Below are positions 1 to 64,000 of a stretch of 64,000 nt of DNA, piece by piece. The notes below the pieces were generated by a model. The model was not told the DNA's origin and searched no databases. It saw nothing but the letters and a program-made list of their open reading frames with translations. The position numbers and the translations under genes were made by a program. Origin of the DNA: Chrysophaeum taylorii. Lineage: Eukaryota > Sar > Pelagophyceae > Pelagomonadales > Pelagomonadaceae. The DNA lies in assembly GCA_029834535.1 (NCBI GenBank), contig JAQMWT010000573.1, positions 30,376 to 94,375 on the forward strand, read 5' to 3'. Within the stretch, counting starts at the first letter, position 1; each line of letters starts with the position of its first letter.

Positions 1-388
1 GACACACTCGAGGGTACGTCGGATCAGGTACAATGCCGAGCAACTTGAACTCTGGTGATTGGTACAATGCCGAGCAACTTGAACGCCGGTGATAGGTACA
101 ATGCCGAGCAACTTGAACTCCGATGATGAACTTGTTGAGGAAGTTCGCTACGCGATCCCCATGGCCCATGTAGACATCGGTAATGCGCTTGTAAAGTCGC
201 GTGAAGTTCATGTCGCGGTTTTCATGGATATCAACGTTGTTGCTTGACGCGAAATTCGCCTTCAGAGCAGCGAGATGCTGAGAAAATCTGCTTCAGACGA
301 ACACCTGCTACCATGTGAGAACTGAAATGGGGATGAGAGAACTATAATGGGGACGTGGTGCAGGGGTAAGTGTCATAGCTTCCTCACA
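1..388 (-). mobile_element. Truncated Ty1/copia family B element (gag 5' part, PBS and diverged 5' LTR)
   Basis: This is the 5' end of a minus-strand copia element whose remainder lies outside the window. Positions 1-300 match the gag region of the complete family B element at 22,830-23,120, including three tandem copies of a unit of about 33 bp. A primer-binding-site-like stretch lies at about 301-313, followed by a diverged LTR at about 314-388. Only the LTR end (359-388) aligns well with the intact LTR of 23,404-23,499. It abuts the outer edge of the family A LTR with a 7-bp gap. Confidence 0.75.
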
Positions 389-395
389 AATATAA

Positions 396-479
396 AGAAC
401 AGTAATTTCAACTGTGTTACCCTTCACCAGAGCGTGAGAACAGTGGTAGTCTATCCTCTCGATTCTGTCTTTAAATGTC
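396..479 (-). repeat. Family A 3' LTR, outer part
   Basis: This matches 10,284-10,364 of the 5' LTR with a few substitutions, up to the shared CCTCTCGATTCT segment. The remainder of the LTR resumes at 1,833, so the LTR is split. Confidence 0.75.
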
Positions 480-489
480 GACTGCTAAG

Positions 490-870
490 AGGGGGGTGTG
501 TGTGGGGAGCATGAAGGATGTGGGTGGGTTTGTGGGGTATGAGGGATGTGCCTGACGGGCGGAGATAAGTACGCGGGACCTAGTCGGGGTCATCGCCGAG
601 GCGTGGGGCAGACGAAGAGAGGACGGGCCCCGCCCGTAGGTCGTACGCATGCTGCCGCCGGACGTATGTGCGACGAAGGGTGACGTCCTGCTGGGAGCGG
701 GCGGCCTGGGTGGGGTTCCCCGAGGCGGCGACATGGGTGAGGGCGGTGAGGGCACAGCGAGCCCGGCCTAATGCGTTGGCGATGCCCCACTCACGGTAGA
801 TGCGGCGAGTTTGGGCCGCCTTTGCCTCTGTGAAGTTGGCGCAGCCGCTTGCCACCCAGGTTCGCATTCT
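490..870 (-). repeat. Dispersed repeat family R1, copy 1
   Basis: One of four copies in the window (others at about 23,530-23,830, 26,690-27,020 and 27,790-28,125). On the minus strand it can be read as a short protein-like stretch containing TEAKAAQTRRIYREWGIANA, which recurs nearly unchanged in copy 3. No known domain was recognised. It may be a fragment of a mobile element open reading frame. Confidence 0.7.
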
Positions 871-885
871 GTCTCCTCAGCGAGC

Positions 886-1381
886 CAGACATTGATCCTC
901 CAAGCCGTCTACGGCGACCTCGCAGACTATTTCCACGACCCGCGGCGGCTCTTTCAGCGCGCCATTCTCACGCCCCGTCGAAACGATGTTGTCGATGCTG
1001 ACAACGTGCGCATGACCGCGGCCTTTTTTTCCCGGAGACGAGGCGTCGGAGTTCTTTTCGGCCGACTAGGTTGGGTCGGAAGACGACGCCTCGCTCTTCA
1101 CAGTCGAGTTTGCAACTCCCTGACAACCAACGGCATGCTGACTTTGATCGCGAGCTTAAAGTCTTCGCAACCTCGACCCGTCGCACGGCCACTGCAACGG
1201 TACCAGATACATGATCGATCGTGTCGTGTCACCGAGGCTCCTCCAACCTGTATCCCTTAAGGCCTGCCGACGCCAAACGATCAACAAGAGCCAGGGCCAG
1301 ACGCTCCGCGAGGTCGGCGTCCTCTCGCCCAAGCCCGTCTTCTGTCACGTCCAGCTCTACGTGGCTCTCTGTCGATCGGCA
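886..1381 (+). pseudogene. Pif1-like (Helitron-type) helicase C-terminal fossil
   Basis: At 886-1,010 the translation gives YGDLADYFHDP..LFQRAILTPRR-NDVVDADN. This matches the conserved block of Pif1/Helitron helicases that runs into the LTPRN..V..(I/L)N motif. At 1,271-1,381 another frame gives TINKSQGQTL and VFCHVQLYVALCR, the terminal Pif1 motifs (AMTINKSQGQT...QLYVALSR). The region between them is degraded, the two blocks are in different frames and the ATPase motifs are absent, so this is a relic. Pif1-family helicases of this kind are the usual partner of the Helitron Rep protein, which is not seen here. Confidence 0.75.
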
Positions 1382-1479
1382 ACCCCGAGGATGTGCTCTT
1401 CTGAGTCGACGACTCCACCCTACCCCACACGTGCTGCGCAATACCGATAAGCCCCCTCCCGGCGTCTACACGCGCACTG

Positions 1480-1825
1480 TAGGTGAACTTACTGGGACCA
1501 GGTGAACTTACTGGAACCAGGTGAACTTACTGAGGTTAGAGATTGGGACTAGGTGAACTTAGTGACCAGGCGAACTTACTGGGACCAAGCGAACTTACTG
1601 GGATTTTTAGAGTAAACTCAAAGGCTAGCGGCGTGTGCGGATCAAAGCAGCTTAGACTGGCGGGGGTGAGAGCGACGAGTTCAAAGGGGAGTGAGGTGAG
1701 TGGATGTGAGCACGAGTGGGTTTACGCCGAATTTATTGGGGTTAGAGATTGGGACTAGGTGGACTTACTGAGACCAGGTGAACTTACTGGAGTTAGGGAT
1801 TGGGGCTAGGTGAACTTACTGGCCT
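1480..1825. repeat. Tandem repeat, about 20-bp unit
   Basis: The unit reads about AGGTGAACTTACTGGGACC and recurs at least nine times with substitutions. It is interrupted between about 1,610 and 1,740 by non-repeat sequence. It lies inside the insertion that splits the family A LTR. Confidence 0.8.
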
Positions 1826-1832
1826 GCACTTG

Positions 1833-1938
1833 TGTGAATTAATAACACAGCGTTTTCTTAAAATCAAAGGGTGGTAAAGTTAAGGGAACTAACCCTAGAA
1901 TAGGGGGTACTAACCCTAATTCAGATTTTCTATCTCTA
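1833..1938 (-). repeat. Family A 3' LTR, inner part
   Basis: This aligns with 10,382-10,498 of the 5' LTR, including the GTGTGAATTAATAACACAG segment and the end ..TATCTCTA. There are small indels between the two copies, indicating an older insertion than the family B element. Confidence 0.8.
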
Positions 1939-1980
1939 CGCCCTCACAGATTGAACTCGGTGAGCGAATTCTGGATCAAA

Positions 1981-3555
1981 CTAAACAGGAAGCGTCTTGC
2001 CAGCGACAATAACATAGATATTGTTCTGGACAGAGTCGTACGGTGGGAGAGTGGCTGAAAAAGTAACGTGATGAGATGGCGGTGAGGAGGATGTTGAGTG
2101 AACACCGTAGGCGTTTTTGAGCTTGTGGAATAAATTGCGTGGAAGGAGTTTCGAAAAATGATCAGCGACCTGGTAGTGAGTAGGACACCAGAGAGGTCTA
2201 ATGATCGAATTAGCTTGGTAGTCACGAATGCGAAATTCTCGTAAATTGACATGACGAGAAGGAGCACTGACTTTAGGGTGATTAGCGACATGTAATGGGC
2301 TAGCGTTATCAATAAGCAGGGGAATAGCGTGAGCTTGATCACACGAAAACAGATAAGGGTGAGAGGAGAAAAGCTTGTAAAACCAGTGACATTCATCGGC
2401 GGCTGCGCTGGCGGCCATGAGTTCAGCTTTCATGGTGCTTTTGGCAGTAAGAGTTTGTCGTTTGCTAGACCAAAATACGAGATTGCCCATGACGAAGATA
2501 CATGCACCAGAATTGGATCGCAAGCGAGGGTCAGAACGATCAGCAAAACTTGCATCAGTAAAACAAATAATAGGTGAACGAAGGTGATGCAGTTCAGGAT
2601 AGCGGTTGATCAGATGCTGAATAAAGGGGGTAATAGAGGGGCTGTCGGATGAATAGTCGAGGGAATCAGTCGGAGTACCCTTTACGTAGCGAAGTAAAAC
2701 AAATAAGTGTAGAAGTTGGGTCTGATCAGGGTTGTGCATGCCCTTGCAGCATTTGTTGCACAAAGTGGTGATATGAGGCCGACATGTGACAAGAAAGGAT
2801 CTGATGTTGTCATGCCATGTACCTTTGCCATATTCCTTCTCCAGAGCAGTGCGAAGGGATGTTATTTTGGCAGTGTTGGTACCAGTGATCAATAGGTCAT
2901 CGACTGAAACGGATAGTAGAACCCATTTGTTGATAGATCGATCCCAATTGATATAGAGGCAAGTGTCGACTTGTGAGCGTTCGAACTCATGTTGTCGAAG
3001 AAACGAGTCGAGTTTGATGTTCCACAACAAAGCTGACTGTTTGAGGCCATATAGAGCCTTGACGAGTCGGAGAGCGAGCTTCGACTCTGGATGGTTCTTC
3101 TGTATCTGCTGGATAAGATTTTGCGAGACACGTATTCCTCGAGGGAAGTCGATCCATACTGGGCGATCGAGTGCCGATTGGATGAATGCCTGAGGAATGT
3201 CCGCGTGCGCGACCGGGAGCTTGTGCTTCACAGCGATGGCGAGCAGTAGCCGGTTGGTGGCAAGCATTGCGGTTGGGGAGGATGTGGCATAAAAGTCAAT
3301 GCCTACACGTGCCAAGAAACCTCGGGCGACTAGACGAGCTTTATAGCGGCCTGGAGTGCCGTCAGCAAAATACTTGATCTTCAGCACGAGCTTCGTCGAG
3401 ATAGACGAACGGTCTGGCGGTAAAGGTTCAAGTTTAAAGACACCGTTGGAGCACAGTCCTTCAATTTCTTTATGAATCGAAGCGGTGCGCTTTAACTTAT
3501 ATTCTTCGCTGAGTCCTTTGAGTTCGACAATCTTTTCAGGCTCGTAGACAAACAA
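1981..3555 (-). CDS. Family A copia reverse transcriptase and RNase H
   Basis: An open frame of 524 codons with the Ty1/copia reverse transcriptase (RVT_2) in the N-terminal half: KARLVARGF, then HADIPQAFIQ, ALYGLKQS, and VSVDDLLITG at the active site. The RNase H follows, with CFTDASFADR and TAKSTMKAELMA carrying the usual acidic residues. The first residue of the YxDD box is Ser instead of Tyr. The frame overlaps the upstream linker frame by 20 nt with a frame change near 3,550, so it would be made only by frameshifting or is a decayed polyprotein segment. There is no independent ATG of obvious significance. Confidence 0.9.
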   Translation of the reverse strand: MFVYEPEKIVELKGLSEEYKLKRTASIHKEIEGLCSNGVFKLEPLPPDRSSISTKLVLKIKYFADGTPGRYKARLVARGFLARVGIDFYATSSPTAMLATNRLLLAIAVKHKLPVAHADIPQAFIQSALDRPVWIDFPRGIRVSQNLIQQIQKNHPESKLALRLVKALYGLKQSALLWNIKLDSFLRQHEFERSQVDTCLYINWDRSINKWVLLSVSVDDLLITGTNTAKITSLRTALEKEYGKGTWHDNIRSFLVTCRPHITTLCNKCCKGMHNPDQTQLLHLFVLLRYVKGTPTDSLDYSSDSPSITPFIQHLINRYPELHHLRSPIICFTDASFADRSDPRLRSNSGACIFVMGNLVFWSSKRQTLTAKSTMKAELMAASAAADECHWFYKLFSSHPYLFSCDQAHAIPLLIDNASPLHVANHPKVSAPSRHVNLREFRIRDYQANSIIRPLWCPTHYQVADHFSKLLPRNLFHKLKNAYGVHSTSSSPPSHHVTFSATLPPYDSVQNNIYVIVAGKTLPV

Positions 3556-4897
3556 AATCTTCAGCGGTCACGAGCTGTAACACGACGTGATCGATGTGCT
3601 GCAAGTCATAGTCCATGGCTTCTTGGAGAATATCTTGATTCGGATCACTTTGACTTAGGAAGAGGTGTCCGAGTTCGCCAGAATCATGCATGAAGGCATG
3701 CCTGTGCCGAGAAGCTAGGTGGTAGTGCTGATGCGCGGAGATGTCCCACAAAAGAGAGGAACCCATACAACAGAGCTCTTGGTTCCATTGACGCGCATAA
3801 TACTCTGCCGGTGACAGGTCGTCGTGGCATACATAGTTTTCGAGAACAGAATTGTCGTTATCGAGGTGATCAACCAATACAGATGAGTGGTGCGGCTTCC
3901 TTGGGAAGTCAACATACAAAAGTTCTGCGTCGGTTTCTCTCTGCAAATCCAGTGCGGTGCCGCCCATGATACCATAGTCTTGTGTGGCACTTGCTAGGAG
4001 ACATCCTTTCGGGATATCATTTGGCGGCTTAGCATCTCTTCGAATATTCAGATCAGATGCGATGCTGGCGGCGTGGCCCTGGTGAAGAGCGCTGACACTG
4101 ATGAGGAACATCAATGCGCTGGACATGTTGGCTGTGGTATGAGCCGTGGATTGCTCCTGCTGGTATCTCCAGTTGCGACCATACTCTGAGGCGATAATGC
4201 GTCTGGTGAAGAGTTTTCCATCGTCAACACGTTTCACGATATAGAGTTGATCCTCAGGGATGCGAAATCCACGTTCGTCCTTGAGATCTGCTTTGAGCTT
4301 ATCGCTCTGGTTGCGATGCACGAGAACTGGGGTAAAACCTGAATCGTCGAGAACAAGCTCTAGGCGATCTTTTTGTTTGGACATCGGAATGCTACCATCC
4401 GGCGGGAGTGGCCGGTTGAGGAACGAAAAATCCTGTTCGGGTGTCTCGTCGCTGACGGGACTTGAATCAGCAGCGGGAGTTGGATCCAGTTCTTTGTGTT
4501 CGTCGTCATCGCTAGGTTTATCATCCTGCTCGTCATCGTGAGTCTCGCCCTCATTTTGCGATTCCTGTCTAACTTCCGGCATTTGCTGTTCGCTTATAGC
4601 TGGTAGCGGGTCCTCTTGCCGTGCCTCTGTTGGGATCTGTGCGAGTGCTTTGATCCGTTCGATCTCCTTGTTGCGGTTGACTGGCATGTCTGCGTCAACA
4701 TGAAAGTCGTTAGAGGTAACGATATTTCCATATCGCCCCTGATGTACAAGCAAAGATGGAGCTGTGAACATCACGGATAAATCGGTCCGTGCCGGGGAGG
4801 TTCGGGAGATAGTTGTTACTGTGAAAGTAAGAGGCGGAGACGCTGGAGGGTTCCAGCTTGTGACTTTGAGGGTAGACAAAAGTGACAGGTTCGCCAA
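3536..4897 (-). CDS. Family A pol linker region between integrase and reverse transcriptase
   Basis: An open frame of 453 codons, rich in Asp/Glu/Ser/Pro over residues 100-170, linking the integrase frame to the reverse transcriptase frame. In copia polyproteins this interval is a poorly conserved, acidic, disordered connector after the integrase C-terminal part. No catalytic motif is visible. The 5' end overlaps the integrase frame (4,710-4,897) and the 3' end overlaps the RT frame, both in different frames, so it is not a standalone gene. Confidence 0.6.
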   Translation of the reverse strand: MANLSLLSTLKVTSWNPPASPPLTFTVTTISRTSPARTDLSVMFTAPSLLVHQGRYGNIVTSNDFHVDADMPVNRNKEIERIKALAQIPTEARQEDPLPAISEQQMPEVRQESQNEGETHDDEQDDKPSDDDEHKELDPTPAADSSPVSDETPEQDFSFLNRPLPPDGSIPMSKQKDRLELVLDDSGFTPVLVHRNQSDKLKADLKDERGFRIPEDQLYIVKRVDDGKLFTRRIIASEYGRNWRYQQEQSTAHTTANMSSALMFLISVSALHQGHAASIASDLNIRRDAKPPNDIPKGCLLASATQDYGIMGGTALDLQRETDAELLYVDFPRKPHHSSVLVDHLDNDNSVLENYVCHDDLSPAEYYARQWNQELCCMGSSLLWDISAHQHYHLASRHRHAFMHDSGELGHLFLSQSDPNQDILQEAMDYDLQHIDHVVLQLVTAEDFVCLRA

Positions 4898-5342
4898 AGG
4901 GAAGGAGCTTCAAGAGCGGTGCCATGGGTGACATGATGCGCCGGGGAACGGTGCATGCCAAGTTTGTGCGCGAGGGCAGTCCATGAGAGCGCTGGTTGTC
5001 GGCTTGGATCTTATGCAGGAGAGCAAATGGATGATAATACTCGGCGGCAATAGACTTTCCTTCGATGCGTACACTGCGAAGGTTGAGGAGACGAACTACG
5101 GCGCCTCGGGTGTCTTGAAACTGGATGCCAAGTTGCACCTTGAGGAGGTGGAAAGCTTCAGAGCGGAAAGTTGAGAATGCATCAGACGATATGATTTTCA
5201 CACTGACATCGAATTCGACCTTAATCACATTGACCGCATAGAGGATGCCGGCCAGAACATCCTTTTCCGCAGGAAATAGACCCACTTGTGTGCAGAGATA
5301 ATACACACGAAGTGCATGATGTAACGAAATCCACCGTAGCAC
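4710..5342 (-). CDS. Family A integrase, distal part of the catalytic core (frame-shifted)
   Basis: This frame continues the integrase core begun in the frame that ends at 5,225. The stretch VKIISSDAFSTFRSEAF corresponds to the second Asp region of the copia DDE core (usually VK..RSDNGGEF). The expected third acidic residue is not clear. Overlap with the previous frame at about 5,225-5,342 shows a frame change near 5,270. I read it as the same polyprotein broken by an indel or needing recoding. Confidence 0.6.
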   Translation of the reverse strand: MLRWISLHHALRVYYLCTQVGLFPAEKDVLAGILYAVNVIKVEFDVSVKIISSDAFSTFRSEAFHLLKVQLGIQFQDTRGAVVRLLNLRSVRIEGKSIAAEYYHPFALLHKIQADNQRSHGLPSRTNLACTVPRRIMSPMAPLLKLLPFGEPVTFVYPQSHKLEPSSVSASYFHSNNYLPNLPGTDRFIRDVHSSIFACTSGAIWKYRYL

Positions 5343-7351
5343 TTGCTGACGATCGGGTACGATACATCCATGTGGAGGTGTTGGCCAGGAGCATAGGTCA
5401 GTTCATCCTGTGACCAGGAAGTGTTCTTGTGACGGAAGCTGACATGCGATTGACAACGCTTGCATTCGCTGCAGTCTTGCAGATACCGATCATCACCTGG
5501 GCGAAGATTCGTTACATTAGCGGCAATCGTGCGGCGAAGAATCTCTGGTTGCTGGTGGTGTATTCGGTGCCACCGAGTGACCAAAAGCACTCTTTTGGCG
5601 TGCTGAATGGTGCCGTGCTTGTGCAAGGGAGGCAGAGCAGCAGTCGAAGCGCTGGGGGGGCTGGGTCGCTTGTCGACTGGGATTTTAGCGACGGTTGCCT
5701 CGGCAAGAAGCGTCTCGAGGTTTTTCGATTTGCGTGGTTTGCGGATCGCATTATGGTGAGCATCTGCTATGGCATTGAAGAGGGAGGTGAGGTTGAGGCC
5801 CTCCTCTGCTAAGAGACGGCTGGAGATGCTCATGAAGAAGACTGCAACCTGGGTGATGTCTCCTGGGCTGGGGATGCCATTGCGTATTGTTGCCCATTCG
5901 ATGTGAAAGTTCACGTGGTGGTGCGATTCGTGCAGTGCGAGAACAGCGCTGTACTTTGCCTGCAGCATATTGTGCGGGACGCCGTTGGCCAGTGCCTTAA
6001 ACGCGAAGTACGGCGGGTGCTGTTGGAACAGACGGAGCAGTTCTGGGTCCGAGTGGTGTCCAAACTTTGCGATTTCGTTGAGGGTCGCATAGCGGATGTG
6101 GTCTGGAGAGATCAGCAGCAAGGCGTTGGAGTAGCTCGTGTTGGTTGGGTACGAGCCAGTGACCGAGTAACACTTGGTGCTTTTCTGAAGCGTGTCGCCG
6201 ATGTGGCCGACATAATCCGCATAGATGGGACGGGCTTTGGACATTATTAGTCCCGTGGGGTCATCGAGAGTAATTCGCCCTCGTGAGTCGATCGCGGCAA
6301 AGCCAGGATGCGAACGATTCATATAGTGGACCCAAGTAGCGGGGCACTGTACACGAAGGGCGGGTTTGGCGATCCAGAGATCGTCAGGGATGGTGTGAGT
6401 GGGGTCCAGGAGAGGAACCATGCTCGGAGGCGAGGTTAACCAAGTAGAAGCGGTTTTCTCGAGGTTGTAGCCGGTGAGCGGGTGTCGGGCATACACAGCG
6501 AGATAGCGTGTCTTGCTGATGACGTCACCAAAAGCAGAGGCATTATAGACACCGGAGTGTCGGAAGTAGCCTAAGCGCTGATAGCCTTTTGCGAGTTGAG
6601 CATACTCGTGATGAGTCCTTGGGTTGGGAGGTACGTTCTCGACAATGGCGTAGGTCGGGAGCGTGCAACGAACAAAGCGGATTTGTTCTTGGACAAAAAG
6701 ATCGGCGGTGACCGGAGTGGCATATCCCTCGTATTCTTGCATTACACTTAGATGTTGACAGGGCAATGTAAAAACTGCCAAGTCGAATGGAGGTAGTCGT
6801 ATTCTGCCGGTTTGGAGGGCGGCATTGAGTTTCCTTAGGTCCGCATAGTGCTGAGCGTGCGGAAAGAGTTGTTGCGCACGGGTGCGCATAATATGGTTAA
6901 TTTCGCAGGTGACCACGACAGTAAGGCGTTTGTCGAATCGTTTGCGAAAAGTGTCGAAACCTTCTTGGTGAAGTCCACCTGCAATAATGGCTGTTTTGAG
7001 CGGAGGGGGTTGTGCTTGCACAGAGAGGGCTGCGGTGCCATTAAAGGCGTAGTGGACGACAGTATGTTGGAGGTTGAGCAGTTCATTTGAATACATGGAA
7101 TGATTCTGTAGCTTTGCGAAATCAAGCGTGTGCGATTTAGAGCGTGTCTTGGCGACATGCTGTGTGATGTGTGCAATCTCATCCTCGAGTGACATTCGTT
7201 TTCTTGTGTGGAAACTAAGCACAGTTGTGAATGTTTGCTTTGGATGGGACGGCAGGGACAACAGGCCGTTAGGTTTGCGAGTGGCGAGTACGACGGCGGT
7301 TTTTCCTAGAAGAGTCTTATAATCGTGCGGATCGAAGGTGGAGGACTTCAT
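5225..7351 (-). CDS. DNA cytosine-5 methyltransferase fused to integrase N-terminus, in copia family A
   Basis: An open frame of 708 codons starting at ATG 7,351. Residues about 118-475 (about 5,927-7,000) form a complete-looking C5 cytosine DNA methyltransferase: motif I AGGLHQEGF (124-132), motif II Glu150 in TCEIN, motif III Asp171 in YADLRKL, motif IV LPCQHLS with catalytic Cys198 (codon 6,758-6,760), motif VI ENV (238-240), motif VIII around 274-288, motif IX around 420-433 and motif X ALANGVPHNM (453-462). Between VIII and IX lies the probable target-recognition region. Residues about 584-633 hold an HHCC-type zinc site (CSECKRC), and 652-695 start the integrase core with Asp662. The enzyme should transfer a methyl group from S-adenosylmethionine to cytosine in DNA. 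The frame is continuous with the protease frame except for one TAA at 7,364-7,366. Methyltransferase-bearing retrotransposons have been described in other eukaryotes, as I recall. Confidence 0.92.
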   Translation of the reverse strand: MKSSTFDPHDYKTLLGKTAVVLATRKPNGLLSLPSHPKQTFTTVLSFHTRKRMSLEDEIAHITQHVAKTRSKSHTLDFAKLQNHSMYSNELLNLQHTVVHYAFNGTAALSVQAQPPPLKTAIIAGGLHQEGFDTFRKRFDKRLTVVVTCEINHIMRTRAQQLFPHAQHYADLRKLNAALQTGRIRLPPFDLAVFTLPCQHLSVMQEYEGYATPVTADLFVQEQIRFVRCTLPTYAIVENVPPNPRTHHEYAQLAKGYQRLGYFRHSGVYNASAFGDVISKTRYLAVYARHPLTGYNLEKTASTWLTSPPSMVPLLDPTHTIPDDLWIAKPALRVQCPATWVHYMNRSHPGFAAIDSRGRITLDDPTGLIMSKARPIYADYVGHIGDTLQKSTKCYSVTGSYPTNTSYSNALLLISPDHIRYATLNEIAKFGHHSDPELLRLFQQHPPYFAFKALANGVPHNMLQAKYSAVLALHESHHHVNFHIEWATIRNGIPSPGDITQVAVFFMSISSRLLAEEGLNLTSLFNAIADAHHNAIRKPRKSKNLETLLAEATVAKIPVDKRPSPPSASTAALPPLHKHGTIQHAKRVLLVTRWHRIHHQQPEILRRTIAANVTNLRPGDDRYLQDCSECKRCQSHVSFRHKNTSWSQDELTYAPGQHLHMDVSYPIVSKCYGGFRYIMHFVCIISAHKWVYFLRKRMFWPASSMRSM

Positions 7352-7363
7352 AAGTTCGTACAG

Positions 7364-7879
7364 TTATGGCTCGTGGGGCAGTGGCGGATCGGTGGCTTGT
7401 ACATGCAGGGCTTTGAGCTGAGATGTTGCGATAACTTGGAGACCTTGCCTGAATTGCGGGACGACCATAAATACGAGATATAAAGCGTAACCGGTTGAGT
7501 CTTTTGTATCCTTTGAGGAGAGACCTGCAGCCTGCAAATACAACGGTTTAACACCGATGAAGTGGCTGGTAAGGGTGCCTCGTCCCATATGAATGGTGTG
7601 TTCGGGAATCCGGCGTATGGACTCAGGAACAAAGTGTTGTATTGAGCGCGTAAAGCAAAAAGATGCGCCACTGTCAATCAATGAAGTTTCAGTGCCGGGT
7701 CCATTGCATCCGTGCAGCGAGTTAGTCTGCTTTGAGGTCTTTCCTGGAGTGTAAGTTGCACAAAGAAAATCTGCGACTCTGGGTGAGATGGTTGATGATG
7801 TCGGGAAATTCGCCATCTTGAGGTTTGGTGCCTGATTGCGTAAGATGTGGTTGGCGGCACAGGCGTCGTCGGCAACCAT
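7364..7879 (-). CDS. Family A retrotransposon aspartic protease
   Basis: An open frame of 171 codons with LIDSGASFCFT at residues 67-77 (the Asp codon at 7,673-7,675). This is the DSGA catalytic motif of retroviral-type aspartic proteases (usually D-S/T-G-A). It would mature the Gag-Pol polyprotein. The reading frame is open upstream of the listed Met (residues ..SPPESAFSL), so it is a polyprotein segment. It ends with a single TAA and then the same frame resumes into the methyltransferase after four codons, suggesting stop read-through or a point nonsense mutation. Confidence 0.85.
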   Translation of the reverse strand: MVADDACAANHILRNQAPNLKMANFPTSSTISPRVADFLCATYTPGKTSKQTNSLHGCNGPGTETSLIDSGASFCFTRSIQHFVPESIRRIPEHTIHMGRGTLTSHFIGVKPLYLQAAGLSSKDTKDSTGYALYLVFMVVPQFRQGLQVIATSQLKALHVQATDPPLPHEP

Positions 7880-9802
7880 CAGCGAAAAAGCCGACTCTGG
7901 TGGAGAGCACGCATATAGTCACTGTGGCGTTGTGCATAGTCTTCGGCGGAGTCATCTTCATCATTGATTTCGGGAATGGTGTCGTCGTAGAGGTCTAGCT
8001 GACCGTTGTCGTCATAGAAACCGAGGTGTCCTTTTTCGTCTTGTTCATCGGTTTCGGCTTCGCCCTCATCAGGTGGATCGTCCTGGGGATCTGACGTCAA
8101 CATCTGGAGAAATATATTCTGCGGCATCGTTTTCGGCTTCGGAGAGAAGTATCTCGTCGGAGATGGTGGTGATGAGGTTGATGAGCTTGTTCATGCGCTC
8201 GGAGCTTGACGTATGTTGGCGACCGGCTTGACTAAGATTCCGCATGGTTTGGAGCTTGCGACGGACTTCACGAAGGGGGACCTTGAAGCGCTGGTCAGGA
8301 GTAGATGGTTTGGGTGGATGAGGTTGTGTGGGAAAAGTGACCTTGCGAAGATGCGGGTGCTCGCGTTTGTCAGGGGTGACAGGAGGAGCACGGGGACGTT
8401 GCTTGTTCTTCGTTGGGGTGACAGGAGTAGCCTTGGGCTTAGGACTGGCATTGATGTCGTAGTAAGACAGGGAGCGAGGATTTGGAGGCTTTTTGTTAGG
8501 AGGGGGCTTTCTGGGCGTGCCGCGAAATTTGCTTTTTGCGGTAGGCGTGGAGTTGGTGAATGACGTCATTGTCTTCGCCGTCGTGGTCAAGGTTGGCCTC
8601 CGTGAGAAAAACAGCGACGGGGTCGGTGTCTTCGTCGGGATCCGGTGGGGTGTCATCTTCAGAGGGAGAGGTATCATCATCGTCTTCGGTGAAGTGGAGA
8701 CCATGACGGCGGGTGCGAAAACGTGGATTGTCTTTGTCTTAAGTCGGTAGACGACCAAAGTCAGTGACGAAGCGCAAAGGCTTGAAGTTGAGAGTTGGGT
8801 GAGGCTTGAGGTGAGCCCAAAAGTTGCGCTCAAACGTGGAGATGACTGTGATGCGGGCGATGAGCTTGGGAAGGTGGTTGATGGCTTCTTTGTCTTCGTC
8901 GAGTAACAGCGAGTCATTGGGAGTGCGCAGACAGTTAGCAAGACGTGCGAAGCCCTTGATGTGTGTTGGGGCGCGGGAGTCAAGCAAACTTGGAGGGTAC
9001 TTAAAGCGAAGCAGTTGGTGGAATTTTTCCTCGAGAATCTTGTCGTCTGAAAGTTGGAGAGAAGCGTCGTTTGTTATCTAGCGCAGTTGCTGCTGGACAC
9101 GGCGCATATATTCAATATAGTGCGCAGGCTCTCGTGGATCTCTGGGTTGAACGGCGTGTCCAGGAAGGCATTATAGACGTAATGCGCATGGTGGACGTGG
9201 TTCTGGCCCGTGTGCTTGTCGAGTGCTAGGCGAACTTAAAGCACAAAAAATTCGAGTCCTATCGGATAGGAAGATCCGAGTGCATCGATTTCGTTGTATG
9301 CTGGGTGCTTGACGGAGTCGCTACCGGCATGTAGGAAACGGCGAAAGAGGGGGTGCACGGTCTCGCGGAGATATACGATGAAGTCGGCTTCTTTTCCTTG
9401 GAGATGAGTTTGGGTGATCGGATACAACTTGCCTTTTGTCATATCGGTCGGGTCCTTGTCTTTATCTTTAAGTTCTTTTGGAGCTTTGGCTCGTAGACGT
9501 TCGCCAGGAAGTGTTTGCCGAACTTGCGGTAGACACCCTTGTGGAAGACGTAACGGCCTTGGAAATCTTGCGTGTTCCCTCCCGGCGGTAGAGTGGTGGT
9601 CGGGGTCCTTGTCGTATTCGTCGATACAGTGGCTTAGGAGAGCGTCAGCGAGATCATTTATAGATCCGCGCAAGACGGATAACCACGTGTAGAAGCCCTG
9701 TAGGAGGTACTGAGTTATACCTGTTTCAGGCATCAGATGTTCGACGAACAACTGCATGACGCGAAACGAAAGCATTTGGGGTGTGACTTGCGCGTTGTCC
9801 AT
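7879..9802 (-). CDS. Family A gag region (several frames)
   Basis: Several overlapping minus-strand frames (9,236-9,802; 8,739-8,987; 8,069-8,983; 7,879-8,127) together cover the Gag position between the 5' LTR and the protease. They include a helical segment with YLLQGFYTWLSVL, a Pro/Thr/Lys-rich basic segment (8,190-8,600) and an acidic segment (7,950-8,080). No CCHC zinc knuckle was found. The breaks between frames mean that no single full-length Gag is encoded in this copy. Confidence 0.6.
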
Positions 9803-9956
9803 TGACTTGAGGACGACGGCGCTTGGTGGGTCACTAAAGGTATTAATTTTGGTCTTGGGATCTTGCTGAGCCGGAGTGGGAGGTGGAGCCGCAACAGCGA
9901 CGGCAGGTGGTGTGCTTGCACTCGGGCGGACAACGCGTCTATTTGAGCCATCCAGC

Positions 9957-10195
9957 GAGCTTCTTATTCTCGAATCTCCTTTTGATGCTTGGCTTCTAAG
10001 CGAGCTCGCTTCTTGTTCTCGAATCTCTTTTTGATGCTTGGCTTCTAAGCGAGCTCGCTTCTTGTTCTTGAATCTCCTTTTGATGCTTGGCTTCTAAGCG
10101 AGCTCGCTTCTTGTTCTCGAATCTCTTTTTGATGCTTGGCTTCTAAGCGAGCTCGCTTCTTGTTCTCGAATCTCCGTTTGGAGTTCTTGATTGGT
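9957..10195. repeat. 49-bp tandem repeat in family A gag 5' region
   Basis: A unit of exactly 49 bp beginning CGAGCTCGCTTCTTGTTCT starts at 10,001, 10,050, 10,099 and 10,148, with partial units on both sides and high identity. Forty-nine is not a multiple of three, so each unit shifts the Gag frame. The minus-strand N-terminal Gag frame (from about 10,276) stops within the array. The encoded peptide is Glu/Arg/Gln-rich, like a coiled coil. Confidence 0.92.
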
Positions 10196-10283
10196 TAGCA
10201 TTTTGCTTGGGTTCAGGAACGTCAGCGAGCGGGACTCGTCTGGAAGTCCGGAGGCTCTGCTGATACTGGTGCCCAATACCTAG

Positions 10284-10498
10284 AGAACAGTAATTTCAAC
10301 TGTGTTGCCCTTCAGCAGAGCGTGAGAACAGTGGTAGTCTGTCCTCTCGATTCTTTCTCCTAAACGAGAGGACACGGGCGGTGTGAATTAATAACACAGC
10401 GTTGTTTTCTTAAAATAAATCAAAGGGTGGCAAAGTTAAAGGGACTACCTACCCCTAGAATAAGGGCTACTAACCCTAATTCAGATTTTCTATCTCTA
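10284..10498 (-). repeat. Family A 5' LTR
   Basis: Both blocks of the split 3' LTR (396-479 and 1,833-1,938) are joined here, giving an LTR of about 215 bp. Immediately downstream on the minus strand is TGGGCACCAGTATC, a candidate primer binding site starting with TGG. The LTR ends do not show clear TG..CA, so the boundaries are approximate. Confidence 0.75.
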
Positions 10499-11480
10499 AA
10501 AAATGCCGCTGATGATGACGAGCTCGTCGGTATACTCCACCGCGTGGGTGCGCAAGGCAAAGACGCCCACGAGAACCAAAGTTTATCGGATACGACACAT
10601 TCCGAGTCGAGGTCGGAGGCAGCGGACGGTGCCCATGCAGCCGGCTATTGTCATTTCGTGTGAAAGGTATTTCGGACAAGTCTACGGCGGCACGACGTCC
10701 AAGGTTTCACGCGTCGACTCCGAGATTCGCCGCGAGAATACAGCACGCGCGAAAAGTGTGGGTTGCACGATTCCGCGCGGTCCTTGGGCGCACTCGCAAG
10801 CGCGACCGAGCAGAAAAAAAAAATAGCGCCCGGTGGTTGGCAAAGCCAGCAAAGGGGTCGATCTTACGAGCCCCAGCCGCCGCTCGTTTATCAAAAGTAG
10901 TGCGCGATCACGAGCGCCGTCGTCAAAAGCGGCCATTTCAAAAAAAAAACGTCGGCCGCAGCTGAAACGGAAACGAGCCTTAGTGGCGACTTGAGGAGCA
11001 AGATATGGAATACAGCACCGGCGGCGACATGACAGACCGTCGCGCGTGCGCTGTCGACTACGGTCGGCACGAGGACGGGAAAGGAGCGGCGCAGACCTCG
11101 GGAAGAGAACGCGCCGAGCGCGTGCCGCGGCGGACAGTGCGAATCAGCAGTTGGGGCACGGCGGCAGGCGCATGCGGTTATGGATGTGGGATACCATTGG
11201 TCACCTACGAGTTTGCTAAATGCCCGCGCGCATTGCAACACGACTGGACGACACCCGAGGCGGCACGGGATTGGGCGCGTGCCCGGAACAGACGCCGACA
11301 ATGTGGCTAATTGTGGAATACAGAAAGCAAAGGGCCGCACAGGGCGAAGACCACGACGTCGCTACGAGGCGCGTAGCCGGCGCTGAAAAGGGTCGCGGCG
11401 AGGGGTGGCCGCAGCAGCACAACGAGGCTCGGCTGGGCTCGGCTTGGTAAACCAAGTAGCGCGTTGGTGCTCACGCGGGC
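10499..11480. other. No gene recognised
   Basis: GC-rich DNA with several overlapping open frames on both strands, none with a recognisable motif or consistent coding character. It lies between the family A 5' LTR and the OPR-RAP pseudogene. Homopolymer A runs at about 10,806 and 10,938 break the frames. Confidence 0.5.
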
Positions 11481-11484
11481 GACT

Positions 11485-13060
11485 TCAGTGGCCCAACCGC
11501 AGACAAGTTTCGCGTGGTTTGGCCTTACAGCACCCTCGATTGCGCCTATGCAAACACCTGCAGCTTGGCCCGGAGATAAGAGTCTTGCTCTCGAAAGCTC
11601 CCCGTTCAAAAAAAGGAACGTGGACAACGTCCCAGCCAATCCGGGACTTGAAGCGCGTCGAGCCATCCTCAACCCTCGATCTCCCAAGGTAGTGGAATGG
11701 CCCGTCGACTTCGACCGCGCGCTTGGTGTCGGGTTGAGCCATGTCAAGCGACAATCCCTCTTCGATCACGTGCTCAAAGACGTGCGCCCAGCCAACTCGG
11801 TCGAGCGCGGTCACAACGTCGCGATGGAGTTGGGACGGTGATGGGCCCTGACGTTTTGGAGCCACCAGGAGTAGTTGCCGGTGGTTTGAGCTCCGGTCGG
11901 GCCACTCAAGCGTAGTAAAGTGCAACGAAGCAAGGTGGAACTGCGACAAGCCGCGATCGTCGAGGGTATTGAAATCAATCTTCCATAGCAATGGAGGCAA
12001 GCTCGGCAAAAAACTTAGGGTCCTTATTCCAGTCGACGCAGGCAAACGCCCACACTGTGTTCGCGAGGTCCTGGGGAATGAACCCACCAAGCCGCGACCG
12101 GGCCGCCAGGGCAATCGCGTCGAAGAGCTGAGGTGCCTCGACGCGTGCCGTCCCGAATGAATGCCCACGCAGTGTTGGCGAGGTCCTGCAGATTGAACTC
12201 GCCAAGTCGCGGATGAGCCGTGTCAGCGATGGCCGCATAGAGATGAGGTGCCTCGATGCGCGCCGTCGCGAATGCCCAAGCTGTGTTGGCTAGGTCCTGC
12301 GGATTGAACCCACCAAGCCGCGACCGGGCCGCCAGGGCAATCGCGTCGAAGAGCTGAGGTGCCTCGACGCGTGCCGTCGCGAATGAATGCCCACGCCGTG
12401 TTGGTGAGGTCCTGCGGATTGAACCCACCGAGACGCGATGAAGCCGCGTCGGCGATCGCCGCGTACAACTGAGGTGCCTCGATGCGTGCCGTTGCGAAGG
12501 CCCACGCAGAAGCCGCGCCGGCGATCGCCGCGTACAACTGAGGTGCGTCGATGCGTGCCGTCGCGAAGGCCCACACCGTGTTGGAGAGGTGCTGCGGATT
12601 GAACTCGCTAAGCCGCGAAGGAGCCGTGTCCGCGATCGCCGCGTACAACTGAGGTGCCTCGACGCGTGCGGTCGCGAAGGCCCACGCTTACACGTGAGCG
12701 AGGTTCCGCGCATCGAACTCTCGAATGCGGTGCCAACAAGCGTCTGCGAGGGCCATCACACGGCGATCGCGTTGCGCGTCGCGGTTCTGGCCTCCAAACT
12801 TGGCGACGCGGTGCGCGGCAGCCGCCAAACTCCGAGCGCTGAATTCGTCGCCACGAGCCGCGAAGAGTGAGAGAATCGTTTCGGGAGTCGCACCGCGGCC
12901 CGTCATCTGCTTCCCCCATTTAATTTGTTGCCAAAGCGGTGCCTCGGCACTGATGGGTCGAGTGTGGCTCGAGCGAACGCGACAGTCCGCGGCGTAGCGG
13001 GCGCCGCTGCGGCGATACGTCTCACCCCCTTGTCGCATCGCGCCCGCGACTGAGAACCGC
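11485..13060 (-). pseudogene. OPR-repeat / RAP-domain protein pseudogene
   Basis: On the minus strand, successive frames give an N-terminal QQIKWGKQM segment (near 12,900), then repeats of about 38 residues with the consensus FNPQDLANTAWAFATARIEA / PQLYAAIADAA (12,000-12,660), then a RAP domain at about 11,560-11,800 with RAVEVDGPFHYLG. Octotricopeptide-like repeats plus RAP are known from organelle RNA-processing and translation factors. At least four frame changes occur. Two repeats (near 12,155 and 12,382) carry the same 4-nt GAAT duplication that shifts frame, and one repeat is shortened near 12,510. The protein cannot be read through, so I call it a pseudogene. Confidence 0.8.
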
Positions 13061-13960
13061 GCAAGTCTCGACCGTGGTTGTTGCGCGCACTAGGCGGTCG
13101 TCGGCTTGGCGACCGAGAACGGTGCAAGTCTCGACCGTGGCACCGCCAGCCTTCGCGAGCTCAGGGTTTCGTCGTCTTGGCGAATGCGAACGGCGCCGGT
13201 CTCGCCGCCGATTGTCCTGCCCATGGCCAGCTTCGTCAAGTCACGGTGACTTTTGCGCTTGGTGGCGCTCGTAGTTTGACGGCGAGTCGTCGCGCCATTT
13301 CAGATGAGATGTATCCTCCGGCAGCCTGTCCCCTCCTCGAGGACGGTCATCATCGCGGGCGCCAGTCGACCACTTGTCTACGGCGAGCCGGTGGCATCAG
13401 GGACTTGGAAGTTCCGATTGTCGTCGAGGCGCCTTCTTTTCCATTGCTGCTGCGATCCATATCCAAACTCGAGGTCCGTTCCCACAGACCGTTGAGCACC
13501 TCGAGTGTTCGAGGGTTTTCAAGGTCGACTGGTTATAAGAGGGGGTTCGAGGTTGACGACATCGGGGGGTGCGCATAGCTAAAGTAGAGCGTGATCAGGG
13601 GTGTCAAATCACGCACGCAGGTCGGCACACTGCTTGGCCGATGACCCAAAGTGGTTCGAACGTCATTCTTAAAGGTCGGTTTGGTCACATCCATGAAACT
13701 CGCCTCCTCGGGGTTTTCGGATATTGCGCTCGGACTGCGGATTGACCGTCATGCCGACCGGCGGCGGCGAGTGCGCGACGAACTTTGACCGATCGACGTT
13801 GCGAGGTGCGGCGACGACTGCATGTCGATATTGCGCCGGTCGATGTTGCCCGGCGCTAGCTGCGTCAGCCCGAACTTGCTGATCCGAGTTCTTGCTTTGG
13901 CGGCGGCGGTGCTCCAGTGCCTGCGGTCGACGACTAACACGAAAAGACGTGCGGCAAGGT
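13061..13960. other. No gene recognised; short duplicated segment
   Basis: A segment containing GTGCAAGTCTCGACCGTGG is present twice in diverged form (about 13,050-13,078 and 13,110-13,140). Other open frames are short and show no known domain. Confidence 0.4.
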
Positions 13961-13961
13961 C

Positions 13962-14400
13962 TCAGATCTTGATCTGGTCGGTGATGTTCATGGCGGCCGA
14001 CGCTCGTCTCGTGGGCGTGCTCTGCCTTATCGTAGGCCTCGTGGAACTCGCCGTCGCGCTACTTAGGGAGTCCGACGTTCTGGGCGGCGTGAAGTGCAAG
14101 CCGATGCAGTGGGTCGCGTTGTCCTCCGACACGAGCACGACGGGCCGTACGCGCCGCATCCCCCGTACCGCGAGCTCCTTGTCCAGCACCATCATCCGGA
14201 ATATTTGACTCGTCTGGACGTCGGCCTGGAGGTTCGAGACATCTGGTGCGTGGGAGCGGTACTCGCAGCACCTGACGTTCTTGAAGTCGGCGAGCTCTTC
14301 GGGCGCGAGGCTTTTGGTGATGGTCTGGCGCGATGAACTTGCCGTAGTTGAAGCTCTCACATCATGTCATCGTTGCAATCGAAGTGCTGCTCGACAATTT
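13962..14400 (-). pseudogene. Remnant of repeat-borne protein X (copy 1)
   Basis: Minus-strand translation gives NYGKFIAPDHHQK in one frame and RMMVLDKELAVRG..RPVVLVSEDNATH in another. A related but diverged series occurs on the minus strand at 25,880-26,260 (NYGLYGLAPDHHGE; NRMRLLDEDL; RPVVVLSDNHAG). Two loci sharing ordered motifs across frame breaks suggest decayed copies of one mobile or multicopy gene. The family is not recognised. Confidence 0.5.
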
Positions 14401-14950
14401 AGCGTCGCAGCTCTTTCCTGCTGGACCTCAAGCTCGTTCGCGGGCGGAGAAATCTGTGTGTTCGTCCAAGCTCGCGTGCGCCCGCGCGTTTACCAGCAAG
14501 ATCTCGCGCACCTTGACGCCACGATTGCGTCGCTTTTGAGAGGATTGGCCCTTAGGCTTTGGGAGCACCAACCAAACGTTGAATTTGCGTTCGTGTGTCC
14601 GACACGTCAGTGAAAAAAGTGTGAGAAGTGACGTGGTAGAAATATTTTAACTCGAGATTTAACGGTAGAGTTTTCTTTTTTGCTTATAACGGCTTCTCTG
14701 TGTGCTGTGCCTCACGTCAAGTTGAAACAAACGTGTCGAGCTCAAGTAAAAAGGAGTCAACGAAACACAAAGAAGAGTCAACTAAAACATGTTCGAGTCG
14801 AGGTGCGAGCAATGGTCCGAGGGCTCTACTGCACGTACGGCTGTCGCACGACGAGGAGTGCGAGTGGCTCGAGCACCTGCGGTACCGGAGGAGACCTCGG
14901 GCGGGTTCGAGACAGCGGCCGACGTGCGTGTCAGCGTGATGCAATGAAAT
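14401..14950. other. No gene recognised
   Basis: Contains an A/T-rich stretch (14,600-14,700) and open frames without recognisable motifs upstream of the kinase pseudogene. Part of it could be an N-terminal extension of that gene. Confidence 0.4.
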
Positions 14951-14979
14951 GGCTCGCAAGGAAGCGTCCACCACCAAAC

Positions 14980-15680
14980 AAGGGACTTCGCGGTCAAGGT
15001 GCTTCGGCGAAGCCGCAGCAAGACACTACTCGAGAGGTTTCGGCGGGAAGCACACATCCTCGCGCGGCTCGCACACCCGAACGTGTTTCATCTCGAGGGC
15101 GTCCGCGATCGGACGGCCGTGTTTGGTGCTGGAGTGGGTCGAGACCGACCTTGCCAGGGCGATGATGGAAATGCTCGCGCACCTGCATTCGGGCGACGCG
15201 ATCGAGGACGGACTCGTCGTCATCCACCGCGACGTCTAGCCCGCCAACGTCGGGATCACTGGCTCGGGTCAAGCTCCCTGTTTTTCGGGCTCGCAACTGT
15301 CGTCGTCGTCGTCGCCGCCGCGCCGGAGCATTCGAAGAAGAAGAAAAAAACAACAAGGTGGCAGGTGACGGGCAGCGTCGGGTCGCCTTTGTATACTGCG
15401 CCCGAGAACGCGTGCCACTTGGACTACGGCACGGAAATTTTACTCGTTTGCTCTCGCGGTCTGGGAGCTCCTCGCGTTGGAAGGGATGCACTTTCCCGAC
15501 ATGAGGACGGACCTCCAAACGAAGGTCATCCGCGACGGCCAGAGGCTAAAGACCTGGCATCCCCGTCTCGTGGCTCTCCTGGACAAGGCGTGGGCCCCGA
15601 GGCCCGACCGCCGCCCCACGGCCGTCGAGCTCGCGAACAACCTCCGGACATTCCGTAGGGACCCCCTCACCCCCAGGTTT
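14980..15680 (+). pseudogene. Protein kinase domain pseudogene
   Basis: Several plus-strand frames together give an almost complete kinase domain: RFRREAHILARLAHPNV (C-helix Glu region), CLVLEWVETDLA (hinge), HSGDAIEDGLVVIHRDV (catalytic loop), VTGSVGSPLYTAPE (activation segment/APE), FALAVWELLALEG and RPDRRPTAVELANNLR (C-lobe). The catalytic-loop lysine position of HRDxKPAN reads TAG at 15,238-15,240, directly before PANVGI. Frame changes lie near 15,110, 15,270 and 15,430, with low-complexity GTC/GAA repeats inserted at about 15,300-15,350. The pattern resembles TKL/Ser-Thr kinases of protists. It is non-functional as it stands. Confidence 0.8.
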
Positions 15681-15899
15681 GCTTCTTTGTTATTTTGTGC
15701 CGCCCTACACGATGATTAGGGTTTATAGGAGTAAACTCAAAAACACGCACCCGTTGGGCTCTCAACGGACCTGATTGCGTGCTCGGAAATAAATGCTCGT
15801 CATCGCCCCGGGACTGGCGCCCGTGGCACAGCGACGAAACCCGTCCACGAGGAGGGGACTGGGAGCAAAACCGATCCACCAGGGGCGAGACGACCGGCG

Positions 15900-16320
15900 G
15901 AGACCGAGGCCGTTCGCAGTCTCCGAATGCCTGACGCGAGGACTGGCGGCGCGACGGTCGGGGACTTGAATCCCGAGACGCCGGCGCGACGAGGAGGAAC
16001 GACGCAGCGTCGCGACGACGCCCGTCGCGGCGATCTTTGCCGACACGAGCTGTACTTCGATGGCAACAAATACGGTGGGGAAGCAGACGAGGGTCGAGAC
16101 GATTCTCTCGCTCTTTGCGGCGACAATTTCGATGCTCGGAACTTGTGGACTTCGCGCGACGTTGCGACCGAACGAGTTGGCTGGACGCCGCAAGTCTTCG
16201 AGCACCGAGGAGGGATTGTCGCGTGACATGGCAATCGAAGTCGACGGGCAATACCACTACCTCGAAAGAACGAGGCGCTTCATGTGCCGACTGCTGCGAT
16301 GTCTTGCCTGGGAGGTTGCC
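15900..16320 (+). pseudogene. OPR-RAP protein remnant with internal deletion
   Basis: Plus-strand frames give an N-terminal block with ETILSLFAA (near 16,090), as in the pseudogene at 11,485-13,060, followed within about 120 bp by SRDMAIEVDGQYHYLERT (16,220-16,275), the RAP-domain core. The intervening repeats are gone. This is a second, internally deleted member of the same family. Confidence 0.65.
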
Positions 16321-16433
16321 CCCATTCGTTCATTCCGTAATTTGAGTAGGCATGCGTAATAACTGGGAAGGCAACATATTATCGACTGCGAAGGTTCCTG
16401 TTTAGGCGCGAGAAGCACAAAATATGTGGCGTC

Positions 16434-16490
16434 GATCGGATCGGATCGGATCGGATCGGGGATCGGATCGGGGATCGGATCGGGGGGTGC
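16434..16490. repeat. GATCG / GATCGGG microsatellite
   Basis: Pure GATCG pentamers merging into GATCGG(GG) variants. A similar GATCT pentamer array lies at 44,273-44,308. Confidence 0.9.
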
Positions 16491-16955
16491 AATGCAACGG
16501 TAAGAATAGTGACGTGGTACGAACAAATGGAAACAACAACTTCAAAGGGTGGAAGTTTCATTCTTTCTTTTTGGCTGTAGAAGGCTCGCAACGGATGGAT
16601 GGATGCCTTGTGACTATTTTATTTATTTATTTATTCAAGTAAAGTTGAAACTCGTAGAAGTCCACAGAAAAACGCCCGAAAGTTAAGTTGTTTGAGTCAA
16701 GGAGGGCGGGCGGGTGGGCGGGCGGGCGAGGTGCCAATTCTCGTCGAAAAAGTCGTTGTTTCGAGCAGCGTGAGGAGATGTCGCGGCTCGCTCGGATTCC
16801 TCCGGTGCAGGTGCGTTGGCGAAGCAGCAAAGCAGTTCGAGTCGGCTTCCAGGAGTCGTCGTCTTCCCCGGGTCACAAGGTTTTGAAAAGAAGCAGGATC
16901 CGTCCGTTGCCCCCTCGAGGGGGATAATTCAAACATCGCCAGGACCCCGGGGGAG

Positions 16956-18245
16956 ATGTCCCGGGCGGCGCGGCGGCAGCGGCGGGACGAGATTCGATGG
17001 CCGCAGCCGATTCTGAACGTGATCGAGGGCCCGTGTGCCGCGGAGGTTGGGTCGTTTCTGATGTCGTTGGATCTGGCGCGGCTGGGGCTCGCGTCGCGGC
17101 GATCGCGGCGCGCCGTCGACTGGACAGCCGGCTTTCTGTCGAAAATACCAAAACTCCAAGCCGACGAGACCCCGTTGCTGTTCCTGCGGTTCCTCGAGAC
17201 GCGGGACACGTACGAAGGCGCGTTCGCGTCGTTCTCGGCGCGGCACGGCCTCTTCCTCCAGCCCGACGGCGCGTGGGCGTGCGGCAGGGACGACGGGCGG
17301 TGCGGTCCGAGCAACAACAACTCGCGCGCCCCGCGGCGCCTCGCCGACGCCATCTCCTGCGCCGCCGGGGCCGGCCAGTCGGTCCTGCTTTCTGCGCTGG
17401 GGGAAGTTCACGCGTTCGGCGCGTCGCACGTCGTCACTCGCGCGCGTAGAGACCCTCTCAGACTCGCCCTGCCGGAGAGAGTGGTTGTGGTGAGCGCCTC
17501 CGCGAACCATTGCGTCTTCGTGACGGTCCAGGGCACGGCGCTGACGTCGGGAGTCGGAGCCTTCGGCCGCCTCGGCCACGGGAACAACCAGAACGTCAGG
17601 TGCCCCCGGATCGTTAAAGCTCTCAAGGAGGTGAAAGTCGCGACCGCGGCCGCCGGCGCCGCGCACTCTTTATTCGTGACGAAGAGCGGTCTCGCCTTCG
17701 CCTGCGGCCAGGGCGAAGACGGCCGCCTCGGTTTGGGTCGCGGTCTTCCGGCTGGCCGGACCTCGGATCGCCTCGGGGACGTTTTGGTGCCGCGAGTTTT
17801 GAATTTGACGGACGTTTCCGCCTGCGCTGCTGGAGCTTACCACTCCCTCTTCATCACCTCCAAGGGCCGCCTCCTCTCCTGCGGTCACGACGCTAACGGC
17901 CAGCTCGGCCACTCCCGCCACCACTCCTTCTCGCCGGAATTCGTGATGGACGACGTCAAGATGGCAGTAGCCGGAGCCTCCCACACGCTCGCCCTCTCCG
18001 AAAACGGCTCGGTCTACGCCTGGGGCTGCAACGCCCGCGGATCTCTCGGCCTCTCGGCAGAACAACACGCCGACACGGTCGCTCTCCCCCAAAAGTGCGT
18101 CGCCGTCTCCGCGGGCGGCGCGTCCTCGGCGTTCAAACTCAAGGATGGCTCGGTCTACGTCTGCGGCGCCAACTCCGACGGCCAGCTCGGCCTCCCGCAC
18201 TCGAACGACGTCTACATCCCCACAATCAGACCCCCATTTCCCTAA
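16956..18245 (+). CDS. RCC1-repeat protein with F-box-like N-terminus
   Basis: 429 codons from ATG 16,956 to TAA 18,245. Residues about 22-55 (EGPCAAEVGSFLMSLDLARL and following) resemble an F-box-type helical motif. From about residue 95 to the end there are about six RCC1 repeats, recognisable by G.FGRLGHG, CGQGEDGRLGLG, CGHDANGQLGH, AWGCNARGSLGL and CGANSDGQLGLP, each followed by AGA.HSL..-type strands. RCC1 repeats form a seven-bladed propeller used in guanine-nucleotide exchange or protein recognition. The mix with an F-box would suggest a ubiquitin-ligase adaptor, which is inference. The last blade ends abruptly, so a short 3' exon may be missing. It converges with the WW gene 13 bp away. 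Confidence 0.88.
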   Translation: MSRAARRQRRDEIRWPQPILNVIEGPCAAEVGSFLMSLDLARLGLASRRSRRAVDWTAGFLSKIPKLQADETPLLFLRFLETRDTYEGAFASFSARHGLFLQPDGAWACGRDDGRCGPSNNNSRAPRRLADAISCAAGAGQSVLLSALGEVHAFGASHVVTRARRDPLRLALPERVVVVSASANHCVFVTVQGTALTSGVGAFGRLGHGNNQNVRCPRIVKALKEVKVATAAAGAAHSLFVTKSGLAFACGQGEDGRLGLGRGLPAGRTSDRLGDVLVPRVLNLTDVSACAAGAYHSLFITSKGRLLSCGHDANGQLGHSRHHSFSPEFVMDDVKMAVAGASHTLALSENGSVYAWGCNARGSLGLSAEQHADTVALPQKCVAVSAGGASSAFKLKDGSVYVCGANSDGQLGLPHSNDVYIPTIRPPFP

Positions 18246-18258
18246 TTTTTTTCCCTCG

Positions 18259-18747
18259 CTACCTTCTTTCGGAGAGAGAAATGTCACGATGCCAATCGCT
18301 GCGGCCCGTGGAATGGTCGTAAAAGTACCAGCACCCAGAGGCCGGGTCGACGACGCATCCATTCGGTCGCTCGAGCGGTATGAATTTGTCTGGCGCGTCC
18401 CACACCGAAATTCCGCTAAAGGCGTTGTGGAAGTACGTGCACCCGCTCGCGGGCTCGAGGTACTCGCGCCATCCTGCTTCCTTCTCATCCGTTAGAGGAG
18501 GAGGAGGAGGGGAGAACTGCGCATCCGGGTACTGCGCACCCGGGTACTGCGCGTCGGTGTCGGGGTACTGCGCACCCGGGTACTGCGCGTCGGTGTCGGG
18601 GTACTGCGCATCTGCGTACTGCGCGTCGGTGTCGGGGTACTGCTCATCTGCGAACTGCGCATCGGTGTTGGGGTACGCGGTGTCCTGCCCATCATCCGTG
18701 TCCGGCGCCTCGTCCTCGCTCGAGGAAGTATACTCTGCTACAATCAT
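18259..18747 (-). CDS. WW-domain-like protein with DTDAQYP repeats
   Basis: 162 codons from ATG 18,747; the frame is open upstream but only a TTG is there. The N-terminal half is a low-complexity acidic/aromatic tract of repeated YPDTDAQYADAQ / YPGAQ units, whose DNA is a tandem repeat (18,525-18,665), then PPPPPL. The C-terminal half has two WW-like modules: GWREYLEPASGCTYFHN..SGISVW, with both tryptophans, and a second (CVVDPASGCWYFYDHSTGRSDW) lacking the first. WW modules bind Pro-rich ligands, and the protein carries its own PPPPPL stretch. Expression and role are unknown. Its stop lies 13 bp from the RCC1-like gene stop, a convergent pair. Confidence 0.7.
   Translation of the reverse strand: MIVAEYTSSSEDEAPDTDDGQDTAYPNTDAQFADEQYPDTDAQYADAQYPDTDAQYPGAQYPDTDAQYPGAQYPDAQFSPPPPPLTDEKEAGWREYLEPASGCTYFHNAFSGISVWDAPDKFIPLERPNGCVVDPASGCWYFYDHSTGRSDWHRDISLSERR
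18525..18665. repeat. Tandem repeat within the WW-like gene
   Basis: Imperfect repeats of GGGTACTGCGC(A/G)(C/T).. of about 18-36 bp encoding the YPDTDAQ units. Unit lengths are multiples of three, so the frame is kept. Confidence 0.85.
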
Positions 18748-18875
18748 TTTGTTCTCTAACCATAACCTCCCGACCCGTTGAAAAAGCACGAACAACAAAC
18801 AACAATAACAACAACATTTTCAAAAAACGCCCTAGTATCCGTTGGAATAGTGTGTGTGACCTCTAGATATAGGGG

Positions 18876-18974
18876 TGTTACGAATGGTATGAGGCGTTAG
18901 ACTAGCGATAAGAGAAAGACGTAAGGATACTGGATACGTGGTGGTGCAGGGGTAAGTGTCATAGCTTCTTCACA
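18876..18974 (-). repeat. Family B 3' LTR
   Basis: 99 bp, starting TGTTACGAATGG and ending CTTCTTCACA on the plus strand. It is identical to 23,404-23,499 except for an extra GTG. Confidence 0.95.
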
Positions 18975-19075
18975 CAGGTGCTGGAAAAGAAGGAAAAGGA
19001 AAAAGGGGTAAGTGAGGTCCTCACACAGGTGCTGGAAAAGAAGGAAAAAGAAAAAGGGGTAAGTGAGACGCTCAC
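18975..19075. repeat. Direct repeat next to the family B 3' LTR
   Basis: Two copies of a unit of about 55 bp that reads CACAGGTGCTGGAAAAGAAG and continues with AAA/GGG-rich sequence ending GGGGTAAGTGAG. It resembles the LTR edge (GGGGTAAGTG..CACA). On the element's coding strand this tract is pyrimidine-rich, so a conventional polypurine tract is not evident. The same repeat pair is present in the copy at 59,800-59,900. Confidence 0.75.
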
Positions 19076-19154
19076 AGAGGAGAAGCTTGAAGGAAGAAGA
19101 CGTCAGGAGAGGCAGTGTGGCAAGAAAAAGAGACAACGGAGATCAGGGCGAAGA

Positions 19155-20891
19155 TCACGAAGTGAGGTAACGAGCACGAAGCCGGAGGAAGGAAGGAGCT
19201 TCCGTACTGCGGGTGAAAATGTCGCTAAGATTGTGAAGGCGGGGTATGTGCTTGAGATCGATGATGTGGTTGCGATGATATTCGGCGGTACTGTAAAAGC
19301 GAATGTCAATATGGCGGGTGCGCCGTGTGAGACATTGGAGACGAACTTGGGTGACTGTGGTGCTATTATCAACATACATTGGGACCGTGTGACGAGGGAG
19401 ATCAAAGTCATCAAAAAGTTTGAGAAGCCAAGAGAGCTCAGCAGTAGCAGCGTAAAGAGCAAGCAATTCAGCTTCGAAAGAAGAACGAGCAAGTAAGTAT
19501 TGCGAGCGGGAGCAGTAGGCTATCATAGAGCCGCTGAGAAGAAAACAAAACCCAGTTGTAGAGTGGCGGTCATCAGGGTCGTCGGCCCAGCTGGAGTCGG
19601 AATAACCACAGAGATGAAGGGTAGAATCGCGACCAAGAATAAGGGCAAGATCCTGAGTACCGTTGAGATAACGCAGAGTGTGGGATAAAGCGTGCCAGTG
19701 GTGTTTACCAAGATTGTGGGAAAAACGCGCACACTGATTGACGGACCAAGTGATATCAGGGCGAGTCATGATGGAGATGAAGAGGACACAGCCAACAATA
19801 CGGCGAAAAGGGATGCGTGCCATGAAGATGTGATCTGGAGAACCAGGAGCCGGACAATCAGCCGCAGAAAGATGAAGACCTTTGGGAGCGGGAGTGAGTT
19901 CGGGTTTACTGTTGATGAAGCGATGTTCGGTAAGGATTTCACGGATAGCATGGGATTGGTCAAGAGTGAGGGTTCTCCGAGGGCGATCACGCGTAATGCG
20001 AAGACCAACGTAAGAGGTGAGATCGAGTTCATTGACGTCAGTGAAAGCGCGGAAACGGAGGAAAAAGGCTTGGTAATGGCCAATGCAATGAGGAGGGTGC
20101 GCCACAAGAAGATCATCGACGACCAAAACAAGACGGAGGACCACGGTAGAATTGAGGACGAGCTTGTAATGGCAAGTGTCACCAGATCCGCGGACGAAGC
20201 CACAATCATTGAGAAGGAAGCGCTCCAAATAAAGCCACCAATTACGACAAGCTTGTTTGCAACCATACCAAGAGCGACGGAGCTTGTAAACGATTTTGGA
20301 ACCATCGGTGGGTTGGCGAGGAGCATAGCCTTCGGGTGGCCAGACATAGATGTCTTCGTCAATGGGAGCTTGAATAAAGGCGGAGCTGACATCCAACTTG
20401 TGCAAATCCCAGTCATGAACAGCGACAAAGGCTAGAAAGAAACGGATCGTGACAATGTTGGCAACCGGTGAGTAGGTGTCATGATAATCAATGCCGTGAA
20501 CCTGGGTGTAACCGCGGACAACGAGGCGAGCCTTGTACGATTTGAAGCGGCCAGAGTCATACTTCTTGCGGAGGATCCACTTGAGGGTACAAATGTTGCC
20601 AGAAAACGTCGAAGGAAGGCGCATAACATCCCAGCAACCAAGCTGACCAAGGAAGCTATACTTTTTAGCGATGGCTTGCAACCAGCCAGGACGCTCAGGA
20701 TTGGTCGGAGCTAAAGCTTCACGTAAATGGGTGGAAGTAATAGTGGATTCGTCAAGGTCGGAATATTGCGACAGTTCTTCGGAAGCAGAGTAATAAACGT
20801 GTGCATGAGGATCAACAAGGGTGTTAGCTAAACAAAGGGGAAGGAAGACATAATGAACTAACAAACGAAAGCCAACAGAAGAGACATACAA
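19155..20891 (-). CDS. Family B copia reverse transcriptase and RNase H
   Basis: An open frame of 578 codons. RVT_2 motifs: WILRKKYDSGRFKSYKARL, VRGYTQVHGIDY, DVSSAFIQAPIDE, RRSWYGCKQACRNW and LVLVVDDLLVAHP (active site with Val in place of the first Tyr of YxDD). RNase H motifs: GYSDSSWADD and LARSSFEAELLALYAA. The C-terminus YVDNSTTVTQ...RTRHIDIRFY matches the usual copia RNase H tail. The same VVDD variant occurs in the copy at 58,560, so it is a family trait. The frame is fully open, consistent with recent insertion. Confidence 0.93.
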   Translation of the reverse strand: MYVSSVGFRLLVHYVFLPLCLANTLVDPHAHVYYSASEELSQYSDLDESTITSTHLREALAPTNPERPGWLQAIAKKYSFLGQLGCWDVMRLPSTFSGNICTLKWILRKKYDSGRFKSYKARLVVRGYTQVHGIDYHDTYSPVANIVTIRFFLAFVAVHDWDLHKLDVSSAFIQAPIDEDIYVWPPEGYAPRQPTDGSKIVYKLRRSWYGCKQACRNWWLYLERFLLNDCGFVRGSGDTCHYKLVLNSTVVLRLVLVVDDLLVAHPPHCIGHYQAFFLRFRAFTDVNELDLTSYVGLRITRDRPRRTLTLDQSHAIREILTEHRFINSKPELTPAPKGLHLSAADCPAPGSPDHIFMARIPFRRIVGCVLFISIMTRPDITWSVNQCARFSHNLGKHHWHALSHTLRYLNGTQDLALILGRDSTLHLCGYSDSSWADDPDDRHSTTGFCFLLSGSMIAYCSRSQYLLARSSFEAELLALYAATAELSWLLKLFDDFDLPRHTVPMYVDNSTTVTQVRLQCLTRRTRHIDIRFYSTAEYHRNHIIDLKHIPRLHNLSDIFTRSTEAPSFLRLRARYLTS

Positions 20892-20949
20892 AGAGTTACA
20901 GGGGAAACAGAAGCGACAGAGGAAACAGAATCAACATCGTGACAGGAGG

Positions 20950-21062
20950 AAACAGAATGGCCCGTATCAACATCACAAATGGCCCGTATCAACATCAGAA
21001 TGGCCCGTATCAACATCAGAATGGCCCGTATCAACATTGTGACAGGATGAAACAGAATGGCC
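20950..21062. repeat. 21-bp tandem repeat in family B pol
   Basis: About four copies of GAATGGCCCGTATCAACATCA between the integrase and reverse transcriptase frames. The unit is a multiple of three. Fewer copies are present in the relative at 57,880-57,940. Confidence 0.85.
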
Positions 21063-22182
21063 CGTAAAAAAAGTTTGTTGGTTGTTGTAACGCGCGTTGG
21101 TCGACTTTGCGCGGTCGGCCCCGTTTGGCACGACGTAATGGTGCACGTTTCGTATTGGCCGGTAACAATGTATTCAGTGACGGTTGAGTGGTTTGTGGGG
21201 TGATCAGTCCCGATAAGGCCGGCTCCGGAGCATCAAAAACAGAAGATATTGGGGCTACGGCCGAAGATAAACGAGGGTCGTAATAAAACAAGTCAGGAAA
21301 ACGAGAATCCACTAGAGACGGAGGAAGGGGTTGAGTGGACAGTGACTTACGCAGAGCGAAATTTTCGTCAAAAACAACATCAATCGAGGTGTGGATGACA
21401 GGACCTGTGGGGCGTTGAAGCAATATGCGATATCCAGGGCCTGCAGAGGGATACCCAATGAAGATACCGGTTATAGCTTTGGTAGGCCATTTGTCGCCAG
21501 TAAGAATTGCAGCAGGACAGCCCCAAACACGAAGAAAATCGACACGCGGGAGTGTTTCATGTAGCATTTCATATGGCGTCATATATCCAGGATTAGAGGC
21601 ATTTGGCATACGCTCAGAGATGAAGTCAGCCGTTTCCATGGCCCAACGCCAAAAATCAGGTGGACGGTGCGCATGTACCAAAAGAGTGCGAGTAATATCC
21701 GCGGTTGCGCGATGAGAGCGTTCCACAACACCGGAAAAAGCATGAGCCTGTGAAGTTTTGGACTGTGCTGCCGGAGCGCGCCGAAGCGCAATATTGTTGC
21801 CCAGACAGAAGGTTTCGAATTGGCCCATAAGAGAGCGGTCACGATCGGTGTAGATGAGGGCAATGCGATATCCGAATGGGCGAACCACGGTAGACAGAAA
21901 AAGTTCGAGTTGTCGAGCGTTCGTAAGGGCATCGTGTCGTGGAGCAAAGTAACGCGTGCGGCGGCGCGTATGATCATCGACAAACGTGAGCTTCATGGGC
22001 CAACGTTGGAGGAGCAAGCGGTGAGCTTCGTTCGTCATACTCGAATAGACTCCGGTAGAAGTTGGCGACAGTGGCAAAACAGTTGTGGCACGTAAGAACG
22101 TTGCAGATAGCTTGCAGATAGCGTCGCAGTGGCACGTAAGAACATTGCAGATAGCGTCGCGGGTGCTGAGCACGGAATTCAC
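21031..22182 (-). CDS. Family B copia integrase
   Basis: An open frame of 383 codons with the copia integrase core: LTFVDDHTRRRTRYFAP near residue 70 (first Asp), ALIYTDRDRSLMGQFETFC (second Asp; RSDNGGEF position), then FSGVVERSHRATADITRTLL (third acidic, Glu) and PDFWRWAMETADFISERMPN. After it comes the typical RVWGCPA, GIFIGYPSAGPGYRI and VVFDEN module of copia elements. The enzyme would insert the cDNA, consistent with the 5-bp AGGGG target duplication. The frame runs to 21,031, close to the RT frame. Confidence 0.92.
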   Translation of the reverse strand: MNSVLSTRDAICNVLTCHCDAICKLSATFLRATTVLPLSPTSTGVYSSMTNEAHRLLLQRWPMKLTFVDDHTRRRTRYFAPRHDALTNARQLELFLSTVVRPFGYRIALIYTDRDRSLMGQFETFCLGNNIALRRAPAAQSKTSQAHAFSGVVERSHRATADITRTLLVHAHRPPDFWRWAMETADFISERMPNASNPGYMTPYEMLHETLPRVDFLRVWGCPAAILTGDKWPTKAITGIFIGYPSAGPGYRILLQRPTGPVIHTSIDVVFDENFALRKSLSTQPLPPSLVDSRFPDLFYYDPRLSSAVAPISSVFDAPEPALSGLITPQTTQPSLNTLLPANTKRAPLRRAKRGRPRKVDQRALQQPTNFFYGPFCFILSQC

Positions 22183-23394
22183 GTCGATAGCAAAACCGAA
22201 ATTTAAAGGTCAGAAAAGCGGCGAAAACGTGCGTGAAGGAGAACCACAAATCACGCAGCAAAGAAGTGTCTGTCCAGGATCCCGAAGATGAGCGATCCAA
22301 CCACATAGGAAGCACGAAAACTGCGCACGCGAAAAATTGACGGGCACAGCTTAGTTGTGGCAGGTGAAATGCCCGATGGAACGTGATTCGCTGGTTTTAC
22401 CAAAACCGACAAGCACAACGAGGAGTGGATCAACGAATAGGTGAAATACAGAACGAGGAGGGGAGCAACGACGAGGTGAAAAGACAGAACGAGGAGAGGA
22501 GCAACGACGAGGGGAAAATACAGAACGAGGGGTGGAACAACGAATAGCGGAAAATACAGAACGAGGCGCCTGTGCAATGGGAGCTAAAAACAAGAAAACG
22601 AGGGGCTTCCGTGGGATGGGGTTGTTGATGTGCTTGCATCAGCTTGGAAGAGTCTGGTGGCTGACGACGCGGCGGATAGCGCGGCGGAAGTAGTTGTGCA
22701 TGCCATCGAAATTGGTTGTTGTTGAACTTCTCAAGGGTACAACCACGTTCATCGGTACGAAACGCGAGACGATAAAACAAAGCCAGTAAGGCTTGAAGCA
22801 CGATGCACGTAGTCAAATGCGAGGACACACTCGAGGGTGCGTCGGATCAGGTACAATGCCGAGCAACTTGAACTCCGGTGATAGGTAAAATGCCGAGCAA
22901 CTTGAACGCCGGTGATAGGTACAATGCCGAGCAAATTGTATACTCCAATGATGAATTGAGGAAGTTCGCTACGCGATCCCCACGGCCCATGTAGACATCG
23001 GTAATGCGCTTGTAAAGTCGCGTGAAGTTCATGTCGCGGTTGTCATGTTGTTCGCGTGAAGTTCATGTCGCGGTTTTCATGGATATCAACGTTGTTGCTT
23101 GACGCGAAAGTCTTCTTCAGAGCAGCGAGATGCTGAGATGCTAGTCCAAGGATCGTTGGTCGAGATAATGTGATCACCGGTGGAAATGATCATGTTTTCC
23201 AGGCGCCGGGTCCATTGGTGAAAAAGATGTCGCTCACCACTGAAAGCATCGAGTTTTTGCGAAAGCTTGCTATCCTTAATTTCGATCGAGGACATGATAA
23301 ACGATAACGAACCGAACACGTGGCAATGAACTGAAGCCGATGAGGAGTCGCTGTTGTCCGTGAAGTCAAGCTCAGGTCGTTCGGCCTTGAACAC
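22183..23394 (-). CDS. Family B gag region (broken into short frames)
   Basis: From 23,394 the minus strand encodes KDSKLSQKLDAFSGERHLFHQW..LENMIIS, which resembles the start of copia Gag (L.G..F..W...M). This frame ends at about 23,086, and the continuation (NFTRLYKRITDVYMGRGDRVANFLN) lies in another frame (22,980-23,032). Two tandem repeat arrays (22,851-22,950; 22,430-22,570) interrupt the rest. The same gag 5' segment is at 1-300. No zinc knuckle was seen. Confidence 0.65.
22430..22575. repeat. Minisatellite in family B gag
   Basis: About four imperfect copies of a unit of 36-37 bp containing ACAGAACGAGG and GAGCAACGACGAGG. On the minus strand it encodes repeated APRSVFS / PRRCS-like peptides. 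Confidence 0.8.
22851..22950. repeat. Tandem repeat of about 33 bp in family B gag
   Basis: Three copies of GGTACAATGCCGAGCAACTT and flanking GAACTCCGGTGATA, also three times at 31-130 in the truncated copy. The array predates the separation of the two copies. Confidence 0.9.
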
Positions 23395-23403
23395 CTGGTA
23401 CCA
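23389..23403 (-). promoter_or_regulatory. Family B primer binding site
   Basis: Directly next to the 5' LTR on the minus strand is TGGTACCAGGTGTTC. It begins with TGG, complementary to a tRNA 3' CCA end, and resembles the copia-type initiator-tRNA site TGGTA.CAG. A diverged copy is at about 301-313. Confidence 0.75.
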
Positions 23404-23499
23404 TGTTACGAATGGTATGAGGCGTTAGACTAGCGATAAGAGAAAGACGTAAGGATACTGGATACGTGGTGCAGGGGTAAGTGTCATAGCTTCTTCACA
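23404..23499 (-). repeat. Family B 5' LTR
   Basis: 96 bp, TG..CA ends, next to the PBS. The flanking AGGGG duplication follows at 23,500-23,504. Confidence 0.95.
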
Positions 23500-23529
23500 A
23501 GGGGGTTGTGAGCCTCACCCAGTGTCGTG

Positions 23530-23830
23530 CGGTGACGCTCACGTGGTACAACGGAAGGCAGCAGATGTATTCCGAGGCGGGTTCATCGCTTAGCCCCGGG
23601 GGTAGGCGAAGAGAAGAGGAGCCCCGCACGCACGTCGTGCGCATACTACTGCCGCCGGGCGTATGTGAAACGAAGTGCACTGCCCTGCTGGGAGCGGGCG
23701 GTATGGGGGGGGGCTCCTCGAGGCGGCGGCATGGCTGAGGTGGGGGCACGCCCGGCCCAGGGCGTTGGCGATCCCCCTCTCGCAGGAGATGCGGCGAACT
23801 TGGGCGGGCTTGGCCTCGGTGTTCAAAGCG
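23530..23830 (-). repeat. Dispersed repeat family R1, copy 2
   Basis: This shares with copies 1, 3 and 4 the segments around GGGGGCAGGCGAAGAG, CCGCCGGGCGTATGTG and GCGTTGGCGATCCCC..GAGATGCGGCGAA. The family B element inserted just to its left. Confidence 0.7.
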
Positions 23831-23879
23831 CCTGCACAGCCTGCTGCGGAGTTTGGAAAGTGGAGTAAAAAGGCATGAA

Positions 23880-24940
23880 TTGCCGTCTGCGACTTTTTTG
23901 AAGAGGCGCAGCGCTGCCGAGGCGCAGGCCGGCGGGAGGTGACGATATCGGGCGGGCGTCCAAAGAGTGATGTACGCGTGATCGAGCAGCCCCAGAACGA
24001 GGATGGAACTGCCAATTGTGCGCGACCCCTAGTAACTTGCGGCGTCGAGCGCAGGACTTTTAAGGCGGCGGAGCGGACTAAGCACGTAGTTTTCGAGTTT
24101 TTTGAGTGCACGTCCGACGAAGTCAAGCGAGGCCTCGCCAAGAAGTCGAAGGCGGCAGTCAGATTATGGTGGCCGGTGGAGGCCACATGACCCTCGCACC
24201 GCGATGTCGGCAGGATCCGGCTCCACACCCACTGCGCGCCAGCCCGATGCGGCACGTGCGGTCAAGGGCGCTCGCGGTAGCAGAGACGCCTCCACGCGCG
24301 CGGCAGGGTCGGTGGCGCAAGCAAATAGGTGGATAAGCTTAGGTGGCATGACGTGGCAATCAAGAACCGAAACTACTAGCTGCCAGTGCTTAATCCCATT
24401 GCCGTGGCGCGTGGGATCAGCGTCTCTGGGTGTTAGTCCAGAGGGCGATGGTCTGTCGCCAGTTGTCACGGTCCTGAGCGACGGATTACTATGTTGGTAT
24501 GCGTGAACTATATTCGGTTCGTTTTTGAGACCTCGGACATTCGGACTCACCGTCAACTTGGTCGTCAACTTCCTTCTGCGCCTCTCGGACATACCCCGTC
24601 CCGCTGCGAATTTAAAACCGACTGATAAAAACGGCGACACGCCCAAGTGGACAGAATGTCCCATACCTTGCCACCAGCATGTCTTCTTGCGAGTCGGACC
24701 TCAGAGCAGCCTGCAGATCGGACAGCTCGTGTCTCGTTGTCGGGCCGAATCCGTTCCAGGAGGATCGCCAGGTCCATCCGATACGTGCGCCAGATGACGT
24801 ACGGCAGCAAACATACTCCTCTCCGTCATTGCGCCGGCCAAGAGCCCGGCCCCGGGATTTTTCCGTAGGAGGAGGAGGCTGAGCCCAACGAGGCGACGAC
24901 CATTTTTGCACCTCGTAAGACGCCCACTTCCGCTCGTCGT
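23880..24940. other. No gene recognised
   Basis: Open frames on both strands lack recognisable motifs. The segment at about 24,865-24,940 (AGGAGGCTGAGC.. through CTTCCGCTCGT) recurs at 28,050-28,125 next to repeat R1 copy 4, so part of this interval belongs to the same repeat family. Confidence 0.45.
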
Positions 24941-24943
24941 CAC

Positions 24944-24984
24944 CAAGGACGAGCGGATTCTTCTCGAGAATCCGCTCGTCCTTG
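24944..24984. repeat. Near-perfect inverted repeat (hairpin)
   Basis: Arms of 16-18 bp (24,944-24,960 and 24,968-24,984; GGACGAGCGGATTC / GAATCCGCTCGTCC) enclose a short TTCTCGA loop. The left arm resembles the end of the neighbouring repeat. It could be a transposon end or a structured RNA element. No Helitron-type CTRR end follows at the expected distance. Confidence 0.85.
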
Positions 24985-25880
24985 AATAGAGTTATCTCAC
25001 CACGAGAGAACAGGTGCGCTGAAGTTGCAAGATCTTAAGTCTAGGCCAGCCCAACTCGTGGGGCGAATCCCAAGGCCGTTAGGATAAAAAGCACGTTTTT
25101 CGAGCGACGAGCGTCGGGAGAGTTTTGACGCCTGGCGGAGACGGACCGCGATTTAAATTTTCAAGCAGCCCGTCGTTTACTCTTCATTCCCCCGGCCATA
25201 CCCCGTCCCACCGGCTTTTGACCGGCTTACCCGGGGAGGAGACCAGGCGCGCCAACCAACCGAGGGCGGATGCCCTCGCAAGGCGCAAGAAGTAACTCCG
25301 GTCTCCTTCTAACCATTTATGTCCCCTACAAACGGACGGCTAGGCTCGCGATCTGCCGTCCCCTGCAAACGGCCTGCGTCTCCGCCGTCTTCTGTTGCCC
25401 TCACTCACTCCGCTCACCTTGAGCCTCAACAACGACAGGGAGCCAAGGACACCAAAAATATTCCTTTGGGAAGCTCCAGATAGTGCTAGCCACTTGAAGC
25501 GCCGCCCCCGGAGCAAAGGAGCAGCGCTGCTGGATCGAGGGAGGTCCAGTGGACGTCTGAAAGCCGGCTGAACGAGGGCGAGCGTCGAGATATGCGGTCG
25601 ACCTAGTCAGCGTCCGCAGGGCCCGTCACCGTCGTCGACATCGACGGCATCCGCAAGCGTCTGCAGCGGCGGCGCCTCGCGCCTCGCGCTCGGCTCTGCA
25701 CTTCTTTTCTTCAACGTCGAAGCAGGTCTCGCACCTGATGAGGCGGCTGGCGTCGCAAGCCTCCACGTCGACCGGAAGATCCTCGCAGATGCCGCCGGTC
25801 TCGCGTCTAGTACGGGCGGCCAGGAGCTCCGCGTAGACTGCGTCTTGCTTGGCGCGCTTCTGGGCGCGGTTCTCGGTGCT
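24985..25880. other. No gene recognised
   Basis: Intergenic or decayed repeat DNA. CATACCCCGTCCC occurs at both about 24,590 and 25,197, hinting at another short dispersed repeat. No open frame with motifs was found. Confidence 0.4.
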
Positions 25881-26260
25881 CTTGCGCTTGGCCTCTCCTC
25901 CTAGGCGCGGGGGGCAGCCTCGTGGGCTTTGCGCTTGCCCAGGAGTTCCGACAGCTTGGCCGAACCATTTTCGTCGGTGATCCGAAAACGCGTCACCACC
26001 ACTTGACGACCTCGGGGTCCTTGCGGCCGGCGTGGTTGTCCGAGAGGACGACGACGGGTCGGGGGCGCTGCGTGAGATCCTCGTCCAGCAGCCTCATCCG
26101 GTTGAGAAAGGACGCAGCACGCTGGGTTCAGCGACAGGATGGCGCGCGAGCTGAACTTTTTGGTTTCCATCGCAGATCTCGAATGCGGCGAGCTCCCCGT
26201 GATGGTCTGGCGCCAGACCATAGAGGCCGTAGTTGAAATCACATCATGACAATATTGCGC
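25880..26260 (-). pseudogene. Remnant of repeat-borne protein X (copy 2)
   Basis: The minus strand gives NYGLYGLAPDHHGE, KKFSSRAILSLNP, NRMRLLDEDL and RPVVVLSDNHAG in partly different frames, ordered like the remnant at 13,962-14,400. The frame 25,901-26,290 is open for 129 codons but mixes these motifs with out-of-frame sequence. The family is not recognised; a DDE-type transposase is conceivable from the Asp-containing VVVLSDN block, but this is speculation. Confidence 0.45.
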
Positions 26261-26689
26261 TGATAGTGGCCGCCGCGATGGTGATGGCACCCTGCCTCTC
26301 CTTTTGTTTGGTCGAGCACGTCTTCTTCGCCGTTCTCCTGACAGTACTTGCCGGCTTCAAGATCTGCTGCGCACGCCGCTTCTTCTCAGAGTACGGCCGT
26401 CTTCGCGTTGAAAAAACTTGCGTGCAGGCTTCGTCTTGGCCGCCTGGCGCTTCTCCGCGAACTTGGGGCGCCCGGCTTCTCTGGCGTCATCCGGCCTGGG
26501 CGACAGTTGTGACTTCTCAATTCTTGTCTTGACGGAACTTTTGCAAATTGGTGGTGCACGGCGTGCCTGTAACCTCCACTGTCGACCAGCGGCTACGCAG
26601 CTACGGCACCGTCGCCGTGGCCTCGTCGTTGGTGCCTTCGGCGAGGCCCCCACAGGCCACGCTCTCGCGAAAACATGTGCAGGGCGCAT

Positions 26690-27020
26690 CGCTGCGCAAA
26701 CCTGGCTGTGCCAACTTCACAGAGGCCAAGGCGGCCCAAACTCGCCGCATCTACCGCGAGTGGGGGATCGCCAACGCCTTGAAACCCGGGCGAGCTGTGC
26801 CCTCACCGCCCTCAGCCATGTTGCCGCCTCGGGCAGCCCCACCCAGGCCGCCCTGTTGTGCCCAGCAGGGCGTCACACTTCGTCGCACATGCGTCCGGCG
26901 GCAGCATGCGTACGACCTACGGGCGGGGCCCGTCCTCTCGTCGCCTGCTCGGCGATGACCCCGACTACCCATCCCATCCTTCATGACCCCACAATCCTTC
27001 AAGCATCCCCCCCTCTTATA
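26690..27020 (+). repeat. Dispersed repeat family R1, copy 3
   Basis: In the opposite orientation to copies 1, 2 and 4. The plus strand encodes CANFTEAKAAQTRRIYREWG, nearly identical to the minus-strand reading of copy 1, and its end (CCTTCATG..CCCCCCTCTTA) also matches copy 1. Confidence 0.75.
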
Positions 27021-27054
27021 ATATTTAAAAACCTCCTAAATAATAAACCTGATG

Positions 27055-27510
27055 AGCATCGAGTACATGCTGTGGTGGAGGCGCGGCACGACGGCGAGTC
27101 GACGTCGACGGTGAGCCGCCGTCCCAACCGCAACTTCCGCAAGCGTGGGCTCGACCTCTCGGTGATCGCCAACATCTTGAACCTCCCCATCCGAATCAAG
27201 GAGAGCGACGACGTCGTGGCCATAAAACGCTTGAAACTCGAGCGAACGAAACTTTCCTACTTCCAGAACCTCTGCAAAACGTACAGGAAGCTGATTGAGG
27301 ACCTCAAAGATCCAACCCTCCGTTCCTCCAGGAAGTAAGTATACGAGCAGACCCTCCTCCCGGGACTCGAAGAGAAAATCAAGCTGTGGAGCAGCCAGAA
27401 CAACGGCTTATCGAGCATCCCTACGACCCCTCCGTCTACCTCGCATGTCGATGGGGCCAGAAATGACGCCGATGGCCTACAAGTCGCCGACGACGAGGCT
27501 GGTCTTTAAT
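27055..27510 (+). other. Open-frame region of unknown origin
   Basis: The plus strand holds a frame with RRPNRNFRKRGLDLSVIANI and IKRLKLERTKLSYFQNLCK, ending at TAA 27,336-27,338. The residue pattern (basic and helical) looks protein-like, but I recognise no family. It is fused in frame to repeat R1 upstream, so an independent gene start is not supported. Confidence 0.3.
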
Positions 27511-27789
27511 CATTGGCAGTGTACCGAGAAGCAGGTGCGCTAGTCGCACCTTCCGGCGGACAGCTGGCGAGCGGCGCTCGTTGGCAAGCCACGAGCAGAG
27601 CTACGCGTGGTTGGAACCTTCCTTCCACTTGGTCGATCGATCGAGAGGGTGCGCGTCTTCGACGCGGTGTTCGAATTTAAACTGAATAGTAACGCCGGAA
27701 TAAGGGTCTAGGGTCACTACTCGGGAAAGAGGTGGAGAAATAAAAGTTTGTAAGGGGGCGGAGGAGCACCGGCAGAGCGGGGGGGATTG
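27511..27789. other. No gene recognised
   Basis: Nothing recognisable between the open-frame region and repeat R1 copy 4. Confidence 0.4.
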
Positions 27790-28125
27790 TGCAGAGGAGA
27801 CGCTCACGTGATTCCTGGAAGGCGGATGTATCCCGAGATCCTAGCCACGAGCCCCGGGGGCAGGCGAAGAGTGGACTGCCCCGCCCGCATGTCGTGCGCA
27901 TGGATGAAAATGCGACGAAGTGCGGTGTCCTGCTGGGTGGGGGCTGCCCGAGGCGACGGCATGACCGAGGGCGGTGAGGCACAGCGCGCCCGGCCCCTGT
28001 CCAGGTTAATGCGTCGCGCCGGGCAACTCGCTCGGCCCGGTTTCAAGGGCCCAGCAGGAGGCTGAGCGCGGCGAGGCGGCGACGATGCCCAACTTGGAAA
28101 AGTGACTCTTCCTTCCGCTCGTTGT
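27790..28125 (-). repeat. Dispersed repeat family R1, copy 4
   Basis: This shares with copy 2 the GACGCTCACGTG..GGAAGGC.GATGTAT start and the GGGGGCAGGCGAAGAG core. It extends into the segment also seen at 24,865-24,940. Confidence 0.7.
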
Positions 28126-28781
28126 GACCACTCGCGATCGACTGAACGGCATTGATGTTATTATTGGCAGATATGAGTGCGCGCTCGAGCGTGCATATTC
28201 AGGGGAATCGTGCATGCAACTTCGATCTGCAAGCAGATCATATCACAGATAGAGGAGTTGGCCTCAACCGTATAGAGCATGAGGGGAGTTGAGGTGCACA
28301 TTGAAGTCGCAGACGATGACCATCGATAAGATTCGGGGATTCAATGATGGAACCTACGAAGATCTCTAGATTCAACGAGTTCCATCGGCCGGTGCCCACA
28401 ACGAACGAACAAAGAAGTTTTGACTCTTAGAAAAGGGCGGAGGTATGGCGCGCACGCCAGAGTGCTGTCGTGGCATCGACACAGCTTCGGCCAACAATCC
28501 GAAGAGAGCTTTAATGCTGCAGTCGACGCCGCAGCACGTGACGGGGCAGCAGCTTTTGTTTATTCTAAGAGCGGCGCGGGTGTCGACCGTAGGGACCGAC
28601 CTCCTCCTCCTGAAGTCGCAACACCCCTAACACATTCACGGGCGTGGAGCGTCCGCTATGGAAAACGGAGAAACCCCGAAGAAGAAGATCACCCCCCGTG
28701 ATGACGGCAGCCGTGTTGGGGCGCGACGTGTTGTGAAGCCCAGTCCTCCAGCTACCCCCGAGCAGGCGGAGCAGCAATTCC
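28126..28781. other. No gene recognised
   Basis: Mixed-composition intergenic DNA downstream of the glycosyltransferase stop. No motif-bearing frame was found. Confidence 0.45.
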
Positions 28782-30566
28782 TCAAACGTAAAGCATAGGC
28801 GTAGTATGCCTGTAGGGGAGGGTGTCTTGATCGTCCGAAGAAGCGAGGAGGGCAGCGTACAAAGTCTCGTACTTGAGCATCTGGTCTTCTACGCGGAAAC
28901 GGCGGAGCACCGCTGCCCGGGCGTTGGCCGCGAGGGTGGCGCGGCGGGAGGGGTCGTCGAGGAGAGCGGCGACCGCGTCGGCGATGGCCTGGGGCGTCGG
29001 GTCCGAGACCACGACTCCCGTTTCGTCGGGGACTAGATACTCGCCGATGCCCCCGACCCCAAAGGTGACCAGAGGGACCCCCGCGCTCAGAGCCTCGAGA
29101 TTTGCGATGCAAAAGGTCTCGGACCACGCGCGGAGAGAGGGGTTGACGATGACATCGAAAGATGCGTAGCGCGCGGCAAGCTTTTCGCCGCGAGGAACGG
29201 CGCCAACGAAGTCAATATTGATACCGTAGAGGTCTGCGAGGCGGCGCGTACTCTCGAGAGCTTCGCCCGCGCCCACGACCACAAATCTCGCCAATGGCCT
29301 GCGAGCGAGAAGGGCCATCGCGTGGACGAAGAGTCCCGGCGATTTTTCTGGAGCTACTCTGGCCACGAAACCGATAGTTTCAAAAAAATGAATATCTTTG
29401 TTTGGTCGAAAAACTGCCGCGTCGACACCGGGGGGGATGACAACCGTAGGGCCTACGACGCTGTCTGCGGCGTAGCGGCTGGGCGCGACCATCACGTCCA
29501 CCGAGACTCTCGGCTCGAGGTTCGGCAGCTCCATCACGAGCTTGGCGGGCTTGGCCGCCTCCGTTAGGATCGCATCCGACGAGTCGCGGGCGTTCGCGAA
29601 GACCACGATGTCGGGGTCGAGGGACCGGAACGTTCGCGCGAGGTGCAGCCAGGTCCGTCGCACCCACGGCGGCTCGCACGCGGCGAAGTTTCCGTCGGCT
29701 GCTCGAAGACGCTGCAGGAGGTACGCGTCCACCGATGCCTGGGAACCGTCGTACGCGAGCGCTTGACCACCCAACGGTTTTTGAAACGTCTCTTCTTCGG
29801 CAATCGATGGAATGGGAGCCGCAATCAACGGCACTCCCAGCGACCGGAGAATTTCTTTCAAATTTGAATTTTGGTCTTCTTCTTCTTCCAAAAACGTGAC
29901 GAACGTGAAATTGTGCGGCAGTCTCCGGAGTTGTTCGAGCCAAATTGTCTTCTGGCCGTCCAACTTCATCGACCCAACAAAAACGATCCGCGCCGGTGCC
30001 GAAGATAAGCGAGGCCATTCTGTCTCCGTTTGCGGGTAAAATTTCCTCCGCGGAGCATCGTCGACCACCGTATCGAACGACACCTCCACCCCTCCGAACC
30101 GCAGCACGTGGGTCGCGGGCTCGAGATTGTCGAGGACAATCGACACCATGTCACCTGGAAGCGTTCTCGGCGGTTGTTTGGTGCCCAACTCGACCGTCAA
30201 TTCTCTTCCAAAGCTCAGAAAAGAAATCTCCAACCGAGCTTCCGCGCCGACGTACCCAACGGGCGGCCACACCACCAGGACGTCGTCATCATAGGAGCAC
30301 GCGAGGTCCACTGTCTCGATTTTCGCGTGCACGAGGACGAGGCTTTTTGAACCGTTGCAGGCGCCGGGGACCGCAACACCCCACGGTTCGGGCTGCGGAT
30401 CGTAGCACGCGACATCCTTTGACGACTCGCGGTGGGCCACGCACACGCGGCCCTCGACGGCCGGCATGGCCACGAGCGTCTCCCCGCTCTTCCTCACGAT
30501 CGCGCGCTGCCACGTCTTGGCACCACATAACGCCGCCGCCACCGCCAGAAAGACTATCATCATCAT
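28782..30566 (-). CDS. GT4-family glycosyltransferase with signal peptide
   Basis: About 594 codons from ATG 30,566; ATG codons at 30,563 and 30,560 are equally possible, and the in-frame GTG just upstream is not a likely start. MMMIVFLAVAAALCGAK is a signal peptide or N-terminal anchor. The first 200 residues are a non-conserved, probably lumenal region with several Cys and NGS/NFT sequons. Residues about 190-370 form the N-terminal Rossmann lobe. The C-terminal lobe shows GFVARVAPEKSPGLFVHAMA, FVVVGAGEALE, the EX7E motif ETFCIANLE (about 483-491), and PLVTFGVGGIGEYL. This is the GT-B fold of retaining GT4 enzymes (nucleotide-sugar dependent). The acceptor cannot be told from sequence. It stands alone, flanked by repeats. 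Confidence 0.88.
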   Translation of the reverse strand: MMMIVFLAVAAALCGAKTWQRAIVRKSGETLVAMPAVEGRVCVAHRESSKDVACYDPQPEPWGVAVPGACNGSKSLVLVHAKIETVDLACSYDDDVLVVWPPVGYVGAEARLEISFLSFGRELTVELGTKQPPRTLPGDMVSIVLDNLEPATHVLRFGGVEVSFDTVVDDAPRRKFYPQTETEWPRLSSAPARIVFVGSMKLDGQKTIWLEQLRRLPHNFTFVTFLEEEEDQNSNLKEILRSLGVPLIAAPIPSIAEEETFQKPLGGQALAYDGSQASVDAYLLQRLRAADGNFAACEPPWVRRTWLHLARTFRSLDPDIVVFANARDSSDAILTEAAKPAKLVMELPNLEPRVSVDVMVAPSRYAADSVVGPTVVIPPGVDAAVFRPNKDIHFFETIGFVARVAPEKSPGLFVHAMALLARRPLARFVVVGAGEALESTRRLADLYGINIDFVGAVPRGEKLAARYASFDVIVNPSLRAWSETFCIANLEALSAGVPLVTFGVGGIGEYLVPDETGVVVSDPTPQAIADAVAALLDDPSRRATLAANARAAVLRRFRVEDQMLKYETLYAALLASSDDQDTLPYRHTTPMLYV

Positions 30567-30589
30567 CACTTACCCCCCCCCCGTGTTCA

Positions 30590-32400
30590 ACCGCCACCGA
30601 GTCGAGGCGTACATATCTGTCGCCGGAAAAAAAAAACTTGAAGCGCACAACACGTCAACGGCGAGATCGACAGCTCGTGCAGCAGCGGCGGCTCAGCACC
30701 ACCGTCCCGCTCCGGCACCTGCATTCGACAATGCCGATGCGCCCGAACTTGCTGCCGCTCCGCCTCGCCCGAACTCGCTGCGCCACCTCCTCGCGCCGTT
30801 CTCGTGCCGCCCATGCGGGGGCTTCGGCGGCGACGGTCGAGTAGTCGAGTGCGGATGCGAGTACGGCGGACTTCTTCGTGCGCTGCCTGAAGCTTTGCGG
30901 CGGCGGAAAACTTGAAGTCCGCGCACAGCAGATGTCCAGTGCCACGGCCGCGTTGGAAGAATGATACCAACGATGGGCAACAACCACGCGGCAGCACTAA
31001 GCGAATCGGCGAAGATGGCGCTGGCGACCAACTCATTTTCGGGGACTGCGTATCGAGACTTGGGCGTTGATGTGCTGACGCGGCTTCTGGAAATTATGCG
31101 GCTAGAAGAACAAGCAGCGGAAGCGCCAGGCCGCGAAGGCTGCTGGAGTCGCTTCGTAAGAAACAGAGCTCGAGCTCGCGAAGACGTCTTAAATCCCACC
31201 GAGTTTCAGAAACAGGGCGCGTCGCGTAGAATGCTGGCTCAGCCCGCTCCAGAAGCGCTTTTCTCTGCGTCGTGGTCGCCCGACCGAAGTTGTTACGTAT
31301 GAGGCGCTGGTTGACCCCTGGCCTTGGCAGTGCACTGTGTGGGGTGACAACAACCCGAGCAGCCGCCAGCCCGGGGTCGGGAGAACGCCCCCCAGCCCTC
31401 ACCAGTTGTGGTCGTCGTCGAAAAGGCGTTGGTTGGCCGGTGGGCCGGCGACCAAAGCCGCCGGGGCCGGGTTTTTTGTCTGTTTCCGGATTCACCCACG
31501 GCAGAATCTGTACGCGGGGCATTCCGTTTCGCGGGCACTGCCAGCCTTCGTTGTTGCTGTGGATTGTCCGTTATTCCTCTTGCCGCCGACATGCTCTGCG
31601 CCTGGCTTCCGTCGCCTGGTGTTGCTCGAAGATCGCCCAAGGCAGCAGCTTAAGTCTAATAGTATCTCTAAATTCCTTTCCGGGTTCCAGCATCGGTCAA
31701 CGCGCCCGCGACGCTCGGGACACTTGTCGTCGTAGAAAGGACGAACGCGAAAGAACACGCAATGCAAAGCAGGTTTTTTGAAGTGATGCGCAGGGTGGTC
31801 GCGTCTTTTATGCACGGTTGTGTGTGCCATAGATGATGGTATCACGTCCGTCTGAAGAGAGGAGTCACGGTCGAATGGCAGCAGATCGCGATATCGGATG
31901 ATGATAGAGGTCCGAATCGAAGGGGCGGCGAGTTTGCGGAGTGGCTGGTAGGTCGTGGAACCGCTCGCCAGGAGGTTTCGCGAGTGCATCTCAATAAGTT
32001 GTCAGTGCGCAGGGCCAAGTATAGCGCAAGATGTGGTGGACAGGTAAGAAGCTCGTGGCATCGAGGTCCAGAAAAATCAGCCCTGGTGGGTAGTCGTTGT
32101 CATTCAGCGTCGTCGTAAAGCAACCGAAATCAACAACAACAACAACACCCGGGTCGGTGGGTGAAAACTAAGCAAAGACCAAACAGTCGTAGCCTAGCAC
32201 ATGCACGAGCGACAAGTCGAGGTTCGACGCGGAGCTTCCATGTCGGCCGATTCGGCGGCTTCCATAGCGACCCAAATCATTCTGCCGTCATCGCCTATTT
32301 CAGTTTTCATTGGCAGCTTGGCGCGGTCGAATTTCCCCGAGAAACTTCCCGAACGCGCGGTGCGATTTCTTTCTCGGCAACGCGCTTCAACTCTCGTCCT
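30590..32400. other. No gene recognised
   Basis: A 1.8-kb GC-rich interval with overlapping frames on both strands (for example 30,587-31,036 minus and 31,272-31,781 plus). None has a recognisable motif or is favoured over its antisense shadow. The GT4 promoter should lie at its left end, but no element is identifiable. Confidence 0.45.
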
Positions 32401-35390
32401 GGTCGTTATTGTCTAAAACCTCGACGTCTTCGATGCCCTTGGCGGGATCCACCCAGCTGACCTGAGAGTCTTCGAGGCCCGCGGCGTCGAACCCAGCGTC
32501 GACAATCTCGCCGATTTCTGCCGCATACTTCCTTCTCGGTGGCCTCGATCACATTCAATGCTTGTTCGGACACAAACATCGAGACCAAATTACGTACGGG
32601 CAACTTCGTCCCGACTGAGCCCCGTCGCCATCTTCGCAATCGTCGTCCCGAGGGCTGCCGAGAACTTTCTTTATGATCGCGCCGTACTCTTTCAAGAGAA
32701 ATCAGAGACTTGACGATGGACGTTCACGAAGCACTTTCGAAGGACAACGAACTCGAGGCCGTCTTTGCCACCGTACTTGACAACAAAACGTTGTCTCGCG
32801 CGCGAACTGCACCATCAGCTTGTATTTGAACAACTTGCCCGGTGCTTCAAACAAAGTTTTCAAGCTTGGGTTGTCGGGCCCCGGCAAGGGCACAATCATC
32901 CTGAAAAGGGGCGGCGGATACTCGTTCATGCCATTGGCCATGTCCCGCATAAAGGTGAGGAGGACGCGGCTCGTCATTTGGTCAATGCGATCGAAGCGCG
33001 GCAACAGCACTCTGAGAAGCTGCGCTACAGTCTCGTTGCCCTCTGACTGATACTTTCGCACCAAAATGTCTGTCTGTGGTTACGGCGTCAGTCGCATCGC
33101 CAGCACCGCAAATCTTGACGCACTTGCCAGATTTGACACAAACAAGCGATCGTTTCTAACGTCGACCCACGTATACATGTGAGTCCGGCCGCTCGCCAAA
33201 CAGTCGGGACACACGAACCAGACGTTGAACACGCTGCCGGGAAACTGGATTTCGTTCTCAAGGAGCGCCATCGCTCATCATCTAGGCCGCCGCCACCTCG
33301 CTCTCAGGCTCCGCGCGCACCGAAACGGTGAGATTCGCCAACGAGGGGCTCGACGCACACCAGGCAGTTGCTTTTGGGATCACGTACGACAGCACCACTT
33401 CTCCAGGCGCACAGAGTTACCCCGAACTGGCGAGCAGTCGCTGCGAGGCGTTCAGCAAGATGAGGCCGATCAGAAACGTCACGACGAGCTGAAGCTCGCG
33501 CTGGCCTGGCGGTGGGTTGTTCGGAGTCCAAAAAGTCTCACGTTTATGTGGCTGTAGCTCGGGGAGCCGGAAGAGAACTACAGCGGTAGCAATCGCATCC
33601 TTAGTATCGCGCGGCGTCGTCGGGATCACGACCCTCGACTTGATCAGCGTTTTCAGTACAGCCTTGTAGTCTGCGTTGTCAATCTTGATATCGCGCAAAA
33701 GCCACCACAGGAGGTCACCGCCGAGCTCGCCACATCGAAGATAGGTCTTGAGAGACTCTCGAACATCTCCTGGCGCAATTCAATTCGCCGGGGAATTCCT
33801 TGGCTTTGACCACAAAATGGGCGATACTTGCCTCGGCAGCATCATCATCATCGGCTTTGAGAGCGTGGCCGACGAGCTCTGTCAACATATCCACAACAAA
33901 CGATTGCTTCAAAATCACGAGCTCGCCGTCGACCAGGACACCACCCTGTTTATGGCGCAACGAGATGGCATCGTCAAAGGTGGTCCCGGTCCCGTCGAAC
34001 ACGTCGCGGAGGTTCTGATCCCAGATAGACTTGAGAGTTTCGACGGTCGGGTACGCACCCCAAGGCGAGCATTCTTTCGTTTCCTCGCTAAAACGAGGTG
34101 TTCCAAGAGACTGCGCATATCTTTGCTCGTGCACGGCAGCGACGGCCTGGTCATCGTCGCCGAGCTGCGCGATTTCGTGGCATAAAATCCAAACAGCCAG
34201 CCACGATCGAGGAATTTTCTGCCCAACGCTTGGGAAGAGCGGCGTCAGATCGAAGATGGATTTGCGCGCGGCATCGGTCGCGGCTTTGTCGTCGACCGTC
34301 AACGCGAGCACTTTTGGCTGTACTTTGAGCATTGGGATTTCTTCACGGGAACCCCGCCCATTCTTCGCCATCGCCTCGGGCCACCCGTTGAGAACATTCT
34401 CGACAGCCTCGAGTAACCACGCCTTCCGCGCGGCGACCACGCTCTCGTCGTTGTGGTCGATGTCGGTTTTGGTGATGACGAGTTGCACGTCGCGGTGCTC
34501 GCGCTTGCAACGGCACCAAAAATCGACCGACGGCCCTCTGGAAATTCTCAGGATTGGCCCTGTCGATAGGGACAACGAGCAAGTAGAGCGCCGAGACCGT
34601 GAGGAACAGCGCCTGGGCGATCGCGTACTCTCTTTGCCCGCCCAAGTCGACGAAAAAGTGCGCGACGCTGTCGATCGTGACCGTCTCGAGGTCCAGGTAC
34701 AGCGTGCGACCATCCGGCGCCTGGCGCGGATTGGGTCGACCAGCGATGGCGTTCCGCAAGCTCGTCTTACCCGCACCGCCGTCGCCGACGAGCACGATTT
34801 TGAGCTGCTTGGAGGAGGAATCAGTGCCCGCGAGGTCGAGATCCTCCTAGAACCGCGCTATGGCTTGTAGGCCCTGCTCTGCGATCTCCAAGGGTGGGTG
34901 CTGGAGAGGATTGTTGATGAGAAACAGATGTTCGTAATTTCGTCAGCTTCAAAATCGAGCGCGGTGAGTTTGTTGCGGAATAGATTCAATTTTCGAAGCT
35001 CGGGTAGTCGGTCGCCGATGTCTTCGGGTAAGGCGGTGAAGCTGCAATTAGCTGCTTCCAGCTCCGTGAGCTTTGAGCAGTTGGCGGCGATCGCCTTGAG
35101 CGCGTCGTCCGTCAAGTTCACGCACATCGAGACGTCGAGCTTTGTGAGCTTTGAGCAGTTGGCGGCGATCGCCTTGAGCGCGTCGTCAGTGATATTGATT
35201 CTAAAAAGGATCACGCGCGTGACTTTGCGCGACAGAAAGTACTTCACGCGCGCATCATTGCCGCCCAACCCCAAAAAACGGATCGTCCGACCGCCGTCTT
35301 CGACGATCCTGTCTCGATACTTCTTCACAAACGCACGGTCCTCGTCGGAGAGAGAGTGCCCCGTCGTGCGAGCTCGCTCGCCGCGCCCAT
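32400..35390 (-). pseudogene. ROCO family (LRR-Roc-COR) pseudogene
   Basis: The minus strand encodes, in order but in different frames: leucine-rich repeats (35,328-34,930: two identical LTDDALKAIAANCSKLT units, then LPELRKLNLFRNKLTAL); the LRR-Roc junction NPLQHPPLEIAEQGLQAIARF; a Roc GTPase with P-loop GDGGAGKTS (34,760-34,790), DLGGQRE (G3) and TKTD (G4, near 34,480); and COR and C-terminal segments (34,200-32,700: FFPSVG-like LFPSVGQKIP, MRDIKIDN, VVRKYQSEGNE, PPLFRMIVPLPG). ROCO proteins are GTP-switch scaffolds, of which LRRK kinases are the known animal members. Frame changes near 35,360, 34,930, 34,520 and several below 33,700, plus a TAG at about 34,849-34,851, make it a pseudogene. 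No kinase domain was found. It lies head to head with the RRP12-like gene. Confidence 0.85.
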
Positions 35391-35489
35391 AATTATCTTC
35401 GTTGTGTAGGTCTCTACGAGGATTACGCGAGAACTTTCTTCTTTTTCTTCTCCGTTGGAGGGTAAGGGTGATTTAGAGGTGATTAGGCG
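35391..35489. promoter_or_regulatory. Divergent intergenic region between ROCO pseudogene and RRP12-like gene
   Basis: Only about 100 bp separate the ROCO 5' end (possible ATG near 35,390 on the minus strand) from the RRP12-like ATG, so any promoter is shared or overlapping. No TATA-like element was seen. A GAA/TTC-rich tract lies at 35,430-35,455. Confidence 0.4.
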
Positions 35490-38108
35490 ATGGATCTGGA
35501 TGAACTCGGAAAGGCCCTCGTCGAGGAGGAGGATGAGGAGGAGGAGCACGGCAAGGGGTTGCGGTTTGAGGGAAAGTCCGACGAGCACAAGTCGCTGCTG
35601 AAGGCCATCGAGGAAGCGATCGCGGGCGAGAAGAAGGGTCCCCCGACAGCGGCGGAGGTTTTGGCCGCGCTGATCTCGACCCTGAGTTTTCCTAGCAAGC
35701 ACGCCGTGGAGCTGCTGGAGCTCGTGGAGGCAATCCTTCCCCAAGCCGAGAGCGTGGTGCGCGCCAAGTTCGAGGCGGTCGTCGACGTGCTGGAACGGCT
35801 GAACGACGGGAACGCGGTCGGGCGGCGAAGCCTCAAGTGTTTGGCGATGGTGTTGGCAGCGCAGGAAGGCGCGGCGTGGCAGTTTCCGAACCGGCAGCGC
35901 GCTCTTTTGACGGTGCTGAAAGCCGCGATGGACCCAAAGCCCAAGACTCGAAAATCCGCTCGGCCGTTGGTGCGTCTCGTTTCGGAAGCTTCGCCGTCGG
36001 CGAAGAAGTTGATCCGTAAGTTCATCGATGGCCAGCTCCCGAGATCGCCGTATCACGCGCTCGCCCTCGCTGCCGAAGCCAAGGTCGGGACCGAAGCCAT
36101 CCTCACCCTCTTGCGCGCTGGCGGCGACGCGCGGGTCGTCTCGTGCGCCCTGGCCGCGTTGCGCGAGACGATGACGGACGGGACGGCGCTCGAGGTGCTG
36201 GCGACGTTCTCGGGGCAGGACAAGACCGAGTGGGCCAAGACCACAGCGCGGTGTTTGGAGCTCGCTGATGATATCACGGAGGTGGCGCCGGCGCTGGCGG
36301 CCTCGGGGGAGCCCGCCGTGCTGCGCGCCGCGGCGTTAAGGTTCGACGACCCGCTCGTCCGCGAGGCTATCGCGAAGCGCGGGGACGACGACCTCGTAGA
36401 ACTGTACGCCGAGACGCCGCACGCTGCGGACATCGCTGCGAGACTTGCCCCCTTGCGGGACCGCGGAAAATGCGTGGGCTTTTTCCGCAAGGCTGCCGAG
36501 AGCCTGGGGACCCGTTTTTTGCGAACCGTCTGGTCGTCGGACCCTCGTCGAATCAAGTGGGTAGCTCCGCTGGCGACCGCAACGCTCCCGGACTTTCTCG
36601 CGCTCGTGCTCCCGGTTGCCGTCAAGACCTACCCCGACACCCTCGCGTGGGGGCTGGCGCCCTCCGCCTGCCGCGGCGACTTGGAGCAACTTCCGGCGTT
36701 CCTCCCGACGCTCAAGGCCGCGCTCGAAGACGAGCCCGTCAGGCCCGTCGCCGCCCGGTGTTGCTCTGCGCTCGGGGAGAACCCGCAGATGACGGGCCCC
36801 GCCGCCCGCGAGCTCCTCCCCGCGTTGCTGGGCGCGGCGATGGCCGGGGCCGAGACCACGGGGATCGCGAGATTGGTCCCTCTGTGTCCCGATTTCGCGT
36901 CCGCGACGGTTCGCAAGGTCGCGAAGCGATTAGTGTCGAAGAGAAGTCGCGACGACGCGCCGTCGTCGCAGGTGCCCCAGCTCTGCGCGATCGGTGCCGC
37001 GCTGGTGCCCGGGCTGGATCCCGAGTCGAAGAGGGTCTTGTGGCGCGCGCTCCCTCTGAGCGGCGGCGACGCCGGAGCCGAGAAGGCGGCTTACGGCGCG
37101 GCGCTGGCGCTCGTGCCCGCCGTCGACGTCGATCGACTCGTAGATCTGTCGTGCCACGTGACCTCGAGGTTCCCGCGGCTCCAGTGCCTCGAGGCCCTCG
37201 TCGCCCACGACCCCTCGATAGTAGGCAAAATTGTTGCCGAGACGGTTTTATGTCTGAAAGACTCGAGCGCGAAGACGCGCCGCCAGGCGTTCGCCGTGCT
37301 GGACGAGATGCGGCGCGCGACCCCCGAGGAAGAGCTCCGAAAGATGCTCGTGGCTGGCCTCGCCGCGCGGACTCCCCACATGCGTTCGGCAGCGATGGGA
37401 GCTTTGACGCGAGTCGTCTACGACGGCGACCTTCCGCCAGAACTGCTCAGAGCAGCACTCCTGTTGGTCAAGAGCGATTCCCGAGAAGTTGTGAAGGCTG
37501 CCCTCGTCTTCGTGCACCTGGCCGTCGCGCGTCTCATCGACACCCTCGAGCCTATGCTCCCCGAGATCGTCCAGAGTCTGTTGGTGTGGGCTCCGGAGAA
37601 GAAAGCGCGTTTCCGGGCCAAGGTTAAGACTATTCTCCGAAAGCTCTGCCGCCGCTATGGTTTTGACAAGCTCAAACACCTCGTCCCAAATGCCGACGAG
37701 CCGCTCGTCTCCCACCTCAGGAAAGTCGACCAGCGCCGACTCAAGAGAAAATCTTCGACCGCCTCGGTGGTTGTTGTTGATGATGATGACGACGACGACG
37801 ACGACGACGACGAAGGAGAAGATTCTTCTTCGGACGAGGAGCTGGAGAACGTTCAAATGGGCAAGGACGACACGATCCTCGTGACGTCCGAGGACCCTGT
37901 CCCCAAGCAAAAGCCTTCAAAGAAGCCCTCGCAACAAACCAAGCTCCGCCGCCGCCGCCGCCGCCCCAAGCATCTCAAGGGGAAGGCTGCGGCCGCGGCA
38001 AAGCACGGGCGCAAACTCAAGTCAGACGCCACGCGGCCGGGCGCCCTCCAGCCCTACGACTGGACCCCGCTCCGCCAAGTCGGCCGCAAAAAGCAGCGGA
38101 CGCGCTAA
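35490..38108 (+). CDS. RRP12: RRP12-like ribosome biogenesis HEAT-repeat protein
   Basis: 872 codons from ATG 35,490 to TAA 38,106-38,108, uninterrupted. The body is an all-helical HEAT/ARM-like solenoid (residues about 50-730). The segment DSREVVKAALVFVHLAVARL..VQSLLVWAPEKKARFRAKVKTILRKLCRRYGFDKL (about 675-750) matches the conserved C-terminal core of RRP12 proteins (VV.A.LGF.K; LL.W....K..FR.KV..I.ERL.RR.G). Then come a run of Asp/Glu (about 765-790), a KRK/RRRRRR basic tail and a final YDWTPLRQ. RRP12 acts in nucleolar pre-40S/60S maturation and export. The length is shorter than the yeast protein of about 1,200 residues, mainly in the N-terminal half. Assignment is by motif only. Confidence 0.82.
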   Translation: MDLDELGKALVEEEDEEEEHGKGLRFEGKSDEHKSLLKAIEEAIAGEKKGPPTAAEVLAALISTLSFPSKHAVELLELVEAILPQAESVVRAKFEAVVDVLERLNDGNAVGRRSLKCLAMVLAAQEGAAWQFPNRQRALLTVLKAAMDPKPKTRKSARPLVRLVSEASPSAKKLIRKFIDGQLPRSPYHALALAAEAKVGTEAILTLLRAGGDARVVSCALAALRETMTDGTALEVLATFSGQDKTEWAKTTARCLELADDITEVAPALAASGEPAVLRAAALRFDDPLVREAIAKRGDDDLVELYAETPHAADIAARLAPLRDRGKCVGFFRKAAESLGTRFLRTVWSSDPRRIKWVAPLATATLPDFLALVLPVAVKTYPDTLAWGLAPSACRGDLEQLPAFLPTLKAALEDEPVRPVAARCCSALGENPQMTGPAARELLPALLGAAMAGAETTGIARLVPLCPDFASATVRKVAKRLVSKRSRDDAPSSQVPQLCAIGAALVPGLDPESKRVLWRALPLSGGDAGAEKAAYGAALALVPAVDVDRLVDLSCHVTSRFPRLQCLEALVAHDPSIVGKIVAETVLCLKDSSAKTRRQAFAVLDEMRRATPEEELRKMLVAGLAARTPHMRSAAMGALTRVVYDGDLPPELLRAALLLVKSDSREVVKAALVFVHLAVARLIDTLEPMLPEIVQSLLVWAPEKKARFRAKVKTILRKLCRRYGFDKLKHLVPNADEPLVSHLRKVDQRRLKRKSSTASVVVVDDDDDDDDDDDEGEDSSSDEELENVQMGKDDTILVTSEDPVPKQKPSKKPSQQTKLRRRRRRPKHLKGKAAAAAKHGRKLKSDATRPGALQPYDWTPLRQVGRKKQRTR

Positions 38109-38263
38109 TATTTTAAAAAAGAAAGGTTGGTTTTTTTTCCGAAGAAGAAGAAGAAAAAGCCGGGCAGCTGCTCTATAGTTCGTCGATCGATCGAGATAGG
38201 GGGGGGTTGAAAACGCAGAGGACTAGTAAAACAAAAAACGAGCGCAGCGAGAACAAAGAGTCG

Positions 38264-39169
38264 CTAGTCGGTGGTGCAGCAGGCTTGGCCGATGTTGAAG
38301 TCGGCCTTGATGAAGTTGCAAATCTGGACCATGGCGGCCCAGAGGAGAGCGTGGATGCCTCCGATAGAGGCGAGGAGGTCAGCCGGGGATTGGGCCTTGG
38401 CCATGGACGCGACGTTGGCAAACTGCGTCGCGCGGACGAGGAGTCTTGCCGTCGCGGTGTTGTTCGTGTGGCCGTCGTAGTAGAAATCGGCACCAAAGGG
38501 CTCCGAAGTCGACTCGTCGAGGTCGTAGTCGTCGTCCGTCGACAAACCAAACGCGTCTTGCAGAAAGTTGAGGCCCGATGACTTGCGGCGTTCCTTGAGA
38601 TTCTGGCCCACGAACACAGTCTTGCGATTTGTGGGCTCGAGATGGACCTCTACGTGCATGCCCTTGGGGTGAGTGAGCTCTACGCTCATCCACCTGAAGT
38701 TCTCCACGTGGATGTTCAAACCGTCGTCCCATCGCCAACTGTAACACACGTCGACGTCAAAATTTGATCCTTCAAAGGTCGCGTTTCCGCACTTCTCCGT
38801 ACTCGGGAACGTGTTGTAGTTGTTCCGGACCGCGACGTCGCATTCGCCGAGGCAATTCGTTTGGACGGCCAAGCCGACGGCCGGCAGTTCGTCGTGGGAT
38901 TCCATCCTCCAAATTTTCACGGTCTCCTGCCTCACGAAGGCCACCGCGAGAAAGGATGCGTACACCGCCAAGATGCACCCGTACACGGCGATTCCGATGC
39001 GGTCGATGCGCTTGTGTTTCGGGTTCTTTACAACTGGTGCCGGATCCGGCTGCGGCCGGGGGGGAACGTCCCCCCACAACCCATCCTCCACGTTCGACGA
39101 GTCCTCGACCCGCGCTTCCTTCCTCCGCTTTGGCATAACCGTCGGGACCTCGTCTGCGCTAGTCAACAT
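38264..39169 (-). CDS. Predicted two-span membrane protein of unknown function
   Basis: 301 codons from ATG 39,169 (another ATG 11 codons in). The N-terminal 55 residues are polar (PKRRKEAR, PPRPQPDPAP) and a strong transmembrane helix follows at about 57-80 (IGIAVYGCILAVYASFLAVAFV). A region of about 180 residues comes next with six Cys and NAT/NNT sequons, suggesting a lumenal or extracellular domain, then a second hydrophobic stretch at about 262-287 (LLASIGGIHALLWAAMVQI) and a short tail ending QACCTTD. Two helices with a large Cys-containing loop is a layout shared by several channel and trafficking families, but no family motif was recognised. It converges with the RRP12-like gene, 155 bp apart. 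Confidence 0.7.
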   Translation of the reverse strand: MLTSADEVPTVMPKRRKEARVEDSSNVEDGLWGDVPPRPQPDPAPVVKNPKHKRIDRIGIAVYGCILAVYASFLAVAFVRQETVKIWRMESHDELPAVGLAVQTNCLGECDVAVRNNYNTFPSTEKCGNATFEGSNFDVDVCYSWRWDDGLNIHVENFRWMSVELTHPKGMHVEVHLEPTNRKTVFVGQNLKERRKSSGLNFLQDAFGLSTDDDYDLDESTSEPFGADFYYDGHTNNTATARLLVRATQFANVASMAKAQSPADLLASIGGIHALLWAAMVQICNFIKADFNIGQACCTTD

Positions 39170-40690
39170 CTGCGCTTCTCTTCTTTCAAAATTCTATAGC
39201 AGGATCCTTCCTACCAGAACGAACAAACGACAAAGCAGTATATGATGATGCTCAGTAATGCTTCGTCTATTATTTTGGATGATGCCGCCTTTTCCGGCAC
39301 GATTTCGCCGCCTAATTATGTATGCCGTATATAGGGTAAGTAGTAATAAGGTGCACATTATTATTTTTAAAAATGGGGGTGAAGTGCACGAACAATTAAG
39401 AAGGAGCAGCACTGACGTCGGCGGCGACGACAAAAGCAACGATATGTTTGTTATAACGACGGCGGCGGCGGGGGTTTGAAGAAGAAGAAGAGGGACACGC
39501 TTTTTAGACAGAGTACGATGCCATACGTCTGTCTCAAACAACAGGCCGCCTTGCGCTGTTCCGAAGAAGAAGGAGTCGGCCGAATGTCGCGAGAACGCAA
39601 GTTAACACCACGAGTCCGCATAATATGCACCAAGGACGGCAAGAAGCATCTCTCCGACGGCGCAACGAGGGTTTTCGTTCGTTTATTTCTTAGGAGCGTC
39701 GGGATATTGCAGTGCCGATAAGCTCCGATAATTTCTTTCTCGGCCACCAAAACTGCAAAGAGAATAAATTATTAGTCACGACGGCGGTGGTCTCAGCGGA
39801 CGCCTCGGCTGCCCAGGGCTGCCGATGGTGAGTGCAACGATTGGTGGTGGTGCGGCCGCGCTGCTCAAGATGAACCAGGTCCGGTAAAATAATGGCGTAA
39901 TGCGAAGCTCGTGGCTTATCAGAAGCATAGTAGTAACGCGAGCCACGAGGAGGGCACCCGAAAAAAAAAAAAAAACGAGTCCCAGCAGGCGCTTTTTCAA
40001 GGATGCCTGCTGGCAAATAGACTTCCACTCATCCTGGCGCTGTCGCCACAATTCGGCAGGTGGTGGCACACGGTGCCCAGCACATTCGATGGTCGCAAGG
40101 AAGGAAGGAAGGAATGCCCCCAAGCCGACTCTGGATGACACGCTTACGATCACGACGGAAAAAGCTACAAGAGAGAAACACAACGACGCGCGCGTGCCGC
40201 CGCATTCCTTCGGCCATCGACGACGAATCTGACGACGACGAAAAAGTTTCGGCGAGCGAAACCTTACCCCACTTTCTGATATTCTGAAACCGCCCGTCTC
40301 TTCTTCGCGAAGCAGAGACGTCACCTCATAAGTCCGGGTTTTGTTAGTTATGAGCGGCACTGCGTGCCATCGGCAAGTCGGAGAAGGACGCCGCGTCCGT
40401 GAATCAAGCGAGCACAAGGAAAGCCGTGGTGGCCAGAGAGTGAGTCCACCAGTCCTGTTGTGCAATGCGATGATGTCGGATATGTATGAAGCGGGAGAAA
40501 GAACCAGGGCGGCGACAAAAGCGACGCGCGCGACAAGGGTGGAGTTAAACCCATAAAACAACGGCAGAAGAAGATCGTCTGGCACAACGAGCGACGCCCG
40601 TCGTGCTCGACGATCACGACGGCGCGGCGGTCGAGACGACAACGCGCATCGTTCTAGGTTGCCACGACTGCGCCGTGAGACGCAGCAGAG
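39170..40690. other. No gene recognised
   Basis: AT-richer then GC-rich intergenic DNA. The long minus-strand frame at 39,776-40,897 is antisense to the OPR fragment at its 5' end and shows no motif, so I do not accept it. Poly-A/T runs (39,960; 39,350) and GGAA repeats (40,098) occur. Confidence 0.45.
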
Positions 40691-40699
40691 CCACCGCGT

Positions 40700-40970
40700 C
40701 AAGTACCGTGATGACGACCCGATCCTCTCGCCCTTCGCGGTCAGCGCTCGAAACCTCTCGACCGCAGCGTAGCCAAAATTGCAGCGCGATTTGCGCGCGC
40801 GATGGCCCTCGCGGACGGACGCGTGCCCGCGTCGCATTCGAGAGTTCGTCGAGAAGCGTCTCGCCAACGCGGCGTGGGCCTTCGCGACAACAGGCATCGA
40901 GGCACTTCAGCTCTTCGCGATGCGGCTTCGCTCATTCCGCAGGAGGGAGCTCGCGGCGAGGGGCCTGCTG
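40700..40970 (+). pseudogene. OPR-repeat protein fragment
   Basis: The plus strand in two frames gives ARFARAMALADGRVPASHSR and FVEKRLANAAWAFATTGIEA, the N-terminal and first-repeat segments of the OPR-RAP family seen at 11,485-13,060. The repeat array and RAP domain are missing here. This is a third family member, heavily decayed. Confidence 0.6.
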
Positions 40971-41552
40971 CGTCGTCGACTGGACCCCGGAGATAGGTCG
41001 AGCTCCCCGCTGTTCGTTCGGTGCCGACGTCGACGTGGGCCACGCGGGGACACATTTTGTCGAGGCAATGGACGAGGCGCCAGAAGGGTTCTGTCGTGAG
41101 ACGTTGCTTGGCGAGGACCACGAGCGTCGAGTCTTTCGGTGGTGCGATAGCCTCCTCGCGTGACGCCACGTCCAGGCTTGAGCCCTTTTCGCCCGCTGGA
41201 TCTCCTTGTTCCGCCGCCGCGACTCGCTCCACTTTTCCGGATGAGCTCCGGAAACCCGCGTGTCGCTCTTAAACTCGTTAATCATAATTCGGTGCATGGC
41301 CGGCGTCCGATGCATGTTCTTGCTGCGGCCGAGTAGTAGTTCTCTCTCTTCGTCTAGGACGTGGGCGTACCGCCCGTGCCCGTCGACGCGAACGCACGCC
41401 CCGAAGCTCTCGTCTATCGTATCACGTCGACGATGCGATCGTAGCTCTCTCCATATTATTTGGGCCCGTGGCAAAAAAAATGCAGCGTTGGGAATTCACT
41501 TCAGCAAGTGAACGTGAACACCACGCAATATTATTGGTGAAGTGATTTGAAG
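40971..41552. other. Unassigned region
   Basis: A minus-strand frame (about 41,240-41,474) encodes VDGHGRYAHVLDEERELLLG and NMHRTPAMHRIMINEFKSD, which looks protein-like, but I recognise no family. It could be a fragment of a mobile element. GTGAAGTGAACG-type short direct repeats lie at 41,505-41,600. Confidence 0.35.
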
Positions 41553-42728
41553 TGAACACGTCGCCCTACGTGGCTATCGTGAACCTTTGTGAAGTGAACG
41601 CCACTTTTTTTTTTTTTTTTTAACGCCAGTCCCTGCTGCGCCCCGTCAGTTCCGTGCCCCCCCCCGCGCGCTATTGGCTCACTAGGTCTGGTGCTCTTAG
41701 ATTCATTCATTCGCGTTAAATTCGGGGCGAAGGAGGAGTTACTACCGTGGATGGTGTTCAGTGTTTCTTACTTTAGGCGATGTGAACGAACGAACAACCT
41801 CGGTATCTTCGTCTGGTTCTTCCTCATCAACCTTCATCTCAAAAGAGTCTTCGGGGAAGGAATCATGGTGCTCCCGGCGTTTTTTGAAAAACTCGGTCTC
41901 GTGTCCTCCGAGGTCCCTGTACTTAATCCGGGCCGCCGCCGCCGCAATGAAGAAATTCTTGTTCATGCGCAGTAGAGCAACTTTGTCCGTCTCGTCCGCG
42001 CGGAGCAGCAACGTGTTTCTTTCCCTCGGTCAGGACAAGATTTCCAATGCTCAGGCAGCGCTCACAGTAGTAGCTCTGCGCGCCATGTGTGTACTACCAA
42101 TAGGAAAAACCCTTAGAGGAGGCTCTCGCCATGTCCGGAAGGAAGGAATCCATACCGCTCCTTGGTGAGCGGTCGATACAACTTTCCAACGTCGAGCACA
42201 GCCAGATCTGTTGTGAAGCCGACTTCATCTTTCTTCTCAAGTTCAGGATAATGCACTTTCCAGTTGGGCGATCTCGAGAGCCTGATGATCCATCGAGTGA
42301 AGGCCTGTTCAAACTCCTCCACGTTGAAATCGGGCATCTGGTTCTTCTCAGGCATAGCAAAAGAAGGCACGTCGCCACGAATGTCGTCGTCCCAAGCGCA
42401 TCGGGTGCGTCGAGTGCCGCCAAGAGACTGCGGGCAGGCGCAGGTTCGGAGGAGGAAGTCTTTGCGTTTTTCGTGGTGGAATGCAGTCCGTGCGTAAATC
42501 ACATATTCTTCCTTGAGCAAGCAACTTCCTGGCCTGAGCTCTCTGATTGGACGACAGGTGCCGGCAGTTGATATTCCGAAAGTCAAGAAGGAAGGCAATC
42601 AGCTCGCGATCGTTGAATTCGTAGTCGAAGTGACGCACGTAGTTGTTTTCATTATTCCCGCAAAAAAAACGACGCTCACATTCGAGAATAATAGCGCGTT
42701 CAAGACAGATTTTGCAGGTCTCGCTGAG
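41553..42728 (-). repeat. Duplicated repeat R2, longer copy, with minus-strand coding remnant
   Basis: This aligns with 56,850-57,668 along its length, except that about 385 bp (roughly 42,165-42,548) are absent from the other copy. The minus strand of the extra part encodes in partly different frames RHFDYEFNDRELIAFLLDFR, NVEEFEQAFTRWIIRLSRSP and EVGFTTDLAVLDVGKLYRPL, so the full copy seems to carry a protein and the shorter is a deletion derivative. The protein family is not recognised. The flanks contain T-rich and CCCC-rich runs. Confidence 0.7.
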
Positions 42729-44265
42729 GTCGTCAACATCGACAGTCTTACATGGATTTCGCAGTTATGTTCGGGAGATTAATGACTCTTGTAGCGTCCC
42801 AGCTCGCAGAGACTCGATCATGTTGTGCCTGATCAATGCGGCGCACGCCCCCAGGTATAAGTGTTCATGTTGCACGAAAACAACGGCCGTTATAGCAAAA
42901 ATCGCCTCGAATTCAAAGCCAACGCCACCCATTGCTCATCACTGATTTTGTTCGAGGGAGTCCAATGTGGGTAGCCGTGTACAGTTTTTGAGCACGTGGT
43001 GCATACGCAGAAAGGAACGAATAAGATGGTAGCGCGCCCGGAACCTCGCCTTATTATTGCGGTCGAGCTTGAGCTTCGGCGATTGATTTCCCCGGCTGTA
43101 ATGGCAAAAGCGCATGCAGATCCTTCAAACGTGTGCCGCCGAAAGAAAAGTACTTGGCTCCATCGTGGGCACCACTGTTCAGCAGCCCCTGGCCAGCTGG
43201 GAGTGGACTGATCACCTGCTTGCCTCTGGATCGTGTCAAGTCGCCACACGCCGTTGCCGGTAGATCTTTGAGATATATCATGCATGTCAGACGCTTCGAC
43301 CTCAACAAAAAAAAGCTTCTTCGCCGATTTGGGAGCCCGGTCTTGTACAATGGTTGCGACCGTCGAATCGATATCGATTCCCGCACGCTCCGCGACTACA
43401 GAACGGAGCAGGGAAGCCGTGACGGAATCGGTTCCGTCGTCAGCTGGAACGAGACCCACGCGGGAACACCGTCTCAACGCCACTCCAATCGGGCCAGATG
43501 AAGGATACAAGGCCAATGGCCCGTCGCTTGAACTTATCCTTGTGGATGTCCCGCCGTCATGCAGCACCTGGGCGAACGGACTGCCGAAAGCCGCCGCTTC
43601 ATAACACTCCGTGTATCAAGATTCGAACAACAAAGCAACGATATTCAGCGTCCACCCATTCATCAAACAGCGCCTTTCGAGTCATGAAACGAGGGCGCTT
43701 GCCTTTTCCGCCGGCACCGCCGCGGTAATAATACGCCGCCTCAATTATTTGGTTGCGATGATCTTCGTCGTCAGTCAAAGGTGCGCTTGGAAAACATCCG
43801 CTGCGACGCGTACGCGTAGTGCCGAGCCGAGAACGCCGCCATCAGGGAAGAGTGTTTTGCCTGGCTGGGCATGGCCATGAAGTATCTCGTAATATCGTCC
43901 GAGTTACCCTTCGAGGCTGCTGCCAGAACGCCCACGGCCGTCATCAAAAACGCCCTCCTTTTCTTGGTGTGTCTTCTGTTTCTTGGTGAGCTGTCAACAC
44001 GTCCCAGGTCGTCGAATCCTCCTCCTCCGGATGCGCAGCCTTGAAGTGGGTCGGCCCCAAGAGGGCTTGGTCGTCTGTCTGCCATGTGCCCTTTTCTTGA
44101 AGTCTCTCGTCACCATCCAGGCGCTCCCAGCACTTCCGGATACACACACATGCGTCGTCGCCTTCCCACTGGTCAGTCAACGCGGTGGGTGGTCGGGATG
44201 ATATTCCTTCGGTCGACGCACGAAATGTCCCACCACACACCATCGAGCGGCGGCGCAGCCACCGT
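42729..44265 (-). other. Unassigned coding-like remnants
   Basis: Minus-strand frames at 42,890-43,567, 43,771-44,085 and 43,944-44,243 contain protein-like stretches (for example IGVALRRCSRVGLVPADDG, DDITRYFMAMPSQAKHSSLM and CVCIRKCWERLDGDERL). They may continue the R2 coding remnant, since they lie on the same strand and upstream of it. Frame breaks prevent a single reading, and no domain was recognised. Confidence 0.35.
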
Positions 44266-44272
44266 CGATGAT

Positions 44273-44308
44273 GATCTGATCTGATCTGATCTGATCTGAT
44301 CTGATCTA
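44273..44308. repeat. GATCT pentamer microsatellite
   Basis: About seven uninterrupted GATCT units, ending eight bases before the ALG9 stop. Confidence 0.92.
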
Positions 44309-44315
44309 GGCGCGA

Positions 44316-45665
44316 CTACGACAGTTTGGAATTAGCAGGAGGCTCGAGGAGGACGTATTGTGCCCATTTTGCTTTTTTGAGCGAGTAGAAGGGAATGAGG
44401 AAGGCGCGAGCGAGGGTGGGCGTATTCTGGGCGTCTAAGAACGGAAAAGAAGCGACGACGGTCCAGTTACTATCAAGACCATCGACGACGAGATCGACGT
44501 AAAGATCGCACGTGGAAATATCCACGTAACGGTCGGGTTCCTCTTCGTTTCGATCGTTGAAGCGGCCGTTGCTGCCCCAGTGACGCGGGAGTTGTCCCGC
44601 AAAATCGGATTTCACGAACTCCAATTTCGCGTTCTGCGGAAGAAAAAACGAAGACGTAAATCTGTGCCACTCGGCGCCCACGCAGACGCGAGACAAACCA
44701 CCAAGTTCAGCCGCGCGGCGGCCCGCCGCTCTCCATATAGCGAGCTGGGGGGTGTTGTAGTACTTTGTGAGGGCGGCGACGCGCATCGCGCCCAACAAAA
44801 CTCCTGGCGGTCCTAAGAACGAAAGAGGCAAGCGCGCCGCCGCGTCGTAAAGAGAGGCGTACGCGGGGTACGTGAAGCGCTCCTCCTTGTGGGGGCGCGC
44901 CGCCAGCACGGCCAACCACAGCATCGCGGGGGCGGCGTTTTTGTGAGCCAACCCGAAGACAGCGACGTTGACGTTGAGGAGTAAATTTTTCAGGTAAAAC
45001 GACGCGGGCGCCACGCCGTACAGTTCGTCGCCGCCGTTTGAATTGTAGCGAACCACGTTCAAAAGCGGCGACTCGTTGCCGCCGTAAAACCACGCGTCCA
45101 CGGCGGCGATGGGAATTATGATCAGACCAGACAACAGTCCAAAAATCACCGAGTCGCGAGGTCTTCCGACCATAGAGTCGGCGAAGAACGGCAAAAACAC
45201 CACCGCGACGAAGGGCCAGCCGCACCACAAAGTCGCCACGACCGCTGCGAAGACGGCTAAACCAAGGCGGTTCCCTCGAATCCAGCAGGCGTGGCTGCAG
45301 AAAGCCAGAGTTGTAGCGACCGAAGACGGCAACAGAGCCGTCGACGAGGTCCACATGCCTGGAGAAGACGCGAGCAGCGCGAGCAGGGTCCGCGGGTTCG
45401 GCGACGCCGTCACCAATGCTGCTTCGGCCGCGGCACTCGAAAGTCCTAACACAACTCGAATGCCGTGAAAACTGTTCACAAGTCTAAACGGCGCCACGAA
45501 CGCGAAGCTCCGCAGCGCGAACTCGGGCGCCCACTCCCACGTCTGCAGCCCAAAGGCGATAGCTTCCCAATAGTTAAACACCTCGTCGCAGTCGCTCACG
45601 CCGTTCAAGAAGGCGCCAACAACGCGGACGACGCCAAGCAAGCACAAGGCTGTCGCGTATCGCAT
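44316..45665 (-). CDS. ALG9: ALG9-type alpha-1,2-mannosyltransferase (ER)
   Basis: About 449 codons from ATG 45,665. The frame is open to a GTG at 45,722, but no upstream ATG is in frame. Family GT22 signatures: SDCDEVFNYWEA near the N-terminus (the acidic pair essential in GT22), GLQTWEWAPEFALRS, GWPFVAVVFLP, ELYGVAPASFYLKNLLLNVNVA, and HKEERFTYPAYASL. The soluble C-terminal end gives VCVGAEWHRFTSSFFLP, SDFAGQLPRHWG and EEPDRYVDISTCDLYVDL, which are specific to ALG9 rather than PIG-B or ALG12. The protein is multi-spanning in the ER membrane and adds alpha-1,2 mannoses from dolichyl-phosphate-mannose to the lipid-linked N-glycan precursor. Length is slightly below the usual 550-600. No introns are needed. 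Confidence 0.9.
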   Translation of the reverse strand: MRYATALCLLGVVRVVGAFLNGVSDCDEVFNYWEAIAFGLQTWEWAPEFALRSFAFVAPFRLVNSFHGIRVVLGLSSAAAEAALVTASPNPRTLLALLASSPGMWTSSTALLPSSVATTLAFCSHACWIRGNRLGLAVFAAVVATLWCGWPFVAVVFLPFFADSMVGRPRDSVIFGLLSGLIIIPIAAVDAWFYGGNESPLLNVVRYNSNGGDELYGVAPASFYLKNLLLNVNVAVFGLAHKNAAPAMLWLAVLAARPHKEERFTYPAYASLYDAAARLPLSFLGPPGVLLGAMRVAALTKYYNTPQLAIWRAAGRRAAELGGLSRVCVGAEWHRFTSSFFLPQNAKLEFVKSDFAGQLPRHWGSNGRFNDRNEEEPDRYVDISTCDLYVDLVVDGLDSNWTVVASFPFLDAQNTPTLARAFLIPFYSLKKAKWAQYVLLEPPANSKLS

Positions 45666-45724
45666 CGCGGGAGGGTAAGGTTCGTCGTATCCTCGAGTTG
45701 CGGCGGCGGCGGGACTCAGCACAA

Positions 45725-47900
45725 GTGTAGACGACGGAGCATGTCGCGGTGAACTGCGAAAGTGTCGAGGAGGAGGAGGAGGGAGCTCTTCGAGGGATTG
45801 CGGTGACTACTCGCGGTTCCTCAGGAACAACAACTCAGTCATTACTGTCCGGCCCAGGCCATCATCAAGCGGCTGCTGTGAGGTCAACTCAACCCCATAT
45901 AAGGTAGTAGTATCCTGTTGACGCCGACCAGGAAAAGAGTGACGTGTCCGGTTCGAGATCAGCACCATCCCTGTCGGACCCCCCCGAAGTTGGTTTCTTT
46001 CTAAGCGCGCGCCAAATGGCCTGGAAGCGATGCACGAACGGCACCGAAGGATCATCTTCGATTCGGCGGAAGCGTGGAGGCTTGCCGCGCCGCCTCGTCT
46101 AAACATGTGCGAGACACCATCTACTTTTTGGAGAAGAAGAAGAAGAAGAAGAAGAAGAAGCCAGCGCGATGATTTTCGACGACGCTCGCGCACCACCCAG
46201 CATTCCGACAGGACCCACGACGGCGCGGCTCCATTGCTTTGGCCGCGAGCGACGCTTTTTCGCGGCTTGGGTGCCGCCAGTAGTAAAAACGAAACAGCTT
46301 TCGGGCTCTCGTCAATCTCCCCGAGATATACAAAAAAGTTCGGAAGAGGCGCTCGATGGAGCGCAAGCGATCGCTCGTTGATGTTGCTGCGTTGAGCGTA
46401 CGCCGCGAATTTCGACCGCGCCGCGCACTCGAGCTGGTCGAGCGCGTCTCCGGCCTGGCGACTCGCGCTTCGAATTTCGCCGACGTCTGCACGGCACGCA
46501 TCTCGGACAAGACCGTATGGCCGATCGTCCAGGTTATTAACACCCTGGCCCTTCGTCGAGGTTGAAGGAGCTCGAGGAGGAAGACTACGTCGAGATACGT
46601 GACTCCGTCGCGCGCGGCCCCGTCGGCGATTTGGACGGCTGACCGTCTGCCCGCGCGGGCATAGGGCAATCCCGATCACTACTGTGCGCCAGCCATCTGC
46701 GACACAAATAGGAAATTCCTCTTCTTCAGCATGCGATGGCACCGCCTTCGGGCAGAGCCAGGCGAAGATGCTACGCCCGTACTGGATCGCCGCCGACAAC
46801 CCAATCTCGAAGAACGATCAACTTCTCTCGCATCCAGTATGTTGAGAGCCCGGTGGGGGATCTTGTGGCCGGCCCATCACTGCGGGGCTCCCGAACGCCA
46901 TAAAAAAGTGCGCGTCGTACTGCGCGACGCGATGGCCGCTAGGTGGTCGAGAAAGTCGACTACGACGGCGTTATCGCCACCCTCGTGATGACTGGACTGG
47001 GCTGGACTGGAGGCCTCCTCTGGGGGGCTGATCGGAACGCAACCGAAGGCAACGAACCGACCTCGCGACGCGAGGAGCATACGAGGCTGCCACATTTAGG
47101 TCATCACCCTCACCAGGAGCTTCTTCTTCGTGCGCGAGGGTTGTTACTCTGATTTCGTTAGCCAGGGGGTTGTTGTTGTTGTTGTTGTTGTTGTCTTCCC
47201 TTCTTTGCAGCTTGCTTGGAGGGCAGCAGACGAGTTGCTGCGTACAGCGACCGAGGAGATTCCTTCAAAGAAGCGCACCACCAGTACAGGAGGTAGTTGT
47301 TGCCGTTGACGAAGCAGCAGAATTTTTCTGGGTCGTTCCGGCCCGAGGCCAACCAACGACCGTAGGCGCTCTTGCACTCGGCGCGCTATAGTTTGCCATC
47401 AGCATCTTGAGGGTCGTGCCAGCGAGGTCCGGTGCAGCGGTGGGGTCGAAGCAAGAGCGGGCGTCGTGGTCCGGGTTGGCGCGTGGGGAGGCTTGAACTC
47501 TCTGGAGTTGAAGAAAAGCGTAAAGCTGAACTCGCCTAGCCACGCGTCCCTGCCGTCTACCGCGGCATAGATAGTAGCGACCTCGAAACATTGTGCGTCG
47601 ACCAAGAGGTGGGCCATGCGGCACTTGAGGCTGGCGCTCATCGTAGTAGTAGGAGGAGCATTGGATGACGACGATCCTCCGGGGCGCGCCGAATTCGAAG
47701 AAAAAACGGTCGCATCCGTTCGACCGCGTATAGGACGTCGTGTTCGCGGCCGTTGGATATCAGCGATGATTCCTTGAGAAGACAAACCATCGCCTGCTTG
47801 AACGCGATAATCTGGCCCTCGCCGCCGACGACGTGCGGAAGCTCGAGGACGTCGCGCTTCTCCCACAGGTTGTCGACGATCGTCTCCGTCCGTCCAAAAT
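45725..47900. other. No gene confidently recognised
   Basis: About 2.2 kb with overlapping frames. A minus-strand pair of frames at 47,158-47,866 contains protein-like segments (DAWLGEFSFTLFFNSREFKP; NDPEKFCCFVNGNNYLLYWW) separated by a frame change near 47,380, possibly a decayed gene. A plus-strand segment near 46,760-46,840 (RPYWIAADNPISKNDQLLSH) is similar in character. GAAGAA (46,130-46,160) and TTG (47,170-47,195) microsatellites occur. No domain was recognised. Confidence 0.4.
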
Positions 47901-47975
47901 AGGGTGGGTAGAAAGCATTATTATTACCCTACCCTATTACCCTATCCAAAACATTATAATTACCCTACTACTACT

Positions 47976-48902
47976 ATGGAGACCATGGCAGCTGGGCTGA
48001 TCGTCGGGTCAGCCGTGTCCGCGTCGCTGCAGGCGATGGACGCCAAGTGGCTCGCCTGCTCGCAGGTGCATTGGACCGTGATATCCCTAGCGATGAACGG
48101 CGTGTCGTGCCCGGTGCTGCTCGCCATCGGGCGGCCGCGGCTGTCGGGGTGGCTAGTCCTTCGGGCCGTGCTGGGCGGCGTCGCGCTGAACGCGGCGATG
48201 GCGGGGGTGACGCACATAAACCTCGGGTCGGCCAACACGATCATGTTCTCGATGCCGTGCTTTGCGACGGCGATGACGGCCGTGGTGGACGGGGAGCTCC
48301 CGTCGAGAGCAGAAGGGCTTCGGCTCGCGGCAGGATTTGCGGGGACGTGCGTCGTCGTGACCGCCGGCCGCCGCGTCTGCACACCGAGCCTCCGCGACCG
48401 CGCGATCGGGTATTCGGGGTCGTTTGGGTTTGCTGTCCTGAATGCCGCGGCGTGCGTCGTGACTTCGAGAAAACTAAAAGGTCACAAAGCGACGGCCGTG
48501 TGCGCGACGCAGGCTTTCGTGGCGCTCGCGGTCGCGGCGGCCCTCGTCCCGGTCCCCGAGCTTCAGAAGGCCATCGAGCGCCTCGTCGCCGACCGGAGAT
48601 TGGTGTTGCTCTTGGGGGTAGAGGTCCTCTCGTTCCCTCTCTCCCTATTTTTGAGAACTGCGGCCCTGCTCCTAACGTCGAACGTCCACGTCGTTTCGCT
48701 CCTCTATGCCGAGATCCCGCTTGTTCTGCTGTGGGACCATCTCTTCTGCGACGCCCCGGCCTCCCCGAGGCAGTTGGCCGGGGTGGCCATGATCGTCGTC
48801 GGCGCGGTCGTTGCCAACCTTTGGAAACCGTCGTCCCAAGCCTCCCGAATTGCTGTGGACGAGCGGCACCACCTTGTCGTCGTCGACGAGGCGGTGGTGT
48901 GA
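47976..48902 (+). CDS. DMT/EamA-type transporter
   Basis: 308 codons from ATG 47,976; the longer frame begins with a GTG in an ACCCTA-rich tract and is rejected. It has about ten hydrophobic segments, arranged as two similar halves of five: AGLIVGSAVSASLQAMDAKW (1), VISLAMNGVSCPVLLAIG (2), AVLGGVALNAAMAGVTHI (3), NTIMFSMPCFATAMTAVVDG (4), LRLAAGFAGTCVVVTAGR (5), and the second half from SGSFGFAVLNAAACVV to LAGVAMIVVGAVVANLW. The motifs INLGSANTIMFSMPCF and VVSLLYAEIPLVLLWDHLF correspond to the TM3-TM4 and TM8-TM9 signatures of the EamA drug/metabolite transporter superfamily. The substrate cannot be predicted. It lies alone on the plus strand. Confidence 0.82.
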   Translation: METMAAGLIVGSAVSASLQAMDAKWLACSQVHWTVISLAMNGVSCPVLLAIGRPRLSGWLVLRAVLGGVALNAAMAGVTHINLGSANTIMFSMPCFATAMTAVVDGELPSRAEGLRLAAGFAGTCVVVTAGRRVCTPSLRDRAIGYSGSFGFAVLNAAACVVTSRKLKGHKATAVCATQAFVALAVAAALVPVPELQKAIERLVADRRLVLLLGVEVLSFPLSLFLRTAALLLTSNVHVVSLLYAEIPLVLLWDHLFCDAPASPRQLAGVAMIVVGAVVANLWKPSSQASRIAVDERHHLVVVDEAVV

Positions 48903-49083
48903 GGGAGGGCTTATATTTGGTTTAGTTTAATTTAGGAAGAACAAGTAACGTCATATTATTCATTCTCGGGAGTGGCAGCAGGTGGGTGGATGAATGGTGG
49001 TGGGGCGCGAGAAAAAAAACCCGGGGAGTCGAGTCTGACTCCTGTTTTTTTGGCAGCAGCGGCGGCGGCGGCGAGTGCAAAAC
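48903..49083. other. Intergenic
   Basis: Short convergent intergenic interval between the DMT transporter and the two-exon gene. Nothing else was recognised. Confidence 0.6.
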
Positions 49084-49891
49084 TCAAATGTTGAAAAATT
49101 TCGGGGTGACCGCCTCGTCGTCGTCGTCGTCGTCGACTACGACGAGGTCCTCGATGATCGGAGGGTGCGGCGGCGGCGCAACTTCCTCTTCCCCTTCCAA
49201 AGTGACCCTTCGAGCGGGCGCGACCTTCGAGAGGCGTAACTGAAAATCAGTTACCATTTCGACGGTAACGTTCTTTTTGACAAAATCGATCAACGGCTTC
49301 CGAAGGCTCCTCGGTCGCATATCCTCCGGATGTGGCGAGTAAAAGCCTAAAACTGGTCCGTTGGCGTCGCAGTTCGACGCCGCCCAGAACCGCGACTGCG
49401 CGGCCAACAGGTCTTGGATGTTTACGCCAGCGCTCTTCGTGAGGCTCTCGATCTTCTTAATCCCGAGCTCGAGCCAATATCGACAAGCCCGGCAGCTCTT
49501 CGCGTATTTCCGGCGAACGTCGGGAACCGGAACGGCTTGATGGTCGCGCATCATTCTGATACAAGTGCATAGCAGCAGCGCCCGAACGTGTACTCCTCGC
49601 GCCGCCGAGACCGCGGGCGTCGGCTGGAGGCAGATCAAGCAGGCCGACTGATCGTACGACCGATAACTACACGGACTAAACCGCGGCGGCGGCGGTGGCG
49701 GGACCTGATGAGAGAAAACAAAATCAAATCGGGGGGTTTTCATTTTAGAAACGCACCACGACGTAGTTTTGCGGCCGGAAGAACGTCGTCGGCCTCGTCT
49801 TTTCCTCGGGGATCACCGAGGTCGCGAGGGGTTGCATCGTGTACGGCGGCCATACGAGGTACGCCATGGGTGCGGCCTCCTGAGACGCCAT
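49084..49891 (-). CDS. Two-exon gene of unknown function with CxxC pairs
   Basis: The proposed model is exon 1 at 49,757-49,891 from ATG (45 codons), a 52-nt intron at 49,705-49,756 (GTGCGT...CATCAG with a TTTTGTTTTCTCTC tract) and exon 2 at 49,084-49,704, 251 aa in all. Without splicing, exon 1 ends in an in-frame TAA inside the intron, whereas splicing joins two open frames in phase 0. The protein has Pro-rich PPPPPP at the junction, QSACLICLQPTP and KSCRACRYWLELGIKK (two CxxC pairs, perhaps one zinc site), a helical middle (KKIESLTKSAGVNIQDLLAAQSRFW), a conserved-looking LGFYSPHPEDMRPRSLRKPL and a C-terminal acidic run of seven Asp. No family was recognised; nucleic-acid or zinc binding is only a guess. 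Confidence 0.6.
49705..49756 (-). other. Predicted 52-nt spliceosomal intron
   Basis: Donor GTGCGT at 49,756-49,751, acceptor CAG at 49,707-49,705, pyrimidine-rich tract before it, phase 0, in-frame stop inside. Removing it fuses two open frames into one protein. Confidence 0.6.
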
Positions 49892-51785
49892 CTCTGCCCA
49901 TACACTCTCGTAACTGTGAGCCTTCAACAACGTTACGAACTCAAAGCCCGTTCAACGGATTCTGAAGAACAATTCTTCCAAGATTCTTCCCGACGGACCT
50001 CGCTCGATCAACACACTCTCTCTGCCACCACCACCACCACCACAGGCCTGTCTCTGAGACACTCTTCACGCCGGTGCCTCACTCCTTCCTTCCTTCCTTC
50101 CTCAATGGGGAGAGACCAGTCGGCCGATTCGTCTCTCTCTCCCTCCCTCCCTCCCTCCCTCCCTCAGGACGAGAGTGTAGATGAGGAATTTTGTTTGCCC
50201 CCCCCCCCCAAATTTCCGAAACTTAGCGGGAAGGTATCGTAGCCGACGTGGCCCAAATATCGTGCTGCTGCTGACGTGGTGAAATTCCGCTTCGCCCAAT
50301 ACAACTAAATTTAATATGATATAATGTAATTTAATTCAAAATTCATGCCTCCGATGATATCATCATTCACATTCTGTGCGCACCAACACCCCGTCAGCTG
50401 CACTTTCCTTATAATTGATTGCCAACCAACCGACCATTCGCGCGCGCGCGGTAGGATTCAACCAAGCATCAAAAAGTACGCGCGTTTTTGTCAGGACGAC
50501 GACAACGCCTCCAAGACCGCAATTCCCGAGCGTGTGGCTAATAATAATAATAATAACAACAAAGGCTCGCGAAAAAAAAAAAGTTGACGATCATCCTTCC
50601 GACACACCAGCGAGTGTCGTCGACGAGGTGAGGTGAGCTTCAATATGAGGATGGCCCGAGGAGAGCAGCGCTACGCTCCTCTAGCATCCATTCTGCCATC
50701 GCCAAAGAGAACCCTCGAACAAGGCAACAAGGGGACGAGCGCGCGCGGCGCCCAATCAACAACGTTCCAAAAGCAGCAGTTCAAAAAGAGCATCAATCTC
50801 GAGAACAACAAGCCGCGCCCTAGATTGAACCGGCGGCTCGAAATTCCTTTCTTAGTGCCCTCAGCCACCACCACCACCACTTGGGAGAGCGTCATTTAAA
50901 AAAAAAAAAAAGACTACCGCGACCTTGCTACTCGCAGCTTCCAAGCATCGCGCGACACGGAGCCTTCACCGCGACTGGTAAAGTCCCCCAGCATATGAAG
51001 GTGCGGGATACGTCGACAACTCTATCACAATCCAGATCAATCCCCCGAAAAAACGTGACCAGAACGAGACGTTTGGCACGGCCGTCGCGCTGCAGCCTTC
51101 TTACCTCGAACGCTTCCCGCGCATCGGAGTTTGTTGTGCTTGCCTCTGATCGAGAACGAGGAGGAAGCCAACGCGCCAACTGTTAATTACAGTCAGTCAG
51201 GCACCAAGTTCAATCAATCCTAGACGCGTCCGATCCGATTATATAGGAAAGCGCAGGTTCATAATATCCTCCGATTGACGCGGACACTACTTTAGAACGA
51301 CGACAACAACAACAACAACAACAACAAGTAGAGTATGGCGACGTCCGCCTCCATTTCCGCTCGGTTTTCCGGCCTGCTGTGGTATCTCAAAGCCCGCTCG
51401 CGTCGCTCTGCCGGACGACAGTCCCATAACCACCACGCACGTTTGTTGATTAATTTCAGTCCTCTGGGCTGCTGGGGGCACAAAAACGAAGAAGTGGTCT
51501 CGCGCCTGGGCATCCGTTGGTGTTGTTGTGCGTTGTCTTGCCGACGGGCGTCGACACGCAAGATGCAGCAGCACGTAAGCAGCAGCAGCGGCTTTGTCCC
51601 TTTTAAAAGACAGAGCATCGAGAAGAGACCTACTTTCTTCCTCTTCGCACTCTTCCTCCCGTATATTTTACACCGCCTATCAATGTGACGGAGGTCGTCG
51701 TCGTCGTCGTCGTCGAAATCAATGTTGTTACAAGAAGTGTTAAAAGAGAAAGAACAAACCCTAGTTTCCGAAAATCCGCGCGACA
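49892..51785. other. Intergenic region with microsatellites
   Basis: No gene was recognised in about 1.9 kb. It contains ACC repeats (50,022-50,042), CCTT and CCCT tracts (50,085-50,165), an AAT tract (50,538-50,556), an A run (50,899), an ACA tract (51,300-51,325) and GTC repeats just before the transcarboxylase gene (51,690-51,715). The promoter of that gene should lie at the right end. Confidence 0.5.
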
Positions 51786-54700
51786 ATGACGACGACGACG
51801 ACGCTCTTTGAGGAGGTGGGTGTTTGACTCTCGAGTCTCTTCGTTTTCTTCTTCAACAACACCAAGAACATCGCAGGTGTGCTCGACGAATTTTTTGGAG
51901 TTTTCGTTCGGCGGGCGGAGCTACTCTGATCAGATCAAGGATGCCGTCGTGAAGACGAAGAAGTTCTGTGCGGTCGAGGTGAAGCTGGAGGATGGGGTGG
52001 TTTGGTGCCGGCACGATTTTGGGTTTCTGGGGGGCTCGCTGGGGTGCGCCGAGGGCGAGAAGGTGACGCGGGCCTTCGAGTACGCGACCAAACATAAACT
52101 TCCGATCGTCGTCGCGTGCAAGACGGGCGGCGCGAGGATGCAGGAGGGCACGCTGTCGCTGATGCAGATGGCCAAGGTGTCGGTGGCCGTCGAGGCACAC
52201 CGCGGTCTTCCGTTTATTTCGGTCCTGGAGGACCCGACGTACGGCGGGGTGTCGGCGTCGTACGCGATGCAGGCGGATATTCGCGTGGCGGCGTCGGGCG
52301 CGCGCATAGGGTTCGCCGGTCCGGGAGTGATTCTGAACACCATGTTCGAGATGAACCAAGAACGGTACGACGAGGCGTGTCCCGCGGAGTTCCAGAGTGC
52401 GGAGTACTGCAAGCGAAACGGCGCCGTCGACGTCGCGACGGACGATCCGAAAGGCGCGGTCCTGAAGATCTTGGGGCTGTTGACGGCGAAAAGTGGCGAC
52501 CTCCCAAAACCGGAAGCTACGCCGGTGACGGAAGAGGAAAAAGAGAAAATGCCAGACTACGCGGTGTCGCGGTCGATGAAGAGGCCGCAGTTCGGGGATG
52601 TGCTGGACGTTTTGTTTTCCGACTTCGTCGAGTTGTCGGGCGACGGGCAGGTCGGGTCGGACTCTTGTATTAAAGGCGGGTTGGCGAGGTTCGGCGACGA
52701 AAGGACGGTCGTCGTGATTGGATGCCAGAAAGGACACACTCCCGGCGACATGCAGGCCGCGAACTACGGAATGCCGAGTCCGGCGGGCTATCGCACCGCG
52801 AAGAGACTTATGGGACTTGCCGAGCGGTTCGGGCTCCCGGTGATCACGTTCGTCGACACGTGCGGCGCGTGGCCGTCGTTTCCCGCCGAAAATTCCGGCC
52901 AATCCGAAGCGATAGCGACGAATCTTACGGTTATGGCGGGCTTGAAGGTGCCGATGATCACCGTGGTGCTGGGGGAAGGCGGGTCGGGCGGCGCTTTGGG
53001 GGTCGCGATGGGCAACGCCGTCGGCATGTTATCCCAAGCGTATTACGGAGTGATCTCGCCCGAAGGCGCCGCTTCGATTCTCGGACGGTACGAGAGCGAT
53101 GCCCACAAGATGCAGCAGTTTCCGAAAGACTGTTACGCCCTCGCTACTGCCCAGAGTATCTACGCCTACCAACTCCGGGACTTGGGCGTGGTCGACCACG
53201 TTATCTACGAAAAAGATTCCGAATCTTTCTCGAATTTTCCCGAAACCGCGGGCAGAATTTGTTCGTTCATAACCACCAACCTGAAAAAATTCGAATCCTA
53301 CTCGCCCTCGGATCTGGTGTCGCAGCGCTACGAGAAGTACCGGGCCTTGGGCAAGTTCCTCGAACTTTCCGACCGCGTCGTGCCGGAGGAGGGCGGCTCG
53401 ACGAGAAAAAAATCGAGAATTCCAAAACCCGACGCGACGCCGCCGTCGAAATTGACCAAGTATTTAGCGCGCGAAGTCCTCCACACCGAAAGACCGAGGT
53501 CAAAGTACCCAAAAGCACCGCGCGAAGCGCCGGAACCTCCTGCTGTGGTTAAAGGTGGTCCTACGGTCAACGCGAAGAGCGTGCTGGACGCGGCTGGGCC
53601 AGAAGCCGCGGCGAAATGGGTTCGCGATCAGCCGCAAGTCCTCATCACCGACACGACGATGCGCGACGCCCATCAATCCCTTTTGGCGACGAGAGTCAGG
53701 ACGCTGGATCTGGTGAAGGGCGCTTCCGTCGCATCACAATTACTCTCAAAAGCCTTTAGCTTCGAGTGTTGGGGCGGCGCGACGTTCGACGTCGCGTACC
53801 GCTTTTTGTTCGAAGATCCGTGGGATCGACTGGAGGAAATCCGGCGCGCCGCGCCTAACGTCTGCACCCAGATGCTGTTCCGAGGCTCGAACGCGGTGGG
53901 GTACACGTCCTACCCAGACAACGTCGTCACGGAGTTCGTGAGGCTCGCGTCCAAGAACATGGACGTTTTCCGCATCTTCGATTGCTTCAACGACGTCGAG
54001 CAGATGCGAGTCGCGATCCAAGCCGTGCGGGATAACGGGAAAATTGCAGAATGCTGCGTTTGTTACACGTCCGACATCTCCACGTCCAAGGTTTATGACG
54101 TGGAGTATTACAAAAACGTCACAAAATCCTTGATCGAAGCTGGCGCTCATATCGTCGGCGTGAAAGACATGGCCGGACTGATGAAACCCGCCGCCGCCGA
54201 GGTCCTGGTGAAAGCGATTAGGTCTATTTCGAACGACGTTCCAATCCACTTCCACACGCACGCGACGTCCTCGGTGTCGTTGGCCGTGGCGATGGAGATG
54301 GCGCGGTGCGGCTGCGACATCATAGATTTCGCCGTCGCGTCGATGGCAGACCTCACGTCCCAGCCATCGTTGAACGCGTTTTGTGCGGCGATGGACGGCC
54401 TCCCCCGGTCTCCGGGGATTTCCTACATGTCGCTCGAACCCCTAGACATGTACTGGATGCGCGTCCGCGAGATGTACTCTCCGTTCGAAACCGGCATGCT
54501 CGCCGGTTCTGCTCGGGTTTTCGATCACGAGATCCCGGGCGGCCAGTACGCCAACCTGTTCGTCCAATGCCAGTCGATGGGGTTGGGCGATCGATGGGAG
54601 GACGTGCTGGACATGTACCGGGATGTGAACGATCTGTTCGGCGACATCATCAAAGTCACGCCGTCGTCCAAGTGCGTCGGCGACCTCGCGCTCTTCCTCA

Positions 54701-55446
54701 TCAACAAGAACCTAAAAAAAGCGTCGGACGTGCTGACGATGGACAACATCGACTACCCAGATTCGGTGGTCGGGTTGATGGAGGGCCGTCTCGGTTTTCC
54801 TCACCGCGGCTTTCCAAAAAACGTGCAGGCTAAAATTTTGAAGGGCAAGACGCCTTTAACCGAGCGTCCTTCGGCGGTACTACCGCCCGCGGACTTTGAT
54901 AAGATTCGTTCCGAATTAGGAGTCGACGAATACCGGGCGATGTCGGCGATTCTCTACCCAAAAGTCTTCGCCGATTATCAAAAGTTCTGCGCCGAGAAAA
55001 CGGAGCTCGCCCATCTCATCCCAACCCCCGTGTTTTGGCATTCGTTCGAAATCGGCCAGAGCATCCGAGTCAAAGGCGAAAAAATAACCCTAACTCGCGT
55101 CGGACCCGTCAAGGCTGGTCGAATGCGAACCATTGTTTTTGACGTCGACGGCCGCGAACAGCGCGTCGAAGTCAAAAGCCCCGCTTCCGAAGGCGAGTTC
55201 GACGGACCTATGGCCGACGCGTCGAACCCGAATCACGTGCCTTCGCCCATGCCGGGGGCCGTGGACAAAGTTCTCGTCAAAGAAGGCGATTCGGTAGAAC
55301 AAGGCCAAGAAATCTTTGTCGTCTCGGCGATGAAGATGGAGGTCAAGGTGAAGGCCCCAAAATCCGCTCTGCTCAAGTCGCTGTTCGTCTCCGAAGGCGA
55401 CAAAATCGTCGAAGGCGCCCTCATGGCCGAGCTTCTACTACTATGA
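51786..55446 (+). CDS. Single-chain transcarboxylase: AccD-AccA + pyruvate carboxyltransferase + biotinyl domain
   Basis: Model: exon 1 at 51,786-51,815 (ATG), a 61-nt intron, exon 2 at 51,877-55,446; 1,199 aa. The unspliced frame starts only with TTG. Residues (spliced numbering) about 17-215 resemble the AccD subunit of bacterial acetyl-CoA carboxylase (FGFLGGSLGCAEGEK; GGARMQEGTLSLMQMAK), without its zinc finger. About 240-485 resemble AccA (GYRTAKRLMGLAERFGLPVI, FPAENSGQSEAIA). About 598-1,075 form the pyruvate/oxaloacetate carboxyltransferase domain (TDTTMRDAHQSLLATR, GVKDMAG with its Lys, HFHTHATS metal-ligand histidines). About 1,130-1,199 are a biotinyl domain with AMKM (Lys1163). There is no ATP-grasp biotin carboxylase. 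The fusion should move a carboxyl between oxaloacetate/pyruvate and acetyl-CoA/malonyl-CoA via its own biotin. Similar fusions were reported for Giardia, as I recall. No targeting peptide is obvious, so it is probably cytosolic. Confidence 0.92.
51816..51876 (+). other. Predicted 61-nt spliceosomal intron in the transcarboxylase gene
   Basis: Donor GTGGGT at 51,816, a C/T-rich tract (CTCTTCGTTTTCTTCTTC) and acceptor CAG at 51,874-51,876. It is phase 0 and has an in-frame TGA in the reading frame of exon 1. It explains why the long frame lacks an ATG. Confidence 0.75.
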
Positions 55447-56849
55447 ATCTTATGTCTTCTTCTTCTTCTTCTTCTTCTTTAAAAATTCGCCATTGTAATA
55501 ACAATGTTGGCTTTTCGGGCGGCGGAGTTTGTTTTCATCTATTAGATTAAATAGAAGAGGATATATATCGTAATAATTTGAGTTATCGTAATAATAATAA
55601 TAATAATTTGAGTCCGCGGATTAATTAATAACAATATTAGAGTGCGGACCGCCAGCGTATGCGTGAGTTTCTTTCTTTCTGACTGGACTTGACTTGACTT
55701 GACTTGACTTCTTAGGCATGTGCCTATGGTCGAACACAACGCACAGCCTTCTCCTCGTCGTCGTCGTCGTCGTCTGGGGGGGGCGCCTTTTTGGTTTTTG
55801 TCCGGCTGGTCAGCAGCAGCATCAAAGACGAAGATCATTTTTAAGAGTATTAAACAACGATTATGGAACTCGCGAGGAAAATAATCGAATTACTACTACT
55901 CGGGTCATCATTTTGCTACCACCCCAGATGCATGTCCGTGAATCTCGGCTGCGCTTGCGAACGCTTCTCAACTACGAGACTGGCGTGCAAGATCATCGCC
56001 CGGGAATCGCAAGCCGATCATCCCGCCAGCCTCTATATTCAAGGTGGTGGTGGTGGCGACAAAGATGACGTCGGAGCCGCATATGAGGAGCGACTCGAAA
56101 GTGGCGACGACTTGCAGGTAGCGAATTATATCCGCAAGAATCGACGCCGCTGGATCCCCAAAAGAAAAGTTCACCCGCCGATCCGAAAAGGATCATCCAT
56201 CAACCCCAGGCTGTAAGCGCCCGTGGCGAAATACGGTAAAGAACACACCATCCAAGGCCGCCCGTGCGCTGCGACTTGCCAGCATTCCATAAGGAGGAGA
56301 TGATCCTAAGCGACGGCGCGACGGGGGGGGGGGCAATCAGAGTCTTGCCTCGAATGTCGCAAGCAAGGGCATTGAGATAAAGACACAGCAGCGATGGCAA
56401 GTGGTGTCTGAACATCTCCTACCCATCGAATAGCCCGCACCTCCATTGCTTTCACGCAAGGTCGATGTTGGATCTGGCTGTGGTACGCCGCAAACCAGTA
56501 GTTCAGTTCGTCGTCGGCTTCATCCCCCCTATGCTCTTATTGTCGCTCGTCTTCGACCGTCAAGGTTGTTGGTAAAGTCAAGTCGTCGTGGCAAGTCGGG
56601 GCCTGCCTCCGGAGTTATTCAGATCGTCAAGATACTTGAGGCGAACGCACTCGCCGGACGAAAAGATGTGTTTTGTTTTTCCAGCGCTATTTATTTGTGC
56701 GGGAAGAGAGGGACTCGCTCGTTGTGATTGCCATCTCGAGAAACCAAACTTCGTCGCGCGTCCTCTCAAACTACTCTCGATTCGCGTCTGTAGAGGAGGA
56801 GATTCATTCACCGGTCTAGACATCATCCACACGACAATACCTTTTTTCA
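55447..56849. other. Intergenic region, AT-rich then mixed
   Basis: No gene was recognised. It contains a TTC tract just after the stop (55,457-55,476), AAT repeats (55,590-55,607), TTGAC repeats (55,684-55,710) and GTC repeats (55,755-55,775). Short frames near 55,863-56,216 (plus) show no motif. Confidence 0.45.
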
Positions 56850-57668
56850 GTCACGTGGTCACGTCGCCCTATCGCCAACCCGGTCTGAAGTGAACGCAAG
56901 TTTTTTTTTTTTCTTTTCTTAAACGCCAGCGCCGGTCGTCCCTGCCCCGTCAGTTCCGTGCCCCCTGCGCGCTCTTGCCTAGGTCTGGTGCTCTTCGGTT
57001 CGTTCGCGTCAAATTCGGGGCGAAGGAGGAGGAGGAATCAGTCGTGGATGGTGTTCATTGTTTTTCTTGAACAACGACCTCGATATCTTCGTCTGATTCT
57101 TCCTCATCAACCTCCATCTCCAAAGAGTCTTCGGGCAAGGAATCATGGTGCTCCCGGCGTTTTTGAAAAACTCGGTCTCCCGTCACACACGAGGGGGATC
57201 CCCGTACTTAATTAATTAATCCGGGCCGCCGCCGCCGCAATGAAGAAATAAATTATTGTTCGTGCGCGCAGTATGCTGTGTGGCAACAACTTTGTCCGTC
57301 TCGTCCGCGCAGAGCAGCAAGCAACGTGTTTCTTTCCTTCGGTCAGGACAAGATTTTTTTCCAATGCTCGGGCAGCGCTCACAGTAGTAGCTCTGCGCGC
57401 CATGTGTGTACTACCAATTATATGAAAAATCCCTCAGAGGAGGCTCTCGCCATGTCCGGAAGGACGAAGGAACCCATACTGCTGATTGGACGACGACAGG
57501 TGCCGGCACTTGATATTCCGAAAGTCAAGAAGGAAGGCAATCAAGTCGCGATCGTTGAAGTCGTAGTTGAAGTGACGCACGTAGTTGTCTTCATTATTCC
57601 CGCAAACCGATGCTCTTTCCATTCGAGTATACCCCGCTCAAGACAGATTTTGCCGGTTTCACTGGGAC
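56850..57668 (-). repeat. Duplicated repeat R2, internally deleted copy
   Basis: This is a shorter version of 41,553-42,728. The two share GTCAGTTCCGTGCCCCC, GGTCTGGTGCTCTT, TTCGGGGCGAAGGAGGAG, AATCATGGTGCTCCCGGCG, GCTCTCGCCATGTCCGGAAG and GCAATCA.(G/C)TCGCGATCGTTGAA in the same order. The 385-bp coding part of the longer copy is missing (junction near 57,480). Confidence 0.75.
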
Positions 57669-58049
57669 TGATCACCCCATCACGTGAACCGACCATTCTA
57701 CGAGCTCGAGAGAAAACAACTGAAAGTGCAAAAGAGAGAAAACAACAGAAAGTGCAAAAGAGCACCAAAGAGAGAAAACAACAGAAAGTGCAAAACAAAG
57801 TCGCGCCAAACGGAGCCGACCGCGCAAAGTCGACCAACGCGCGTTACAACAACCAACAAACTTTTTTTTACGGGCCATTCTGTTTCATCCTGTCACAATG
57901 TCGATACGGGTCATTCTGTTTCATCCTGTCACGATGTTGATTCTGTTTCCTCCGCCGCTTCTGTTTCCTCCTGTAACTCTTTGTATGTCTCTTCTGTTGG
58001 CTTTCGTTTGTTAGTTCATTATGTCTTCCTTCCCCTTTGTTTAGCACCT

Positions 58050-59404
58050 TCCTTCGATGATGATGATGTGTCTGGCAACATTTGTACCCTCAAGAGGATC
58101 CTCCGCAAGAAGTATGACTCTGGCCGCTTCAAATCGTACAAGGCTCGCCTCGTTGTCCGCGGTTACACGCAGGTTCACGGCATTGCTTACCACGACACGT
58201 GCCGTCCTGTAGATGTCATCTCTGCTTTCATACAAGCCCCTGTCTGGCGTTGCTGTTCATCACTGGGATTTGCATAAGTTGGATGTCAACTCCGCTTTTA
58301 TCCAAGCTCTCATTGACGAAGACGTCTATGTCTGGCCACCCGAAGGCTATGCTCCTCGCCAACCCACCGATGGTTCCAAAATCGTTTACTACAAGCACCG
58401 TCGCTCTTGGTATGGTTGCAAACAAGCTTGTCGTAATTGGTGGCTTTATTTGGAACGCTTTCTCGTCAATGACTGTGGCTTCGTCCGCGGATCTGGTGAC
58501 ACTTGCCATTACAAGCTCGTGCTCAATTCTACCGTCCTTCTACGTCTCGTTCTGGTCGTTGATGATCTTCTTGTGGCGCACCCTCGTCATTGCATTGGCC
58601 ATTACCAAGCCTTTTTCCTCCGTTTCCGCGCTTTCACTGACGTCAATGAACTTGATCTCACCTCTTACGTTGGTCTTCGCATTACGCGTCATCGCCCTCG
58701 GAGAACCCTCACTCTTGACCAATCCCATGCTATCCGTGAAATCCATACCGAACATCGCTTCATCAACAGTAAACCCGAACTCACGCCCGCTCCCAAAGGT
58801 CTTCATCTTTTGCGGCTGACTGTCCTACCTACTCCTGGTTCTCCAGATCACATTTTCATGGCACGCATCCCTTTTCGCCGTATTGTTGGCTGTGTCCTCT
58901 TCATCTCCATCATGACTCGCCCTGATATCACTTGGTCCGTCAATCAGTGCGCGCGTTTTTCCCACAATCTTGGTAAACCCCACTGGCACGCTTTATCCCA
59001 CACTCTGCGTTATCTCAACGGTTCTCAGGATCTTGCCCTTGTTCTTGGTCGTGATTCTACCCTTCGTCTCTGTGGTTATTCCGACTCCAGCTGGGCCGAC
59101 GACCCTGATGACCGCCACTCTACAACTGGTTTTTGCTTTCTCCTTGCTGGATCTATGATAGCCTACTGCTCCCGCTCGCAGTACTTACTTGCTCGCTCTT
59201 CTTTTGAAGCTGAATTGCTCGCTCTTTACGCTGCTACTGCTGAGCTCTCTTGGCTTCTCAAACTTTTTGATGACTTTCATCTCCCTCCTCACACAGTCCA
59301 ATGTATGTTGATAATAGCACCACCGTCACCCAAGTTCGTCTCCAATGTCTCACACGGCGCACCCGCCATATTGACATTCGCTTTTACAGTACCGCCGAAT
59401 ATCA
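58050..59404 (+). pseudogene. Family B reverse transcriptase / RNase H, decayed copy
   Basis: Two frames: 58,060-58,277 (NICTLKRILRKKYDSGRFK, VRGYTQVHGIAYHDT) and 58,258-59,404 (KLDVNSAFIQALIDEDVYVW, RRSWYGCKQACRNW, LVLVVDDLLVAHP, GYSDSSWADD, LARSSFEAELLALYAA). It is highly similar to the frame at 19,155-20,891 but frame-shifted near 58,210-58,260 and again near 59,300, and then interrupted by the LINE insertion. Confidence 0.9.
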
Positions 59405-59604
59405 CTAACTTAACTAACTTCGGACCTCTCCCGGGCATGGGAGCCAGGCTGGGCCGGTAGTAGCCGGTCCAGGATCACAGAGCAAAAAAAATCACACAGT
59501 TGGGGTAGAAGGTTGGGATGAAAGTGCATGGATGGCGGACCGCCACTGCGCGCGGTCTTGTGCGAGGTCGTGCCACGAGTTGAAGGGGATGTCGCCGAAT
59601 ATCA
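59393..59604 (-). mobile_element. LINE 3' fragment inserted in the family B copy
   Basis: An insert of about 188 bp (59,405-59,592) flanked by a 12-bp duplication CGCCGAATATCA (59,393-59,404 and 59,593-59,604). The uninterrupted target is visible in the complete family B element. The minus-strand 3' tail is TTAG-like (CTAACTTAACTAAC on the plus strand). The body matches the end of the LINE at 61,735-62,150. 5' truncation plus tail plus duplication are signs of target-primed reverse transcription. Confidence 0.88.
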
Positions 59605-59902
59605 TCGCAACCACATCATTGATCTCAAATACATACCCCGCCTTCACAATCTTAGCGACATTTTCACCCGCAGTACGGAAGCTCCTTCCTTCCTCCGGCT
59701 TCGCGCTCTTTACCTCACTTCGTGATCTTCGCCCTGATCTCTGTTGTTTTTCTTTCTTGCCACAATGCCTCTATGACGTCTTCCTCAAAGCTTCTCCTCT
59801 GTGAGCGTCTCACTTACCCCTTTTCCTTTTTCTTTCTTTTTCCAGCACCTGTGTGAGGACCTCACTTACCCCTTTTTCCTTTTCTTTCTTTTCCAGGACC
59901 TG

Positions 59903-59998
59903 TGTGGGGAAGCTATGACACTTGCCCCTCCACCACGTATCCAGTATCCCTACGTCATTCTCTTATCGCTAGTCTAACGCCTCATTCCATTCGTAACA
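59903..59998 (+). repeat. 3' LTR of the truncated family B element
   Basis: 96 bp, TGTGGGGAAGCTATG to TTCGTAACA; the reverse complement of the LTR at 23,404-23,499 with several substitutions. Confidence 0.9.
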
Positions 59999-60059
59999 TC
60001 CGGTATCTTCGTAAGCCGGAGAACAGAGCCCTTCGTCTTTGGTTTCACCCTAAAAAGCA

Positions 60060-60417
60060 ACGCTATTGAGAATCACCCGCGTCTCAGCTCGTCAAACCGA
60101 GTTGACTTGGCCACCATCGTTGACTACCAGGACATGGATGTTGCTACTGTTAAATTTGACCCTCTGGTTCCCCATGGTCGACGCTGACAATGCCCTATCC
60201 CTGGCTCAGGAAGATAGAAAGTCAACTCTACTGGTTTTGTCTTCTATTTGTTCAAGTGCTTTATTTGCTGGAAAAGCCAAAAAATTCAACGGATTGTTTC
60301 GTGCTCTACACATGAAGCTGAACTCATTGCTCTAAGCATCTGTGCTGACGAAGCAGTCTGGCTCCGCAAGATACTGCTTGGGCTTTCCTTCGTTGTTAAT
60401 CCCACCTTCTTTACAAA

Positions 60418-60507
<90 letters not shown>

Positions 60508-60860
60508 AATAAATAATAAATAAATAAATAAATAAATAAATACACGTGCAGATATAGGGATCCGACTTTGACGCTGAACACTATCCTATTGCTGAGGATG
60601 CACGTTTCATTCGGGGCCTACCGCTCCTGTCTGACAATCCTGCTGCAGTACACACCTCCAACAATCATGACAGCTCTTCTCGTAGCAAGGCCCTGTCCAC
60701 TCGCTGGTTCGCGAATGTGTCGTCTCATTGCAAAAGATTCGTGTTCACCACATCCCTGGCAAATTAAATGTCGCTGACGGATTTACCAAGCCACCTGCCG
60801 CCGACTTTGCCACGTTTCGTTCCCTTCTAGATATGCATCATACCATCTCCGATTCGAGTT
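60060..60860 (+). pseudogene. Third copia family (C): RNase H fragment split by an AAAT array
   Basis: Plus-strand frames give WKSQKIQRIVSCSTHEAELI and ICADEAVWLRKILLGL (60,265-60,390), the copia RNase H block (W.SKKQ..V..SS.EAEY.AL). After the AAAT array come LSDNPAAVHTSNN (60,625-60,665) and VHHIPGKLNVADGFTKP (60,735-60,790), the terminal copia block (DNQAAI; YIPT..Q.ADIFTKPL). The array lies between the two blocks. The sequence differs from families A and B. Confidence 0.8.
60417..60541. repeat. AAAT tetranucleotide microsatellite
   Basis: About 30 AAAT units with a few AAT interruptions, inside a copia RNase H remnant. Confidence 0.97.
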
Positions 60861-61440
60861 CAGAACAAATCTGATGACCAAAATGTCGTTAAACTAACCC
60901 TTCCTCTTCTTGCCACTACCACTATTCGGACGTCGCCAATGCCACATCCGGCAAGGCCTAATGTCCCAAGGGGAGTAGCTCCTGCTCGCCGAGACCCTCC
61001 TCGCTCTCTGGCGCCTGTGGAATCGTCGTCCTTCAACACCCCTCCCACTTCCAATCGCAGGAAGCCAAATCGTGAAGAGATGACGCGGTTGCTGTCCAAG
61101 TCTGCTTCGGCGATGCAAGCCGAACTTGCTTCCTGCCGCCCACGCTTGCCGATATCCTTAACTTTGACTTTGACAACTTCGAAAAAGGCCTGCCAGTGGA
61201 CGAAACCTACCGTGGTGTCCCATTGACCGGACTCTTACTTTGTACGCTCACAGCTGAATGAAGCCATTGACTCCGTTTACGCGTCAAATGATTATCTGGT
61301 TATTATGGAAGTTTCAACCTTCATATCGATCCGCGCCCCAATAGTAGTTACCATGCCTTCTGCTCCCGCCATCCAAGCCACCTCGTGTTATCGTGGTACC
61401 TAGAAAGAATCCCAACAGGTTTCCTTCCACTGTATGCAGG
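60861..61440 (+). other. Unassigned, possibly the tail of copia C
   Basis: The plus strand holds a protein-like stretch LADILNFDFDNFEKGLPVDE with TYRGVPLTGLLL (61,145-61,255), ending in TGA. It may be a C-terminal extension of the copia C polyprotein or a gag start of another element. No known domain was recognised. Confidence 0.35.
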
Positions 61441-61444
61441 TTGC

Positions 61445-61733
61445 ACCTATTCGCCTCCCGGGCGGGCCGGTTGGCAGCCGGAACGTTCGCAGTGGGACGT
61501 GGTATGGCCGGGGGGCGAAGACGGAAGGTTATCGACGAGTTGGTTGTCAGTCACATCGCGGTCTCCTCGTCGCATGGCGACAAGCTTGATGGTCACTCTC
61601 CGCCGACCGACCTTTCGGCGCTCCTCGTCTACAGGCCCGTGATTCCGGACTGGCCCCTGTCGGTCCGGCCTGGCTCCCATGCTCGGGAGAGGTCTGAAGT
61701 TAGTTAGTTAGTTAGTTAGTTAGTAAGTTAGGT
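61445..61733 (+). mobile_element. LINE 3' fragment, with TTAG tail
   Basis: It ends with CCCATGCTCGGGAGAGGTCTGAAG and then about eight TTAG units (61,698-61,731). The body (CGGGCCGGTTGGCAGCCGG..) matches the fragment at 63,586-63,881. It appears to be inserted into or directly next to the longer LINE copy that follows. Confidence 0.8.
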
Positions 61734-61734
61734 C

Positions 61735-62150
61735 CCACTACATCTCAACGGAGATCCTGCGGCGGCGCCTCGGCCTCGAGTCCATCGACGTCTACGTCAC
61801 GCGCCGCCAGCTCCGCTGGGCCGGTCACGTCGCCCGCATGCCCTTCTCCCGACTCCCTCGCAAGATGCTCTCGTCTTGGGCCCGCTCTAAGCGCCCACCG
61901 GGGGCTCCGCAGATGACGTACGGGAGGTCGCTCGCCAAGGCACTCCGGAAATGCGACATCCCCTTCAACTCGTGGCACGACGTCGCACAAGACCGCGCGC
62001 AGTGGCGGTCCGCCATCCATGCACTTTCATCCCAAGCTTCTACCCCAACTGTGTGATTTTTGCTCTGTGATCCTGGACCGGCTACTGCCGGCCCAGCCTG
62101 GCTCCCATGCCCGGGAGAGGTCGTTAGTTAGTTAGTTAGTTAGTTAGTAT
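61735..62150 (+). mobile_element. LINE 3' end encoding the reverse-transcriptase C-terminal tail
   Basis: The plus strand encodes LRRRLGLESIDVYVTRRQLR, WAGHVARMPFSRLPRKML, YGRSLAKALRKCDI and WHDVAQDRAQWRSAIHAL. This is the familiar C-terminal tail of non-LTR retrotransposon ORF2 (LRW.GHV.RM...R.P), followed by a TGA, a short 3' UTR with CCGGCCCAGCCTGGCTCCCA and a TTAG tail (62,120-62,148). The RT domain itself is missing (5' truncated). Confidence 0.88.
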
Positions 62151-63571
62151 GCAGTGTCTTGGACAGGATGCCATTCTTTATCGATATTGCGACATACTAA
62201 AAGAGAATTGACCCTGAACTCCCCAAAAGTGTAATAGATCATCTGGCTAGTTCTACAAACTTTGGTTATTCATACATTCATTCCCATCTCAACTGTTACT
62301 CTTTCACTGCCTCAACGCTGATCACAATAAGCGAAGTTTTATTATTATTTTTCCGCGCAATGCGACTACAACGTCCTTTTTTTGTGAATCCTCTTGTATT
62401 GGCCATCTTCGGGCCAGTATCTTCCGAGTCTACTTCCTCCCTGTTCATCTTTATACGCTTGTACAGGATTTATATGCTCAGCATAGTATGCCTGCTGACA
62501 TGGTCCTTCCATCCTCGATCATCACAGACTCCCCTCAAATTCCTTATCCTCTGAATTTGAAAAGAGCAACTAGACTATACTTCTGGAACACATGTCCTTC
62601 CTGGTCACAGCTGTGCGGTCGCAAAATAATAAGCAATCGGTTATTAAGGCTGCTGCTGCTGCCTATAAACCATTCCTGGATGCTTAACCTCTTTTCGCTC
62701 ATGCGCCATATCTCCGAATATAACCCAAGTACCGATGAAAACAAGCCACCATCTGTGTGTTTGAGGAGATGCAATCCAACTCTGCTTTTACTGATACTGA
62801 GCGGAGAGATTTTGCGAAGCTGCTAGCTTCTAGATATCATCCTCAGCTCCACTCAGATTTTACCACTTCGACCGAAATGTCGCTAAACTACTCGCCTAAG
62901 GTCTCATCATCGGCCTCTGACTCCCCTTCGCAGATTACAACCAATACACCCTTCCAGCCAGGACCCTGATGCCTTATTAACTAACGGGAAGCATCCGATT
63001 TGGAAAAGGCTGTTACCAACGGAAGTGCCTTAGAAAACCGCCTCTTTCCTCCAACATCAAACACAAACGTACTTCTGGTGACATTGATCAAAGTTTGTGA
63101 AGTCCTCAGCAGATTCACTCTTGCTCTGAATGATCAACATGATGTGGTGCACGGTGTACCTGACGACACACTTGTACGACTCAGAAACGAGTTTATCCAA
63201 ACTACCCATCATCCTTCCCTACAACAAGGTCCTCAAGTCGCCTCATGACCCATTCACAACACCTCACTTCATTGAAGAAGACCGTTTGGATGAATTGCAG
63301 TAGAACACTCTCATCCCACAGGTCTTAAATCAGCTCCTCGCCCTCACGCATCGGCTTGTGCCACAGCACTGTTCCGCCATTAATCCGGTGCCAGACTCTT
63401 ACCCTGAGGGTGATGGCGTTTCTGCTATATATGTCAAATTAAAGAGGATCAAGCAATCTCGTTACCCTCTCCTCCACCTTCACTACCTTTTAAAGTTCCA
63501 CTAGCTCTCGCCGAGAGCATTCATTCAGAGAGTCACTTCATTGACCAAGCCCAAATCTTGTTGTGTCTTGG
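62151..63571. other. Unassigned AT-richer region
   Basis: Composition is clearly more AT-rich than the host genes. The plus strand shows scattered protein-like stretches (IGHLRASIFRVYFLPVHLYT; AFTDTERRDFAKLLASRYHP; ALNDQHDVVHGVPDDTLVRL) in different frames, suggesting an old decayed coding region or mobile element. I recognise no family. A LINE fragment was inserted at its right end. Confidence 0.4.
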
Positions 63572-63895
63572 TAATGACTTTACCGAGGCGAAAAGTCCCG
63601 GGGCTGGCCGGTTAGCACCCGGAAAGTCCGCGCTGGGATGGGGTTCGCTCGGTTGGGCAGAACGCGACGGACAGGTCGATTGTTCGTAGACCAACACGTT
63701 TGCGGCCTGCGACGCTTTTGCACGACTTCGCACAAGACCGCGCGCAGTGGCGGTCCGTCATCAACGAATCCTCGTCCCTCGCCTCGGCCCCAACTGCGTG
63801 ATTTTCCTCTGTGATTCCGGATCGGCTCCTGCCTGTCCGGCCTGGCTCCCATGCTCGGGAGAGGTCTGAAGTTAGTTAGTTAATAACTTTACCGC
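63572..63895 (+). mobile_element. LINE 3' fragment with TTAG tail and target duplication
   Basis: The insert (63,586-63,881) ends in GTCTGAAGTTAGTTAGTTA. It is flanked by TAATGACTTTACCG (63,572-63,585) and TAATAACTTTACCG (63,882-63,895), a 14-bp duplication with one mismatch. The same family as 59,405-59,592, 61,445-61,733 and 61,735-62,150. Confidence 0.85.
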
Positions 63896-64000
63896 TGAAT
63901 ATGAACTGAAGTTGTGTTACCTCATGTGGCCTCTGTAGTTTTACTCCTCCATGTTCATCAACGGCTTCTTCCGTATTATCACATTTCCCCAGGAGATGTG

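Follow-up and report, generated by a model that had tools for sequence, protein, structure and literature searches.

The frame at positions 5225-7351 (minus strand) of the window, i.e. the whole 64,000-nt stretch of eukaryotic nuclear DNA that was analysed (C573:30376-94375 of genome G000, 70.8 Mb in 697 contigs), belongs to a broken Ty1/copia copy, of which it forms the methyltransferase part, between the protease and the integrase. That the domain is a C5 cytosine methyltransferase (MTase) and that selection acts on it is very nearly certain. The explanation as a whole, i.e. a high-copy copia family encoding protease, MTase, integrase, reverse transcriptase (RT) and RNase H, with the enzyme marking the element's own cDNA, is assigned a probability of about one half. 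DNMT-bearing retrotransposons as such are already known; what is new here is the Ty1/copia lineage, the orphan-looking, PCQ-type enzyme and its position between protease and integrase.

The damaged LTR retrotransposon containing this frame occupies window positions 393-10498 on the minus strand and has an LTR at each end. Its features, with the basis of each assignment in brackets, are:

10281-10498, minus: 5′ LTR, 218 nt, ends TAGAGA...TCTCTA (LTR comparison)
8069-10093, minus: gag-like region, split over several frames (counterpart of the 578-aa first ORF of copy L021)
7364-7918, minus: aspartic protease region (LIDSGAS, motif by eye); a stop closes the region before the MTase frame
5925-7033, minus: C5 cytosine methyltransferase domain (PF00145, dcm, PHROG, PDB profile, conserved residues)
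7003-6959, minus: motif I
6769-6746, minus: motif IV (PCQ, Cys198)
6649-6626, minus: motif VI (ENV)
6529-6497, minus: motif VIII
6330-6360, minus: junction of a private 522-nt in-frame deletion (comparison with other copies)
6091-6056, minus: motif IX
6004-5969, minus: motif X
5264-5569, minus: integrase HHCC zinc site and first catalytic Asp (5368), to a frameshift at about 5264 (alignment)
4725-5264, minus: remainder of the integrase core, in a different frame (alignment)
3551-4753, minus: conserved stretch in the integrase to RT interval (alignment, dN/dS)
1981-3567, minus: copia RT (RVT_2) and RNase H (PF07727; RNase H by position and alignment with metagenome protein P0005)
1832-1938, minus: 3′ LTR, first part (LTR comparison)
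471-1831, no strand assigned: insertion inside the 3′ LTR, with a Pif1-helicase-like fragment at 1160-1447, plus (PF21530)
393-470, minus: 3′ LTR, second part, parted from the first by the later insertion (LTR comparison)

The two LTRs are identical at 174 of 185 aligned bases, and the Pif1-like fragment within the 3′ LTR matches PF21530 slightly under the cut-off (E 9e-5, 22.6 bits vs 23.9). The superfamily assignment is supported by the RVT_2 match (PF07727, E 6.6e-38 in the window and 1.6e-38 in L021) and by the order of the domains, the integrase preceding the RT in the window, L021 and P0005, as in Ty1/copia. The single minus-strand frame that holds the MTase (5225-7363) encodes 712 aa. 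Other parts of the polyprotein are less readily recognised by profile; PF00665 matches the integrase of L021 with no better than E 0.0061 (under cut-off), the protease and RNase H regions have no Pfam match, the ~390 aa between integrase and RT (4753-3551) have no credible one, and no Pfam family was found for the gag-like region at E 0.1 when three window pieces and the L021 frame were scanned. The ~390-aa stretch is conserved among copies, with median dN/dS values of 0.12-0.27. The active site of aspartic proteases is usually D-S/T-G, a pattern from which most copies of the family depart: of the 22 for which there are data, 21 have D-G-G and one has D-S-G. The site is LIDSGAS in the window copy, and P0005 likewise has DSG.

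Within or adjoining the gag-like region there are 49-nt tandem repeats (window 9954-10198). Elsewhere the window contains two further copia elements (18300-24300 and 58107-60412), the RTs of which are 88% alike over 224 aa, a RAP-domain frame with ANTAWAF-type tandem repeats (11485-12755), and a 1218-aa open frame in which carboxyltransferase, PYC_OADA and biotin domains are joined (51790-55443).

The preliminary description, which was made from the letters of the sequence, had proposed a C5-MTase in the protease–integrase interval of a Ty1/copia polyprotein, and this is borne out, the domain proving to be an inherited one, present in many copies. PF00145 matches the window frame with 33.2 bits vs a curated cut-off of 22 (E 4.9e-8), NCBIfam dcm matches under its cut-off (E 1.6e-8), and two phage DNA-methyltransferase families of PHROG match with E 4.1e-9 and 4.7e-9. 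These matches span from just after motif I to motif VIII, and none extends to motifs IX-X; motifs I, IX and X are in order by eye and are conserved among copies, motif I being atypical. The PCQ with Cys198, the ENV, and motifs IX and X all lie where they had been proposed, and are followed by the zinc site and the first Asp of the integrase. The catalytic PC dipeptide, the ENV and the motif VIII Arg are hallmarks of C5-MTases, the DNMT3 type of which has PCN, not PCQ, in motif IV. The enzyme looks like a PCQ-type, orphan MTase, with no visible Dnmt3 character.

A profile made from the family copies and the metagenome relative matched 22 PDB sequences at E <= 10, of which 15 are C5-MTases. The top match, to M.HaeIII (E 0.016), covers motifs IV-VIII and, collinearly but with a score of just 3.1 bits, IX-X. 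Below it rank seven chains of a single RNA helicase, DOB1 (E 0.066-0.076), to which the profile aligns through its IX-X part (14.0 bits where listed), and then HhaI, a further HaeIII row, a cytosine methylase, DNMT1 and DNMT2 (the last with E 1.6). A sequence search of the PDB with single copies found no MTase, and a 661-aa structure model was uninformative; DNMT2 is the eighth row with Foldseek. An H-x-D...H pattern, seen by eye only, raised the possibility of a 2-oxoglutarate oxygenase in the region between motifs VIII and IX; this reading was ruled out, since there is no Pfam match there even at E 10 and 7 of the 41 copies have Q, K or D in place of the first His.

The family is abundant in the host genome. 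A 520-aa MTase query gave at least 94 matches from the 83 places scored among 767 candidates, and a 930-aa integrase-RT query at least 58 from 49 scored of 2019. The whole MTase query (residues 3-519 or more) is covered free of stops in 16 of the 94 matches, three of these (on C668, C231 and C37) containing out-of-frame stretches. PF00145 scores above cut-off in the frames of copies L021, L023 and L031; it is absent from the scanned frame of L022, which begins past a stop that removes motifs I-VIII. The most complete view of the polyprotein is given by L021, in which a single 1952-aa frame comprises protease, MTase, integrase and most of the RT, with the Pfam order DNA_methylase, rve (under cut-off) and RVT_2; in the aligned copies, too, the MTase lies in line between protease and integrase. 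With respect to target duplication, of the three copies with both flanks fully visible only L040 has an exact 5-bp repeat (ATGAG), L024 having none and the window copy an imperfect one; L032 is consistent with a repeat over three visible bases.

The MTase domain is under purifying selection, as the comparison of copies that had been suggested at the outset now demonstrates (median dN/dS 0.10-0.37 across its parts). Values were calculated from 42 distinct copies, pairwise among the copies in which 80% or more of a domain is covered (15 to 41 copies per domain), with pairs of undefined dS excluded and medians taken per dS bin between 0.05 and 2. With rising dS, the medians are 0.31, 0.25, 0.24, 0.19 and 0.14 for motifs I-VIII, 0.37, 0.31, 0.25, 0.15 and 0.17 for the VIII-IX region, and 0.19, 0.11, 0.11, 0.12 and 0.10 for motifs IX-X; for comparison, they run from 0.23 to 0.07 for the integrase and from 0.29 to 0.08 for the RT, with looser linkers before (0.63 to 0.18) and after (0.24 to 0.41) the MTase. 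Such pairwise values understate constraint, because neutral decay after insertion is mixed with selection in the active lineages. Individual residues are likewise well kept, i.e. the PC Pro in 35/41 copies, the catalytic Cys in 40/41, the ENV Glu in 38/41 and the motif VIII Arg in 42/42, alongside the integrase catalytic D, D and E (33/34, 32/34 and 32/32) and zinc His residues (32/34 and 34/34).

Selection on the domain is thus borne out across copies, but the proposal that motif preservation reflects selection acting until recently is not supported for the window copy itself. In this copy a stop lies between protease and MTase, the integrase and regions downstream are frameshifted, the LTR is split, and, unnoticed in the preliminary description, 522 nt (174 codons, in frame) are missing between motifs VIII and IX. 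Copies that cover this stretch retain the 174 codons, P0005 has a stretch of comparable length there, and the deletion junction is unique in the genome within 3 mismatches. With this private loss inside the MTase, the enzyme of the window copy was very likely no longer intact, even with a complete set of motifs.

When the polyprotein was used as the query, one relative was found outside the genome, the metagenome protein P0005 (2396 aa, 34 member sequences, 2 contigs, source 'ena'), which has the same domain order. Query P0001 gave no relative among 7993 scored candidates, in a search the length limits of which leave out polyproteins, and viral contigs searched with P0005 gave no confirmed relative. 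The MTase of P0005 is 31% identical over 39% of the query (38% for the RT part) and is not recognised by Pfam at E 1, with a PHROG match at E 8.6e-4; it keeps the PCQ, its motif IX (RYMTIRDAAKLKSFDD) is closer to the typical form, and motif X includes ANAVP. The RT of the MTase-bearing family is 42-46% identical to that of P0005, vs 27-28% to that of the second copia of the window and 21-22% to that of the third, to which the P0005 RT is 29% and 25% identical, respectively; no DNA_methylase was found in the frames scanned of these two copias. Since the family and P0005, which both bear the MTase, resemble each other more than either resembles the co-resident copias lacking the domain, the fusion most likely predates the split of the family and the P0005 lineage, as judged from these identities. 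The shared placement between protease and integrase similarly implies a fusion that is old and has been retained.

The genome has 84 matches to the light-harvesting family PF00504, some in tandem arrays (C88, C539), which point to a host that is a photosynthetic alga rich in light-harvesting proteins; besides its many copia copies it contains long frames uninterrupted by introns. Its own methyltransferases were sought with PF00145 by exon-by-exon reading, 123 of 474 candidates being scored and 57 matches obtained. The best two places among those scored are a DNMT2 (L049, C634; PDB DNMT2 match with E 3.9e-39) and a DNMT5 (L050, C621). The latter matches PDB entry 7r76 (E 8.5e-76), titled 'DNA repair protein Rad8', which we take to be the Cryptococcus Dnmt5 entry, and the contig also has, on that strand, an SNF2 match in a frame of equal length (2086 aa). 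The third-best place (C4:17268) is upstream of a copy of the MTase-bearing family, and several of the 57 matches adjoin such copies. The element profile scored no better against the DNMT5 piece than against shuffled controls, host DNMT2 was absent among the element-profile matches listed, and hhalign of element vs DNMT2 gave a probability of 0.3%.

The copies show no CpG mutation bias. Changes confined to one copy were counted at columns in which 12 or more copies are represented and at least 60% of them share the triplet; they occur at 6.3 per 1000 for CpG, 6.0 for other C and 6.3 for A-to-G, and no single sequence context stands out (range 4.2-7.9 per 1000). The observed/expected CpG ratio is 1.06 for the window element, 0.99-1.05 for three 10-kb copy loci and 1.29 for window 24-58 kb. 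These values speak against dense, durable, mutagenic CpG methylation of the copies; host genes likewise are without CpG depletion, so the copies may nonetheless be methylated.

Cytosine methylation usually silences transposons and, given this, elements with their own methyltransferase are puzzling. Methylation of the element's cDNA is the likeliest role, and is proposed tentatively. Self-methylation may, as the preliminary description suggested, be a means of survival for the element. The MTase would be made as part of the polyprotein and packed with the RT and integrase, and may then methylate cytosines of new element cDNA before or at integration, such that new copies would enter the genome already marked; host DNMT5, described as a maintenance enzyme in the available part of PMC10538959, could then copy the mark forward. 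A speculative extension, which is probably wrong, is that cytosine methylation in the host is written de novo chiefly by the MTase-bearing copia, which marks cDNA for the maintenance-type DNMT5 to copy; it derives from the observation that, among the scored PF00145 matches, only DNMT2 and DNMT5 score above the element copies. Were it true, the host would owe its epigenetic marks to a parasite that itself had to be marked in order to survive. The pairing with DNMT5 makes the matter of who writes and who copies directly testable.

Other readings of the domain have to be weighed against cDNA methylation. That the target is RNA, e.g. the tRNA primer or the element RNA, is unlikely, yet it would fit with the lack of a CpG mutation bias and with the appearance of DNMT2, a tRNA enzyme, among the distant PDB profile matches and the Foldseek rows; RNA methylation is also raised by the authors of PMC5890265, in the text available, for a LINE DNMT inactive on yeast DNA. 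The element enzyme has, however, no detectable closeness to host DNMT2, and its best profile and VIA matches, though weak, are bacterial MTases and DNMT1. It is quite unlikely that the domain is retained to bind DNA, assemble particles or target integration rather than to act as a catalyst. The ~315 aa between motifs VIII and IX, conserved with dN/dS falling from 0.37 to 0.15-0.17, could bind DNA or protein, but the near-invariance of the catalytic Cys, Glu and Arg among copies, and the PCQ of P0005, argue for catalysis.

Morozov et al. (PMC6338049, as far as the accessible text goes) suggest that DNA methylases of transposons act on host or competing DNA, e.g. that of incoming DNA viruses, by which the element might repay its host; here this is very improbable, since there is no sign of such a target and the domain lies inside a polyprotein that handles cDNA. 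A chimeric assembly, or one chance insertion of an MTase in one copy, can be regarded as ruled out, given the number of scored places with matches, the in-line position of the domain in aligned copies, and the identical order in the independent metagenome record.

According to the available parts of PMC5890265, DNMT-carrying retrotransposons occur among LINE, DIRS and Gypsy elements, with Dnmt3 in DIRS and Gypsy, the Copia superfamily of Symbiodinium has no DNMT domain, and retrotransposon DNMTs methylate CG de novo in yeast; PMC6338049, in the sections available, also names Gypsy and DIRS as carriers. In the literature searched, taken at the extent to which its texts were accessible, a DNMT-bearing copia element is mentioned just once, in a 2025 sentence (PMC12344493) that gives 'LTR Copia and DIRS' for DNMT3 members and cites PMC5890265 (2018); another such case could be described by Iyer et al. 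2011, to whom PMC5890265 refers for the linkage of DNMTs with RT domains. The present family likely acquired its domain independently of the LINE, DIRS and Gypsy cases in print, as the preliminary description had suggested, because the element superfamily differs and there is no detectable closeness to host DNMT2 or DNMT5.

Comparison with individual systems, described here from the accessible parts of the sources cited, helps to define what the present family shares with them. Dam-type MTases in DIRS elements (PMC5890265) and a ParB-MTase protein of an Ectocarpus DNA transposon (PMC12477816) are likewise transposon-borne, but are of the adenine or N4-cytosine class. Host DNMT5 and DNMT2 are PF00145 enzymes, as is the element enzyme, which is not detectably close to either. 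The 'LTR Copia' elements of PMC12344493 share Copia as the named carrier; by contrast, they are assigned to DNMT3, and, as the paper cited for them describes Gypsy, may be the same elements as the latter. SymbioLINE-Dnmt (PMC5890265) is similar in that a retrotransposon carries an orphan DNMT, but it is a non-LTR element with the DNMT in an ORF upstream of the RT, rather than between protease and integrase. SymbioDIRS-Dnmt3 and KnitGypsy-Dnmt3 (de Mendoza et al. 2018, PMC5890265) have a C5 DNMT within the Pol polyprotein, several copies, reported purifying selection and algal hosts; they are, however, DIRS and Ty3/Gypsy elements with Dnmt3-type enzymes, whereas the present family is Ty1/copia and its PCQ-type enzyme bears no visible Dnmt3 character.
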